Origin: Macrolepiota albuminosa | Lineage: Eukaryota > Basidiomycota > Agaricomycetes > Agaricales > Agaricaceae | Reading direction: 5' to 3' | Assembly (NCBI GenBank): GCA_027475525.1 | Contig: JAMWFC010000088.1 | Location: forward strand, 1,581,534 to 1,645,533 | Length of the DNA: 64,000 bases | Part shown: piece after piece, positions 1 to 64,000 of the stretch | Layout: each line of letters opens with the position of its first letter | Numbering within the stretch: position 1 is the first letter of the stretch | Notes under the pieces: generated by a model | What the model was told of the DNA's origin: nothing | Database searches by the model: none | What the model saw: only the letters and a program-made list of their open reading frames with translations | Translations under genes and position numbers: made by a program

Positions 1-645
1 GCTATTGGCGGGTCTGCTCGCCTATGGTGGTTGGCATTTTTTGCCTGGAAGACTCGCGCCTCTATGATGGCGTCATGCGCCGCCGCGATGTTCTCCAGGG
101 CCTGCCTGGCAAACTCGACAACTCCGCGGTGAGCCACTGTGTCAGCACAAACTTCGTGCAGCATGGAGGGCAAGTACCCTCCGTTGAGTTCAAAGGGCGC
201 ATACCCTGTGGTATCCAAGATACTCGCGTTAATCACGAACTCAGTGAGTGGACACCAGTCCACCCAGTCCCATTGGTCCGGGCGAACAACTGCCCTCAAA
301 ATCTGACCTATACTGCGGTTAGCCCGCTCTGTCTGCCCATCCGTCTGAGGATGGAAGGACGTCAACATGAGGAGTCACGCTCCTAGCAGTTTGTGGAGTT
401 CTCTCCACCATTGAGACGTGAACTTTGAGTCACAATCGCTCACAATGGTGCTAGGCAGCCCATGCAGCCTAACGATCTCCCTCAGGTAGATCCACGACAG
501 CTCCTTAGCCGTCAGCGTAGTTCGCACCGGTATGAGGTGCACCATGCTCGTCATGCGGCATATGACTACCCAGAGGTAATCGAACCCTCTGGACTCGGGA
601 AAGGGACCTACAAAGTCCATTCCGATTGAGTCCCAGGGTTTCACT
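1..645 (-). pseudogene. Integrase catalytic core, element 1 (runs off the left edge)
   Basis: The core starts with the MDFVGPFPESRGFDYL block carrying the first catalytic Asp and continues through LPSTIVSDCDSKFTSQWW (second Asp). A TGA at about 377 interrupts it, followed in phase by the DGQTERANR segment with the catalytic Glu. The frame continues to base 1 with the usual Gypsy integrase C-terminal region. The TGA sits where element 2 has a Lys/Arg codon. The rest of the integrase and any C-terminal tail are outside the window. Confidence 0.85.
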
Positions 646-1753
646 GGCACAGGTAGCTGGTGTAGCTTCCCGGGAGGGGATCCAGGGGGCAACTTTGCCC
701 TCTGACACGCTGCGCATGACGCGGCACAGGTAGCTGGTGTAGCTTCCCGGGAGGGGATCCAGGGGGCAACTTTGCCCTCTGACACGCTGCGCATGACGCG
801 CAGAACTTAGTCACTTCTTGGGCCATACGTGGCCACCAGTACCATCTCCGGATGTAGCCCAACGTCCGGGCGGCACCAAAGTGCCCCACCAGGGCATGGG
901 CCTGGTCCAAGACCTGCGTAACAATGGTACGTGTATGGGGGAGGCATACCACTGCCACCCCTTGACGGTTCTCCGTCGTGATGAGTCCACCAGGCTCATG
1001 CCTGAACCGAGGATGGTCGTCAGGATTGGCGATTATCTCGGCGAAGAGAGAATCATTGCCATAATCCTGCACCACCTCCTGCCGGAAGTTGTCATTGCCC
1101 AGGCTAGGAGGCTGGGATGAAGGCAATTCGCCTTCAAGCATCTCCGCAAGTGTAACGGGTACATCGTGGCGCTCGTGCTCCCTAGTGGACGCTGGGTCCA
1201 CGGCTTCATGCTCCTTGAGCAACTGGGCGGCTACGTCCCGTTCTTCACGCTGCTCTCTGAGGCGAGTGCTTCGCCTCCGTTCATCATCACGCATAGCGCG
1301 TACTTCCAGGACATGCTCCCTGAGCTCCTGGTATCGGTGGAGAGGTAAATCCTCTCCATCAGGGTCTATGCGGCAGTCTGCCTGCACATACTCATGAGGC
1401 TCGTGAGCCTCCCCGACTACATCACTCTCAAAGTAGCGTGACAAGCAGTCTGCCACTTTGTTGAGTTCACCTTTAACATAGGTGATGTCGAACTGGTATC
1501 TCGACATGTAGTCTATCCACCGTTGCTGACGCGGCGACAAGTTTACCTGAGTTTTAAAGAACTCAAGGGCTTTGTGGTCCGTTATGATGTGGATGGGGTA
1601 TCCCATCAGCTTATCCTCCCACTTGAGGAGGGCCTCGAGTATGGCAAGAGTCTCCAGCTCATGCACCGCATAGTTTTGCTGGGCCGTTGTGAACTTCTTC
1701 AACATGAACCCTGCTGGGCGGCACATCTGCCAGCTACTTCCCTGGCCGTACAT
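641..1753 (-). CDS. RNase H and integrase zinc-binding domain, element 1
   Basis: Read on the minus strand, this begins with the end of RT thumb/RNase H: ALEFFKTQVNLSPRQQRW and the DITYVKGELNKVADCLSR block, with catalytic DHKAL upstream. A charged linker of about 100 residues follows. Then comes the H2C2 integrase zinc domain (GHFGAARTLGYIRRWYWW and CASCAACQRAKLPPG). The frame is then thrown out of phase by the 77-bp duplication. Discounting one copy joins it cleanly to the integrase core at 375-645. It is out of phase with the RT frame only through a TGA, not an indel. Confidence 0.9.
   Translation of the reverse strand: MYGQGSSWQMCRPAGFMLKKFTTAQQNYAVHELETLAILEALLKWEDKLMGYPIHIITDHKALEFFKTQVNLSPRQQRWIDYMSRYQFDITYVKGELNKVADCLSRYFESDVVGEAHEPHEYVQADCRIDPDGEDLPLHRYQELREHVLEVRAMRDDERRRSTRLREQREERDVAAQLLKEHEAVDPASTREHERHDVPVTLAEMLEGELPSSQPPSLGNDNFRQEVVQDYGNDSLFAEIIANPDDHPRFRHEPGGLITTENRQGVAVVCLPHTRTIVTQVLDQAHALVGHFGAARTLGYIRRWYWWPRMAQEVTKFCASCAACQRAKLPPGSPPGKLHQLPVPRHAQRVRGQSCPLDPLPGSYTSYLCQ
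646..799. repeat. Exact 77-bp tandem duplication (1)
   Basis: Copies at 646-722 and 723-799 are identical, and the match runs one base further by chance. It lies in integrase and shifts the frame (77 = 2 mod 3). Counting it once restores alignment with element 2 across the zinc-domain/core junction. It is one of six with the same 77-bp offset. Confidence 0.97.
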
Positions 1754-1822
1754 GGCTCCGACGCCTGTCTTGGACGCGTCGCAAATGAGCCATATCGGCT
1801 CGTCCCGTCTAGGGTTGATTGG

Positions 1823-3427
1823 TCAAATCACCAGAGTCTTTGTACAGATCCGTTTGACCATCTCGAAGCACCGCTGGTGCAACGGCCTCCAATTGAACGG
1901 TGATCCGTTCTGTGTCATGGCCATAAGTGGCCCAGTATAGGCTGTGACATCGGGCAAGAAGCTCGATATGTAGTTGACAAGGCCAACGAATCGTTGGATG
2001 TCATTGTAGTTTCGGGGCGTGCGCCACTCCCGAATACGATCGAGCTTGTCCTGATCAGGGTGGATACCCCGCTCATCTATGACATGCCCTAGGCAGTCTA
2101 TACTCTGAGCGTAGAGCTCACATTTTTTCCACTTCAAGTACAACTTGTACTTGCGCAGTCGTTCGAATACGACTCTGAGGTGCTGCTCATGCTCCTCCAT
2201 GGTATCTGAGTAGATGAATATGTCATCTAAGTAGACGTGCATGAAACGTCCTATTACGTCTCGGAAGATAGAGGTCATTAGCCTCTGGAAAGTTGCTGGA
2301 GCATTGCAGTCTCCAATCTGCATTATATTGCTCATGAATGTACCCATGATCAACGCAAATACAGTCTTGGGTACGTCCTTGGTGCGAATGCGCACCTGCT
2401 CGTAAGCGTCAGTAAGGTCAATCTTCGAGCGATACTTTGCCTGAGCCACGTCTTCCTGGATCACCTCTTGATCTGGTAAAGGAGTTACATCCTTTATGGT
2501 ATTGTCATTGCACTGACGCGCATCAAGAGCTGTTTGAAGGGTTCCATCCTTCTTCGGGATGCACAATAACGGTGCAGCTTGAGCAGTGGTGCATGGGGAC
2601 CACCATTGAGCATTCAAATAGCGATTAGTCTTATCGCATAGTTGCTCCTGGAGGGCGCGCGGACAGCACGGCAAGTGGTACTTATACTGCTTGTTCTCGT
2701 CTATGAGATTAATCTCATGGTTCACCTCCCGCCATGGCGGGAGCTCCTCCTTGGTCCCATTGACCATGTCGGCAAATTCTTCTTGCCATTGCTGATGCAA
2801 CCGAGGAATATCTTCCTCACGAAGGCTTGTCGCCTTCTGTTTCCCCTTCATGCATACCGGGGGAAGTACTTCCACCATCTCTGAGGGTGGCCGAGGCGGC
2901 GGTGCATACTGCTCGCGCATTGCGAGCACCCGATTGACACTGTCATCAGGTATATGTAGTCTCAGCGGGGCACCCGCTGCTGCTGCCTTATAAGCCACGA
3001 GGCTTCTTCCTTCACGTACAAGCGAGTACGCTACGGATACCTCGTCCGGGGCTGGCTGGCAATACGCTGGTTTGACGGTCATCTGTCTCTGGTGCGCATT
3101 TCGCGCACACGTGGCTGCCACCAGCTCGTTCCACTCTTGCAGCATTCGGGGGTTGTATGCCCAGTCGTACTCCGGTAGGGGGGCTGGTCGCTCCCATAGG
3201 GACCGAGTGTCCCCCTCTTCTGAGGCTTCCGCCTCTCGGATACTGTCTTCCAAGTCTTCCAACTTGAATTGTGAGGACGTAGGTGGGCATACATCCACTG
3301 AGTCCTCCCGTCGTCTCACCTTTCGATGGCGTTTGTCTGGAGGCCTTGCGCCTCGAATCTCAGGAGCGATTATTCGCTCGTTGCTCTTCTTGGAGGCTTG
3401 ATACTCCTCCTCGCTCATCATTACCAC
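1823..3427 (-). CDS. Reverse transcriptase segment of pol, element 1
   Basis: This frame of 534 codons has an N-terminal linker and then a full RT. Visible blocks are the fingers/palm start (LLCIPKKDGTLQTALDARQ), KIDLTDAYEQVRI, the catalytic YLDDIFIYSD near residue 405, and the connection motif FVGLVNYISSFLPD. It ends in TGA where element 2 has CGG-type sense sequence (ICTKTPVIRPID), so the stop is a point mutation and RNase H follows in phase at 1753. The first residues overlap the 77-bp duplication at 3351-3504. Function: copies element RNA into cDNA in cytoplasmic particles. RT identity is certain and activity is lost in this copy as assembled. Confidence 0.92.
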   Translation of the reverse strand: MVMMSEEEYQASKKSNERIIAPEIRGARPPDKRHRKVRRREDSVDVCPPTSSQFKLEDLEDSIREAEASEEGDTRSLWERPAPLPEYDWAYNPRMLQEWNELVAATCARNAHQRQMTVKPAYCQPAPDEVSVAYSLVREGRSLVAYKAAAAGAPLRLHIPDDSVNRVLAMREQYAPPPRPPSEMVEVLPPVCMKGKQKATSLREEDIPRLHQQWQEEFADMVNGTKEELPPWREVNHEINLIDENKQYKYHLPCCPRALQEQLCDKTNRYLNAQWWSPCTTAQAAPLLCIPKKDGTLQTALDARQCNDNTIKDVTPLPDQEVIQEDVAQAKYRSKIDLTDAYEQVRIRTKDVPKTVFALIMGTFMSNIMQIGDCNAPATFQRLMTSIFRDVIGRFMHVYLDDIFIYSDTMEEHEQHLRVVFERLRKYKLYLKWKKCELYAQSIDCLGHVIDERGIHPDQDKLDRIREWRTPRNYNDIQRFVGLVNYISSFLPDVTAYTGPLMAMTQNGSPFNWRPLHQRCFEMVKRICTKTLVI

Positions 3428-3504
3428 CCTCGAATCTCAGGAGCGATTATTCGCTCGTTGCTCTTCTTGGAGGCTTGATACTCCTCCTCGCTCATCATTA
3501 CCAC
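3351..3504. repeat. Exact 77-bp tandem duplication (2)
   Basis: Copies at 3351-3427 and 3428-3504 match base for base, and the bases flanking the match differ. It lies between the protease and RT segments of element 1. Confidence 0.97.
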
Positions 3505-3567
3505 GTTGTGGTCTGCACTCAGTCCAGGCATAGCCTGCACTTCCTCCTCCACATCCTCCACGGCCGG

Positions 3568-3721
3568 CACTCTGCGCCGGCCAAGTCATGGAGAGTCCTT
3601 GCGTTTCTCCGTAGTGCGATGACGTCGCAGATGATTATCAGTGTCACTCTGCGCCGGCCAAGTCATGGAGAGTCCTTGCGTTTCTCCGTAGTGCGATGAC
3701 GTCGCAGATGATTATCAGTGT
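3568..3721. repeat. Exact 77-bp tandem duplication (3)
   Basis: Copies at 3568-3644 and 3645-3721 are identical over exactly 77 bases. This is only 63 bp from duplication (2), so two assembly-graph junctions may lie close together here. Confidence 0.97.
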
Positions 3722-5432
3722 TGTCTGCTGTAGCTCGTTCGGCTGGGATCACTTTCCCATTCACTAGTACCTGACATTGGTCAAAGTCTAATATGACTTT
3801 GTTACGCCGCATGAATGGCGTTCCCAGTATCATATCGTAGCGATCGAAGTTCGCTACATCCATGTATTCCCGGCTACGTGAGCCCAGCGTTTGGACATTC
3901 ACATTTGTCCCATACTGCACCATGGCTCGGCTCCCTACGGTGCCCAGCTGTAATGCCAATGGCGTATCCAACTCCTGCACGGATATTCCGTACACATGGG
4001 CGAACTGGGGCGTTATGCCCGATGTGGTACTCCCAGAGTCCCATAGGGTCCATGCCTTGTGGCCGTCTACGTCCACATACGAGACCAGGCACTCCTTGTC
4101 TGCTCGTTTCAATGTAGGGCGCTGCAAAGTGCCCTCTGCACGACGAAGGGTCACCTTCTTCATCCGAACCACGTTATTCCGTTCGGGGTCATTTGCGGAC
4201 GGCCAATCCGTCATCGCCGCTAGGCACTCAGAGTCGCTGTCGCGACTGTAATACTCATTGTCGTAGACGTCGTCATATACGTTGACTGTGACGTACTCCT
4301 CCCCCTCCACGACCACACTCTCGGGCTCGGCACCCGATGCCTCCTCTGGGGGCTCCTGGTCGTTTGTGGGGTGCTCTGCCTCAGAATCGGCAGATACGTC
4401 TCCATCACTCCCACTTGCGGCTGCAGTATGTGCAGCTCGAAGGTGGGCGCGAGGTGTATACCCCTTCCTCGGAGGTCCTGGCTTTGCAGGGCAGTTGGTA
4501 GCGTAGTGGCCTGGTTGGCCACACGCGAAGCAAGTCCCCGACTGCCCCGGTGGGTTGGCCGGCTTGAAGTCCGGCCTTGGTTTAGGATGTTCGCCGTCCG
4601 GCGCCCGCTCTGGGCGTGGGCGGCTCCGCCCTCGGTTTGCAGCAGGGGTTCTGCGTACAACAAACCGCATGTTGCGGTCACGGTCCAAATCGGTCTTTTT
4701 GGCCAGGAAGGTCCCCACATGCTGACCCCGTGAGGGTGTCCCACCAGGCAGTAGTCGCCTGGGTCCCCCTTTGTGCCCACTCCGATGTTCGTAGTGGTTA
4801 GCAGTCTTCAGAAACTGCTCATACCGGATGGCATATGCCACAAATTCTTCCACATCGTTGACTTCTGGGGACAATCCGTCCTCACATATCAAATAGCGGC
4901 GCATATCCGCTGGAATGCCATCCAAGAACGTTTCAAGCATTGTATACCCGTCCGGGTATACTGCCATGTTCTGGGCATGGTCATTAAGGGTATCATAGAA
5001 CCCTTGTACTCCCAACTTCTCGGTGTACTTGGCGGACTGGAAGTCCCGCCTTGCATCCTGGAGCGTTGAGGGGTGTACAAATCGATTGTACAGTCCTGTA
5101 AGGACTCCTTTAAATGTCCAGTCATATTGGACATGGTTGACGTGCAGTACTGCCCGTCGAAACCAACCCATGGCCTCTCTGGCCAAGAACTCAGGCAGAA
5201 TGAAGATTCGTTCTTGTTCCATACGGTCACCTCCATATAAGCACATGGCAAGATGGGTGCATACATTCATCGCCCAATCTTCCAGGTCGCTGAACTTGGA
5301 CGCGCCTGTATAGGCGCGAATGTGCCTACTGTCTGCTTTACGCAGCTTCACTCCGTCTGGTAACCGTAAGGTTACGCCCAGGGCATCATCGACTACTCGA
5401 TGCAGGCGATCGTGCATGGCTTCACGATGCAT
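3663..5432 (-). CDS. Gag core, CCHC zinc knuckle and retropepsin-like protease, element 1
   Basis: The frame encodes 589 residues. The first part is a helical retrotransposon gag (capsid-like) domain with the usual Trp-rich stretch. A CX2CX4HX4C zinc knuckle (CFACGQPGHYATNC) follows near residue 300, where it would bind the element's RNA. After an acidic linker comes an aspartic protease segment with DSGST, then the LGTPFMRRNKV flap-side motif typical of Gypsy PR. It ends at TGA (3665-3663). The next frame continues in the same phase if the 77-bp duplications are discounted, and element 2 has a stop at the same place, so this may be a gag-pol readthrough stop (see findings). Confidence 0.88.
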   Translation of the reverse strand: MHREAMHDRLHRVVDDALGVTLRLPDGVKLRKADSRHIRAYTGASKFSDLEDWAMNVCTHLAMCLYGGDRMEQERIFILPEFLAREAMGWFRRAVLHVNHVQYDWTFKGVLTGLYNRFVHPSTLQDARRDFQSAKYTEKLGVQGFYDTLNDHAQNMAVYPDGYTMLETFLDGIPADMRRYLICEDGLSPEVNDVEEFVAYAIRYEQFLKTANHYEHRSGHKGGPRRLLPGGTPSRGQHVGTFLAKKTDLDRDRNMRFVVRRTPAANRGRSRPRPERAPDGEHPKPRPDFKPANPPGQSGTCFACGQPGHYATNCPAKPGPPRKGYTPRAHLRAAHTAAASGSDGDVSADSEAEHPTNDQEPPEEASGAEPESVVVEGEEYVTVNVYDDVYDNEYYSRDSDSECLAAMTDWPSANDPERNNVVRMKKVTLRRAEGTLQRPTLKRADKECLVSYVDVDGHKAWTLWDSGSTTSGITPQFAHVYGISVQELDTPLALQLGTVGSRAMVQYGTNVNVQTLGSRSREYMDVANFDRYDMILGTPFMRRNKVILDFDQCQVLVNGKVIPAERATADNTDNHLRRHRTTEKRKDSP

Positions 5433-7013
5433 TCAAATGGCTTCCCGCTGACCCGGGGATCTAGTCGCCAAATCAGCGGCATGGGGAAGTGACTTCCCCC
5501 ATCCACCTTGCGGAGGACGTTCTGAGCCTCCTCGACTGTGGGCATAATTGCCCTCGTCTCGAGGAATCGACCTAGGGCCGTCATCCTGGCCGTTACCAGG
5601 GACATCACGTCTCATGGCGCCTTCTCGATCGAGGAAGTCTCCTTGATCATGATCGTTGCGCCGCCCTGGACCTGGAGAAGCTTGATTCTCCTGACCCTGC
5701 GTGACGAATTGACGATGCATCTCGTCAATGGGCTTAGTGCCCTCGAATACGATGCCCTGATCGTCGATAAGGGACTGTCCCTTAGTCCTGAGGTCGCCAT
5801 TGCGCATACGTTGATATGCGACTCTGTCGCTCAACGTTTTGGCCATGAGCACACGCGGCATCACGGATGCCTCGCTTTCCACTTTGAGCACAGTGCTATT
5901 GTGCCCATCCGGACCTGACATATCTGTCCTACGGTCATGGTTACGCATGTGTGGGGGCTCCTCACGCCACCCTTGTCCTGCTGGAGTATAAAAAGTACTC
6001 ACTGGTCTTACTTCGGGCACTTCTTGCGCCCGTGCTAGTGCCTCCACTAGCTCAATTCCGACGTCTTGATTGCGTCGTGCCGAGCATTCCTCGGACGTGT
6101 GGCTCCAGGGGGTCGAGACCCCCAATTGCCATGTGGCCTTACGCTGCACATACATTTGCAGCTCCATAGTGAGCACTCTCACCATCAAATCAGTATATTT
6201 CGTACTGAATACATTGGGCACTTCGTGCCCTTGTCGCCTAAGTGCTACTATATGGGCTGACGCGTAGCGCTCGAGTCGCGCTTGGGTGGTGTATTTCATC
6301 ACCTCTGGGTGCAAGTCCCAGAACACCCGCAAGCGCACGGTGTACGCGGTTTTCAGCCGCTGTTTCTCTGCTCCGACGTCGTCGTCACTTGACGACTCCA
6401 TCACCTCCTCTGGAAGCTCTACAACCTCCGGAGCTTCCTCCACTGCTGGTGTGCGCAGAAATCGATCTTCCACGCGGTATACTTCAGGCCTTGCAGCCTC
6501 CTCCGGTACCTCTTCTAAGCGGGCTTCCGCTACTTTAGAAGGCATTGGACCCGCTGTGGACTGCCTGGTCCCACTGCTCCGGCTCGCAGGGAGGGCTCTC
6601 CCAGTCCGTACTGACAACTCGGCGTCTCCTGGGGCGCCATAGGCGCCGGTTGACTGTCGGCCGTCCTGCGGGGGTTCTTTGGAAGCCAATCGGCTAGACC
6701 GTCGCGGTCCTCCTGGCAGCTGCGTAACTGGGGGCGTTAATCCCCCGGGCATCTTGTCTTGGAGGCGTTGCGGACTGTCCTGCTGTGAGCTTTCAGCTCT
6801 CCAGGCCTCGCTCTCATTCCCGGCCAGGTCGGTACTCTGACCTCGGTCTCGAGCCTTGGGTCTTACCTGACCCGCATTGGACGCTGACACATCCTGGGTG
6901 TCTGCTGGGTCTCCCTGTAGGTCGTGGGCATTTCGCCCGCCGTCAGTGGGCGCTGCAGGTATGGGATTACTCATCGATCCCCTGTTTGAAATTTGCACAG
7001 TGTGGCTGTGCAA
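5433..7013 (-). CDS. Gag N-terminal region (pre-gag), element 1
   Basis: This is a 526-codon frame that opens just inside the LTR and is rich in Pro, Ser, Glu and Arg, with no recognised domain. It ends in TGA immediately followed by ATG of the gag core frame (5432), in the same phase. The aligned site in element 2 (near 13,110) is a sense codon in an uninterrupted frame, so the TGA is probably a CGA-to-TGA mutation and this piece is the N-terminal half of one gag polyprotein rather than a separate gene. It is acidic around 6,370-6,520 and basic elsewhere. A role in particle assembly is inferred only from position. Confidence 0.7.
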   Translation of the reverse strand: MHSHTVQISNRGSMSNPIPAAPTDGGRNAHDLQGDPADTQDVSASNAGQVRPKARDRGQSTDLAGNESEAWRAESSQQDSPQRLQDKMPGGLTPPVTQLPGGPRRSSRLASKEPPQDGRQSTGAYGAPGDAELSVRTGRALPASRSSGTRQSTAGPMPSKVAEARLEEVPEEAARPEVYRVEDRFLRTPAVEEAPEVVELPEEVMESSSDDDVGAEKQRLKTAYTVRLRVFWDLHPEVMKYTTQARLERYASAHIVALRRQGHEVPNVFSTKYTDLMVRVLTMELQMYVQRKATWQLGVSTPWSHTSEECSARRNQDVGIELVEALARAQEVPEVRPVSTFYTPAGQGWREEPPHMRNHDRRTDMSGPDGHNSTVLKVESEASVMPRVLMAKTLSDRVAYQRMRNGDLRTKGQSLIDDQGIVFEGTKPIDEMHRQFVTQGQENQASPGPGRRNDHDQGDFLDREGAMRRDVPGNGQDDGPRSIPRDEGNYAHSRGGSERPPQGGWGKSLPHAADLATRSPGQREAI

Positions 7014-7105
7014 GAAGCTCGAGAAGCTGATAGAGTTCTGTCAACGAACTCAACGACTGACGTCAGATGCTAGGCAATAGATCCTAGCTGGCAGATTCAA
7101 AAAAA

Positions 7106-7341
7106 TGTAACGAAGTTACGAGGGTTAGAGAGCTTAGTGTGCACACACGACACTGAATCAGACCAGACCGGTCTATTGGCAATGTAGTATACACAAAAAT
7201 AAGCTGCTTTGTAAGCAGCTGGTAAACTAATTTATATAGTAATGTAAATTAATATTATATTATAATAAATATAATATAATAGTATCTACTGTAAGGTAAG
7301 TAAAGCTATGTGGCCAACGCCACATAGCGGACTACGCTACA
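7106..7341 (-). repeat. LTR between elements 1 and 2
   Basis: On the minus strand it starts TGTAGCGTAGTC and ends GTTACA, similar to the LTR at 14,932-15,105, which starts TGTAACGGAGTC and also ends GTTACA. Both are followed inwards by a T run and an AATCT motif. It is the 5' LTR of element 1 and, since no other LTR-like end is visible before the integrase end of element 2 at 7499, probably also the 3' LTR of element 2. It holds a 10-bp-arm palindrome (7307-7330) and an AT-rich tract (7,240-7,290). The outer boundary near 7341 is less sure than the inner one. Confidence 0.6.
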
Positions 7342-7498
7342 GCTGTCCATCAGTTTTGATAGATCATCGGGCTTCTCCCTAAGCGCTGTTGTTAGTGACT
7401 GATGCTATCTGTCAGTTGTCATTCTGTCTGCCGTCGGCGCTATTATTGATCGGATCTGCTTCTTGCCGTGCGTGGCCATCAAATATTGCCAAAATTGG

Positions 7499-9025
7499 TT
7501 AATTAGCACGTGCTAAGGTATCCCGAGCCGATGCCGCGTTGCCGTAGCCTGCCGTTGATGCGCTGATCCTGTATGGGGTCCTATCAGCATCACTACTGGC
7601 CATATATGGTCGCAATAGCAACACATGAAACTTGGGAACTATCCTGCGTGCTTGCAGCGCATGGGGTAGTTCAAGCACGTAATTAGACATGCTCAGCTTG
7701 GCCTCAAGGACCCTATATGATCCAATCCACTTTGGACACAGTTTACTCGCCCTGCCTTTCAGCAGGTTCAAGTTCTTTGTTGAGAGGTACACTAGGTTCC
7801 CTTTCTCGATGTCCAGCTCATCACATCTGCGATTATTTGCATGCTTGGTCTGCCACATGCGCAATTTTATAATTGCATCATGGGCATCCACCAAGTTCCC
7901 TAGCGCATTGTGCGCAAACTGCTTTACTCCCATATGAATAGCTTTGTCAGTACAAAGTTCATGAATCATGGATGGCATGTAGCCATTGTTGAGTTCAAAG
8001 GGTGAATACCCTGTGGTTTCCGATATGCTCGCGTTTATCGCGAATTCCACGAGTGGACATCTATCCACCCAGTCCTTCTGATCAGGACGTACAAATGCTT
8101 GCAGTATTTGTGCAATATTTCTATTCGCGTGTTCTGTTTGACCATCTGTTTGTGGATGAAACGACGTCGACATGAGCAACTTTGCTCTGAGCAGTTTGTG
8201 CAGCTCCTTCCACCATTTGGAAGTGAACTTAGCATCTTGATCGCTTACAATCAAACTTGGCAATCCATGGAGGCGTACTATCTCCTTGAGATAGATCCAC
8301 AATAAGTCTGATGCTGTCATGGTGGTTCTCACCAGTATGAGATGGACCATACTGGTCATTCTGCAGATCACTACTCAGAGGTAGTTAAACCCTTTCGACT
8401 CGGGAAACGGACCTATAAAGTCCATCCTGATTGAATCCCAGGGTTTGACCAATATAGGAAGCAAATGAAGCTTCCCCAGTGGCTTTAATGTCAATACTTT
8501 TGACTGTTGACATAGCTCGCATGTCGAGCAGAATTGGCTCGCTTCTTTGGCCATTTGCGGCCACCAGTACCAGCGTCGCACATAGTCCAGCATTTTCTGA
8601 GTTCCGAAGTGGCCCACTACTCTATGGGCCTGGTCCAGGATAGTCGTGATTAACGACCTCTCCCAGGGAATGCAGATGACTTTGGACCCCATGGGTCTGG
8701 TAAGATAGATGAGCTGTTGCTCCACCCTGAAGCGCAAATGCGCGTGAATATTGTTCAGAATCTCTAAAAAGAGATTATCATCCTTGTATCCCTGCTGGAT
8801 ACGTGTGTGGAATTGCACGTTGCCTAAGTCGGCCGGTGCAGGATTATGGTCCTGTGACTCCAGCATCTGCTGGAGCATCATATCAGTGCCTCTCAGAGGC
8901 ACCCCTTGTCTCGTCTCTTCACCTGGCTGAGGGGCCTCATGCTCCACCAGCACCTGGGCCTCGATATCACGAGCTTCTCTCTGTTTGTGCAGTTGCTTAC
9001 TGCGACATGTTTCCTGCGCCCGCAT
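7499..9025 (-). pseudogene. Integrase, element 2
   Basis: The frame 9025-8375 carries the linker, the zinc domain (GHFGTQKMLDYVRRWYWW and CSTCELCQQSK) and the start of the core (MDFIGPFPESKGFNYL). After a TGA, 8371-7499 (290 codons) carries the rest: LPSLIVSDQDAKFTSKWW (Asp), DGQTEHANRNIAQILQ (Glu), the GYSPFELNNGY block and a C-terminal GPY-like module ending IVPKFHVLLLRPY. No chromodomain follows. Apart from the single stop the catalytic triad is present. Confidence 0.9.
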
Positions 9026-9064
9026 TGCGCGTAGCTTGACCTTATGTTCCTTGATCTCATGGAA

Positions 9065-9688
9065 TCAATGCAGGGGCAAGTCTTTGCCCTCTGGGTCAAT
9101 ATGTTTGTCCGCCTGGACATAGTTATGTGTGTCATGGACATCATCTCGAGTATCACTCTCGAAATATCGAGACAGGCAATCCGCAACTTTGTTCAATTCA
9201 CCTTTTACATAGGTAATGTCGAACTGATACCGCGACATGTAGTCAATCCAGCAATGTTGTTGTGGAGATAGGTGCACCTGAGTCTTGAAGAACTCTAGTG
9301 CTTTGTGATCTGTAATGACGTGAATCTTATATCCCATCAGTTTATCCTCCCATTTTAGGAGGGCTTCCAGGATAGCGAGTGTTTCTAACTCGTGTACAGC
9401 ATAATTCTGCTGAGCAGCAGTGAATTTACGGGACATAAATCCTGCTGGTCGGCAAGTCTGCCATGTTTTACCTTGGCCAAACATGGCCCCAACCCCAGTC
9501 TTCGACGCATCACATATGAGCCAGATGGGCTCATTGATGCATGGATCAATTGGCCGGATGACTGGTGTCTTCGTGCATATGTGCTTAATCATCTCAAAAC
9601 ACTGCTGATGCAGCGGTCTCCAGTGAAAAGGGGACCCATTCTGGGTCATGGCCATAAGTGGCCCTGTGTATGCAGTGATGTCTGGCAA
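9065..9688 (-). pseudogene. RNase H domain, element 2
   Basis: The 207-codon frame contains LICDASKTGVGAMFGQG (first catalytic Asp), NYAVHELETLAILEAL (Glu), HVITDHKALEF (Asp) and the DITYVKGELNKVADCLSRYF tail, all hallmarks of Gypsy RNase H. It is in phase with the RT segment upstream, from which it is separated by a TGA at 9,761. The end at 9,065 is again a TGA in a charged linker leading to the integrase zinc domain. Confidence 0.9.
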
Positions 9689-9760
9689 GAAGTTGCCAAT
9701 ATAGTTTACAAGTCCAACAAATCGATGGATATCATTATATGTGCGTGGAGTATGCCACTC

Positions 9761-11289
9761 TCAGATTCGGTTGAGCTTATCCGTATCCAGGTGAATGCCC
9801 TTCTCATCAATGACGTAACCGAGACAATCTATACTCGTTGCATACAACTCGCACTTCTTCCACTTGAGGTAGAGACTGGCCTTCCATAGCCGTTCAAATA
9901 CGACTCGTAGGTGCTGCTCATGCTCCTCAATGGTGTCAGAAAAGATGAATATATTGTCTAAATAGACGTGCATAAACTTCCCGATTACATCTCGGAAGAT
10001 TGAGGTCATTAACCTCTGAAATGTTGCCGGTGCATTACAATCACCAATCTGCATGATGTTACTCACAAACGTCCCCATCAGGGATGAGAACAGCATCTTC
10101 GGTATATCCTCTTCACATATGCGAACCTGTTCGTATGTGTCTGTGAGGTTGATTTTCGACCTATACTTTGCTGTCGTGACATCTTCTTGTATTACTTCCT
10201 GATCTGAAAGAGGTGTCACATCCTTGACTGTATTATCATTGCGCTGTCGTGCATCCAATGCCGTCCTTAACGTCCCATCCTTCTTGGGAATACAAAGTAA
10301 TGGTGCAGCTTGCACCGCTGGTCGTGGTTCCCACCACTTTGCGTTTATGTATCTATTTGTCTTTTAATACAAAGTAATGGTGCAGCTTGCACCGCTGGTC
10401 GTGGTTCCCACCACTTTGCGTTTATGTATCTATTTGTCTTTTTACAAAGTTGCTCCTGTAGTGCTCACAGGCAGCGAGGCAAATGATACTTGTACTGCTT
10501 GTTATTGTCAATGAGGTTAATCTCATGATTAACCTCCCGCCATGGAGGAAGCTCTTCCTTCATCCCATTGACAATATCAGCAAACTCCTGTTGCCATTGC
10601 TGGTGCAATCGAGGGATATCCTCCTCTGTAAGGCTCACAGCCTTGCCTTTTCCTTTTGCTACGTGTGCTATACGCAGTTGAACCTTTGGTTCAAATTGCT
10701 CCCGTAAGGCACGTACATGCTCCTCTGTGAGATCTCCCAGATTCAACCTTACAACCGGTTGTTTCCTTGTCGTACTCGCCGACGACTGCACGCTTCTTGC
10801 TTTCAGCAAAAGTCCGTCAAATATGATATCCAATATTTTGGAAATCTCATCCTCTCGTGCGTGATGGTACACTTCTCCTGTCTGGGTTGCCTGCACCCTT
10901 TCCATAGTCTGCGTCACCATTGACGCCACCAGCTCGTTCCACTCCCGTGGCATTCGTGGGTCATATGCCCATTGCACTTCTGGCCACAGCACTGGTCGGT
11001 CCATTAGCGACCTAGTGCTACCCACAGTTCCCATCGTACTGTATACCTTGTCCTTGACGAGATCCTCAACCTTCACTCGAGAGCTAGTCGGCTGGCATTC
11101 CAGCGACTCCACCACGCATCTACCACGCTCATTCTTGCACTGTACAGCCTGTTTAGGCTTTCCATTGGTACACCCAATCACGTCTGGGTGCTTCCCCTTC
11201 TTCAGAGTTCCTTGAAACTCTTCCTCAGACATCAGTATAGCCGGCAAGTCTGCCGGCAGGCTTTTTGGTGGGACCTGTTCATCCTCCAC
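9761..11289 (-). pseudogene. Reverse transcriptase, element 2
   Basis: Two frames (11289-10465 and 10315-9761) cover the linker and RT. The second holds KINLTDTYEQVRI, the catalytic YLDNIFIFSD (Asp-Asp changed to Asp-Asn, so the active site is lost) and the LYLKWKKCELYA thumb block. The join between them carries the 77-bp duplication at 10289-10442. Using one copy gives an unbroken QLCKKTNRY...AAPLLCIPKKDG frame, apart from a TGA at 10,465. The Asp-to-Asn change in the YLDD-type box is direct evidence that this RT is dead. Confidence 0.88.
10289..10442. repeat. Exact 77-bp tandem duplication (4)
   Basis: Copies at 10289-10365 and 10366-10442 are identical over exactly 77 bases and split the RT frame of element 2. 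Counting it once restores the frame. Confidence 0.97.
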
Positions 11290-11322
11290 CTCCTGTACAG
11301 TCGCTCTCCTGCGACCATCTAG

Positions 11323-12258
11323 TCAGTTGCGTTCATCACGCTGCTTTTCAGTTGCGCGATAGCGCCTCAAACGACCATCTGTGTTGTTCAATACAACTTT
11401 CTCCGCCTTCAAAGGCATACCATCTACAACGACCACGTCGTTCACGAAGTCCAATGACATCTTGTTCTTACGCATAAACGGCGTACCGATGATCATGTCA
11501 TAGCGATCAAAATTCACTATGTCTACATACTCCTTGGTCGATGTCCCCGACGTCTTTATTCTCACTTCAGCGCCAAACTGCACCATGGCATGACTCCCTA
11601 CAGTCCCCAGCTGGGGCATCAATGGCTCCTCTAGTTCATGAACGTGAATTGCGTTGACCTGAGCAAACTAGGGCATAATGCCCATAGTGGTACTTCCTGA
11701 GTCCCACAGCGTCCATGCCGGATGTCTGTTGACATCAACATAAACCAGGCACTCCTTCTCCTTGGGAGTATAGTGTGGCCGCTGCAACTTATTAGTTGCC
11801 TTCTGCAGGGTTACGCATCTCATTTGGATGTGCTGATCTCCATGGCACTCAGTCAGTGCAAACAGGTGTTTCTCCTCGTCATCACAAGCATAATAGTCGC
11901 TGTTGTACACATTCACTGCGACGTATTTGTCGCCATCAATCTGGACACTCTCGGCATCATCCACTTCTGACCCGTCAGCCTCTATCTGCGGCTCTTCCTC
12001 TGCTTCATCGACGATCTCGTTGTCCTCGTCGTCGCTGATGACATCGCTAGGTGCTGCAGCCATATGGGCCGCTCGGATGTGTGCCTTAGGAGGGGCGGGA
12101 CACTTCTTAGCAAAATGCCTGCTTCTGCCACAGTTGTAGCACGCCGAAGGGTTTCCAGCAGTCCTTCTCTGGGCCGCTCCAGGGCCCCCAGTAGGTTTGC
12201 TCACCATATGCGCCGCAGGCACTACTACCCCTTTCGCCGCTACTTGGTTTTGACCCAA
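11323..12258 (-). pseudogene. Zinc knuckle and aspartic protease, element 2
   Basis: From 12,258 the frame has a CX2CX4HX4C knuckle (CYNCGRSRHFAKKC), an acidic linker, and the PR motif DSGSTTMGI, then a TAG at about 11,669. It resumes in phase with the flap region (IIGTPFMRKNKM) and ends in TGA at 11325-11323. The bases after that stop are CTAG, and the phase stays open into RT for more than 270 codons. That makes the stop a possible readthrough site. Confidence 0.85.
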
Positions 12259-12303
12259 GAAGGGTCAACTATCCTTTGCTGGCAATTGTCCAGCAAGCTT
12301 TGA

Positions 12304-13188
12304 TCAAGGCTGTTGGCCTCCAGGGATTGACTTGCAGACAACGAATCGCGGATTGCGATTGTTCTCCATATCCGTTTGTTTGGCCAGGAAGGTTCCCACC
12401 TTCACTGCCTGATGGTTCACTGTTCCTCGGCATGAACTATGCTGCTCATAATGGTTCGCAGTCCGTGTCAACTGCTCATAACAGATGGCATACGCCAAAA
12501 ATTCGGTCACAGTATTGACCTCCGGAGACAAATTGTCGTTGCATATTAACGCCCTTCTCATGTCTGCAGGTATTCCGTCCAGGAATGTCTTGTGAATAGT
12601 GTATTCGTCTGGATAGATGGCCATATTCTGTGCATGACCCATCAGGTCATCATAAAAGGTCTGGACGCCAGTCTTAGCATCATACACTGCCTTCCTAAAG
12701 GCATCATAAGCTTCCTGCATCGTAGCAGCATTGACAAACCGATTATACAGTCCTATCAGGACTTCTTTAAATGTCCAATGCGGTTTGTCACGATTAATAT
12801 GGAGGACATGGCGACGGAACCAATTCTGAGCCTCTCCCTCCATAAATTTGTGTAGCACAAATATCCTTTCCTGGTCCATGTCGTCTCCACCATAGCAGCA
12901 GGCTGCTAGGTGGTAGCAAACGTCCATGGCCCAATTCTCCAGTTGGGAGAACCTATGTCCTCCGGCATACGCACATATGTGCTTACCATCGGATTTACGG
13001 GGACTTACCCCAGCCAGGAATTTAAACCTGACTCCAAAGGAGTCATCCACCAGACGATTGAGACGGTCATGCATATGATCCATATGGATCCTGACCGCTT
13101 CATTCATTCCCGGCGTAGTTTCATGCAATTCATGAGGTGCAGGCATTGAAAATGCCTGGGGACTGCGAAACAGGTGTTCATTGGCCAT
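12304..13188 (-). pseudogene. Gag core, element 2
   Basis: A 294-codon frame aligns with the element 1 gag core: the HDRLNRLVDDSFGV block, a Trp/His-rich capsid-like helix region, FLDGIPADMRRALIC and the ANHYEQHS block before the zinc knuckle. It stops with TGA just before the knuckle-bearing frame at 12,258. In element 1 the two parts are one frame, so this is a broken gag. Confidence 0.85.
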
Positions 13189-13509
13189 TCGTTCTGGCTA
13201 TGGGGTGGGCTGTTGCCTCACTTGTGGCTCTGCTAGTACTCCACCAGCTTGCCTGCCACTATCACGACGATTATCATCGTCTTGATCGTCATTCCTATGA
13301 TCACGCCCTCCACCATCGTTATTGTGACAAGTTGGCTCCCTCCACTCGTAGTGGTCACTACTATTATTACTACCCCCCAGGTCTCTGTCCGGTTCAGCAG
13401 TTCGAGCCGCAAATTGTCACCGCATGTCATCGACAGGCGTTACACCCTCACGCCCTTCAAAGGCTACTCCCTGGTCATCAATTAATGACTCACCATGATC
13501 ACGCAAGTC

Positions 13510-14892
13510 CTAGTTGCGTATCCTCTGGTAATTGACACGTTTATTCCAGTTGTCCACTAGGTGGACACGTCGCACTACGTGTTGTGGTCGTGTTTGTTCC
13601 TCAAGAATGTGGACTTTGTCCACCTCTTCCTTGATAGTAACTTGCTTTCGAGGTGTCTTAACCTCCTGCAATGCAAGTGTTGCCTCTGGCTCTGCCGGAG
13701 TCGTTGTCACAGTCTCTACCTCAGACAATGCCTGCTGAGGCACTCCGCTAACAATGCGTTGATGGTTTGCGGCATTCTGACGCCGAACGTAGTCTTGCTG
13801 AGACTCATTGGCCTGACGAGGCACATTGAGCAACTCCATTGCGTCCACAATTAATGGCGCCCGTCGGCGCACACTCATCTCACATTCTACTGAGTCGGCC
13901 GGAGTGGCCGTGGAGACTGCTGACCCTCACGCCGCTTTGCGCTTAAGGTATTCAACCACTTCGAGTTTGAAGATACGCACAAACAATTTGATATATTCAT
14001 TCAAATCTGTACGGGGTACATCGTGGCTCCTAGCAGCCAGCAACTGTAAGTGCTTTACCACATAAAGCTGCAGATGCTTTTGCGTTGATTCCTTTGCGAC
14101 TGACAGATATCGGTCCAACACCAGCTGTAACTGGATAGACAAGGTCGAATGCAACCTTTTGCTTTCCTCATCATCTGAGGACTCCAACTCGGACTCTAAG
14201 TCCATAACTCTCCTGAGGCCGTCATGCCTCACTTGCGGCTGTTTGCCGGCCCATCTGTGCAACTCTGGATTTCCAGGCGCTGTTGACGCCTTTTCCAACC
14301 TTACGACATTGTTGTCCTCCCTACTGACCACTATTGCTGGTCCTTGCGCCTGTCCTTGTGTCGTTAGTGACGATGGTCCCGGTTCAGTGGCAGCATCGTC
14401 GACATATTCCATATGCTGTTCAGTAGGTGCAGTCCAGAATGGAGTACTATGTGCAAACGCGCTGCCTTGTACCATTTCCGAGTACTGGGTAATATCCGGT
14501 TGACCCTCAGTATGAGCTGACAAGCTCTCGGGCAATACCGGATACATCAATAAAGGCATTTGGCTCACTGGCAGCGACACTCCTGAGACTGTGGATCTCT
14601 CTCCTGGTTTACTACCAGGTCGTACAATGGACATCATCCGTGATACGGATAGCCCACCAGGCATTCCAAAGCTCGCGCTGACATCGCAAGGTATCTTTTC
14701 ATCTTGCTTTGGTGGGGGTTGATAGGCAGACATGGATTGCGTCTTCCCCGCTTGAAGCACAGGTGGTTCACCTGTGTCTACAGCTGGGAAAGGGGGGTCC
14801 GGATCAAGAAAACCAGTCATGGAAGCACATTTTTGACGTGATGCCAACAGAAAATCAAGAGGTTTTGATAAGAGTTGCCTAGTTGGTAACAA
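13510..14892 (-). pseudogene. Gag N-terminal region (pre-gag), element 2
   Basis: Two open stretches, 14892-13927 (321 codons) and 13878-13510 (122 codons), correspond to the N-terminal gag half of element 1. Both are acidic and Pro/Ser/Gln rich and share a conserved block near the end (WNKRVNYQRIRN against VAYQRMRNGDLR). The frame continues with further stops through 13,189-13,510, a His/Asp/Arg-rich low-complexity part, into the gag core. No catalytic motif is seen. Confidence 0.7.
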
Positions 14893-14931
14893 GCCTAGAG
14901 TCTAAAGCCGATAGCAGAAGATTTAAAAAAA

Positions 14932-15105
14932 TGTAACCTGAGGTTACGAGCTAGAACTATCTTGTGTGTATCACACAGTGCTAAATCAGACCGCAGTATC
15001 GGATTTGACTAGTACTTAGAGTGAAAACAAGATGTTGTCTTATGTAATAGTCCACTGAATAATGATAGCGTCATTGATGCTAGTACTACATGTGACTCCG
15101 TTACA
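14932..15105 (-). repeat. 5' LTR of element 2
   Basis: 174 bp, TGTAAC...GTTACA on the minus strand, with the T run and AATCT motif of the internal region directly inside it, as at 7,106. No matching 5-bp target duplication could be assigned because the partner LTR borders element 1. Confidence 0.65.
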
Positions 15106-18100
15106 TTGTCTTTAGCACACCTTCCTTGCCACACACCTCTGCTGACTACCATTGCCAACCTTCACCAAATCTTGCCATTCAACTTGTTTTCCGACTTGTT
15201 CTCTGGGAATTGCCTGGGACTCCCTCAATTTTAGCATGCCCAATGCATTGTTACACAGGTTAGTAGCCATAAACTGTATCTACTACTGATCTACTTTTGG
15301 GCATCATTACTATATAGAGAATGGTGACTACACAAGTGTAGGGATGGTGGTAAAGGATAAAGACTAAAGAGTGGCTGTGCTAAGTGTGACCAAACATAGG
15401 CTGTAACAGCCTGCTCCATTACATATCCCCTTTAAGATTGGATTCCAATTTGATAGAAGAAAAAAAAATTTTCCTACAGTTGGCTCATTCCATGCCACAC
15501 TCCTTCATTGTACACCCTGTTTATTTGCATAGTTGAGTTGTCCTCCATTCCATATAGTCATTCTGTTCTCCCCTCCTATGCACCCTTCCAAAATTTGTTC
15601 TGGAGTCCATATATCCTCTTCCCCCTCCAGAGAAATAGAGAAAAACCAAGAGAGTATGAATAGATGCAGGGTGGAAGGTGCAGGTATGTGGAAGGAAATA
15701 AAAGTCCTGATGCTCATACACCAATAGAAAGACAGCTATACAGTCATCAGCCTCAGTCCAAGATGCTCTAATAGGTTACCCATGACTGAGCATGAGCTAG
15801 TGGGGCAAGCACAAGAAATCAAAGGTGATGGTGAGATATGGATGGGGTGGGGCAAGATTGGCCCTGCTGGCCAGTAGTTGCATCAACTTGATCAAACAGA
15901 CAGAGCCTGACTATTATGCAGAGGCCTCTATCCTCAGCCATTAGTGACATGGCTGAGGTTCACTGCAGAAGGCAGATGTGAGGCACATGTGCAATAAGCT
16001 AGAGTCCAGATCTCCTTGGATTACACCAAAGGCCTCCTCAGATAAACACTGTGCCTGCAGAACACAAGTGCGAGGTGTATATAGAACAAAATAAGACCAT
16101 GGATGGAAGTCCTGACCTCTTTGAATTACACCAAAGGCCTCTTTAGACTGAGGACCTCATGGTCAACCCAGATAAACACTGCAGAAGGCAAGTGTGAGGC
16201 ACATATAAAACAAAGAAGGTGCTCAGATTGGTGGCAAGGATGATATGGTGATGGTGAATAAAGATTGGATTTACCAGAGATAATGTACACAGAATATTCT
16301 TGTGCACCATGCAGATGCATATAAGGAGGTGCCAGCCAGAGGCACCACAACAGAGATCTCCACATTCTGGGCCAGACAGAACAGATGGACAGGGTGAATA
16401 GAAGCTGAAAGGTTGGTCATGGAAGTGGTCATGAATGATGGCAATGTTGAGCAAGAACCATGGAGCAGAATGGTGCAAAACCATATATTATCAGAAGGCG
16501 CTGATCTGGGCAAATCCAATGGTGCTGGAATTGAGGCAAACAGTGCCTGATTCATGTTGAGGTCAATGATAATGATGATGAGGACAACATTGAGGAAGAT
16601 CTGTGGAACAAAATGGTACAAAACTAGGTATTGTTAGAAAGTGCTGATTGAGGCAAATCCAACGGTGCTGGGATCAAGGCAAACAGTGCCGTGGTTCATG
16701 AGATATTGCCAATCCATATCTGGAACATTGATGACAATAATGATGGCAATGCTGACAGGCATCCATTGCTTGGATTAGTGCAAACCCAATATTGTTGGAA
16801 AGCGCTGGTGAATGTGTGTACAATGGCACCAGAATCGAGCAAATTGGTGCAGCAGATCTTGCAATATTGTATTGTCAATTTAGTCATGGTGATCCAGGAT
16901 GTAACTGTTTGCCATGCAGAGGCCTCTGAAAATGCTCCTTACCCTTGGAACCTGCATTTACGTCAAACAAAAAAAAATTTGACTGCATGCAGAAAAGCAT
17001 GCACATGATATTATACCACATGATGCACATGATTGTAGCGACTTTGGCAGGACAAAAACTATTCATCAAGTTACTTATGTAAGAGAGTTGGGGATCATGA
17101 TCACAATCAGTGGCTGTGAGGCTGCAGCTCAGGCCCATGGCTCAGGCTTTTCAAAATTCAAAGCCAAGCTTCAGGCTCTCCCAAGCTTTGAAGAAAGCCC
17201 AGCCCAGCCTATATGGGCTCAGCTCAGCTTGGCCTGTGGCCTCAAGCCCAAGCTGGCACATCACTAGTGTTGACCAAGTAGGTTGTTTATCTCAGTTTTG
17301 TCTGTGTCACATGCATCATAGCACCCATACGAGTTGTCACCTCTTCACATCTTCAGTTGTTCTTCCTTCTGTGGTAGACATTGACGATGTAAGTGGCTCC
17401 AACCATACATGCTCAGAGTCATGATACTTATATTAACTTATACTAGTACCATTTATTGTTGCTAGGTATAATGAAAAGTTGTTCTTCCTTCCATGGTAGA
17501 CACTGACAATTACCATTTATCGTTGCTAGTGTCAACTTAGATTCCAGAAGACAGCCTGGAGTTAAATCATCATTTCATTCTTAACTCCAGAAACACATAC
17601 TAAAAATCCATCTTTTGATTCTTAACTCCTGTTATTATTTCATACACAAGTGAATATTGTTTTGCAATATGCTGTGACAGCCCTGCCACAATGCATCAAG
17701 GTAGTACTCTAGCTTATTCAAAATGACCTGACTGTGATGATCCAGGCTGACAAATGTTACTGGGAAGACCAGAGCAAATACTTTACCTTGCCCCCTATAA
17801 AAGGACATGCATTTATGATGCTTAAATGTGACTATTGCTACCTAGCATACATGTGGCTCTCTAAAAAGCTGTATGGGAGTGGTAGCGTTCTAGATACATG
17901 TGGTTTGAGACAAGGATATGTTCAGTCAACTACAAGTCTCTTTTATCTTAGATTTCTATATAAACTGTCGTGTATTTGACTATTGGAAACATGGCAATCA
18001 ACACAAGTCTACCAGCTTACTTGACCTCAGTTCTGTAGTTTGGTCCAGTAGTCTTTACCTCTATAATTTTACACTCTTCATTAAAAGTACAAACACCTCT

Positions 18101-18240
18101 GCATGGGAAATTATACGACGCAATACTATTTACAAACAGACCACATAATGGAACAACGCACCCTGTCCTCACCTCTCAGCTCATCATTTTCATCATTGTA
18201 GATTGTCGGCGGTATAATAAACAAAGTACATTAATTCATT
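15106..18240. other. Repeat-derived intergenic region without a supported gene
   Basis: Only short frames without family motifs are present. The start (15,178-15,310) shares phrases with the repeat block near 42,650 and 43,800, for example CCGACTTGTTCTCTG and GATCTACTTTTGGGCATCAT. Degenerate direct repeats occur at 15,990-16,220 and 16,440-16,850, and two related stretches at 17,345 and 17,480. CpG is scarce, as expected for old methylated repeats. Confidence 0.6.
16440..16850. repeat. Diverged tandem repeat, about 145-165 bp unit, three copies
   Basis: Related phrases (AATGGTGCAAAACC, then a TTGTTGGAAAGCGCTG-like stretch, then CAAATCCAATGGTGCTGG) recur at about 16,462, 16,606 and 16,772 with many substitutions. 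No coding signal is apparent. Confidence 0.5.
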
Positions 18241-18508
18241 CATTCCTGCATAATAGCGCGAATATACATTCTTGTAATCGACAAAAGCCAAGGATTAAAA
18301 CGTAGATAGAAGTAAAAAAAACCAACTAAACACGAAACGACAATGAGATTGTAAGACATAACAACGACCAATATGACAACAACAACACAGAGGGGAAAAA
18401 AGACACTTACAAAAGCAAAACGGAGGCGGAGAGAGAGATAGTCACTATATAAACCAGATTGTCCAAAGACGGCCCCGCCGCGACCCAATCCCAAATCCAA
18501 AAAAATAC

Positions 18509-21496
18509 CTAATCCCTATATCCATCCTCACCATTTCCAATCCCTTCTGACCTCGAAACCGAAGGAGAAAAAAGACCCAACCCAGAACACCCATCCGACT
18601 CCGGAGACGACGCTAAATCCAGCCGCGAGACGCCTTGTTCCATCGTACCCGCCCTGACCTCCGAATCCAACTCAACCGCAACGTCTCTCTCCTCTTGCGG
18701 CCCGTTCTTCGGCGGGAGAGACACCTGCGTCTGCCACGGCACCTGCACCGTCGTGTGCGTGCTCGAATGCCGCCGAGGACGTGGTCGTGCACTTGTTTTT
18801 TGCTTCTGCTTCTGCTTTTGCTTCTGCGCCGACTCCTCCGTATCGGTGTGCGCTTCCTCCCCGCCCCCGGTGCCGTTAACGTGCCTCTCCATCTCAGCGT
18901 ACACGCCATTGCTATAATTCCCCACGCCTGTGTGATGCAGAGCCATGCCCTCCCAATCGACTTTCCTCTCGATCCTCGGTGACCCATCTAACACCCCCCT
19001 TTCCTTCTCCCCATTCCCTTCCCTATTCCCATTCCCATTCCCATGCTCTGCCCGCTCATCTCCCTCTCCCTTCCCCTTCAAATCCCCACGCTCCACATCA
19101 TCCATTCCCTCTGCACCGAACCACGCTCCATCAAAATACCCCGTCGGTTCCGCACCCGCACCCGCACCCGTGGCGGGATTAACACAACTAGACTCACCGA
19201 CACGCTGCACATGCACAGGCGCACCCACCGCGGGGTTAATCAGTGGATTCGGAGGCGGCGGGCCGTGGCCTGGGCGGCCCCAGAACGCACCGGGGGACAT
19301 AGTCGCGGCAGGCGAGAAGTTCGCAAAGACCGAGGCCGAGGCAGAGGCCGGGCTCGTCGCATTCGCAGCGGAGGCAGAGGCAGAGGCGAAGGAGGACGCG
19401 GTGGCGGTGGCGGGCGGGGAGAGCGGTGTTATCCCGAACGGGGCTGGGCGTGCGTGTGCGTGTGCGTGTGTGTGTGCGTGTGCGTGGTGGAGTGGGTGAG
19501 ACGGGTGTGCGTGCATCGCGTGCGCGTGTGTATGAGGGTGGTGCAAGGGCGAAGCGTGGATCGGGCTCGGGAGGGGCGGAGCGAACACCGTGTAGGGGTT
19601 CATCCCCATCCCCATCCCCATGTTCATGTTTTGTACGCCGACGGCTGCGGGTGTGTTTGGAGACCCAGGGCCTGGTGGGAGGAAGTTGAATGGCGGCATT
19701 GAGGGCGTGAGCGTGAGGCCCATGGGCGTTACTTGGTGCTGGGGCTGATGACCGTGCATTTGTTTGATCTGCTCAATTTGTTGCGACATTGGGGGTGCGA
19801 AGAGCGGCGATTGCGGGTGGTGCAGCGGTGAGAATCCTAGAATGCTATGCGGGGAATGTGGATGCGCGTGAGTGAATACGGGCGGCGGTGGAGGGAGTGC
19901 GATGGGACCCGGATGGCGTGTTGGGGATCGGCGTTTTTGGAGGTTGACGTTGAGAGGAGGCAGGATCGTGCTGTTGGCGGTCGAGATGGCAGACGTGGAC
20001 GGCGCAGGCGGTGAAGATGATAGATCCTCCTTCGTCGCAGATAGCCGTCGGTGGCGCTCAAACGAGAGCGGTCGGTGCGAGTTGTCATTCGAGCTCGCCG
20101 ACGTCGAAGCGGATAACGAAGCCAACGAAGACGAAGAGGTCAGTGAGCCAGTCGAAGCTACCGATGGGGGTTTTGTCGACGACATTGATGTCGATCTCGA
20201 CGCACTCGGCGCCGGTGCAGAGTAACTAGACATCGTCGACGGCACTCTCGTAATCACTCCTAAATCCAACACCGAAAACGACTTGAAGAATTCCCCTTCT
20301 CTGGATTTCTCCTGCGGCTGTTGTTGAGGCCACACATCGAATGGGGCAGGCGAGCTCGAGGTCGAAGTAGAAGACGCCCCAAGTCCGAGGTGATGGCTCG
20401 AATAGGGGATCGATAGCTGTTTGTTGGATGATGTCAGCGACGACAGCTGGCGCGGTTGATATACCGTTGTTTTTGGCAGAGACATGGCACTGGTGCGAGC
20501 GTCGGGGGCGCTGCGGACAGACGGTGCAGGTGAAATGGAAGCAGGTGAGGGGGAGACGATAGGAAGTTGGTTGAGCTGGGTGAATTTGTCGTGGGTGACT
20601 TTGAGAGTTCGTCCGTTGTATTCGTATCTTCCCACAAGGATAAGAAATACAATGATGAAACCGACTGCGGAACGTACCCGTTGAACAGTTGAACTGCGCG
20701 TTCGGCGTCTGTTTCAGTTGCAAAGGTTACGGTTCCAAATCCACGAGAACGGCCGTCTTGCCCGAGGGCGACATCAGCACGCATGATAGTCCCAGCTCGA
20801 CGGAAGAGGTCCTTGAGATCCTGCCATTGACAATGAAAGGGCAGCTACAAAAAAATGAATTTAAGCGCGCAAGGTACCACACGAGAAAGAAACTACGCAC
20901 ATTTCCAACAAACAAGCTCCTCAAAGACAAATTTGCAGAAAAATCATGATGTGGATCCAACAACGCAGAATAGTCCAAAGCGTCTTCGTCGTGAGGAGCC
21001 GAGACGATTGCAGGAGGATGATTTGCATCATAGTCTGGTGGTAATCGATCAGGACGTACTTCAAGTATGCGATTTTGCCACGAGTATCCATTGAAGAGAT
21101 CTATAGCGCGCCCTGCATCTTCAGCAGTGGCGAGAAGGACAGTACCATATCCTCGGGATCGGTTATCCGGACCGAGGGAGACGTCCGCACGCAGAACTGT
21201 GCCTGCGCGCCGAAAAAGGTCTTTGAGATCCTGCCAGCGGACGCGAAATGGAAGCTGGACGACAGATGAGAAAAAATAGGGGTATAGGGGAGAAGAGGAC
21301 GGGTACGTACGTTGCCCACGAAGAGCTGTGTGCGGGTATCCTTTAATGGGGCAGGTCGTGCATCAGGAGAAGCGCGCGAGGAGGTTGCAGCGTGGATGAC
21401 GGCCTCGATGTCGTCGTTGGTGAGGACGCGGGGCTGGGCACGGTGAGAACGGGCCAGACAACGACGAACAAGGCTTACCTGGGACAAGGCATCCAT
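18509..21496 (-). CDS. Two-RRM RNA-binding protein with long low-complexity tail
   Basis: Five exons: 21496-21479, 21433-21311, 21254-20901, 20844-20678 and 20627-18509, giving 926 aa. Every intron is 45-56 bp, except about 50 bp at the last, with GTNNGT donors and AG acceptors, and all phases agree. RRM1 (about 42-115) and RRM2 (about 161-236) both have the RNP2 motif LFVGN, each split from the next block by an intron at the same place, and RNP1 motifs RSRGYGTV and RSRGFGTV. That indicates an internal duplication. From about 240 on, the protein is Ser/Pro-rich, then His/Ala/Pro-rich (HAHAHTHAHAHA), then Gly/Asn/Glu-rich and disordered. The RRM pair resembles fungal Gbp2/Hrb1-like mRNA-binding proteins, though an exact orthologue is not claimed. 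A decayed second copy of the 3' part lies at 49,440-50,600. Confidence 0.88.
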
Positions 21497-21694
21497 CCAA
21501 GATTGTAGTCGAGAACAGAACGGACCTCGCTCGCTTCGTGGAGGAGTATCAATTTTTTGGCTCCACCGGCACTATTATTATCACTAAACACTGCCCACGT
21601 CATCTCAGTGTTAATGTGTCATTATTTGTAAGTCGCGATAATACAAGTGGCAGTACAAAATAGAATGGAATAAAGAATAGAAGTAAACTGTAAT

Positions 21695-22256
21695 CTACAC
21701 CTCTTGGCTGATTCCGTCCTTGTCTCGTTTGGAGGTTTTGCTGGGCAACAGTTCCTAATCAAGCAATAAGCTCAAGTCCAGAGTAAACACACACAACATA
21801 CCGGTGCAATGTGAGGCACGACACCGCCTTGTGAGATCACAACATCTCCAAGAAGTTTGTTCAATCTGGAAAACAATCAACAAAATTCGGCAAAAGTGAC
21901 AAAAACACTCACTCTTCATCATTCCTGATGGCGAGTTGCAGATGACGGGGAACAATACGTTGTTTCTTGTTATCACGGGCAGCGTTGCCAGCGAGCTCGA
22001 GGATTTCAGCAGCGAGGTATTCAAGGACAGCAGCGAGATACACTACACAACTATCAACAACAGAACAAAGGGAAATCGTAGCAAACACACCTGGTGCACC
22101 GGCACCGACACGCTGTGCGTAGTTGCCTCGCTTCAAAAGACGGTGTACACGACCAACGGGGAACTGGAGACCCGCCTTTGCAGAACGAGACTGCGACTTG
22201 CTTGCATCACCGCTCGCCTTGCCTCCCGACTTGCCAGCCTTTCCTTTGCCAGACAT
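21695..22256 (-). CDS. H2A: Histone H2A (H2A.X-type tail)
   Basis: Four exons, about 22256-22091, 22042-21913, 21865-21803 and 21754-21695, with short GT-AG introns, giving about 139 aa. The start [14 protein letters not shown], the [30 protein letters not shown] core, the NDEELNKLL acidic-patch segment and VVPHIAPELL are diagnostic. The C-terminus ends SQEV, the SQ[E/D]-hydrophobic motif phosphorylated after DNA damage in fungal H2A. The intron positions follow where the histone reading must break. Exon 3 has one base of uncertainty in my count. The gene is divergent from H2B across 321 bp. It packages DNA in the nucleus as the H2A-H2B dimer. Confidence 0.95.
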
Positions 22257-22577
22257 GGTATACGAGTGTAGTAGTGGTGGTGGTGGTAGTTGGCAAAAAG
22301 GCTTGTTGGGTAAAAAGTGGAGAAACCACGACCACGATTTTGGCCAACATTTATACGTCAAATCATGCATCACGTGCCACGACGCGTGCTGTCACTATTC
22401 TCCTTTGTTTGCCGTTGGTTGGTCGGTTTGTCACATTCAACAAAGACGCGTCGCGGAGACACAACATGTACAAACTCACGCGTCGTTATATAATCTCTTG
22501 GTCGGCATTGGCGTCGTCTTCGTTCACTTCCACCGCAAGACTCCCCTCGCAACTTGATCATCCAAACACATCTCGCA
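22257..22577. promoter_or_regulatory. Bidirectional H2A-H2B promoter
   Basis: Between the two ATGs lie a TATATAA at 22487-22493 (plus, 85 bp before the H2B ATG) and a TATAAA on the minus strand at 22355-22350 (about 95 bp before the H2A ATG). There are three ACGCGT boxes at 22382-22387, 22446-22451 and 22478-22483, and a CACGTG at 22371-22376. ACGCGT is the MBF (MCB) site that drives G1/S transcription in yeasts, so S-phase control is inferred for this pair. Confidence 0.7.
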
Positions 22578-23134
22578 ATGGCCCCTAAACCCGCTTCCAC
22601 TGCCGGCAAAGCCCCTGCTTCCACCGCCTCCAAGGCCCCCGCCAAATCCACCGAGGGCTCCAAGGCCGCGAAGAAGACTTCGTCCAAGCCCTCGACGGCG
22701 GGTGACGGCGAGAAGAAGAAGCGCAAGAAGGTCAGAAAGGAGACTTACTCGTCTTACATCTACAAGGGTGCGCCAACTTGTCTCTTGTACTATTACTTTG
22801 CTCACCCGACTTGCAATTGGTAGTCCTCAAGCAGGTCCACCCCGACACTGGTATCTCTAACAAAGCCATGGCGATCCTCAACAGCTTCGTCAACGATATC
22901 TTTGAGCGCATCGCTACCGAGGCTTCCAGTCCGTCTCCTATGATCATCAATAGTTTCTGTTTTTCTGATAATCAATATTTGATAGAACTCGCATCTTACT
23001 CGAAAAAATCCACTATCTCTTCACGCGAGATCCAGACTTCGGTCCGCCTCATCCTCCCTGGTGAACTCGCCAAACACGCCATCTCAGAAGGCACAAAATC
23101 CGTCACCAAATTCTCGTCTGCTGGAGCCAAGTAA
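22578..23134 (+). CDS. H2B: Histone H2B
   Basis: Three exons, 22578-22767, 22824-22928 and 22986-23134, 147 aa, phases consistent. It has a Lys/Ala/Ser-rich N-tail ([15 protein letters not shown]), then [17 protein letters not shown], the [16 protein letters not shown] helix, [15 protein letters not shown], and the C-terminal [16 protein letters not shown]. This is the standard H2B fold with the ubiquitinated Lys region SVTKFSS near the end. Donors are GTGCGC and GTCCGT, acceptors GTAG and ATAG. It pairs with H2A, and the shared promoter would keep the two in equal dose. Confidence 0.96.
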
Positions 23135-23829
23135 TCTGGGCTTGTGGGTTTTTATTTATCTTTCTTTTTAAGTTGTCGAGGTATGTTTTTGTGATGTCGT
23201 TTAAATCGGACAAGATGCTTATTGATTTTTTTAGGCACCTCAGTAGTGAGAGTGTAGAAGATCTCTAGTTTGTATACCAGTGTATCATTAATCTATGGTT
23301 TGGGCCATTCTTCTATCATTGAGATCTATAAAATTAGAGGTTCGGTGTCAGTTATGGTTTGACAAGGTCCTTGTTCTATTATTCTGTGCTAGCTGTCTGA
23401 AGGTAAATTACGCTCGGCCATCAGAATTACAGCATACATCTACTCAGTTCCGCCAAATACACTCACTGCCTTGTGACAGGGGCGAGTAAGTCGAGGGCAT
23501 GTTGGCTTCTTTCAATTGTCATACTTTATGTAGCAGTCTTTGTTGACTTTCCCATCGTCTCCCTGGGCAGCAAGTTCTCATGGTGGCCGACAAAGCGAGA
23601 AGGCGAGTTGTAGTACTTTTGAGTACAAGTATAGACAGCTGCTAATCGAGAACTAGAGTACTGATTATTCTATGCCAGAATACTATCATTCTTTCCCAAG
23701 GGAAGAAAAAACAATCAGCAGCAAACGCGAACTCTCCAACGTTCGGCACCATGGGGGAAGGGAGATCTCCGTGATGCTGGAAAACAAAAGTCAAAACATA
23801 AATGAATCTGCACGATTCACATTCGCGTG
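23135..23829. other. Intergenic region
   Basis: H2B 3' sequence followed by about 600 bp with no open frame carrying family motifs. Nothing further is recognised. Confidence 0.6.
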
Positions 23830-24718
23830 ATGAAGTTGTCAGCTGCCTTTAACCTATTCTCTGACCTCAGGGCAGCAATCAGTACTGCTATTTGGCCTAC
23901 ACTCCGAAATGTCATTCACCGACCTCTGCTGATTTTGCACCCGACGCAATTATCTCATGTGTTCATGTCACATGTCTGGGTCGCTTTCGCAGATGGTACA
24001 GACGAAGCCGGGCGGCCAGTCAAAGAAAAACTGATACCCTCAAATGCAATCGGAGTCGTCCTCGACATCGGTGCAGGTTCGTAATTTGTTTGTTATGTTT
24101 ACACCAACCCTCCCCGGTTTCGAGTTCTCACGCCCCGGTTTCGCAGGGCACGGACACACCGTCAACTATCTCGACAGAAAGCTCGTCTCGAGGTACATAG
24201 CACTAGAGCCCAACGCGCTCATGCACAGCCATATCCGCGCGAACGCCAACAAAGCCGGGTTCCTCGAATCCGACGGGACCCTCGCAATTCTATCCTGCGG
24301 TGCAGAAGACACGCAGACGATCCTATCGTATCTCGGTGGGGCCCCTCACCCCGTCGACACTCTCATCTCCGTTCTCACGCTTTGTTCCGTCCCGTCTCCC
24401 GAACGGACGTTGACCGCACTCGTCCGGGATGTTCTCAAACCCGGGGGAACGTTGCTCTTCTATGAGCACGTTCTGAGCCCCCGCGAGGACGTTGCTTGGT
24501 GGCAGCGGTTCTGGGCACCCCTTTGGAGTGTCCCGTTTGATGGGTGTAGACTTGACAGGCCATCGCATTTGTTTGCGGAACGGATGATGACTATTAGTAG
24601 GAATGGTGAGCAGGTGAGTATGTGGAGTTCTCGGGAAATGTGGGGGAAAGATGGAGAACCTGAGGAAAACCTGTTCTGGCATCAGGTGGGAAGGTTTGTA
24701 AAACATCTTGGTACGTAG
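23830..24718 (+). CDS. METTL7/TMT1-like class I SAM methyltransferase
   Basis: Two exons, 23830-24076 and 24147-24718 (intron GTTCGT...CGCAG, 70 bp), 272 aa. The intron falls inside SAM motif I, and splicing yields VLDIGAGHGHT near residue 76. Then follow YIALEPNALMHSHIR (acidic loop, motif II), LISVLTLCSVP (motif IV region), VRDVLKPGGTLLFYEHV (post-IV) and a C-terminal WSVPFDGCRLDR block. This order matches the METTL7/TMT1 thiol methyltransferases and their fungal relatives. The N-terminus is moderately hydrophobic, as in membrane-associated members. The stop lies in GGTACGTAG, which also looks like a donor site, so a further short exon is possible. The substrate is not deducible. Confidence 0.8.
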
Positions 24719-26979
24719 GATGTGGCAGGCTTTGATTTGCTATTCACAATGTGGCGTGTCGAGACCACTGAGAACTGAATGAACTCTAGTTAACCATGAT
24801 GGACTAAGTTGAGTTGAGCTGTGATGTGTGCCTTCAGCATACATATTCCATCTTGCTGGGGGCCAACCCCAACTCAATGTTTTTAGCCTCTTCTTCTTTT
24901 AATTGACTGCTCAGAACCGACCCATGTGTTTGGGGTGCTTAAATACAGAGATTGCTGACTGGTTGTCAATGTTGAGAATGGAAGGTGCAGATTGAGGTGT
25001 TCTGATATCAGCAAGGAAATTATGCAGCTAGCAGAGTTCTCATCCTGTCTTGCTGGCCACCACAAATTCAGCCTTGGTGCTTGAGAGAGCAACAATTGTC
25101 TGTAGCTTAGCAACAAGAAGCATGGAGCCAGAGGTGGAGTGGCCATTGTCAGGGTTACCACCATGATCAGTGATGACACCAACTGTGGTTGAATGTGCTG
25201 TTTGCTATGTATCAAAATGTTGTCTCCAGCACTTGGCATTAGGGTGCAAATTGCTGGAGTGAAGCTCCTCTTAGCACTTCTATATTGATTTCTTCTGGTC
25301 CCCTCATTTTGCAACTTGTGTTACCAGTGATGCTTTTCCTTGGCTTGGTGATTGGATTTTCTACTCTGTGATTGCTATTTGCCCTGCTGCCAAAATCTGT
25401 TGCCAGCACCACCACATTAACATCATATCCAAAGAAGTTGGCCATGATTTAGCCAATGTGCGTGTTTGTCTTTCCTTCTTGGAACACTGTCAAGAACTTC
25501 TGTTTAGTCTTTGTGATGACATTGCTGATGTGCTAGCCTGGCATGAGATCAACTACATTCAGGATGGTGACTTGTTGCCATTGGATGGGACCCAAGGTGC
25601 CAAGCCAGAATAGTTGCTTAGTCATAGCATTGTTGTTTGTGATACAGACCATATTTCTTTCTATGTTGTTAATGTGGTGGTGCTGGCAATGGAGTTTGGC
25701 AGCAGGGCAAATAGCAATCACAGAGTAGGAAACCCAATCACCAAGCTGGTAACATGAGTTGCAAAATGAGGGGACCAGAAGAAATCAATCTAGAAGTGCT
25801 AAGAGGAGGCAGGATAAGTGGAAAAAAGGCGATGTACATGAACAGAGACAGGAGTATGGGCAGTCTATTCATAATGAGTTTTGCTAGGGGACATAGCCCA
25901 GGCAGAGGAGATGCTGATACTATAAGGAGGAAAATAAGTCCACCAAGAAGGATGCTTAGCAGGGACAAGGGTGTCCTCAGAATTGGGTGCTTTGGAAGTG
26001 GTCTGGAAACTAGAAGATGGAGAGGGACTATGAGGGGGAGTAACCAAGGGAGTGAGAAGAAGAATGGCAGAAGAGTTGCTAGCCTTGGCAGGAACAGAAG
26101 GAGGGTTAGCACCCTCAATGGACATTGGAACATCAGTAGTGAGAGCAACCTCAGCAGAAGGAACAGCCAGAGATCTAAGCATCAAGTTAGAAGGGTAGTG
26201 GAAAATGAAGGATGACATACTGGTGACTACAAGTGTTGCTCTGAAGAGAGTTAGCAGCAAGAGGTGGAGAAAGTCAAAGAAGAAGAGCTTGTACCACCAG
26301 CAAGTCAGCAGCAGAAAGGACAGGCACAGGAGTAGCCTCGTCATCTGGCTCGCTCTTGGCATCTCTCTCAGTGCCATCACTTTCATCAGACAAAGACTCA
26401 GGAGTGGACAACATGACAGGGGTAGCAGGCGCTAACTTGCAGCACTTACTAGGACTTTTGGGAGAGGTGAGGATAGGCTTACATTTCAGAAGAGTTGGAT
26501 GATGAGGAGAGCAGGTGAAAGGAGCAGCAACAGTAGTGCTAAACTCACAGCACTGATCAAGATGAGTTGGTAGGTGGTGGTGAGTTCACATTGGTGACAA
26601 ACAAAATCCCAGACATTACAAACTAGGACAGCGTGCTCATAGTTGTGCTGCATAATAGCATCCTTACCATGTTCATGAGTCCAGATGCTATTGAAGGCAT
26701 ACCCACATCTTAATGCATTGCAACAGTAGCAGGGCAAAGAAGCAGTTGGGTACCAGCACCCCTCTGAATCATTTTCAGACCAGCATTTGTCATACTAGGC
26801 ATGCATATCCTGCCTGTTATTTTATACTTTTCTGTGTATTTATTGGGGTGTTTTTGGAGGTATAAATTATTGAGACTGCTACCAGAAGGCTTACAGTTTT
26901 CAGCCCATAATTAAATGTTTATTTTGACTTCTGGTGCATGGTGTGTTCCTGACTGCTGGTACAGTGTTGTATCAATAGT
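24719..26979. other. Decayed repetitive DNA, no supported gene
   Basis: Short frames on both strands (for example 25738-26148 and 26386-25865 on the minus strand) are Leu/Pro/Ser-rich or hydrophobic low-complexity without conserved motifs. CpG is nearly absent. The main structure is the inverted repeat at 25,264-25,810. Confidence 0.55.
25264..25810. repeat. Inverted repeat, arms about 150 bp, loop about 230 bp
   Basis: Left arm 25264-25429 and right arm 25662-25810 are reverse complements with few differences. Both include CACTTCTA(T/G)ATTGATTTC, GGTCCCCTCATTTTGCAAC, GGCTTGGTGATTGG and TGATTGCTATTTGCCCTGC. The left arm has an extra stretch of about 14 bp near 25,330. A transcript through it would form a long hairpin. 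It could be a foldback element or two oppositely inserted repeat fragments. Confidence 0.8.
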
Positions 26980-27889
26980 GATGAGACAGGCATTTAAACC
27001 ACCTTACACACCCTACCAGATGACATCCACATGACTACTCAGAAATCTAGGTGCTATGAGGAGACACTATTGGCACAACTATGGGAGGTAAACCTCAACC
27101 TATGTCTGACTAAGCACTCAAAAAGGGATATCATTAGGTGCTGACACCTGCCAGGACAATGCCATCAGAAAGTGTAAAAAGCTTGACACCTGGACTCATG
27201 GAAAATTAAGGAAATAAGTAGTGCCATTGACTTATGGCATCTGTTTAGGTTTTTCTGACTATAGCCCAGGCCATTCTGGCCAATCAGAATTGTACTCAGA
27301 AAGTGAGCAGACACTTTAATTTTTACTATTATCTTGCAGTAGCTGTGGCCAATGGGCTGTTACACTGTTGGTCACCATTACCCATGTGCTGGCAGTCACT
27401 GTTGACAGGTCACTGTTAGCTATGATCAGGATACAAGGTGCTAAATTCTAGCACTCCACATGGACTTTTTCTTGAGTCACAGTAGCATATAGTATAAAAG
27501 CTAGCTATGAACTTGGTAAATAGACAAAAAGAGGAAAGGAAGAGAAGAATCAGATCTCTCATTCTCAAGTGCTATTCAACATTAGCTTTCTCTAGCTCAA
27601 GCTATTGTCTGAGCTTGATGCTAGATTCATCTCAGCATTAGTATCATTTACAGTGCCACTATAGGCACATTGCATTACAATATTTTCTTGTTTTATGCCA
27701 ATGTCAGCTTCATCACTCACCACTTTTCCAGGTAGCATCCAAAGCACTAAACTCTAGTGCATTGACCTAGCTATCTTACTTCAGCACACCAAGATCTCTG
27801 CTCTGACTCTCACACCCTTACACCAAGCACTGGAGACAATGTCTTGAGATGTAGTGAACAGCACACCCAACCACAGTTGGCATCATCAC
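26980..27889 (+). repeat. LTR-like repeat, copy a (cut at right end)
   Basis: Colinear with the repeat at 42,686-43,754: shared blocks include CAGTAGCATATAGTATAAAAG (a TATA-like core), CAGTGCCACTATAGGCACATT, CAAGCACTGGAGACA and GCACACCCAACCACAGTTGG. It ends at the solo LTR starting at 27,890. The left end is approximate. Confidence 0.6.
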
Positions 27890-28459
27890 TAGGAGTTCTA
27901 AGATGAGACTGGGTTAATAAACTTAAAGTTGCAAAGTGCATACCAAACTCAGGAGCAGGCAGGTAATTTAGGCATGCCAGTCAAAGCATGCTAGTCAATG
28001 CATACTAGTCAAACAGAGGGCATGCAAACAATCAAAGTAAATATCAAGACTAGCAAAATACAAGGAGGGGCTACTCTATAAGTACTACAGGATTAGCTCT
28101 GGGTTTCTAAGGGTTCCAGAATATCTGGGACAGGTTCTGGTAGTCAATGGGTGGTGGAATGGAAACTGTATATCAGAGATTGTGCATGCAGAGCATGCAA
28201 TCAATTGGTGCAGAGGGGGGCTGTGATGTGTAATATGTGATAGCTGGGGTAAATGGTGTGATCTGATTATTGATTGCAGAATGATGGCCATGCTGGCAGA
28301 TAGTTCCAGGGTCTGTGATGTGGGGCTGTTGGGGGTGCTGTGTGATGGCAGCATTGGTAGTCATGATGGTGGAGGTCATGTTGTGGGGTCAGAGAAGGGA
28401 TCCCAGATGGAGTTCTTGGGGTGTCCTGGGGTGGTTCCAGATGGGAAGGGTTGTGACAG
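27890..28459 (-). repeat. Truncated solo LTR of the element A/B chromovirus family
   Basis: Reverse-complement match to the A and B LTRs. The LTR start TGTCACAACCC is at 28459, and the match runs through GTAGTACTTATAG- and TTGCATGCC-like blocks to CTCATCTTAGAAC at about 27,892. The last 200 bp or so of the LTR are missing. Almost every CpG of LTR B is TpG or CpA here. It directly abuts the broken Copia integrase at 28,460. Confidence 0.8.
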
Positions 28460-30047
28460 TTAGGAAGTACCCTGCCAGGTGCAATGTGCTAGGATCATCA
28501 TATAGAGTGCTTCCCCAATTGAAGGTGTAGATGTGGGGCTCCACAGGTCAACATAGATGCAATTGTTTGAATGGCCTTTGACTTCACATTTACTATTATA
28601 GGAACAGGATGTGTGCTTCTCATATATGCAGTTTTTGCAGAGACATTTAACTTCTGGATCTTCTTTGATGGTGAGGCTGTCTATCAGATCCATTCCTACT
28701 AGCTTTTGGATTGCATCTATACTTGCATGGCCAAAGCAACAGTGCCACCTGTCAAGATCAACTGGAATGTTTAGGGGTGCAGCTATCATGGCTTTTGCCT
28801 TCATTTCTGTGTCCAGAGTGCTTATAAGAGATATGCCATCACTTCCTTCACCAGTTAGGACCTCCCTCTCCTCAGGGTCTCTGAAGCTAGCCTTTCCTCT
28901 TGTGAAGGTCACTGAGAAACCTGCTTTGTCAAACTTCCCAATTGATATAAAATTTGCCAAAAGGTCAGGAGTGTGGAGTGCATCCTTAAAGAAGACTGTG
29001 TCCTTTGATGCTGCTTGTCTTTTTCTCAGAGTTGAGTAGGGAATATAGTTTGTAAAGGCTTCCCTTTTAATAAAGCAGTGGTCACTGGCTCTAAAATCCA
29101 CAAAGGTCAGGATGGGCCTGTTGCCATAGGTCATACATACTATGACATCAGGTGGCTAGTCATAGTTTGATTGTCACCATTGCCTGGTCCCTGTTTTGGA
29201 AGTTTAGAGAGAACTGCCTCTCCTTTCTTCCTCCTTGCCAGTAGCAATTTTTGACATTGTGTCCTGTGCACTTGCAGTTTGGGTTTGTGCACACTAACTT
29301 TGACCTTGAGGCTTTTGTATTTGTCTGTAGTGTGGTGACTGAGGAGGAAGCTAACTTTTGCATCTTCAGATGCTTCCAATGTACCAGGAGTCCTGATATC
29401 AGGTCTGCAGATGTCTTTATTGCATACATGCTTACTACTATGATGTTTCAGGATTTGAACAGAGATGTCATGACTATGGAACAGAAGGTAGTGTTGGAGA
29501 TGGTTGTACCCTTCTCTATGGTGTCCTGTCATTTTGTACAAAGATCCACAATGTCTATAAGAAAATCCACTTCATCAGTGAACCTAGCAGCACAAAGTGT
29601 GTTTTCTGCCTCTATTGCTGTGAGGTCAGATACTGCTCCATATGCATTTGTGAGTGATGCTCATGCATCTCCAGCTGTACCATCTATTTTTATATCCAGA
29701 CCAACAGGGTTTTTGCAATTGTAGACAATAAGTCTGAGTGTTCAGGTGTCCTGAAGGTCTCATTCCTCTTCAGATAGGGTTCTTGAAGTCCATGGGATAG
29801 ACTCTACTTACTTTTTCTTGGTCACAGACTTTTTCTTGATTGGTAGGGGTTTGGTGTTGTTTTAAGGGTTTTTGGGAGTGCTGTTGTTGGGTTCTGGCTT
29901 TAGAATGGTTTTTTCTAAGTAATCTTTTGCTCTGTAAGCTTGTGTGGCTATAAAAATTCTGTTTTTAAAGTGGACAAAGTTTGTCCTGTCAAACTGTAGT
30001 TCTTCAGAGAAGATGGGTAGTCCAGTGGCTGAGTTGTTGCCTGACAT
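28460..30047 (-). pseudogene. Truncated Ty1/Copia gag-protease-integrase
   Basis: Reading on the minus strand, it starts with a Copia gag N-terminus (29862-30047: ENFVHFKNR-like block with FVHFKNRIFIATQAYRAKDY). A frame-broken gag follows with the zinc knuckle CTNPNCKCTGHNVKNCYW (29,240-29,290). Then comes 29134-28460 with the GAG-pre-integrase zinc region (RWHCCFGHASIDAIQKL, CLCKNCIYEKH) and the first integrase block (YVDLWSPT). The order gag-IN before RT is the Copia order. The integrase core, RT and RNase H are absent: the element stops where the solo LTR begins. It is degraded by stops and frameshifts and has very few CpGs. Confidence 0.85.
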
Positions 30048-32146
30048 GTTGTTTTGACTATGTGTGTGGTTGGGTAGTAGGTGGTGGTTTTTGAATATGA
30101 GTCGTCCTCAGGTTTTCAATGAAGAAAATTTCATTGCACAGGCAAGATATGCAAACAGGGCCTATAACCTGTAGAAAAATACAAAATTAGGTCCTCAGAG
30201 GTCATGGCAATAGCAAGATGACTATATATTAGTACCTGCAGATAAATACAAGATTATATCTACAGGTAACAATAGTAAGCATAGCTCTGGTAAGTAAGCT
30301 AGAACAACATATCCTCAGAAGTCACAGCAGTAGCAAGATGACTGAAGATTTGTTTGTTTGCTATAAGTATTTGTAGAAAAAAAAATAAAGTTTATGCATA
30401 AAGAATAATAAACATATGAGGCAAAGGCAACTTGTTGTGGTGTAACACATGGCACTGCATGACCAATCTCAATAGAAGGTGTTGTATGTGTATACCTTGA
30501 TGATATTCTTATCTATACCAAGACTCTAGCTAGACTTGTTCTCTTTGAATCTCCCTCTGCCAGCTGTGTGACTGAGCCATAGCCTCCAGAGGTTGCTCTT
30601 ACACTTATGCACTGATGTTTGCTAACAAGAGGATTTTTGTTCATGGGGCTGATGCTTGCTAACAGCTGCTGGTATCCACTGAGTTTGTATGTGCATGCTT
30701 GTGTCTGCCTTATATCTATCTGCTAGACCATGTTATACAGCACATTGTAACACATCTGTGGCTCTGTATTCTACAGCATGCTGGAGACTACTCTACTACA
30801 ATATAGCAGACTCTATTGGACATATCTTGTATGGCACAAAGCAAGCTCCCCTACAATATATGACACATACCATTGTGATGTCTCTATGTGCTTGTACATA
30901 CTACTCTGTTTGCTACCATCTGCTATCATTAGTTCCTATCAAGTACTGTCTCCTGGCATGTCTACACACCTCTTTTCCTCCTTCCTCCTCTGATGTTAGA
31001 GGATGCTGATAGATGCTAGGACATGCCAATGAATGCTAGTAGATTCCAATGGTGATAGGCTTTTGCTCAGACTGAGCACATCAAGAGACAATACAAGGCT
31101 CCTGAAGATTAGAGCTATTGGGATCAGAATTACCTTGAATAATATATAGCAAGCTTTATTCACCAGCCTCAACTACTAGGCAACATCTATTGACTCCAGA
31201 AACTCAGGACCTTTGAGAAGATAATGCTAGCACAACTACAAAGAAGTTATTCTTAATCAATTCCTGATTAGTGCCAAATGGGAATATTATTAGGCAGTGC
31301 CACCTGTTGGGGCACCATTATCAGAAATATAAAAACTTCACATCTGAGCTTATTGGAAATAGAGAAAATAAGTAGCACTGGAATTAGCACTGTTGGAGTT
31401 TTTCTGACCATGTCTCAGGATATTCTGGCCATTTGGACTTATATTGTAAAGGTAAGCTGATAGGACCCCATACAGGCTTGGCATCGGTGCTGGAGACCTT
31501 GCTGCGCTCATTCTGAACTTGGTGCGCATGATTTATCCTTTCTAGGCCATTCCCAATGGACATGCACAGCAACCATCAAGATCAATCAGTAATAGTGCTG
31601 GCAGCAGCTGGAATGACAGCTGTTATCATGCCATCAGTAAGGTCTTGACAGGTGGCACTAATTAATCAGCACGTGGCCCAGCTAGCCAGTGACAGCACTT
31701 ACAAATTAGGGATAATGCAATAACTTGTGACGGCTGGACTGGCGTTCCACCATGGCACATGATAGCGCTTGGCGACCTTGAGACAGACAAAATGGACAGC
31801 AAGCTCGTAATTTCCTTTTATTTAGTTTAATTTATGGCCTTTACTTACATTCTTACCATTCTATTCCTGCCTTGGCGACACTTAGTTGCTTGGTGATGGA
31901 GAACTTTAACTTGTCAATAGTTAACACACAGAACAGAGTACCCCATTTACCTCGCTCAGTTCACCTTATGGTTCAGATTTCTTTTGAGCTGACTAAGTTC
32001 TTGGTTGCCAATTATCTGAACACTCTTAGCCTGCTTGCCACAGTTACGCTTACAGAACCTACACGCCTTGCATCTATGGCAGGCAATATGCAGCTTAGTC
32101 ATTGCTAAGCCTCCTGTTCTCTTACTGCATCCCTTGCTGCACTTAA
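30048..32146. other. Repeat-rich intergenic region
   Basis: No gene with family motifs. Two short related stretches at 30,150-30,330 (CCTCAGA(G/A)GTCA...AGCAAGATGACT) repeat each other. A partial LTR-like repeat lies at 31,053-31,455. The last 30 bp resemble the 74-bp tandem repeat right of element A. Confidence 0.55.
31053..31455 (+). repeat. LTR-like repeat, copy b (left part only)
   Basis: Begins TGATAGGCTT like copy c at 42,686, shares GAGCACATCAAGAGACA and the TTTTTCTGACCAT...CTGGCCA blocks, and is lost before the TATA-like core. Confidence 0.6.
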
Positions 32147-32151
32147 CCCAC

Positions 32152-32883
32152 TGTCATGACCCCTCCCCTCCAGATCCACCCCGGGACACCCCTGGAACAC
32201 CATCCAGGACCCTCCCTCCGACCCCACAGGACACGCCCTGCCATCACGACTACTGACACTGCCATCACACGCATCAAGGGCCGCCATCAGCTGCCACCAG
32301 CCCCGATCAACGATCGGATCACGCAACTTGCTTCTGGCCATCACACATCATGCATCACAGCTCCCTCTGTGCCAATTGATCGTGCTCCCCACATGCGTGA
32401 TCCAAGTATACAGTCCCTGCCTGCTACTCAATGACTCCCGGAACCCATCCCAGACACCCCGGAACCCCAAGACCCGGTCCCGTAGTACTTATAGCGTAGT
32501 TCCCTGTTGTATTTGTTAGTCTTGATATTAACTTGAATTGTTGCGTGCTCTCTGCTTGACTGGTACGCACTGACTGGCACGCTTTGACTGGCATGCTTGA
32601 ATAATCGCGTGCTCTAAGTTTGGCATGCACTTTGTGACTTATAATTTGTTAACCTGGTCTCGTCTTAGAACCCCCGGTTCACGACTTGACCCCCACCCAA
32701 CCCTCAGCTACCCAAAACCCAAAACCCCCAGATCAAGTCCCCTCTCTCAGAATTACCCCTATCCACGTCTTGAACCCCGGAGTCCTAGCCCCGGAGTTCC
32801 AGACACCCAAGTATCTGTAGATCAAGTCTGCCTCGTAAGGGCGTTGCTTTCCCGGAAAGCCCCTGACTCAGCGGAACCTGACA
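32152..32883 (+). repeat. 5' LTR of element A
   Basis: 732 bp, starts TGTCATGACC and ends AACCTGACA, colinear with LTR B (54281-54999) with frequent C-to-T and G-to-A differences at CpG. Confidence 0.93.
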
Positions 32884-32916
32884 TAATATCAAGACTCCCT
32901 CTTTACACCATTCTTG

Positions 32917-35620
32917 ATGGCTACGTATACTCATACCTACTACCCTATGGGCTACCAGACTGACCCTTACGGGCACCCGGTCCCCGATCACTACTCTGCA
33001 CAGACTTCCCACCCTGCCTATCCACCTCTCCCATACGAACCCCAATACCTCCACCGCCACTGGGCCCCTGACCCATCTCTCTATGATCTGGGGCCCTCAG
33101 CTAGCTGGGCCCCTCCGCCCAATCTAGCCATGGCGCGACCCGTGGAGGTTCCCTCATACTGGAGCATCTCCGGGGGCCTGCCGGAGACACCACCAGTTTC
33201 CAGTGGACCTTGCCCGGTACCCCCCAGCAAGGGCCCCTTTGCACCCACCCCCTACTACGGTTACCAGCGCCCTGCCCCCCAACCCCGGGGACCTCTCAAC
33301 TATGACTATCCCCCTCGACACTACCCAACTGCTGCCCCACCCGCTCGGACTCCTCCCTCGCCAATGGGATGACGACGTCTCGAGGACTACGAACGGCAAT
33401 GGGACGAAGTGCTTCGCTCGCTCAGGATCTCGCTGGAGGACTTTGCGCAACGGGCAAGGGCGCTACTCATGGAATTTGGGCATGACGACTTTGCAGGCAC
33501 TCTGGAGGACTGGGCCCATTGCTTGGTCGAATTCGGGGATCGCCTCACACGAGGAGAACTCTCGGAGCAGACTATGGTAAAGTATAGATGCAACACGATC
33601 CTCCGCGAAGAATTGCAACAACTGCTCAACGAAGTCCACGTGTCCCCCTCCCCTTGACCCCTCAACGACCCTGCAGACCCAGGCCGCTCAATTCACATCC
33701 AGCGGGAACCCCCAGAACCGGCCCTGGCAGCCTCCGCGGTCTCCACTCCGGAGCAACAACAATGGGAAGAGCAACAAAACACCTCAGCCATACTATGGTC
33801 CCTCAACCCGACAGAAGGGCTATTTGATCAGCCCGCTGCCTGCACGGTAGGCTTGTCGACTCGCCGTAGGGCTAACTCTGTTCCTAGCACCTTCAAAACC
33901 TGGGGACAGACCTAGAGACCCCTGGAACCGCTCCAACAAATGGATAACACCCGACCCCCGCCTCTGACGACCTCCAGTAGACCCCGGGTGGACACCTCTA
34001 ACATGGATGACACGCTGTGCTATATTGACAAGCTCACGTGCAGCAACAACAAACAACGCCCTGCACCCATGCCCACAACTACCCCAGCACCGCCTCCCAC
34101 GTCAGCCCCGGCCCCTTCAGAGCCCAACTTCCGCTGCAACCCCCCGCCCCACTTCGACCTCCGGAACCCCCCGCAACCTCCTATGCAGGCGTGACCTTCC
34201 CAGGCTGAACGTCCCCCGCGCAACCTGGCACCCGACCCAGCACCCGACCCCCCTCAGGCCAACCTGACACCACTGAACCCTCCCTGGCTGCCTCCGCCAC
34301 CCCCAGCCAAACCTCGAGGACAACCCCCAGGCCCCCCACCTCCGCCACCCTCTGCGTGGAGACCTGGGCCTCCCCCCAGCAGGAACAAACCTCCCTGGGA
34401 CCACGGACCTCCTGGGCGCGGACCCCCAGGTGAGCCACCTGGAGGAGGCCCTCCAGGCAGGTGGGGTCCTGCCCTTGGTGCCTTTCCTCCACAAGAAGGG
34501 GGGGTAACCATTATTACTACTACTACAATGCCGGCCCCCCTCTCCGCAATGCTGCCGGACCGGACGATGCTCGCAACACCCTCACCTGCAAAGGATGCCT
34601 GGACATTCAAAAGCCTGATGCATTCACAGCCAGGACCCTTGAAAATGGCATACATTCCTCACCCAATGTCTTAACACGTTTCAGGCAAAGCCACTCACGT
34701 TCCAGGTTGACAGCTCCTGGGTGGCCTTTGCTGCCTCGTACCTCTGGATCGCCTTCGACCATTACATGGCCCTCATCCAGTTTGACCCCAACAACCTGGC
34801 GCTCTCTCGCTGGCAAGCCTTCGTCGACGAGTTCTCCAGGAAATTCGGGATCTACGACACCGTGGCTGAGGCCAAGGACAACCTCTTCAACCTCCGGATG
34901 CGCTCTGAAGAACGTTTCACCACCTTCATTGTACGTTTTGAAAAGGAAGCTTACGAGACAGGTTGGAATTACAGCGCCCTCCAGTATGGCCTCTGCCATG
35001 CCCTGCCGCAACGTATCAAGGACGTCCTCCGACTCGCCCCGAAACAACCCTCCTACGATGGATACAAGGCCCTCGTCATGCAGATTGACCAACGTTACTA
35101 GGAAGACCACAGCAAGTATTCGAACTCCTGACCCCCCTGGAACCCTAGGGGAGGACCCCCATGGCCCTCCGGCAAAACCCCCAACCCTCAAAATCGAAAC
35201 CCCGGTCCCCCTGCGTTCCCTGGCGGCCAACCCCCAGTGAGTTGCGGCCCACCCAATACTAACCCCGGCAGCAGCGCCCGCCCCCAGGCCCAACTCAACG
35301 CCGCTGTGGCCGCCCACAACTCGGGCGACATGCTAAGCCCCGAGGAACCCCCAGAAGACCCCGAAGACCTCGACTTTGCTGACAAATGGAACAAGGAGGC
35401 CCTCCGGGCCAACCGGCTTCAAAAGAAGGGACGACCCTGGATCAAAGTTCTGAAGGATGTGCAGGAACGACAAAGGAGGGAAGGTGTTTGCATACTCTGC
35501 GGTGAGAAAGACCATTTCATCTCCGAGTGTCCCCAACGACAGGTTATGGGATGCGCCACCTGGACCTTCGAAGGGGAGGACGCCACCTTCGAGTATTCGG
35601 AAAACGACCCAGCAATTTAG
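32917..35620 (+). pseudogene. Gag, element A
   Basis: It starts at the ATG 34 bp inside the LTR ([10 protein letters not shown], as in B) with a Tyr/Pro-rich N-terminus. A stop at 33370 (CGA to TGA against B) and others follow, with at least one frame change before 34,720. Conserved segments are the Pro-rich middle, the retrotransposon gag core (34,721-35,101, e.g. [14 protein letters not shown]) and the CX2CX4HX4C knuckle [14 protein letters not shown] (35,490-35,535). The tail ends ENDPAI. In this copy the knuckle frame is intact, and it shows what element B should read at 57,690. It overlaps pol by about 94 bp in the -1 frame. Confidence 0.88.
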
Positions 35621-38600
35621 ACCTGGAAGACACCTTAAATCGTGGAATCGACCCCGACGTCTTTTCTGCCCCAGTTTCCCATCTTTGCTCCACAACACTC
35701 GCACAAGACACCCTCACGGCTTACCTACCCTCCCACTCCTCGCACTTCCTCCTCCTCAAAACCCGCCTCACCCCTTCTGGAACCCCCCTCAACATCCTCG
35801 TCGACAGTGGCGCCACCAACAACTTCATCAACAAGGCATGGTCTACCTTCGCCCTGGAATCCGCTCAGCGACTCCCGGTCCCGGTGCGGCTCTGCCTCTT
35901 CGACGGAGACACCTCTACAGTGAGGGGACATCACTCACTTCGTGCGTATGCCCATTACTTTCGCCAACGGACAGACTCACACCCTCTGGATGTTGATAAC
36001 CAAACTCCACTCTTCCACACCCCTGGTCTTAGGGCTCCCATGGCTCCGAGACACCAACCCCCACATCGATTGGCGACATCTTACCCTTCGCCTGACCCGG
36101 GACCCAACACCCGACGACCAGCAACTCCCCTTTGACATCCCCCACTCTCCAAACCCTACTCCAAAGGATGGGCCCCCACCACCCCCTGGACTCCAGTCCC
36201 GCTCGTCCTGATCCTTCGTCATCAATGCCAGGCTGGACAGCGCCCCAGGACCGATATTGGCCCTCGACAGCGGAGCCACTGGAGGTTTCATCAGCGATGC
36301 CCTCGACCTTCCCCACGACTCCCTCGACCAGCCCCTCCACCTGCAATGCCTCGACGGCACCCCCTCCTCCTCCGGCCCCATCCAGGGGTCTCACTCGGGG
36401 TGCGTGACCCTGGACAACAACTACGAGTTCACCTCCAACTTCCTGGTCATACGACTTTACAAATCAACCCCGATGGTGCTGGGACTACCCTGGCTACGCA
36501 ACACGAACCCCGACATCGATTGGAGGATGCTCACCATGACCTTCCCAGAACTCAAAAACCACCCCTTGACCGCCGTGCACCTCTGGGCCCTGGGGAGCGA
36601 CCCAATGCCCGACACCCCTGGGACGACAGCCGCGCCCTCCACGCCTGTCTGAGCCCGCAAAGCCCCTGATCGACCCCCAAACATTCCTCGGAACAGGTAC
36701 AAAGGGCCGAACTACCTGGGCTGGTCTCAGACACACGTCACACCCGCTCCAGCCAATGCATCTGCGACCCCGATCGACCTGAACGCACTCGACATTAGGA
36801 TCATTGGAGCCGCCCCCTTCACCCGTCTCATGAAGGACGGAACCCCCACGTTTCAGCTACACACCTCGCCATCTCTCCTGGAAGAACACCTATGAGGGGA
36901 CGCTATCCCCCCAGAAAAGAAAACTGAGGAGCAGATCCTCTGAGAAGTAGTTTCCCCAGAGTATCACGAGTTCGCTGACGTATTCTCTGAAGGAGACGCC
37001 AAGGAGATTCCCCCTCACCGCCCTTATGACCATACTATTGACCTTGAGGAAGGAGCCGCCCCCCCTTTCGGCAAGGTGTACAACATGTCGGAGGTTGAAC
37101 TCCGGGCCCTCAAGGACTACCTCGATGAAATGCTCAGTAAGGGATTCATCTGACCCTCTGCCTCCGCTGCCGGAGCCCCGGTTCTATTCACCAAGAAGAA
37201 GGACGGTTTGCTCCAACTCTGCGTTGACTACTGGGGACTCAATAAGATCACCAAGAAGAACCGCTACCTGCTCCCGCTCATCGGCAATCTGGTCGATCGA
37301 CTCCGCAGTGCCAAGGTTTACACAAAAATAGACCTCTGCTCCAGCTACAACAATGTCCGCATCGCCCTGGGACATGAGTGGAAAACCGCATTCTGCACGC
37401 AGTATGGTTTGTTTGAGTACCTTGTGATGCCTTTCGGAATGACTAACTCCCCCGCCACGTTCCAATACTTCATGAATGACATCTTCCATGACATGAGTGA
37501 CGTTTTCGTGATCGTCTACTTGGACGACATCCTCATCTACTCCAACTCGAGGGAGGACCACCAGAAGCATGTCCGGCAGGTCCTGGAATGCCTCTGGGAG
37601 CACAACCTCCATGCCAAGCCCGAGAAGTGTTTATTCCACATGGACGAGGTTGAGTATCTCGGTGTCATCGTATCTCCGAATGGCATTTGCATGGACCCCC
37701 ACAAGGTCAAGGCCATCGTCAACTGGCCGCAACCTCGGAACATGAAGGAAGTACAATCCTTCTTGGGTTTCGCTAATTTCTACCGGAGGTTTATAGACAA
37801 CTACTCCAGTATCATGAAACTCCTCAACCGGCTCATACACAAAGACGTTGCCTGGACTGACAATGCTTTGTTTGCTGAACCCCATTGGAACTGGGACAGT
37901 AAGTGCCAGAGCGTCTTTAACCTGCTCAAGGAGGCTTTCACAGTCGCCCCTGTACTCCGGCACTACGACCCAGCCCTCCTGATTATCCTGGAATGCGATG
38001 CCTCTGACTACGTCATCGCCAGGGTTTTCTCGCAGATGGGATCTGACGGTGGGGAGCCCCAGCCAGTTGCCTTCTACACCCGGTCCATGATTGATGCCGA
38101 GCTCAACTACGACATCTATGATAAGGAACTCCTTGCCATTGTCGAAGCCTTCAAACAATGGCGAGCCTACCTCGAGAGAGCTCGGCACTGGATCCAGGTC
38201 TACTCGGATCACAACAATCTGCAGTACTTCACCACGACCAAGCAACTTAGTCAACGACAGGCCCGATAGTCCAAGATCCTCTCGGAATACGACTTCACGA
38301 TCCAGTACCGCCTGGGACGGCTGGGAGCTAAACCCAATGCCCTCACCTGACAACCGGACGTTTACCCCAAGAAGTCGTTTGAGGCAGAACGCAATGCGTT
38401 CAATCATCGCGTGGTGATCCCTCCTGAACATTTGAATGCCGTACTGATTTTAAACGACAAAGGGACCCTGAGCCAGATCCGCCGCGCCCCCCGAGACAAG
38501 TACTTCACCGACCACAACCCCCGCAACAGTCCCAATGGAACCGACTGGGACCCTGCCTTCTCCTTATCCCCTGACAAAAAACTCCTCCTCTGGAACAGCC

Positions 38601-39666
38601 GCATCTATGTCCCGGATCATGCCCGACTTTGCTACGACGTTCTGCGCCAACACCACAACCACAAGCTCCGGGGACACCCTGGGATACGTAAGACCCTCCA
38701 GCTTATCTCCCGGACTTACTTTTGGCCAGGGATGAAGAAGGATGTGACCCGCTACATTTGATTGTGCGAACCCTGCCTCCGGGCCCACTCTTTGTGTCCA
38801 AGTTCTGGACTTTCCTGTGTAAGGCCCTTGAAGTAAAGACTAACCTCTCCACTGCCTACCACCCCGAAACTGACGGTCAAACCAAAAGGGTCAATCAGTC
38901 TCTCGAGCAGTACCTCCGACTGTACGTCAACTACTTGCAGGACGACTGGCACACCGAGCTCCCCCTGGCTGAGTTCACCTACAACAACACGCCGCACTCA
39001 GCCACTGGGGTATCACCCTTCTTTGCCAACAAGGGATACCACCCCCAACTGACACTCTCGCTCTGGGACATCCCATCGCATGCCGCCCACGAGGTCGCCC
39101 AGGACCTCCAATCTCTTCACGAGTTCCTCTGGGAAGAGATTGACACCGCGAACCAGGCCTATGCAAAACACACCGACCGGAAATGAGAAGACACCCCCGA
39201 CTGGACCCCCAGGACAAAGGTATGGTTAGATCGACGCCACCTCCGCACCTGCCGGCCCTCCCCAAAACTCGATCACAAGCGTCTCGGCCCGTTCAAAATT
39301 TTGAAGAAAGTCTCATCCCACGCCTACAAGATCAAGCTCCCCCTGGGACTTAAAGGTCTGCACCCAGTATTCCACGTCTACCTCCTGGAATGACACCCCC
39401 CAGATCCCTTCCCTGAACGACGCCCTGAGCCCCCTCTCCCAGTCGAGGTCGAGGATGAGTACCACTACAAGGTTGAAGACATCCTCGACTCCCAGGACAT
39501 TTGTGGGTGACCCCACTTCCTTGTACGATGGAAGGGATACGGCCCAGAGGACAACACCTGGGAACTGCGTCAAAACCTCGAAGGCGCCCTCGACAAACTC
39601 TGAGACTTCCAGCAACAGCACCCAGAAAACAACCCTCCCGGGCGTAGGACCCACAGACGGCAGTAG
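35527..39666 (+). pseudogene. Pol (PR-PR-RT-RH-IN-chromodomain), element A
   Basis: Colinear with the intact pol of element B. First protease-like DSGATNNF at about 35,800, second DSGATGGF at about 36,265, RT with YLDDILIYS near 37,516, RNase H with ECDASD near 37,992, integrase zinc domain at 38,640-38,780, and chromodomain at about 39,455-39,570. At least ten TGA stops correspond to CGA in B (for example 36,210, 36,895, 37,154, 39,185, 39,393). Around 38,792 some 268 bp present in B (60,994-61,261) are missing, including both catalytic Asp codons of integrase. Element A has 33 bp near 37,855 that B lacks (an in-frame loss in B between two TGG codons). Confidence 0.92.
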
Positions 39667-39960
39667 TGGGCATAACCCCCGCCTCTGGGCTTAATAAAGA
39701 TTCAACTCCCATGTATATCTTCTGTTTCCCCTCTCTAACCCTTCGACACATTCCCGATGTTACTTACTTTAACTCCCACGTATATTTCCTGCTTCCCCCT
39801 AACTCTTCGACACGTTTCTGATATTACTTACTCACTCCCCTGGCTCCAAAAGACTAAGTATATACATTTTTTCTTATGACTACACTATCTACAGTACTGG
39901 GCCGGAACAAGAAACATAACAAACAAAAAAGAAAAAAAAGAAAACAGCAAGATGCCGCCC

Positions 39961-41676
39961 CTAACGCTGGGGCCCCAAACCGTGACTCCCCTTGCCCTCC
40001 CCTCCCCTTGGCCAACCCCGGAAATCCTCCCCCACCCTCTCTGGACCATGCTCCCGCCACACTTTCTTGGCCAGCAGATTCCAGGATGGGAGGGGCTTGC
40101 CCTCATCCAACACGTGCTCGAACCAGGACCCCGGGGCGGGCATGTTCCTCCGCTGGTATGCGACCACCAGTCGCCCCAGGAGGTCGAGACCGCGCTCCAC
40201 CCTGGGGGTTGTCACCTCTGGGCACTGCCCCTCCTGCAGCGCAGCGAGTGCCGTGGCAGCCCCATCCAGGAGCAGACGGTGCTCCTGGGCCCAGCTTGGA
40301 GACGTTAGCAAAAGAGGTGAGCAAGTGACAGGGGACTCACTCAGAGATGCCATGCACGCGATCACCACATTGTGGCGCAGCCCCTTTGTCAACTCCTGTT
40401 CCAAGAGGACCCCCTCCAGGATCCCCACTCCCTGCCCCAGCCTCGCCCACAACGCCTCCAGCTCCGCCTCCACCTCCCCCCAAGCGACTCAGGCCTCCTC
40501 CAACTGCCGAAGCGCCTCCTGACCCGCCTCCAACTCTCTCCGCACATCGGCCTCCCCCCTACCCTCCTCGGACTCCCCCGGACGCTCCTGAAAGACCCTC
40601 ATGTCCGCTCCCAGGGGCCGCCCTGACAGAGGCGAGAACACTGCTGGGGAGAGATGTGGGGGGAAAACCGGGGGCAGGGTCCCAGAGGGCAAACGTGCCC
40701 TCTTGGAGGGCCCCAGGGAGGGGCTAGGCGACGCCTGCCGTTTCCCCTTATTAGGGCGCCCCTCACGTCCCTCCCGCCCTTGGGTGCCGGACCGGGTCAC
40801 CTGACATGTGATCAAGACCATGGGCCGGCCCCAGCTGCCCACCTGGACAACCCCCCGTCCTCCCGCCCCACCTCCAGGGGCCTCCCGGGGCGCCTCCTCC
40901 TGGACCTCAGCCCCCTGGCGACCCAATCCCTCTCCTCTACCCCCATCCTCTGGGTGATGCCTCCTAACAGCCAACCCTGCTCCCGTGAAATGCAGTATGC
41001 CCTCCAAAGGGCCAAAACGGAGCATCGCTCATAATTGAGGCGACAGGCCTCACACACGGAAGTATCGTGCTGGGATGAGATGGACAGGGCCTTGAACGAA
41101 CACGCCACCATGCGACGTGCGCAGTGAAGACACTAGGCATCCAGGTTAGCCACGGAACCAGAGGTACAAAACTACTTACTGGCCCGTTGCTAACACACCA
41201 GGCATGAGGAGGCAAGCCCCGAGGCCTCACCAATGCCCCCTCAAAGGCCTCCTGCGTCACGCTGGCCCACACAACGCAATGAATCTCTGGGACCTCAGAA
41301 ATGGCTCCCACCGCCATCCCAGAACAGCGGAAACGAGGGGCGACCAGTCTAGAACGAGGAGGGGGAGGGGGATGGGGGGGACGCACGGTCATCCATGCAA
41401 AGGTGGGCGTGGGATGGCTGGGGCCTGACCCTGAAGGACCCACGGGAGCCAGCTGGGACCCGCTTCCAGGACAGGATTATTGAGTTGTTCTGGAAAAGGA
41501 AGGTCAGTTGAGATAAGCGGACGACACGGGAAGCACTCACGTTGCTGGGCAAGCGCCGCCATGCACTCCTGGTTGAGGCGAGCTCGGTACCGCACATCCC
41601 GGGCTTCCCAGGCCATGAGGGGCGCGACCTCGTTAGTATGTGGAGGCGTCAGGGAATGCGTTGGCGTACGCGACAT
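39961..41676 (-). pseudogene. Antisense Zn2Cys6/coiled-coil gene, element A copy
   Basis: Convergent to pol, starting at ATG 41676 only 128 bp from the 3' LTR. First exon 41676-41541 (donor GTGAGT). An intron at about 41,173-41,130 (GTAAGT...CTAAC...CTAG) is followed at once by the Cys cluster. A third intron lies at about 40,353-40,305. The cluster reads CX2CX6CX15CX2CX6C, identical in spacing to element B. The last acceptor is CAA in place of the CAG of B, and the exon 1-2 join is out of frame, so this copy is dead. Cys spacing, intron positions and the WFE(H/R)VLDEG C-terminal block are shared with B, which shows the gene was once functional and element-borne. Confidence 0.78.
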
Positions 41677-41803
41677 GGTTGAGTTTGATGGTAAAATTTT
41701 TTTCGATACGTGGCAAGTCAGATGCCAGATCCCACGATTGGACCCCAGTCTGAACCACCAGCTACGCACGCCTCGGAGGGTCTCGGTGCTGAGGGGGGGG
41801 TGA

Positions 41804-42500
41804 TGTCACGACCCCTCCCCTCCGGATCCACCCTGGGACACCCCTGGAACACCATCCGGGACCCTCCCTCTGACTCCACAGAACACGCCCCGCCATCACA
41901 CGCATCAAGGGCCGCCATCAGCCGCCACCAGCCCCAATCAACGATCGGATCACGCAACTTGCTTCTGGCCATCACGCATCATGCATCACAGCTCCCTCTG
42001 CGCCAATTGATCGCGCTCCCCACATACGTGATCCAAGTATACAGTCCCTGCCTGCTACTCAATGACTCCCAGAACCCATCCCAGACACCCTGGAACCCCA
42101 AGACCTGGTCCCGTAGTACTTATAGCGTAGTTTCCTGTTGTATTCGCTAGTCTTAATATTAACTTGAATTGTTGCGTGCCCTCTGCTTGACTGGTATGCA
42201 CTGACTGGCACGCTTGAATAATCGCGTGCTCTAAGTTTGGTACGCACTCCGCGACTTATAATTTGTTAACCCGGTCTCGTCTTAGAACCCCTGGTTCATG
42301 ACTCGACCCCCACCCAACCCTCAGCTACCCGAAACCCAAAACCCCCGGATCAAGTCCCCTTTCCCAGGATTACCCCTGTCTGCGTCTTGAACCCCGGAGT
42401 CCTAGCCCCGGAGTTTCAGACACCCGAGTATCTGTAGATCAAGTCCGCCTCGTAAGGGTGTTGCTTTCCCAGAAAGCCCCCGACTCAGCAGAACCTGACA
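41804..42500 (+). repeat. 3' LTR of element A
   Basis: 697 bp, TGTCACGACC...AACCTGACA, preceded by a G-run polypurine tract and followed by the CCCAC target duplication. Confidence 0.93.
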
Positions 42501-42650
42501 CCCACTTTAACTTAGTTGCTTAGGCGCCCAATTCTTAGTGCACATCCCTTACCACCACCCCTTGCTGCACTTAACCCACTTTAACTTAGTTGCTTAGATG
42601 CCCAATTCTTAGCACACATCCCTTACCGCCACTCCTTGCTGACTTACTTT
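42501..42650. repeat. Diverged 74-bp tandem repeat at the target of element A
   Basis: Copies begin at 42501 and 42575 (CCCACTTTAACTTAGTTGCTTAG) with several mismatches. The second copy preserves GCACTTAACCCACTTTAAC uninterrupted, which serves as an empty-site version of the insertion point. Confidence 0.75.
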
Positions 42651-42685
42651 TTACCTTTCCGACTTGTTCTCTGAGACCTGCCTGG

Positions 42686-43754
42686 TGATAGGCTTCTACT
42701 TGGACTGAGCACATCAAGAGACATTATAGGCCAACCAACACTTGACATACTGGAGACTCTAGTAATCAGTTTGGGATATAGAGCAGCCCTAGCTCTGGCA
42801 CCCTACAGAACTTATCCATTTACCCTAATCGCCAGCTACCAGGCCTTCAGCACACTCCATTCACCTATTCCAAGGATAAAGGAGGCTCAGAATGTATAGC
42901 GCTAACATGATGGTGAGAGAGGACTCTAACCAATCCCCGATCACTTTCAGAAGGAGTCAGCAGCAGGCCCTGCCAGTTGACAAGGCACTTCAATCAGAAG
43001 CCTAAAAGAATCAATAATAGTGGCATAGGATATACTTAAACCCGACATCTGAACCTGTCAGGAACAGGTACAATGAGTGGCGCTGACATTAGCGCTGACA
43101 GCGTTTGTCGAGGATTTTCCGACCATACCCCAGAACAGCCTGGCCAATTGGAGTTATAGTAAAAGTGAGCAGACTTGTATAATTCTAAGTCAATATAGAG
43201 TCACCGTTGGTCACCATGGGTCATAATGCCGTTGGTCGCCGTCATCCATGTGCAAAAGGTTGCCATTGACAGGTCACCATTAGAGGAAACCATGAGGAGA
43301 GGCGCTAAGAGGTAGCACCGCAGAGGGACTTTTTATCTTGGCAAACACAGTAGTGCATAATATATAAGATAGCTACTTTACATGTATATAACAACAAATC
43401 GTAACCCCTTGAGCACCCAGTTACACTTAGTGTTCAAATCATGCTAGCTTTAGCTGACTTTGTCACTAAGTCAGGCGCTAGCTTTGTCTATCTTGTCTTT
43501 GTCATTTACGGTGCCACCTATAGGCACATTACGCTGCACTACTCATCTTTTCTTTTATACCTTTGCTTAAACTATGATGCTTACCATCTGCTAGGTAGCA
43601 CTCAAGGCGCTATAATCTAGCGCATCATTCTATCACTTCTGCTCGAGCACACAGGGACCCTGTCAGGACTCCTCACAACTACGAACGCCAAGCACTGGAG
43701 ACAGCATTGTACTGCATATACGTCCAGCACACCCAACCACAGTTGGCGTTATCA
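42686..43754 (+). repeat. LTR-like repeat, copy c (TGATA...TATCA, 1,069 bp)
   Basis: Bounded by inverted TGATA/TATCA ends, with a TATA-like core (CATAATATATAAG) at about 43,357. It matches copies a, b and d. The size, TG...CA ends and core promoter suggest a solo LTR of an element not otherwise seen here. No target duplication is evident (CCTGG left, CCAGT right). Confidence 0.55.
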
Positions 43755-43861
43755 CCAGTACTCCCTCAAAACACTTAGCACATCCAATGCTTACAGGTCA
43801 GTAGCCATAAATCATATCTGCTATTGATCTACTTTTGGGCATCATCAGAGCAAATCACATA

Positions 43862-44410
43862 TATTTCAGTACTTCATAGTTGCCATGTGTTATGCTGTTG
43901 GTCACTATTATTCATGTGCTAGCAGTTGCCATTGACAGATTACTGTTAGCTACAACTATAAGAAGAAACATTAATTTTTAGCACTTCACATGAATTTATT
44001 CTCAAATTACAGTAGTGCATAGTATAAAAATAACTACTCAACTTGTAAATAGCAATAAATTGAAACCTATTGGATCTCCAGTTACTACCATTGTTAAAAA
44101 AGCTTGCTGGCCTGACTTGTGCTAGCATTATCTCTATTATTTTCATCTCTATTATTTTCATTATTTATAGTGCTACCATAGATACATTTGCATTATGCTA
44201 TTTCATTTTTTCACAGTATAGTCATCAGACTCATCATGCTTACAGTTTTCTAAGTAGCATCTAGACTATCAAATCCTAGCACCTCATTCATCATCTTGAG
44301 CATACTGAGACTCTGTAGAACTCCTTGCATACTGTCCATGGAGATAATGTTTTATTATATATCAAACAGCATATCTAATCACTATTAGCATCATTAACAG
44401 ATGCCAGCTA
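43862..44410 (+). repeat. LTR-like repeat, copy d (right part)
   Basis: Colinear with the right half of copy c from the TTGGTCACTATT block to the AATCACTATTAGCAT end. It is AT-shifted and CpG-poor. Confidence 0.55.
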
Positions 44411-45140
44411 ATGCTAACACCCCCTTTTAAGCTACAAAAACTCCTTTGGAGGGTGTGCCACCCTCTTTTTATTTATGCAGGGACTTGTGAAAACATCAAT
44501 GGGCCACCATTCATTGTGTTATTCATCTTTTAATTTTATTTGCTAGTAACAGATTTATAATGCAACAGATAATTGCCAATCTGTTTAATTGCTGGAAGAT
44601 TCTACAAGGCCAGAAGTATGATTTTTCTTCACAGCATATGCAGAAGGAGACAATGTTTTTTTTGCCCAGCCTGCATCAGTTTTGATAGAAAAAAGATAAT
44701 TAAAGTTAAAAAAAATACTAATGTATGATAGCTATGCACTATTGAGCACAATTATAGCAAGTACTAGAGACATACCATTTAAATCAACTCCAAGGCTCTA
44801 AGCAACAAATATTTTGTTAATAATAATTTTATAAAATTTTGAATTGTAAGAAATTATATGTCAGTCAACAAAAATACTAGGCTTGCAAACCCCTATTCAA
44901 GAGTTTGCTTCTCAATAAACTAAACAGAACAATATTATTAAGCTTTTTAGATGACTTGTTTTGCAAGAGAAATCAAATATAAATTTACATATAATCAAAG
45001 AGTATGCACAATAAAAAAGAGAAGAAGTGATTTTAACAAGTCTTTCAAAAAGTTTTTATATAATGTTAGTAAAGTTTTCAGTATTTCATTCGTCATTATG
45101 AGCATTTTTTGACAAAGAACTATTATTTTTTGGTGTTAGG
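44411..45140. other. AT-rich 3' flank of the NLR-like gene
   Basis: No gene is seen. AT-rich DNA without recognisable repeat ends. Confidence 0.5.
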
Positions 45141-48100
45141 TTAATTACTATTATTATTTGAAGAAAAGCCAAATGACTTCAAAGAATAACAAGAAAGAAG
45201 ATCCTCAGGTTGTTTTACATCTTTTTCAAATATTGCAGCAAGATCAGACATAGTCCAAGTGGTGACTGAATAACTGCTTTCCAAGGCTTCTTGTTGCAGA
45301 TTCCTAGCTTCTTCTAGTTTTCCACCTCTCCAAAATGTATTAATAAGGTGCTTCATGGCTTGAATAGTATATGGATGATTATTTCCAAAGGCTTCTCTTC
45401 TAGCTCTAAGCACTTCTTGTTGAAGATTCTCAGCCTCTTGCCATTTTCCTCTTGCCTTCAATATCATAGCAAGGTTAGACATAGTTTGAATAGTGTTTGG
45501 ATGGATGTTTCCAAAGATTTTTTGTCTAATCCTAAGCACTTCTTGTTGTAAATGCTCAGCCTCTTCAACTTTTCCATCCATTAGAAATAATGAAGAAAAG
45601 TTAGACATGGTTTGAATAGTATGTGGATGATTGCTTCCAAAGATTTTTTTTGCAAATTCAAGTGCCTCTTGTTGAAGATTCTTAGCTTTTTCAAGTTTTC
45701 CACTTATTTTATATGTTGCAGCTAAATTAGACATGGCCCAAATCGTATCAGGATGGCTACTTCCAAAGATTTCTCTTCTTACTTTAAGTACTTCTTGTTG
45801 CAGATTCTCAGCTTCTTGAAGTTTTCTCCTTTCTTTGAGAATGGCAGCAAGGTTAGACATAGTTTGAATAGTATCTGGATGACTACTTCCAAAAACATCT
45901 TTTCTGACTCTAAACACTTCTTGTTGTAGATTCTGAGCCTCTTCTAGTTTTCCATTCATTCCAAGTAGCATAGCAAGCTTAGACATAGCTTTAATAGTGT
46001 TTTGATGACTGCTTCCAAAGACTTCTCTTGCAACTCTAAGTGCTTCATGTTGTAAATTCTTAGCTTCTTGCAAATTTCCACCTGTTACAAGTATTGCAGC
46101 AAGATGAGACATGGCTTGAATAGTGCCTGGATCATTGCTTCCAAAGACTTCTCTTCTGATTATAAGTGCTTCTTGTTGAAGACTTTTAGCTTCTTTTAGT
46201 TTTCCACCTCTTGTAAATATAGCAGCAAGGTCAGACATGGCTTCAATAGTAATTGGATGATTGTTTCCAAAAGCTTCTTTCCCAAGCCTGAGTGCTTCTT
46301 GTTGAAGATTCTCAGCTTCTTTTAGGTTTCTCTCCTTTTTCAAAATTGCAGCAAGATAAGTCATAGTTTGAATAGTATCTGGATGACTATTTCCAAAAGC
46401 TTCTTTCTTGATTTTAAGCACTTCTTGTTGAAGATTTTTAGCCTTTTCCAATTTGCCAACTTTTGAAAATGTTATAGCAAGAACAGACATGGCTTGAATA
46501 GTATCTGGATGGTTATTTTGTAGTACTTCTTTACACTTTTCAAGTGCCTGCTGCAACAGTTGTTCTGCATTCTTCCAGAAGTATGCAATGAAGCAAATTC
46601 TACCTAGTCTCATTGCCAATTTGTAATTATCACATTTATAACTCAGACAGTCCATCAGTGCCTGTATGTGTAAAACCCATTGAGAAGCATTATCATATCC
46701 CAATTCTTTATCCCATAAGTAATAAAATAGCTGTTGAGCACATTTCTGGGCTTTTTTCTGCTCTTCCTTTGATAATGAGATAAAGGCCCAACTATGAACA
46801 AGTGAGTGAATTTCTAACAGGATAGCTCCTCTTCCTCTTATTTCTACCAAAGAATATGATCTCAGCATTTCAACCGCTTCTTCAACAAACTCTTCACTCC
46901 AATTTTTATTTTCTGTCAAAAAATTTTCAAGAAAGTTCTGTAATTCTTGAATATCTACTTCAGAAGTATCAGAAAGATTTCTCCAAGCTCTCTCAAGAAT
47001 TGATACTGGTATTTTAGAGTTGTGTAGCACACTAAATAACATGAAAAGTGCCCTTGCTTTTTTATCCAGCTTTTGATAGCTCAGATTCCATGTGGCAAAA
47101 ACAGAAAGTTGATAGCTATCAATTTTCTGCTTTGTAACTAATCTCAGATATTTCACTTTATTTTGTTTATATTTTTCAAGGTACTGCTCCACACTCATAT
47201 GCTGATTGTACAGAAGATAACTTGCTGCTTGAACAATAGCTAATGCCAAATGTCCTAATTCTTGAACAAGCTCATTTGCAGCTGCTTGCTCAGTTTTATC
47301 TCTTTGACTAGCTTTATAAAAAGCTTCCAATGAATCATCAATAGCTAATTCTCCAATTTTATAATGGTTTTTAGGTGCACAGATTTTAGATGCTTCATTT
47401 CTGCTTGTTATTAGAATATTTCCATGAGTGCATTTTGGAAAGAATTCTTGTAAATTTACATCAGGATCATCAGCACTGTCAAAAAACAGCAACCAGTCTT
47501 TTTTTTGTAGGCAAAGCCATTCAAGTGCAGCAGTAGGTGTTGCATTAGTTACATTAGCACTCTGAGCAAGTGAAGTCAAGGACTGCTCAATTGATGCTTT
47601 AGAGCTGGCATCTAACATATATATGAAAGAAAATCTAGTTGATCATATTAAATCATTACTCAAAAAAATGCAGCTGTCTCATACCTGCTTTGAAATTTAT
47701 AACAGAATGTCAGGGCAATTTGTGTTTTTCCTGCTCCACCCAAGCCATGCAGCACACAATGCTGCTGTGCTTGCAATTTTAATGAAGATTTATCAGCATT
47801 AAAACATTTTTCAAGACACAACAAAATGTCTGATCTGCCAGTAAATACTGGAGATGGAGCAGGGATGATAAAATGAGGATCTGATGCAAGAACATGAGGT
47901 GTTTGCTGATTGAAAAGGCTTGTAGACATAGTTTCACCTCCTAATCAATCTCAGCAAACAATACAGTCAATTGAGTTGAGTAACTTACTAAGAATCCCAA
48001 GAGTAGTCTTTTGAAGACAACTATATAAAGTATCTGTCAAACCATTCAATTCCTGTCTAACTTTGGCCCTCTGCAAGTAAGACATAGTATGTGCTTTAAT

Positions 48101-49170
48101 TTCTCCCTGCCTATTCCAATCATCCAAAGCCATCTTCTGCAGACCTTGTTCAACATTAAGTCTGTAAAACAGGCCAGAAATTTGCATTGAATGCTCAACA
48201 AAGCTTTCAGCTAGCTCTTCACAATTAGTAGCTATCCGAAGCAGAAGTCCTGTCAATTTGTTGCCAAAAACATTGGTGGGCAACCAAGAAACATGACCAG
48301 GATGCCCTGCTCCAATACTGACAAAACATGCAACTGGTTGAGAAGAACCAAATACCAAGTGAGCCTCTTTTAGAAGCAGATTGGTTGGATTGCTATAACC
48401 CAAACCTGCACCTACAAAGGTCTCATAAACTCCACCAGACATAATAGATACATATTTGAAAAAATCAGGAGTAGCAGTGGTGGCACGAGCAGCCTGCACC
48501 ACTGTACACTCATAACCTGGAGTAGCAGTTACCTCATATGTTCTAAAGATCCGAGGTGTCATATTAGCAGAAGGAAGAGCCACCACAAAACTGTGAAAAA
48601 GTTACAGTGTCAGCTAAGAAGCAGAAATAGAAAAGACTAAAGTACCTTCTGCACAGAGGGTTATCCTCCCGCATCAAGACATCCTCTGGAAATCCAGCAG
48701 ATCGCAAGATGCCTCTCATGCTAGACTCAAAGACAGTTGCCTTGAACTTTTCACCACGAAGGCTCCATTTCTTGACATCAGAGTAAACCTCCCGGCTGAA
48801 CTGGATATACTTCTCAATGGCCAGGTCAATAGGCATACGGAGTCGACCAAGCATCAACGCAATTACTCTGATATACTATCACTGAATATTAAACGGTGCA
48901 GTAATGTTTTGTCACCTACCCTCCTGTTCCAGCTCCACCGATGATATCAAAATAATCACAAGGTTTAGGCAGAGAGTTAGCATTCTCCAGGTGCATGAGG
49001 CGCAACATGATTTCTCGGAGAATAAAAAGCTCAGACAGTCCACGTACACCGCCGTCATCTATATGACCATTCCAATGACGTTTAGTAAGAGCGATTAGTA
49101 GACAAAGGAGCATACCCAAAGATAACATCCTCAAACCGCGTTGTGTTTGGTCTGTGTTGGTATTCTGCAT
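45141..49170 (-). CDS. NLR-like protein: inactive patatin-like domain, NB-ARC, TPR repeats
   Basis: Six exons (49170-49116, 49058-48920, 48867-48646, 48590-47989, 47940-47685, 47634-45141) join in phase to 1,255 aa. The N-terminal third is patatin-like: LSLDDGGVRG at 16-25, GGAGTGG at about 59-65 and GAGLGYSNP at about 199. Gly stands where catalytic Ser (GXSXG) and Asp (DG/AG) are expected. NB-ARC follows with P-loop GLGGAGKT (about 405) and Walker B LLFFDSADD. The C-terminus has about ten kinesin-light-chain-type TPRs of 42 residues (LEEAxNLQQEVLR...FGSSHPDTIQTM). This is the architecture of fungal STAND/NLR receptors, which are thought to act in non-self recognition. It is unbroken although surrounded by repeats, and it is much more AT-rich than the histone island. 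The start ATG is inferred from the closeness of the first motif; an upstream in-frame ATG exists at 49242. Confidence 0.88.
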
Positions 49171-49439
49171 GGGGGCGTCAAGTTCGATGGGAAGGAAAGA
49201 CTGCACTTTCTCACTTCTAATTGATTTAAAGCTTGTTCTCACGCTTGGGCCTTTGTTACCACACTAGCATTTGTTTTGATTTCGAAATGTAGATCAGACC
49301 CTACAAACTTCCGTCCCACCACCCGGACATTCGCCACGAAACGACGGAGATGGCTCCAGAAGAGGATAAATAAGGGATGGAGAATAGGTAAATCGGCCGA
49401 AGAAAAAGACAGACGAACCATGAGCTAGGTGAGCTCTTG

Positions 49440-50600
49440 AAGTTGTTTTGACAATTACGGACTGGCGCATAGCCTTCGAGACCGACATCAATGTCGTCGA
49501 ATTGGTAGGCTTAGACGGGGGCAATGTCCTCTTCGTCTTTGTTGGCGTCGCTATCTGCTTCGACGTCGGCGAGCTCGACCACATCAATGTCGTCCACAAG
49601 TGCCCCATTGGTAGCTTCGAGGTCACTGACGGTTATCTGCGACGAAGGATGATCTTTCATCTTCACCGCCTGTACCGTCTACTTCTGCCATCTACCGCCA
49701 GCACCAGGATCCCGCCTCCTCTCAACGTCAACCTCCAAAAACGCCGATCCCCGGTCACCAGTCCCAGCACAAAGTAACACCACGCTCACGCTCTCAATGC
49801 CGCCATTCGGATCTGCCCTTGCACCACCTCATACACACGTGCTGCACGCACACCCATCTCATCCGCTTCACCACACACAACACACTCGCAGCCCCGTTCC
49901 GGACAACACCGCTCTCCCCGCCCACCACCACCATCGCGTCCTCCTTCTCCTCCTACTTCCGCGGTGAGCACGAGCACGAGGTCGGCCTCGGTTTCGGCCT
50001 GCGACCATGTCCCCAGGTGCGTTCTGGGGCCGCCGCCATGAACCCCGCCGAGGACGCTGTGCACGCGCAGCATTATTTCTACTTGTGTCAATCCGGGTGG
50101 GGCTGCAGGTGCGGATCGGACAGGATATTTTGATGGAGCGTGGAGGTAGAGTCTGGGGATATGAATCTTCTGAAGGGGAGGGAGGCATGGATGAGCGGAA
50201 GGACTGGCAGAGCATGAAAATAGGGAAGAGGAAGCGGGGGTGTTAGATTGTTAACCAGGGATCAGCGCACACCGATACGGAGGAGTCACCGCAGAAGCGG
50301 AAGCAAGAACAAAAAACAAATGCACGGCCACGTCCTTGTCAACTTACGCACACGAAGATGCAGATGCCGGAGAGATATAGGAAAGTTTGGCTTTGGGATT
50401 GAGTCGCGGCGGGACCGTCTTTGGACAATTTGGTTTATATTTACCATCTTTGTCTTCCCCATGTTTTGTTTTTGTAACTGTTTTTATCTTTGTTGTTTAT
50501 ATTGTTTGTTGTACGTCTTGTAATGTCATTGTCGACTTTGTGTTCAGACGGTGTTTCACGTTTTGCTCCTTCGCTTTTATTGATTTATATTTCCGAGTTT
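49440..50600 (+). pseudogene. Decayed partial copy of the two-RRM protein gene
   Basis: On the plus strand this matches the sense strand of the RRM gene's last exon and 3' flank (20,190 down to about 18,290). Shared parts are the ATCAATGTCGTCG block, LPPLNVNLQKRRSP, the ACACCGCTCTCCCCGCCC stretch, and the 3' region TCGCGGCGGG(A/G)CCGTCTTTGGACAAT. Large internal gaps and frameshifts remove any long frame. The RRM domains are absent, and since the copied part has no introns in the source gene, it cannot be decided whether it arose by retrocopying or DNA duplication. Confidence 0.82.
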
Positions 50601-51306
50601 TTGTAAGGTAAGCCTAAAAGTTCTATCTCTCTGCCTACTCACAATGTGTGAGGAGTAGAAGACAACGAAGAGAGGATGATAGTGAAGATACCAGTGGTTC
50701 ATGTCAGAAGACGGATATGCGAGCAAATATAATGTATTTGGTCGCGCCCTAGCTCTCTAGAATGGAGCCCGGGAGGGAAACCACACAAGCCAACCCATCA
50801 GAAGGCTCGATGGAAGAGACGGAGGCTCGAATTTGTGCGCGTGAGAAGGGACCAAGAATGCGATCTCGTGGGATATTGATGTAGATAGAGCCTGTATGTA
50901 CTTTTCTTAGCGTCGATCGGAACTTTGAGGTCGCAAATGATTCTGGAAAGACAAGTTGTGTACTGCCATGTATCATGCATCCTTTAGCAAGTATATTGTC
51001 TGTTCATTACAAGCTCGTAGACAATGCAGGTTCGAGTGCGTCGGACAGGAAATTGGACATCCACGCAAGAAATGGACAATCGTTGCCGACTTCAATTCAC
51101 TATTCAGCCTTTATTTCACGTCAATTTAGTATGTTCTACCGGAGATGATATAAGAAAAAAGCATACATAGGAGAACACATGACTGGACTGCCAAATCACT
51201 TCTTAAGATTAGATTGACTTTTCTTTCCAGTTATACGCATTCGCGACGACCTCCTCGTCTCTGAGCCTCTATCCGTGGAACCTGAAGCTGAGTGTTGACT
51301 CCTTCT
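50601..51306. other. Intergenic region
   Basis: Only a 75-codon frame (50749-50976, minus) of unknown nature is present, and nothing recognisable in the rest. Confidence 0.5.
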
Positions 51307-51880
51307 CTACAACTCGTCCTCAGGTACAGGCTTTAGAAGCCCTAGGATGTCATGTGGCTTGTCATCTTCAGGCGCAGGCCAGTCACCCGCCTGCAAACAA
51401 GTATCAAAGTTCTTGGCCAACTTCTCGTGGTTGTCGAGGAAACGAGGACCTATAGGAACGGGTTCGTTGGCTGCAGGCAATGGGGAAGGTTGGATGGTGG
51501 GCGCATCGACCATCATATCTAGCTCAGTAATGTCCTGTGCTGGCGCCTCACCCTCTATCCACTGTTTCACAGCGTTCATTGCTGCTCTAACCCATCTATG
51601 CAGAGGAGCAGAGAATAACCGGAAGTCATGGCCGATATAATCATTGTCCACGAAGAGATGCCTTCGAGCTTCACCACCTAAATATTCGCCGTCAGGAAGA
51701 CGTACCCGATGGTGGAAAACACGGTTGAGGATACTTGGCATCCGGATTGTTCTATTGTGGGGAAGATAGCGTAGAGCATGGTAGATGACAACAAGTACAA
51801 AGGACTCCATATCACCCTGGATCGTGTGAGCGTCATGATGCCCCGCAAGCAACAGGCTTGACATAAATTCCCAAGTCCCC
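51307..51880 (-). pseudogene. C-terminal fragment of a FunK1-type protein kinase
   Basis: The exon begins after a plausible acceptor (ATTGATAG) with GTWEFMSS, then HTIQGDMESFVLVVIYHALRY and ends PVPEDEL, 186+ aa. The G-T-W-x-F-M-S and D-x-E-S-F-x-x-V-x-x-Y-H-x-x-R-Y blocks are the C-lobe signature of FunK1 kinases, a family expanded in mushroom-forming fungi. The N-lobe and catalytic HRD/DFG regions are missing, and upstream DNA is a minisatellite and AT-rich sequence, so the gene is 5'-truncated. The rest of the tail is Pro/Asp-rich and unbroken. Confidence 0.75.
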
Positions 51881-52020
51881 TATCAATAGCTGTGAGTATG
51901 ATTCCGAGGTCTACTTTAGTAGACTGAGGTTTTACTACCTGCTTTGGCGCGTATTTTGTCCTCGAAATTTGTGCCCCTCACGTGATCTCGGCCATTGCCA
52001 TGTCTCTTCCTCTACCGGCT

Positions 52021-52171
52021 ATGTCCTCGATATTTGCTCCCTTTCAGCTATCTTTACCAGCTATTACTACCATGTCCTCGATATTTGCTCCCTTTCAGCT
52101 ATCTTTACCGGCTATTACCACTATGTCCTCGAAATTTGCTCCCTTTCAGCTATCTTTACCAGCTATTATGT
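52021..52171 (+). repeat. 51-bp minisatellite, three copies
   Basis: Units start at 52021, 52072 and 52123 (ATGTCCTCGATATTTGCTCC...) with two or three differences. Since 51 is a multiple of three, all three plus frames stay open, giving 17-residue repeats that are probably not translated. Confidence 0.9.
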
Positions 52172-53136
52172 TGCTCCTCTTTTCTGCTATCTCTGCTGAG
52201 TAATTAATCAATTTTTTTATGTTAAAGGATTATACTTTTATTTTCTATATATCTATATTTTAAGTTGTTTTTTTTTCTGTATTGAGTGCATTATTGTTTT
52301 TTTCTTTTACCAAGTTGAGAGATTCTGTTTTTTTTTCATATATATATGTATGTTTTTTGAATAAGTGTATATGTTTTTTTTTGAATAAGTGTATTTTTTG
52401 AATATGTAATTTGTTTCATGTTGTTAAATGCCTTGTTTATTATTGTAATTTATTACATCTAGTACCTAGAAAGAGGAGCATACATGAAAATTGTACAATT
52501 ATGTGAAACTTGTTTATTATTGTAATTTATTACATCTAGTACCTAGAAAGAGGAGCATACATGAAAATTGTACAATTATGTGAAAATTTTTTTTTTGCTC
52601 TAGCAGTCATTATTCTGTTCTCTTTATTTATTTTCATCTTTGAAAATTGGACCACATTGTCTTTGGTATTCATAGAACTTTTTGAATTATTTTTTCTATA
52701 AGCTTGTATAGATCCAGTTTTCTGTCTAATAGAATATGCTTATATAAGCTAATACTCCATCAATAGTTTATGTAAGCTGTTGCTCCAGCAATCTATAGTA
52801 TATGGGACGACCGTTTTGTGGGAATGATTGATTAGTCAGTTTTGACAGTTTCTGACTAAGGCTGACAAATACTTGCCTTTTTCGTTTGTTTTTCGGTCAG
52901 TTTTTCAGTAGAAAAGAAAAAAAACAGATATTATTCAATGAAAAAGAGTGTATAATAAATATTTAAATGTACAATATCTCTCGGACACATGTGGAAGGTA
53001 TTCGGAGTGTGTGAATGTGGCCGAGGCCAAAACGCGATTTAGTGGACACCAGTTTTCACGCCTCGCATGATCTTAAACCAAACAGCATCAATTTTTCCAC
53101 GGTTTCAACGTTGTAGTGAGTAAACTACACTACAAA
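52172..53136. other. AT-rich intergenic DNA
   Basis: T-runs and TATATA stretches, with no gene. It contains the fifth 77-bp duplication. Confidence 0.6.
52432..52585. repeat. Exact 77-bp tandem duplication (5)
   Basis: Copies at 52432-52508 and 52509-52585 are identical over exactly 77 bases. This is the only one of the six outside a recognised retrotransposon. Confidence 0.97.
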
Positions 53137-53744
53137 GTAAGTGTTGATTGATTGATTGATTTACAAATATTAATAACCATTCTTATAGCAACGCTTCGAA
53201 AACTCGATTACAAAGTAAGTATTGATTGATTGATTGATTGATAGATATTAATAAATGATTGATCTAGCTACAACTTCGAAATTTGATTACAAAGTAAGTA
53301 TTGACTGATTGATTGATTGATGACTATTAACAAACATTCTTATAGCGAAATTTTCACACTCAACTACAAAGTAAGTAATGATTGATTGATTGATTGATGA
53401 TCCTTAACAAACATTCAATAGCTCGACAACTTTCAGCTATTGATTGATCATTGTAAGTGATTTTTAATGTATTTGAGCTTAGAAAATGCTTAAAAAATTC
53501 GAAAAAATCACAGAAAAATCAGGAAAAATTCAATTCAGCTAATAGTAAAAGTTTGGGCTATTGTAGTAAGTGACTTTTATTGTTTTTGAGCTTTATAAAT
53601 GCTTATAAAATTCAAAAAAATCAAGAAAAATTCTATTCAGCTTACAGTAATACTTGGACAATTTTGAGCTATTGATATACTCATCATGTAAGTGTCTTTC
53701 AATAGTTTTAAGCTATGAAAATGCTTAAAAAACTATTCTTTCAG
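53137..53744 (+). repeat. Tandem array of seven intron-like modules
   Basis: Seven consecutive GTAAGT/GTAAGTG...AG segments: 53137-53188, 53215-53267, 53294-53345, 53371-53421, 53453-53538, 53566-53640 and 53688-53744, separated by pieces of 26, 26, 25, 31, 27 and 47 bp. The first four share a (GATT)n tract and follow ACAAA. The last three share GTAAGTG...TTTTGAGCT...ATGCTTA...TTCAG. They diverge by substitutions, so these are old amplifications. Splicing is not proven. Confidence 0.65.
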
Positions 53745-54280
53745 GCAATCTTCAACTACTCATTCTAATAACGAACCCAGTACTCCTGAAGGTCAAAGAC
53801 AGCAGGCTAGGATTCAAAGCAGGCTACAACAGTTACAAATGACTGATCCTGATGAGCGCCATGCAAATAGAAGTAGAAGATCTACTTCAGTGGTTATACC
53901 ACTTCATTATGGAACTGGGGATATGGGAACTGGGGATATAAGAATTGGAAGAAATAGTCAGATTGCCTCTAGCTCTTTAGAGAGGCCTATTGGACCAACT
54001 GTTGCTGTGGATTTATTTGCATCTGAGGATGTACAACTTGGAATCACAAGATTGGGGGATATGAGAACTGAGGGAAATAATCAGATTGCTTCAAGCTCTG
54101 ATATATCTGGGGGAAATACAGGATTGAGGGATATGAGAACTGGGGGAAATAATCAGATTGCTTCAAGCTCTAGGGAAAATCCTTCTAGCTCTTTGAGGAG
54201 GCCTCTTAGACCACCAACTGTTGCTGAGGATCTATTTGCTAGGGCTATTCCTGAAACTCATTTACCTGAAGGATGGAATG
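53686..54280 (+). pseudogene. Host gene of unknown function cut by element B
   Basis: After the last acceptor (TTTCAG, 53744) a frame runs without stop to the LTR at 54281 and 100 codons into it. An ATG split by the last intron (53686-53687 plus 53745) would give MQSSTTHSNNE as start; an internal ATG is at 53839. The product is Ser/Asn/Arg/Gly-rich, with repeats of the form GDMRTGGNNQIASSS (three, at about 53,935, 54,050 and 54,130) and two copies of RPxGPTVAxDLFA-like sequence. No family is recognised. The reading frame downstream of the insertion is outside the window. Confidence 0.5.
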
Positions 54281-54999
54281 TGTCACGACCCCTTCCCTCC
54301 GGGCCCACCCCGGGACACCCCCGGAACACCCTCCGGGACCCTCCCTCCGACCCCACAAGACACGCCCCGCCATCACGACCGCCGGCACCGCCATCACGCG
54401 CATCAAGGACCGCCATCAGCCACCACCAGCCCCGATCAACGATCCCATCACGCATCACGGCTCCACCCGCGCCAATTGATCGCGCGGCCCACACGCGCGA
54501 TCCCGGTATACAGTCCCTGCCCGCTACTCAATGGCCCCCGGAACTCATCCTAGACACCCCGGAACCCCGAGACACGTTCCCGTAGTACTTATAGCCTAGC
54601 CCCCCACTGTATTCGCTAGTCTTGATATTACATACTTTGCATAACTGTTACTTGGATATTGCGTGCCCTCTGTTTGACTGGTACGCCTCGTTTGGTACGC
54701 TTCGACCGGCACACCTTAGTATTCGCGTGCTATAAGTTTGGTACGCACTTTGCGACTCTTAAGTTACTAACTTGGTCTCGTCTTAGAACCTCCGGTTCAC
54801 GACTCGACCCCCTCTAACTCCCAGCCACTCTCATCCAAAACCCCCGGACTCTAGTCCCCTCTCCCGGGATTACCCTGTCCTCGTCTTGAACCCCGGAGTC
54901 CTAGCCCCGGAGTTCCAGACACCCGAGTATCCGTAGATCAAGTCCGCATCGTAAGGGCGTCGCTTTCCCGGAAAGCCCCCGATTCAGCGGAACCTGACA
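54281..54999 (+). repeat. 5' LTR of element B
   Basis: 719 bp, TGTCACGACC...AACCTGACA. Inside are GTAGTACTTATAG (a possible core promoter region) and four related GGTACGC(A/C)(C/T)-type repeats at 54,680-54,750. Confidence 0.93.
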
Positions 55000-55032
55000 T
55001 AATATCAAGACTCTCTCCTTACACCGTTCTTG

Positions 55033-57835
55033 ATGGCTACGTATACTCACACTTACTACCCCACCGGGTACCAGACCGACCCTTACGGACGCCCGGTACC
55101 CGAGCACTACTCCGCGCAGACCCCCCGCCCCGTCTACCCACCCCTCCCGTACGAACCTCAGTATCTCCACCGCCACTGGGCCCCCGACCCGTCCCTCTAC
55201 GACCTGGGGCCCTCAGCCAGCTGGGCCCCCCCGCCCAACTTAGCCATGGCACGACCCGTGGAGGTCCCCTCGTACCGGAGCATCCCCGGGGGCCTGCCGG
55301 AAACCCCACCTGTGCCCAGTGGACCTCGCCCGGTTCCCCCCAGCGAGGGCCCCTTTGCACCCACCCCCTACTACGGTTATCAGCGCCCCGTCCCCCAACC
55401 CCGAGAACCCCGAGGACCTCCCTACCCCGACTACCCCCCTCGTCATTACCCGGCCGCCGCTCCGCCCGCTCGAACCCCTCCCTCACCAATGGGACGACGA
55501 CGCCTCGAGGAATATGAACGGCAACGGGACGAGGTACTCCGCTCCCTCAGGATCTCGCCAGAGGACTTCGCGCAACGGACACGGATGCTGCTCGTGGAAT
55601 TCGGACACGACGACTTCGAAGGCACTCCGGAGGAATGGGCTCACTGCCTGGTCGAATTCGGGGATCGCCTCACGCGAGGAGAACTCCCGGAGCAAACCAT
55701 GGTAAAGTATAGGCGCAATACGATCCTCCGGGAAGAATTACAGCAACTGCTCGATGAAGTCCACGCGTCCCCCTCCCCTCGGCCCCTCAACGACCCCGCG
55801 GACCCAGGTCGCTCGATTCACATTCGACGGGAACCCCCGGAATCGGCCCCAGCAGTCCCGGCAGCCCCCACGGTCCCCACTCCGGAGCAACGACAACGGG
55901 AAGAACGGCAGAACGCCTCAGCCATATTACGGTCCCTCAACCCGACTGGAGGCCTCTTCGATCAACCCGCTGCCCGCACGGTAGGCTTGTCAACTCGCCG
56001 CAGGGCTAACTCCGTTCCTAGTACCTTCGAGACCTGGGGACAGCCTCAGCGACCCCTGGAACCCCTCCCGCGAACAGACAACGCCCGACCCCCGGCCCCG
56101 ACGAACCCCGGTACAGCCCGGGTGGACACCCCTAGTACGGACGACACGTTATGCTACATTGACGAGCTCACGCGCGATAACAACGAACAACGTCCCGCGC
56201 CCGCGCCCGCCCTGGCACCAGCACCGCCCGCCACGTCCGCCCCGGCCCCTCCGGAACGCAACTTCCGCCGCGATCCGCCACCCCACTTCGACCTACGGAA
56301 CCCCCCGCGACCCCCGATGCAAGCCCGACCCTCCCGGAATGAACGTCCCCCGCGCAACCCGGCACCCGACCCAGCACCTAACCCCCCTCCGCCCGACCCG
56401 ACACCGCCGAACCCTCCCCGACCGCCTCCGCCACCCCCAGCTGAACCTCGAGGACGGCCCCCAGGCCCTCCACCTCCGCCACTCCCGGCGTGGAGACCCG
56501 GCCCCCCTCCTGGCAGGAACGAACCCCCTTGGGACAACGGGCCTCCCGGGCGTGGTCCCCCAGGTGAGCCGCCCGGAGGAGGACCTCCCGGCGGGTGGGG
56601 CCCCGCCCTTGGTGCTTTTCCTCCTCAAGGAGGGGGGGGTAATCATTACTACTACTATTACAACGCTGGCCCCCCTCCCCGTAACGCTGCCGGACCGGAC
56701 GACGCTCGCGACGCCCTCGCCCGCGAAGGACGCCTAGACATTCAGAAACCTGATGCGTTCACGGGCCGGGACCCCCGGAAATGGCGTACCTTCCTCACTC
56801 AGTGTCTTAATACGTTTCAGGCAAAGCCGCTCACGTTTCAGGTTGACAGCTCCCGGGTGGCCTTTGCCGCGTCGTATCTCCAGGGGATCGCCTTCGATCA
56901 CTACACGGCCCTCATCCAGTTCGACCCCAACAACCCGGCACTCGCTCGCTGGCAAGCCTTCGTCGACGAGTTCTCCGGGAAATTCGGGATATACGACACC
57001 GTGGCCGAGGCCGAGGACAACCTCTTCAACCTCCGGATGCGCTCTGAAGAACGTTTCACTACCTTCATCGTACGTTTTGAAAAGGAAGCTTACGAGACAG
57101 GTTGGAATTACAGCGCCCTCCGGTACGCCCTCCGCCGCGCCCTCCCACAACGTATCAAGGACGTCCTCCGACTCGCCCCGAAACAACCCTCCTACGACGG
57201 ATACAAGGCCCTCGTCATGCAGATCGACCAGCGCTACTGGGAAGACCGCAGCGAGTATTCGAACTCCCGACCCCCCTGGAACCCTAGAGGAGGACCCCCT
57301 TGGCCCTCCGGCGAAGCTCCCAACCCCCAAGGTCGAAACCCCGGTCCCCCCGCGTTCCCTGGCGGCCGACCCCCGGTGAGTCGCGGCCCGCCCAATGCTA
57401 ACCCCGGCAGCGGCACCCGCCCCCAGGCCCAGCTCAACGCCGCCGTGGCCACCCAAGACCCGGGCGACGCGCCAAGCCCCGAGGAACCCCCGGGAGACCC
57501 CGAAGACTTCGACTTCGACGACGAACGGGACGAGGAGGCCCTCCGAGCCAACCGGCTTCAAAAGAAGGGACAACCCTGGATCGAGGTCCCTTCGACGACG
57601 AACGGGACGAGGAGGCCCTCCGAGCCAACCGGCTTCAAAAGAAGGGACAACCCTGGATCGAGGTCCCGACGGATGTGCAGGAACGACGGAGAAGGGGGGC
57701 GTCTGCATACTCTGTGGTGAGAAAGATCACTTCATCTCCGAGTGCCCCAAACGACAGGTCATGGGACGTGCCACCTGGACCTTCGAGGGGGAGGACGCTA
57801 CCTACGAGTATTCGGAAAACGACCCGGCGATTTAG
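55033..57835 (+). CDS. Gag, element B (two frame breaks, at least one probably artificial)
   Basis: ATG at 55033 ([10 protein letters not shown]), 34 bp inside the LTR. A Tyr/Pro-rich N-terminus is followed by a helical segment (about 160-250), a long Pro/Arg-rich stretch with Gly-Pro repeats, the gag core (about 580-740: [34 protein letters not shown]) and a CX2CX4HX4C zinc knuckle at about 57,710-57,752. The frame is broken by the 77-bp duplication at 57513-57667 and then by one missing base in the G run at about 57,691-57,696, where element A has an extra base. It ends ENDPAI-TAG at 57835. Pol lies in the -1 frame relative to this last segment, as in A, with about 94 bp overlap. Confidence 0.85.
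57513..57667. repeat. Exact 77-bp tandem duplication (6)
   Basis: Copies at 57513-57589 and 57590-57666 (match runs one base further) lie in gag of element B and shift the frame. Element A has a single copy at the matching place (about 35,370-35,450). Confidence 0.97.
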
Positions 57836-60800
57836 ACCCGGAAGACGCCCTAAATCGCGGAATCGACCCCGACGTCTTCTCCGCCCCGGTCTCACACCTT
57901 CGCTCTACGACACTCATACAGGACACCCTCACGGCTTACCTACCCTCCCACTCTTCGCACTCCCTCCTCCTCAAAACCCGCCTCACCCCCTCCGGAACTC
58001 CCCTCAACACCCTCGTCGACAGTGGCGCCACCGACAACTTCATCGACGAAGCATGGTCTACCCTCGCCCCGGAACCCGCCCAGCGACTCCCGGTCCCGGT
58101 ACGACTCTGCCTCTTTGATGGAGACGCCTCTTCGGCGGGGGACATCACCCACTTCGTGCGTATGCCCGTTACCTTCGCCAACGGACAGACTCACACCCTC
58201 CGGATGCTGGTGACCAAACTTCACCCTTCCGCACCCCTGGTCCTAGGGCTCCCGTGGCTCCGAGACACCAACCCCCGCATCGATTGGCGACACCTCACCC
58301 TTCGCCTGACCCGGGACCCGACCCCCGACGACCAGCAACTCCCCTTCGACATCCCCCACTCCTCAAAACCAACCCCGAAGGACCCCCCGGACGAGCCCCC
58401 ACCACCCCCCGGACTCCAGTCCCGCTCGTCCCGATCCTTCGTCATCAATGCCAGGCTGGACGGCGCCCCGGGACCGATATCGGCCCTTATCGACAGCGGA
58501 GCCACCGGAGTATTCATCAGCGACGCTCTCGACCTCCCCCACGACTCCCTCGACCAGCCCCTCCGCCTGCAACGCCTCGACGGCACCCCCTCCTCCTCCG
58601 GCCCCATCAAAAGGTCTCACTCGGGACGCGTGACCCTGGACAACAACTACGAGTTCACTTCCGACTTCCTGGTCACGCGACTTCACGACTCGACCCCAAT
58701 GGTGCTGGGGCTGCCCTGGCTGCGCGACACGAACCCCGACATCGATTGGAGGACGCTCACCATGACCTTCCCGGGATCCGAAGACCACCCCTCGACCGCC
58801 GTGCACCTCCGAGCCCTAGGAGGCGACCCGACGCCCGACACCCCCGGGACGACTGCCGCGCCCCCCGCGCATGCCTCACCCACGCCCGTCCGAGACCTCA
58901 AGGCCCCTGATCGACCCCCAAACATTCCTCGGAACAAGTACAAAGGGCCGAACTACCCCTGCCGGTCTCAGACACGCGTCACACCCGCTCCGGCCGATGC
59001 CTCCGCGACCCCGACCGACCCGAGCGCACTCGACATCAAGATCATTGGGGCCGCCCCCTTCGCCCGCCTCATGAGGGATGGGACTCCCACGTTTCAGCTG
59101 CACACCTCGCCTTCTCTCCCGGAAGAACACCTACGAGGGGACGCCATTCCCCCGGAACAGAAAACCGAGGAGCAAATCCTCCGAGAAGTAGTTCCCCCGG
59201 AGTATCACGAGTTCGCTGACGTATTCTCCGAAGGAGACGCCAAGGAGATCCCCCCTCACCGCCCCTATGATCACACCATCGACCTCGAGGAAGGAGCCAC
59301 CCCCCCTTTCGGCAAGGTCTACAACATGTCGGAGGTCGAACTCCGGGCTCTCAAGGACTACCTCGACGAAATGCTCGGTAAGGGATTCATCCGACCCTCC
59401 GCCTCCGCCGCCGGAGCCCCGGTTCTATTCGCCAAGAAGAAGGACGGCTCGCTCCGACTCTGTGTCGACTACCGGGGACTCAACAAGGTCACCAAGAAGA
59501 ACCGCTACCCGCTCCCGCTCATCGGCGATCTGGTCGATCGACTCCGCAGTGCCAAGGTCTACACGAAGATCGACCTCCGCTCCGGTTACAACAACGTCCG
59601 CATCGCCCCGGGACACGAGTGGAAAACCACGTTCCGCACGCGGTATGGTCTGTTTGAGTACCTCGTAATGCCTTTCGGAATGACTAACTCCCCCGCCACG
59701 TTCCAATACTTCATGAACGACATCTTCCACGACATGAGCGACGTCTTCGTGATAGTCTACCTGGACGACATCCTCATCTATTCCGACTCGAAGGAGGATC
59801 ACCAGAAGCACGTCCGGCAAGTCCTCGAACGCCTCCGGGAGCACAACCTCCACGCCAAACCCGAGAAGTGTTCGTTCCACACGGAAGAGGTCGAGTATCT
59901 TGGCGTCATCGTATCCCCGAGTGGCGTTCGCATGGACCCCCATAAGGTCGAGGCTATCGTCAACTGGCCGCAGCCCCGGAACGTGAAGGAAGTACAGTCC
60001 TTCCTGGGTTTCGCTAACTTCTACCGGAGGTTTATAGACAACTACTCCGGGATTACGAAACCCCTCAACCGGCTCACGCGCAAGGACATCGCCTGGAACT
60101 GGGACAGTAAGTGCCAGAGCGTCTTTAACTTGCTCAAGGAGGCTTTCACAGTCGCCCCGGTACTCCGGCACTACGACCCGGCCCTCCCGATCATCCTGGA
60201 ATGTGACGCGTCCGACTACGCCATCGCCGGGATCCTCTCACAGATGGAGCCTGACGGTGGGGAGCCCCGGCCAGTCGCTTTCTACACCCGGTCCATGATC
60301 GACGCCGAGCTCAACTACGACATCTACGACAAGGAGCTCCTCGCCATCGTCGAAGCCTTCAAGCAGTGGCGAGCCTACCTCGAGGGAGCCCGACACCGGA
60401 TTCAGATCTACTCGGATCACAACAACCTGCAGTACTTCACCACGACCAAACAGCTTAGTCGACGGCAGGCCCGATGGTCCGAGATCCTCTCGGAATACGA
60501 CTTCACGATCCAGTACCGCCCGGGACGCCTTGGCGCCAAGCCCGATGCCCTCACCCGTCGACCGGACGTCTACCCCAAGAAGTCGTTCGAGGCGGAACGT
60601 AATGCATTCAATCATCGCGTGGTAATCCCTCCCGAACATTTGAATGCCTTACTGATCTTAAACGAGGAAGGGACCCTGAGTCAGATTCGCCGCGCCCCCC
60701 GAGACAAGTACTTCACCGATCACGACCCCCGCAACCCCCCTGATGGAACCGACCGGGACCCCGCCTTCTCCCTGTCCCCCGACGAAAAACTCCTCCTCCG

Positions 60801-62142
60801 GGACGGCCGCATCTACGTCCCGGATCACGCCCGACTTCGCTACGACGTCCTCCGTCAACACCACGACCACAAGCTCCGGGGACATCCTGGAATACGTAAG
60901 ACCCTCCAGCTCATCTCCCGGACTTACTTTTGGCCAGGGCTGAAGAAGGACGTGACCCGTTACATTCGATCATGCGAGCCCTGCCTCCGGGCCAAGGTCC
61001 CCCGACACCGACCGTACGGACTCCTGAAACCCCTGCCGGTCGGACGACGCCCCTGGTCCTCAATATCTCTGGACCACATCGTCGAGCTCCCGGAATCTGA
61101 AGGGTTCGATGCCATTCTCGTCGTTGTGTGCAGGCTAACCAAACAGGGCATCTTCCTACCCTGCCACACCACGGATACCGCCCCGGACTTCGCCCGGCTG
61201 TTCCTCGAGCACGTCTTCGCCAAGCATGGTCTCCCGGACGACATCGTCTCCGACCGGGGCCCCCTCTTCGTGTCCAAGTTTTGGACTTCCCTGTGTAAGG
61301 CACTTGAAGTAAAGACTAACCTCTCTACCGCCTACCACCCCGAAACCGACGGCCAAACCGAAAGGGTCAACCAGTCCCTCGAGCAGTACCTCCGACTGTA
61401 CGTCAACTACTTGCAGGACGACTGGCGCGCCGAGCTCCCCCTGGCCGAGTTCACCTACAACAACACGCCGCACTCTGCCACCGGGGTATCCCCTTTCTTT
61501 GCCAACAAGGGATACCACCCTCGACTGACGCTCTCGCTCCGGGACATCCCGTCGCACGCCGCCCACGAGGTCGCCCGGGATCTCCAATCCCTTCATGAGT
61601 TTCTCCGAGAAGAGATCGACATCGCGAACCGGGCCTACGTGAAACACGCCGACCGGAAACGAGAAGACACCCCCGACTGGGCCCCCGGGACAAAGGTATG
61701 GTTAGATCGGCGACACCTCCGCACCCGCCGGCCCTCTCCAAAACTCGATCACAAGCGTCTCGGCCCGTTCAAAATATTGAAGAAGGTCTCATCCCACGCC
61801 TACAAGATCGAGCTCCCCCCGGGGCTAAAAGGTCTGCACCCGGTATTCCACGTCCGCCTCCTGGAACGACACCCCCCGGATCCCTTCCCTGAACGACGCC
61901 CCGAGCCCCCTCCCCCGGTCGAGGTCGAGGACGAGTACCACTACGAGGTTGAAGACATCCTCGACTCCCGGAACATTCGTGGACGACCCCACTTCCTCGT
62001 ACGGTGGAAGGGATACGGCCCGGAAGACGACACTTGGGAACCAAGCCGAAACCTCGAAGGCGCCCTCGACAAACTCCGGGACTTCCAACAGCGGCGCCTG
62101 GGGAACGATCCTCCCGGGCGCAGGAATCACAGACGGCAGTAG
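57742..62142 (+). CDS. Pol polyprotein with tandem protease domains and chromodomain, element B
   Basis: An uninterrupted frame of about 1,466 codons. The listed start is a GTG inside gag, so expression is probably by frameshifting from gag. Domains: first retropepsin-like (DSGAT at 93-97, [17 protein letters not shown]), second retropepsin-like (DSGAT at about 251, [17 protein letters not shown]), RT with YLDD at 673-676, RNase H with ECDASD near 820, and integrase zinc domain from about 1040. The integrase core has Asp 1111, Asp 1171 and Glu 1207 (D,D-35-E). The GPY region ends [13 protein letters not shown], and a C-terminal chromodomain (about 1395-1455) follows with [16 protein letters not shown] and TWEP. 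All catalytic residues are present, so this copy may be active. Chromodomains guide integration to modified nucleosomes in known chromoviruses. Confidence 0.96.
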
Positions 62143-62405
62143 TGGGCGTAACCCCCGCCTCTGGGCTCAGTAGGGATTCAACTCCCATGTTTATTTTCTG
62201 CTTTCCCTTCCTAGATCTTACTCCCTTTTAGTACTTTCTTCACAGTACCGCCCCGGATTCTGGGCAAGGTACACTTCCTTGTTTTTCTTGCTACTTTACT
62301 CCCATCATTAGAAACACGACGGTCAAATATGTACATTTTCTAGAACTACATATTTTTACAGTGACAGGTCACAAAAACGGACAGACGACAGGAAAACGGA
62401 GACCC
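62143..62405. other. Spacer between convergent pol and antisense gene, element B
   Basis: 263 bp AT-richer than both neighbours. It contains the end of both convergent transcripts, and AATAAA-like signals are not clear. The equivalent spacer in A is 39,667-39,960, with AATAAAG at about 39,692. Confidence 0.5.
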
Positions 62406-64000
62406 CTAGAGCTGGGGCCCCGGGCTACCCCCACCCTCCCCACCCTCGCCCCCACTGGATCTCGGCCAACCCCGGGGCTCCTCCGTCTCCCGCTCCCCCG
62501 GAACGTACCCTCGCGACGCCTCCTCCATCAACTGACCCCAGGACGGGAGCGGCTCGCCCTCGTCCAGGACCCTCTCGAACCAGGTCCCCGGCGCCGGGAC
62601 GTTCCTCCGCCGGTGCGCCGAGATCAACCTACCCAACAGGTCCAGCCCGCGCTCCACCCCGGGGGTCGACAGTTCGGCCCGCTGGCCCTCCTGTAGCGAG
62701 GCCAACGCCGCAGCCGCCCCGTCCAGGAGCAGGCGGTGCTCCCGGGCCCAACCTGGAGAATCAGTGCGGAACTCGGGAAGGGGACTGACACCACTCACTC
62801 AAGGCCGCCATCCGGGCAACGACCACGTTTTGCAGACTCTGGGGCGCCGGCTCCGGATGACCCACCCCCTGCTCCAGCCGGGCCCGCAGCGCGTCCCGCT
62901 CGGCCTCCAACGCCCCCCGTGCGGCCCTAACCTCCTGCAACTCCCGAACTACCGCCCCCCGGTCCTCCTCCACCCACCGCCGAGCCGCCGCCTCTTGCCT
63001 CACGGCCTCCTCGCTCCGGGCCAGGGTCGTACGAACTCCTCGTAGGTGCTCGGCCGTGACCTGATGGCGGTCGGCCATCTCCCCTCTCTCCCGCTCGGCC
63101 CGGTCCGCGCGCTCCTGCAACGCCGCCACGTCGACAGCCAACGGCCGCCCCGACAAGGGGGAAAACACGGCCGGGGACAAACGAGGGGGCGGGGTCGGAG
63201 AGGGCACCTCCCGGGAGAGTCGCGGCCGCTTGGAGGGCCCGGGAGAGGGGCTGGGCAACGCCCGCCGCTTTCCCTTATCGGCGCGACCCTCTCCGCTCGC
63301 CCCGGCCCGGGTCACCCGGCGCGTGACCAGGACCACGGGCCGGCCCCGACTCCCCACCCCCGCCGCCCCCCTGACCCGAGACCCCCTCGCAGGGGCCCCC
63401 TCTCCCCCGGAACCCTCCGACGCTCCTACCGGCGGCTCGACCACCCAGTCCCTCTCTTCCACCCCCATCCGGCGCGTCAAACCCCCCAACGGCCACCCCT
63501 GCTCCAGCGCCATGCAACGCGCCCTCCATAAAGCGGAAACGGAGCAGCGCTCGTGGTTTTCGCGACACGCCTCGCACACCGACGAATCCCTCCGGGACGA
63601 CGGGCTGGGGGCCTCGAATAGACACGGCACCACCCGGCGAGCGCAGTGTACGCACTAAGTCGACATTAGCGGTGAACACGAGGTACGAGGTCACTTACCG
63701 GCCCGTTGCTAACGCACCACGCATGGGTGGGCAAGCCCCGGGGCCTCTCAAGGGCCTGCTCGAACGCGGCTTGCGACACGGCCGCCCACGGGATGCGCAG
63801 ACCCTCCGGAACAATCGATACGGTACCGGGGGCCATCCCCGACCGGCGAAAACGAGGGGCGGTTAAGCGAGGACGAGGTGAGGGAGGAGGGCGGGGGGGG
63901 CGGACAGTCATCCGCGCGACAGTAGGCGCAGAACGACTGGGACCCGCCTGAGGGGCTCCCGCGGGAACCGACGGCGGGGGACTGACCGGTGCCTCCGGGG
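62406..64000 (-). CDS. Antisense spliced gene: Zn2Cys6-type cluster plus coiled coil, element B (5' end outside)
   Basis: Three exons are visible: from beyond 64000 to 63699, 63654-62799 and 62752-62406, joined by introns of 44 and 46 bp (GTAAGT...TTAG and GTGAGT...CCAG), phases consistent, about 500 codons in view. The middle exon opens exactly at the first Cys of CX2CX6CX15CX2CX6C (CVHCARRVVPC...CEACRENHERC), the spacing of fungal Zn2Cys6 DNA-binding clusters. Next come a Gly/Arg-rich linker, a basic NLS-like patch (KGKRR...SKRPRL), a Glu/Arg/Ala heptad region of about 90 residues predicted as coiled coil, and a conserved C-terminal segment (WAREHRLLLDG, WFERVLDEG). It lies between pol and the expected 3' LTR. 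A nuclear DNA-binding or regulatory role is inferred, not shown. Confidence 0.78.

What the first reader, a model, noticed from the sequence alone, without database searches (positions are those of the whole stretch)
62406..64000. Chromovirus carries an antisense, spliced gene for a Zn2Cys6-type zinc cluster protein
Element B has, opposite in sense to gag-pol and downstream of it, an intron-containing gene whose Cys spacing CX2CX6CX15CX2CX6C fits the fungal Zn2Cys6 family. It is followed by an NLS-like basic patch and a long coiled coil (a dimerisation region, as in Gal4-type factors). The cluster starts exactly at an exon border. Extra antisense frames are known in some plant Gypsy lineages, but a retrotransposon-encoded, transcription-factor-like antisense protein in a fungus is not something I can name. 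It could control the element's own LTR or silencing, or act as antisense control of pol.
Basis: partly seen in the sequence, partly recalled or inferred. Interest (0 to 1): 0.88.

Follow-up and report, generated by a model that had tools for sequence, protein, structure and literature searches.

The report
Exchangeable antisense gene in mushroom retrotransposons
A family of fungal jumping genes carries, on the opposite strand, a real intron-containing gene for a probable nuclear regulatory protein, and different versions of this gene have been exchanged between otherwise very similar elements.

Summary
The element is a complete chromovirus insertion (719-bp LTRs, 3 mismatches; 5-bp target duplication). 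Between pol and the 3' LTR lies an antisense four-exon gene for 564 aa; the window ends inside its exon 2. Both stated junctions are exact. The gene is real: 12 of 20 fetched near copies keep the frame, donors are GT in 59 of 60 and acceptors AG in 60 of 60 introns, dN/dS is 0.16-0.20 between two intact subfamilies, and eight conserved cysteines are Cys in 20 of 20. Distant homologues occur in Termitomyces. Zn2Cys6 membership is not supported: Pfam Zn_clus matches 62 places in this genome, none of them a listed copy of this gene. New: the gene is an island of divergence. Elements whose gag-pol is mostly 94-99% identical (LTR 89-96%) carry versions only 72-74% identical, with synonymous divergence 2-9 times that of pol, still under purifying selection; one exchanged and one mosaic example were found. 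Antisense genes in this position are known in plants and in fungal Boty (brtn). Best reading: a self-encoded nuclear regulator, exchanged as a cassette. The function is inferred.

The parts
54281..54999 (+). 5' LTR of the element (719 bp); the 3' LTR lies at window-equivalent 64373-65091, beyond the window end (L009 3407-4125)
   Evidence: Pair with 3 mismatches; GAATG on both sides
55030..57720 (+). gag reading frame (contains the 77-bp duplication 57513-57666, a likely assembly artefact)
   Evidence: ORF list and repeat list; 85-100% identical per 150-bp block in L034, L029 and L040 where the blocks align
57742..62142 (+). pol: protease, RT, RNase H, integrase, chromodomain
   Evidence: Pfam RVT_1 4e-42, RT_RNaseH, Integrase_H2C2, Chromo 2e-13
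63699..64000 (-). antisense gene, part of exon 2 inside the window (exon 2 is 64054-63699; intron 1 64106-64055; exon 1 64242-64107 with ATG; all beyond 64000, read in L009)
   Evidence: splice sites kept in copies
63655..63698 (-). intron 2 (44 nt, GTAAGT...TAG)
   Evidence: matching place in L029, L034, L039, L040
62799..63654 (-). exon 3: Cys/His motif, linker, NLS-like patch, helical charged region
63544..63654 (-). Cys/His motif C165-x2-C-x6-C-x15-C-x2-C-x3-H-x2-C201 (a further conserved C159 is in exon 2 at 63714-63716)
   Evidence: Cys in 20 of 20 near copies, His in 19 of 20; invariant or nearly so in 14 aligned sequences chosen for having the motif
63214..63270 (-). bipartite NLS-like stretch KRRALPSPSPGPSKRPRLS, residues 293-311
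   Evidence: also in L034 and L029, not in L041; a loose version in 16 of 40 Termitomyces proteins
62869..63120 (-). Glu/Arg/Ala/Leu-rich, P/G-poor region, residues 343-426, possible coiled coil; lies beyond the mosaic breakpoint near residue 314
   Evidence: filter met in L009 only, of four proteins; sub-threshold Pfam match to ATG16, E 1e-4; L034 vs L039 break
62753..62798 (-). intron 3 (46 nt, GTGAGT...CAG)
62406..62752 (-). exon 4 with the conserved 'WAREHRLLLDG...HRRRN...' C-terminal region and stop codon TAG
   Evidence: conserved in aligned Termitomyces homologues
62143..62405 (.). intergenic stretch between pol stop and antisense stop; crossover region (in L012 identity to L009 falls from 100% to 86% about 89 bp beyond the antisense stop)
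54679..54746 (+). three exact TGGYACGC repeats in the LTR; candidate cis site. All 7 exact matches in the 64-kb window lie in LTRs of this family
   Evidence: 2.85 expected by shuffling, 3 of 100 shuffles reach 7; alignment; LTR coordinates
39979..41676 (-). second, older copy of the same antisense gene, inside an older element of the family (LTRs 32152-32883 and 41804-42500, 88.8% identical)
   Evidence: tblastn matches of 47-72% identity in several frames; pol 35527-39663

Best explanation
What it is (shown): an accessory protein-coding gene of a chromovirus family, antisense to gag-pol, starting next to the 3' LTR, with three introns and under protein-level purifying selection. Because its introns lie on the strand opposite to the genomic RNA, they are not removed from the RNA that is reverse transcribed, which explains how a retrotransposon can keep an intron-bearing gene (follows from established biology). 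How it evolves (shown): different, old versions of the gene sit on very similar gag-pol-LTR backbones and have been exchanged as a cassette; in one pair (L034/L039) the two versions differ only from the start of the helical region onward. How it works (inferred): the protein binds zinc through the Cys/His motif, enters the nucleus, possibly dimerises through the helical region, and acts in trans on the element's LTR, with the repeated TGGYACGC boxes as candidate target, to adjust expression of element copies, more likely as a self-limiting modulator than as an activator. A new version could then escape control by resident copies. Reality of the gene and of exchange: about 0.93. Nuclear regulator of the element, either sign: about 0.5. 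Repressor rather than activator: about 0.3 against 0.2. (Confidence lowered from 0.55 to 0.5 on re-check because the coiled-coil evidence holds for L009 only.)
For: Four-exon 564-aa model with good splice sites; 12 of 20 near copies intact, splice sites kept; dN/dS 0.160-0.195 for 8 A-by-B pairs; third-position excess and 3n indels. Divergent subfamilies: of 8 loci modelled, 5 gave full-length four-exon frames, 4 of them with introns in clearly matching places. Cassette: antisense dS / pol dS is 2.2-9.4 in all 10 pairs of L009, L014, L029, L034, L040; gag, pol and most of the LTR stay high while the gene drops to about 70%; LTR 95.5% but cassette 73.8% for L009 vs L039; L012 has the L009 cassette (99.3%) with another pol (93.0% to L009, 95.4% to L022); L034 and L039 are 96-100% identical per block over about 315 codons and then 67-78%; pol data reject two cassette groups and cassette data reject a pol group (AU p 2.6e-107, 0.006, 2.2e-7). 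Regulator: Cys/His motif conserved; bipartite NLS-like stretch in 3 of 4 proteins tested and no strongly hydrophobic segment; LTR-restricted TGGYACGC repeats; an antisense TATA-like site kept in 11 of 11 main-type LTRs aligned.
Against: No RNA data: expression and splicing are unproven. No structure: the prediction tool was off. No match to a known DNA-binding family. LTRs do not change in step with cassette type: L039 and L040 share 95.5% and 92.5% of the LTR with L009 although their cassettes are 73.8% and 71.9% identical. TGGYACGC was chosen after viewing the alignment, LTR copies are not independent, and 3 of 100 shuffles reach its window count. The sense TATA-like site is CTATAAG in 6 and CTCTAAG in 5 of 11 main-type LTRs. 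My filter for a long P/G-poor charged stretch was met by L009 only of four proteins. L036-type relatives lie in a repeat in which no match to this pol was found, so the gene may have a life apart from these elements. The NLS pattern was found in 16 of 40 Termitomyces proteins and not in L041; a loose Cys/His pattern matched 15 of 40. In L012 part of the LTR (278 bp) is 97.8% identical to L009, so exchange on that side is less clear than on the pol side.
Confidence: 0.5

Rival explanations
1. Anti-silencing or activating factor (VANC-like; the opposite sign within the nuclear-regulator reading): the protein relieves host silencing of the element rather than restraining it; versions diverge in an arms race.
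For: TE-encoded sequence-specific anti-silencing proteins with repeated targets exist (VANC, PMC5735166, abstract). Old diverse versions on similar backbones; repeated LTR boxes. Older copies look CpG-decayed (by eye, not quantified), which would fit host methylation (inference).
Against: VANC targets vary considerably between related TEs (same abstract), whereas here the LTR boxes are nearly the same across the main cassette types. Whole-gene dN/dS is well below 1; site-wise positive selection was not tested.
Confidence: 0.2
2. Post-transcriptional accessory factor: acts on particles, nuclear import of the integration complex or on Gag, not on LTR transcription.
For: The plant aORF review raises such roles (PMC7264820, section 7). 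The conserved C-terminal region could bind proteins.
Against: Gag is similar between the three cassette types compared with L009, so a Gag partner does not co-vary; NLS-like stretch and Cys motif point to the nucleus.
Confidence: 0.15
3. True Zn2Cys6 transcription factor captured from the host (compatible with the regulator reading).
For: Cys spacing CX2CX6C-x15-CX2CX6C; local hhalign probability 91 against 15 host Zn clusters.
Against: PF00172 gives 62 matches in this genome, none at a copy listed; no Zn_clus hit at E up to 10 for the protein; in hhalign 23 columns align, in a shifted register, and global mode gives probability 34; third Cys is Ser in P0002 and the second is Tyr in P0015.
Confidence: 0.12
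4. The function lies in the antisense RNA (dsRNA, siRNA), the protein being incidental.
For: Antisense RNAs of retroelements can feed silencing (PMC7264820, passage). The antisense transcript could overlap the 3' part of the sense RNA (inference).
Against: Protein-level constraint: dN/dS 0.16-0.29 between main subfamilies, 3n indels, Cys codons kept in 20 of 20 copies.
Confidence: 0.06
5. Passenger host gene, or an artefact in which divergent cassettes are made by mis-assembly.
For: The assembly has many 77-78-bp tandem duplications that look like k-mer overlaps. L036-type relatives without a detected pol.
Against: Same gene in more than 100 listed places of the genome (219 matches, 136 of 1186 candidates scored), in both elements of this family in the window, and homologues in five Termitomyces strains; one cassette type recurs in 8 places with identical score.
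Confidence: 0.05

Closest known systems
Plant Gypsy elements with antisense aORF between pol and 3' LTR (Grande gene23, RIRE2, Retand TRP28; PMC7264820 passages and section 7, PMC11963269 passages)
   Same: Same place and orientation; nuclear or DNA-binding role proposed; own antisense promoter reported for Grande gene23
   Different: No TRP28/PF04195 hit here; here a chromovirus of a fungus, three introns, Cys/His motif, cassette exchange
Boty-like element of Botrytis cinerea with antisense gene brtn (Zhao et al. 2011, seen only as title/citation in PMC7264820 and PMC8365987)
   Same: Fungal LTR element with an added antisense gene
   Different: Not compared by sequence; splicing, Cys motif and exchange unknown to me
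HTLV-1 HBZ (PMC3736048, PMC3185765: starts of abstracts in a search listing)
   Same: Antisense gene read from the 3' LTR; HBZ is a bZIP factor that counters activation of the virus (works like)
   Different: bZIP instead of a Cys motif; no homology claimed
Ty1 copy number control, p22 (PMC7055915, abstract)
   Same: Self-encoded control factor; subfamilies differ in the control-related gene through transfer and recombination
   Different: Derived from Gag and acting on particles, not an antisense nuclear protein
VANC anti-silencing proteins of VANDAL transposons (PMC5735166, abstract)
   Same: TE-encoded regulator with repeated targets; related proteins affect different TEs
   Different: Plant elements; there targets vary with the protein, here the LTR does not vary in step

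Membership tests
Chromovirus (Ty3/Gypsy with chromodomain) | RT-RNase H-integrase-chromodomain in one pol, flanked by LTRs and TSD | tested here: met
   Pfam hits; LTR pair and TSD GAATG
[quoted passage not shown]
   20 of 20 fetched near copies have the region between an LTR and pol; 12 of 20 with intact frame
Zn2Cys6 (Pfam PF00172) | Detected by the family profile | tested here: not met
   No hit (E up to 10); none of 62 genome matches is at a copy listed or 22
Zn2Cys6 (Pfam PF00172) | CX2CX6C-x5..12-CX2CX6..8C spacing (recalled) | tested here: inconclusive
   Both half motifs fit, linker is 15; two homologues lack one Cys
Zn2Cys6 (Pfam PF00172) | Two zinc ions bound by six Cys; DNA contact by the basic loop | not testable with these tools
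   Structure prediction switched off
Retand TRP28 antisense protein | Transposase_28 domain PF04195 | tested here: not met
   Absent from the Pfam result at E up to 10
Boty brtn | Sequence homology to BRTN | not tested
   No sequence at hand

The most novel reading that the evidence does not exclude
The antisense gene is an exchangeable self-control cassette of a retrotransposon, comparable to the immunity region of temperate phages (recalled analogy): several old versions are kept on one shared kind of gag-pol-LTR backbone within a single fungal genome because a copy with a rare version escapes control by resident copies, and swapping of the helical and C-terminal part within the gene creates new specificities.
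Probability: 0.2. Interest if true: 0.9.

Novelty: new variant of a known kind. Interest (0 to 1): 0.72.

Why it matters
Antisense accessory genes of LTR elements have no established function in the papers read here. This family offers intact, coexisting versions on very similar backbones, a natural swap experiment that makes function testable with ordinary reporter and binding assays. It also shows how orientation lets a retrotransposon carry introns, and it adds a protein family that Pfam and NCBIfam do not recognise above their cut-offs and that appears in Termitomyces records as 'hypothetical protein'.

Tried and rejected
Zn2Cys6 membership was tested with Pfam, a genome-wide PF00172 search and hhalign, and is not adopted. 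Pfam gave one sub-threshold coiled-coil match (ATG16, E 1e-4); NCBIfam, given 6 proteins, only matches far below cut-off; solved structures nothing below E = 1.1. An Env-like reading is rejected: the highest 19-residue hydropathy is 0.76-1.16 in four proteins. Strict LTR-cassette co-evolution was tested and not found. Low pol divergence through synonymous constraint alone is rejected because the non-coding LTR is also conserved and pol of L041 has dS near 1. The L036 relatives were examined for a pol by ORF list and by tblastn with this pol in 21.8 kb; a Pfam scan of that stretch failed and was not repeated, so another kind of pol is not excluded. Literature searches (open-access library only) listed no paper whose title or abstract start describes this gene; most hits were seen only as listings.

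Full report
Setting. The window lies at C73:1581534-1645533 of a 100-Mb genome in 129 contigs. Several PF00172 matches come in pairs with equal scores, so two nuclei may have been assembled, and some 'copies' may be alleles.

The element. LTRs 54281-54999 and 64373-65091 (719 bp, 3 mismatches) are flanked by GAATG on both sides. Pol (57742-62142) has RT, RNase H, integrase and a chromodomain. An older element of the same family lies at about 32152-42500 with LTRs 88.8% identical and the same antisense gene on the minus strand. Two other Gypsy-like pol regions (93-2872 and 7574-10324, pieces 34-47% identical) have no detectable antisense relative nearby.

The gene. Reading beyond the window (L009) gives four exons: 64242-64107, 64054-63699, 63654-62799, 62752-62406, for 564 aa. 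From the 53 match segments I fetched 20 loci, mostly the best ones; in all 20 the region lies within 80 bp of an LTR match and next to pol. Spliced frames projected from the alignment are intact in 12 of 20; 8 are broken; donors are GT in 59 of 60 and acceptors AG in 60 of 60. Among 7 intact copies (21 pairs) dN/dS is 0.16-0.42; the 8 pairs between subfamily A (L009, L012) and B (L014, L015, L020, L022) give 0.160-0.195; higher values are for recent pairs and for pairs with the decaying L024. Codon-position counts, 3n indels (five intact copies tested) and lower identity of introns 2 and 3 (70-82%) with splice sites kept agree with coding; intron 1 is 90-98% identical and is not informative.

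Breadth. A six-frame search with exon 3 gives 219 matches with 136 of 1186 candidates scored, a lower bound. Eight further loci of divergent subfamilies were modelled by script: five gave full-length frames (L029, L034, L039, L040, L041), three did not (L035, L037, L038); in L041 the script's introns 2 and 3 look doubtful. In 8 of the 9 loci tested pol follows on the other strand; the exception is L036, whose repeat shows no match to this pol in 21.8 kb.

Protein. Conserved: W-C159, C165-x2-C-x6-C-x15-C-x2-C-x3-H-x2-C201, C211, a bipartite NLS-like stretch, a charged helical region in L009, and a C-terminal 'WAREHRLLLDG...HRRRN' region. The eight Cys examined are Cys in 20 of 20 near copies and H198 is His in 19 of 20. 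A loose Cys/His pattern matched 15 of the 40 Termitomyces proteins; the others include partial proteins and were not examined one by one. In an alignment of 12 of these 15 with two exon-3 translations of this genome (one lacking the first Cys through its reference) the motif is invariant or nearly so. P0002 has Ser for the third Cys and P0015 Tyr for the second; P0005 lacks most of the motif. No Pfam or NCBIfam model matches above its cut-off. The profile comparison with host Zn clusters aligned C159, C165, C168 and C175 with the second half of Zn_clus (23 columns, probability 91 locally, 34 globally): a resemblance, not membership.

Cassette. Between L009 and L034, gag and pol are mostly 90-100% identical per 150-bp block (lowest gag block 0.85), the antisense gene 64-81%, the LTR 85-97%. 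L009 shares 89-96% of the LTR with L029, L034, L039 and L040 but only 72-74% of the cassette. For L009, L014, L029, L034 and L040 (10 pairs) antisense dS is 0.32-1.03 and pol dS 0.10-0.16, ratio 2.2-9.4, with antisense dN/dS 0.18-0.25. I left out of this count L024 (decayed pol), L039 (109 pol codons) and L041 (pol dS 0.95-1.2, antisense dS 1.4-1.5, near saturation); their values are in the same call. L012 carries cassette A at 99.3%, but its pol is 93.0% to L009 and 95.4% to L022, and the change of identity lies about 89 bp beyond the antisense stop; its LTR is about 92% identical to L009 over 529 bp and 97.8% over 278 bp, so the second crossover is less clear. L034 and L039 are 96-100% identical per block over about 315 codons and then fall to 67-78%. 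On 25 loci (three of 28 had too little pol) the pol tree is poorly resolved (3 of 21 inner branches starred, bootstrap not settled), yet pol rejects the 18-row cassette clade (p 2.6e-107) and the five-row cassette-A clade (p 0.006), and the cassette data reject a pol clade (p 2.2e-7). These groups were taken from the other partition's tree, not named beforehand. The simplest account is template switching or recombination between co-resident elements (inference).

LTR. The alignment shows repeated TGG(T/C)ACGC-like boxes in every type except L041. All 7 exact matches in the window are in LTRs (2.85 expected, 3 of 100 shuffles reach 7); L034 has 3 (0.21 expected). I chose the motif after seeing the alignment. 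An antisense TATA-like site lies at 64685 and is kept in 11 of 11 main-type LTRs, whereas the sense TATA-like site at 64823 reads CTATAAG in 6 and CTCTAAG in 5 of them; promoter function is inference.

Mechanism. Position, NLS-like stretch and Cys/His motif suggest a nuclear protein; the helical region suggests, for L009, a dimer. HBZ of HTLV-1 is an antisense factor from the 3' LTR that counters viral activation (PMC3736048, PMC3185765: starts of abstracts only). Ty1 copy number control shows self-encoded restriction with subfamily turnover by recombination (PMC7055915, abstract). VANC is the opposite precedent, anti-silencing (PMC5735166, abstract). The lack of LTR co-variation is the main fact against a simple repressor-operator pair; it would fit better if partner choice, not the DNA site, differs between versions (inference).

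Known or new. Antisense aORFs in this place are known in plants and proposed to be regulatory (PMC7264820 and PMC11963269, passages). One fungal case, Boty brtn, is cited there and in PMC8365987; I did not see that paper. PMC2864245 (passages) lists an additional ORF of unknown function among fungal elements in a figure legend, without orientation; in PMC3248453 the word antisense does not occur. My searches listed no paper that describes, in title or abstract start, a spliced antisense gene with exchange of versions, but the library lacks most subscription journals.

Noticed in passing
window 52432-52585 and 57513-57666; C27:384200-406000 (L043, L036, L042): Exact or nearly exact tandem duplications of 77-78 bp recur at unrelated places, one of them in the gag frame of this element. 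The length equals a common assembly k-mer (recalled), so they look like assembly artefacts rather than biology.
   Followed up: partly
L036 (C27:392200-398000) and L044 (C86:185000-194900): A more distant relative of the antisense gene (39-46% identical by piece) lies in a repeat of about 6.5 kb in which no match to this pol was found: a non-autonomous element, another carrier, or a multicopy host gene.
   Followed up: partly
window 32152-42500: Older element of the same family (LTRs 88.8% identical, pol in several frames) also carrying the antisense gene at 39979-41676 (-).
   Followed up: partly
L024, L026-L028: Older copies show, by eye, many Arg to Trp/Gln/Cys changes as expected from C-to-T change at CpG, which suggests methylation-linked decay; not quantified.
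   Followed up: no
C27:384200-386902 (L043 1-2703, - strand): A 901-residue open frame that resembles a Helitron helicase-like protein (recalled resemblance, not searched), some kilobases from the L036-type repeat.
   Followed up: no
L041 (C88:1049000-1054800): A deeper lineage of the family (pol 84% identical at protein level) with a full-length antisense frame but an LTR that does not align well (48%).
   Followed up: partly
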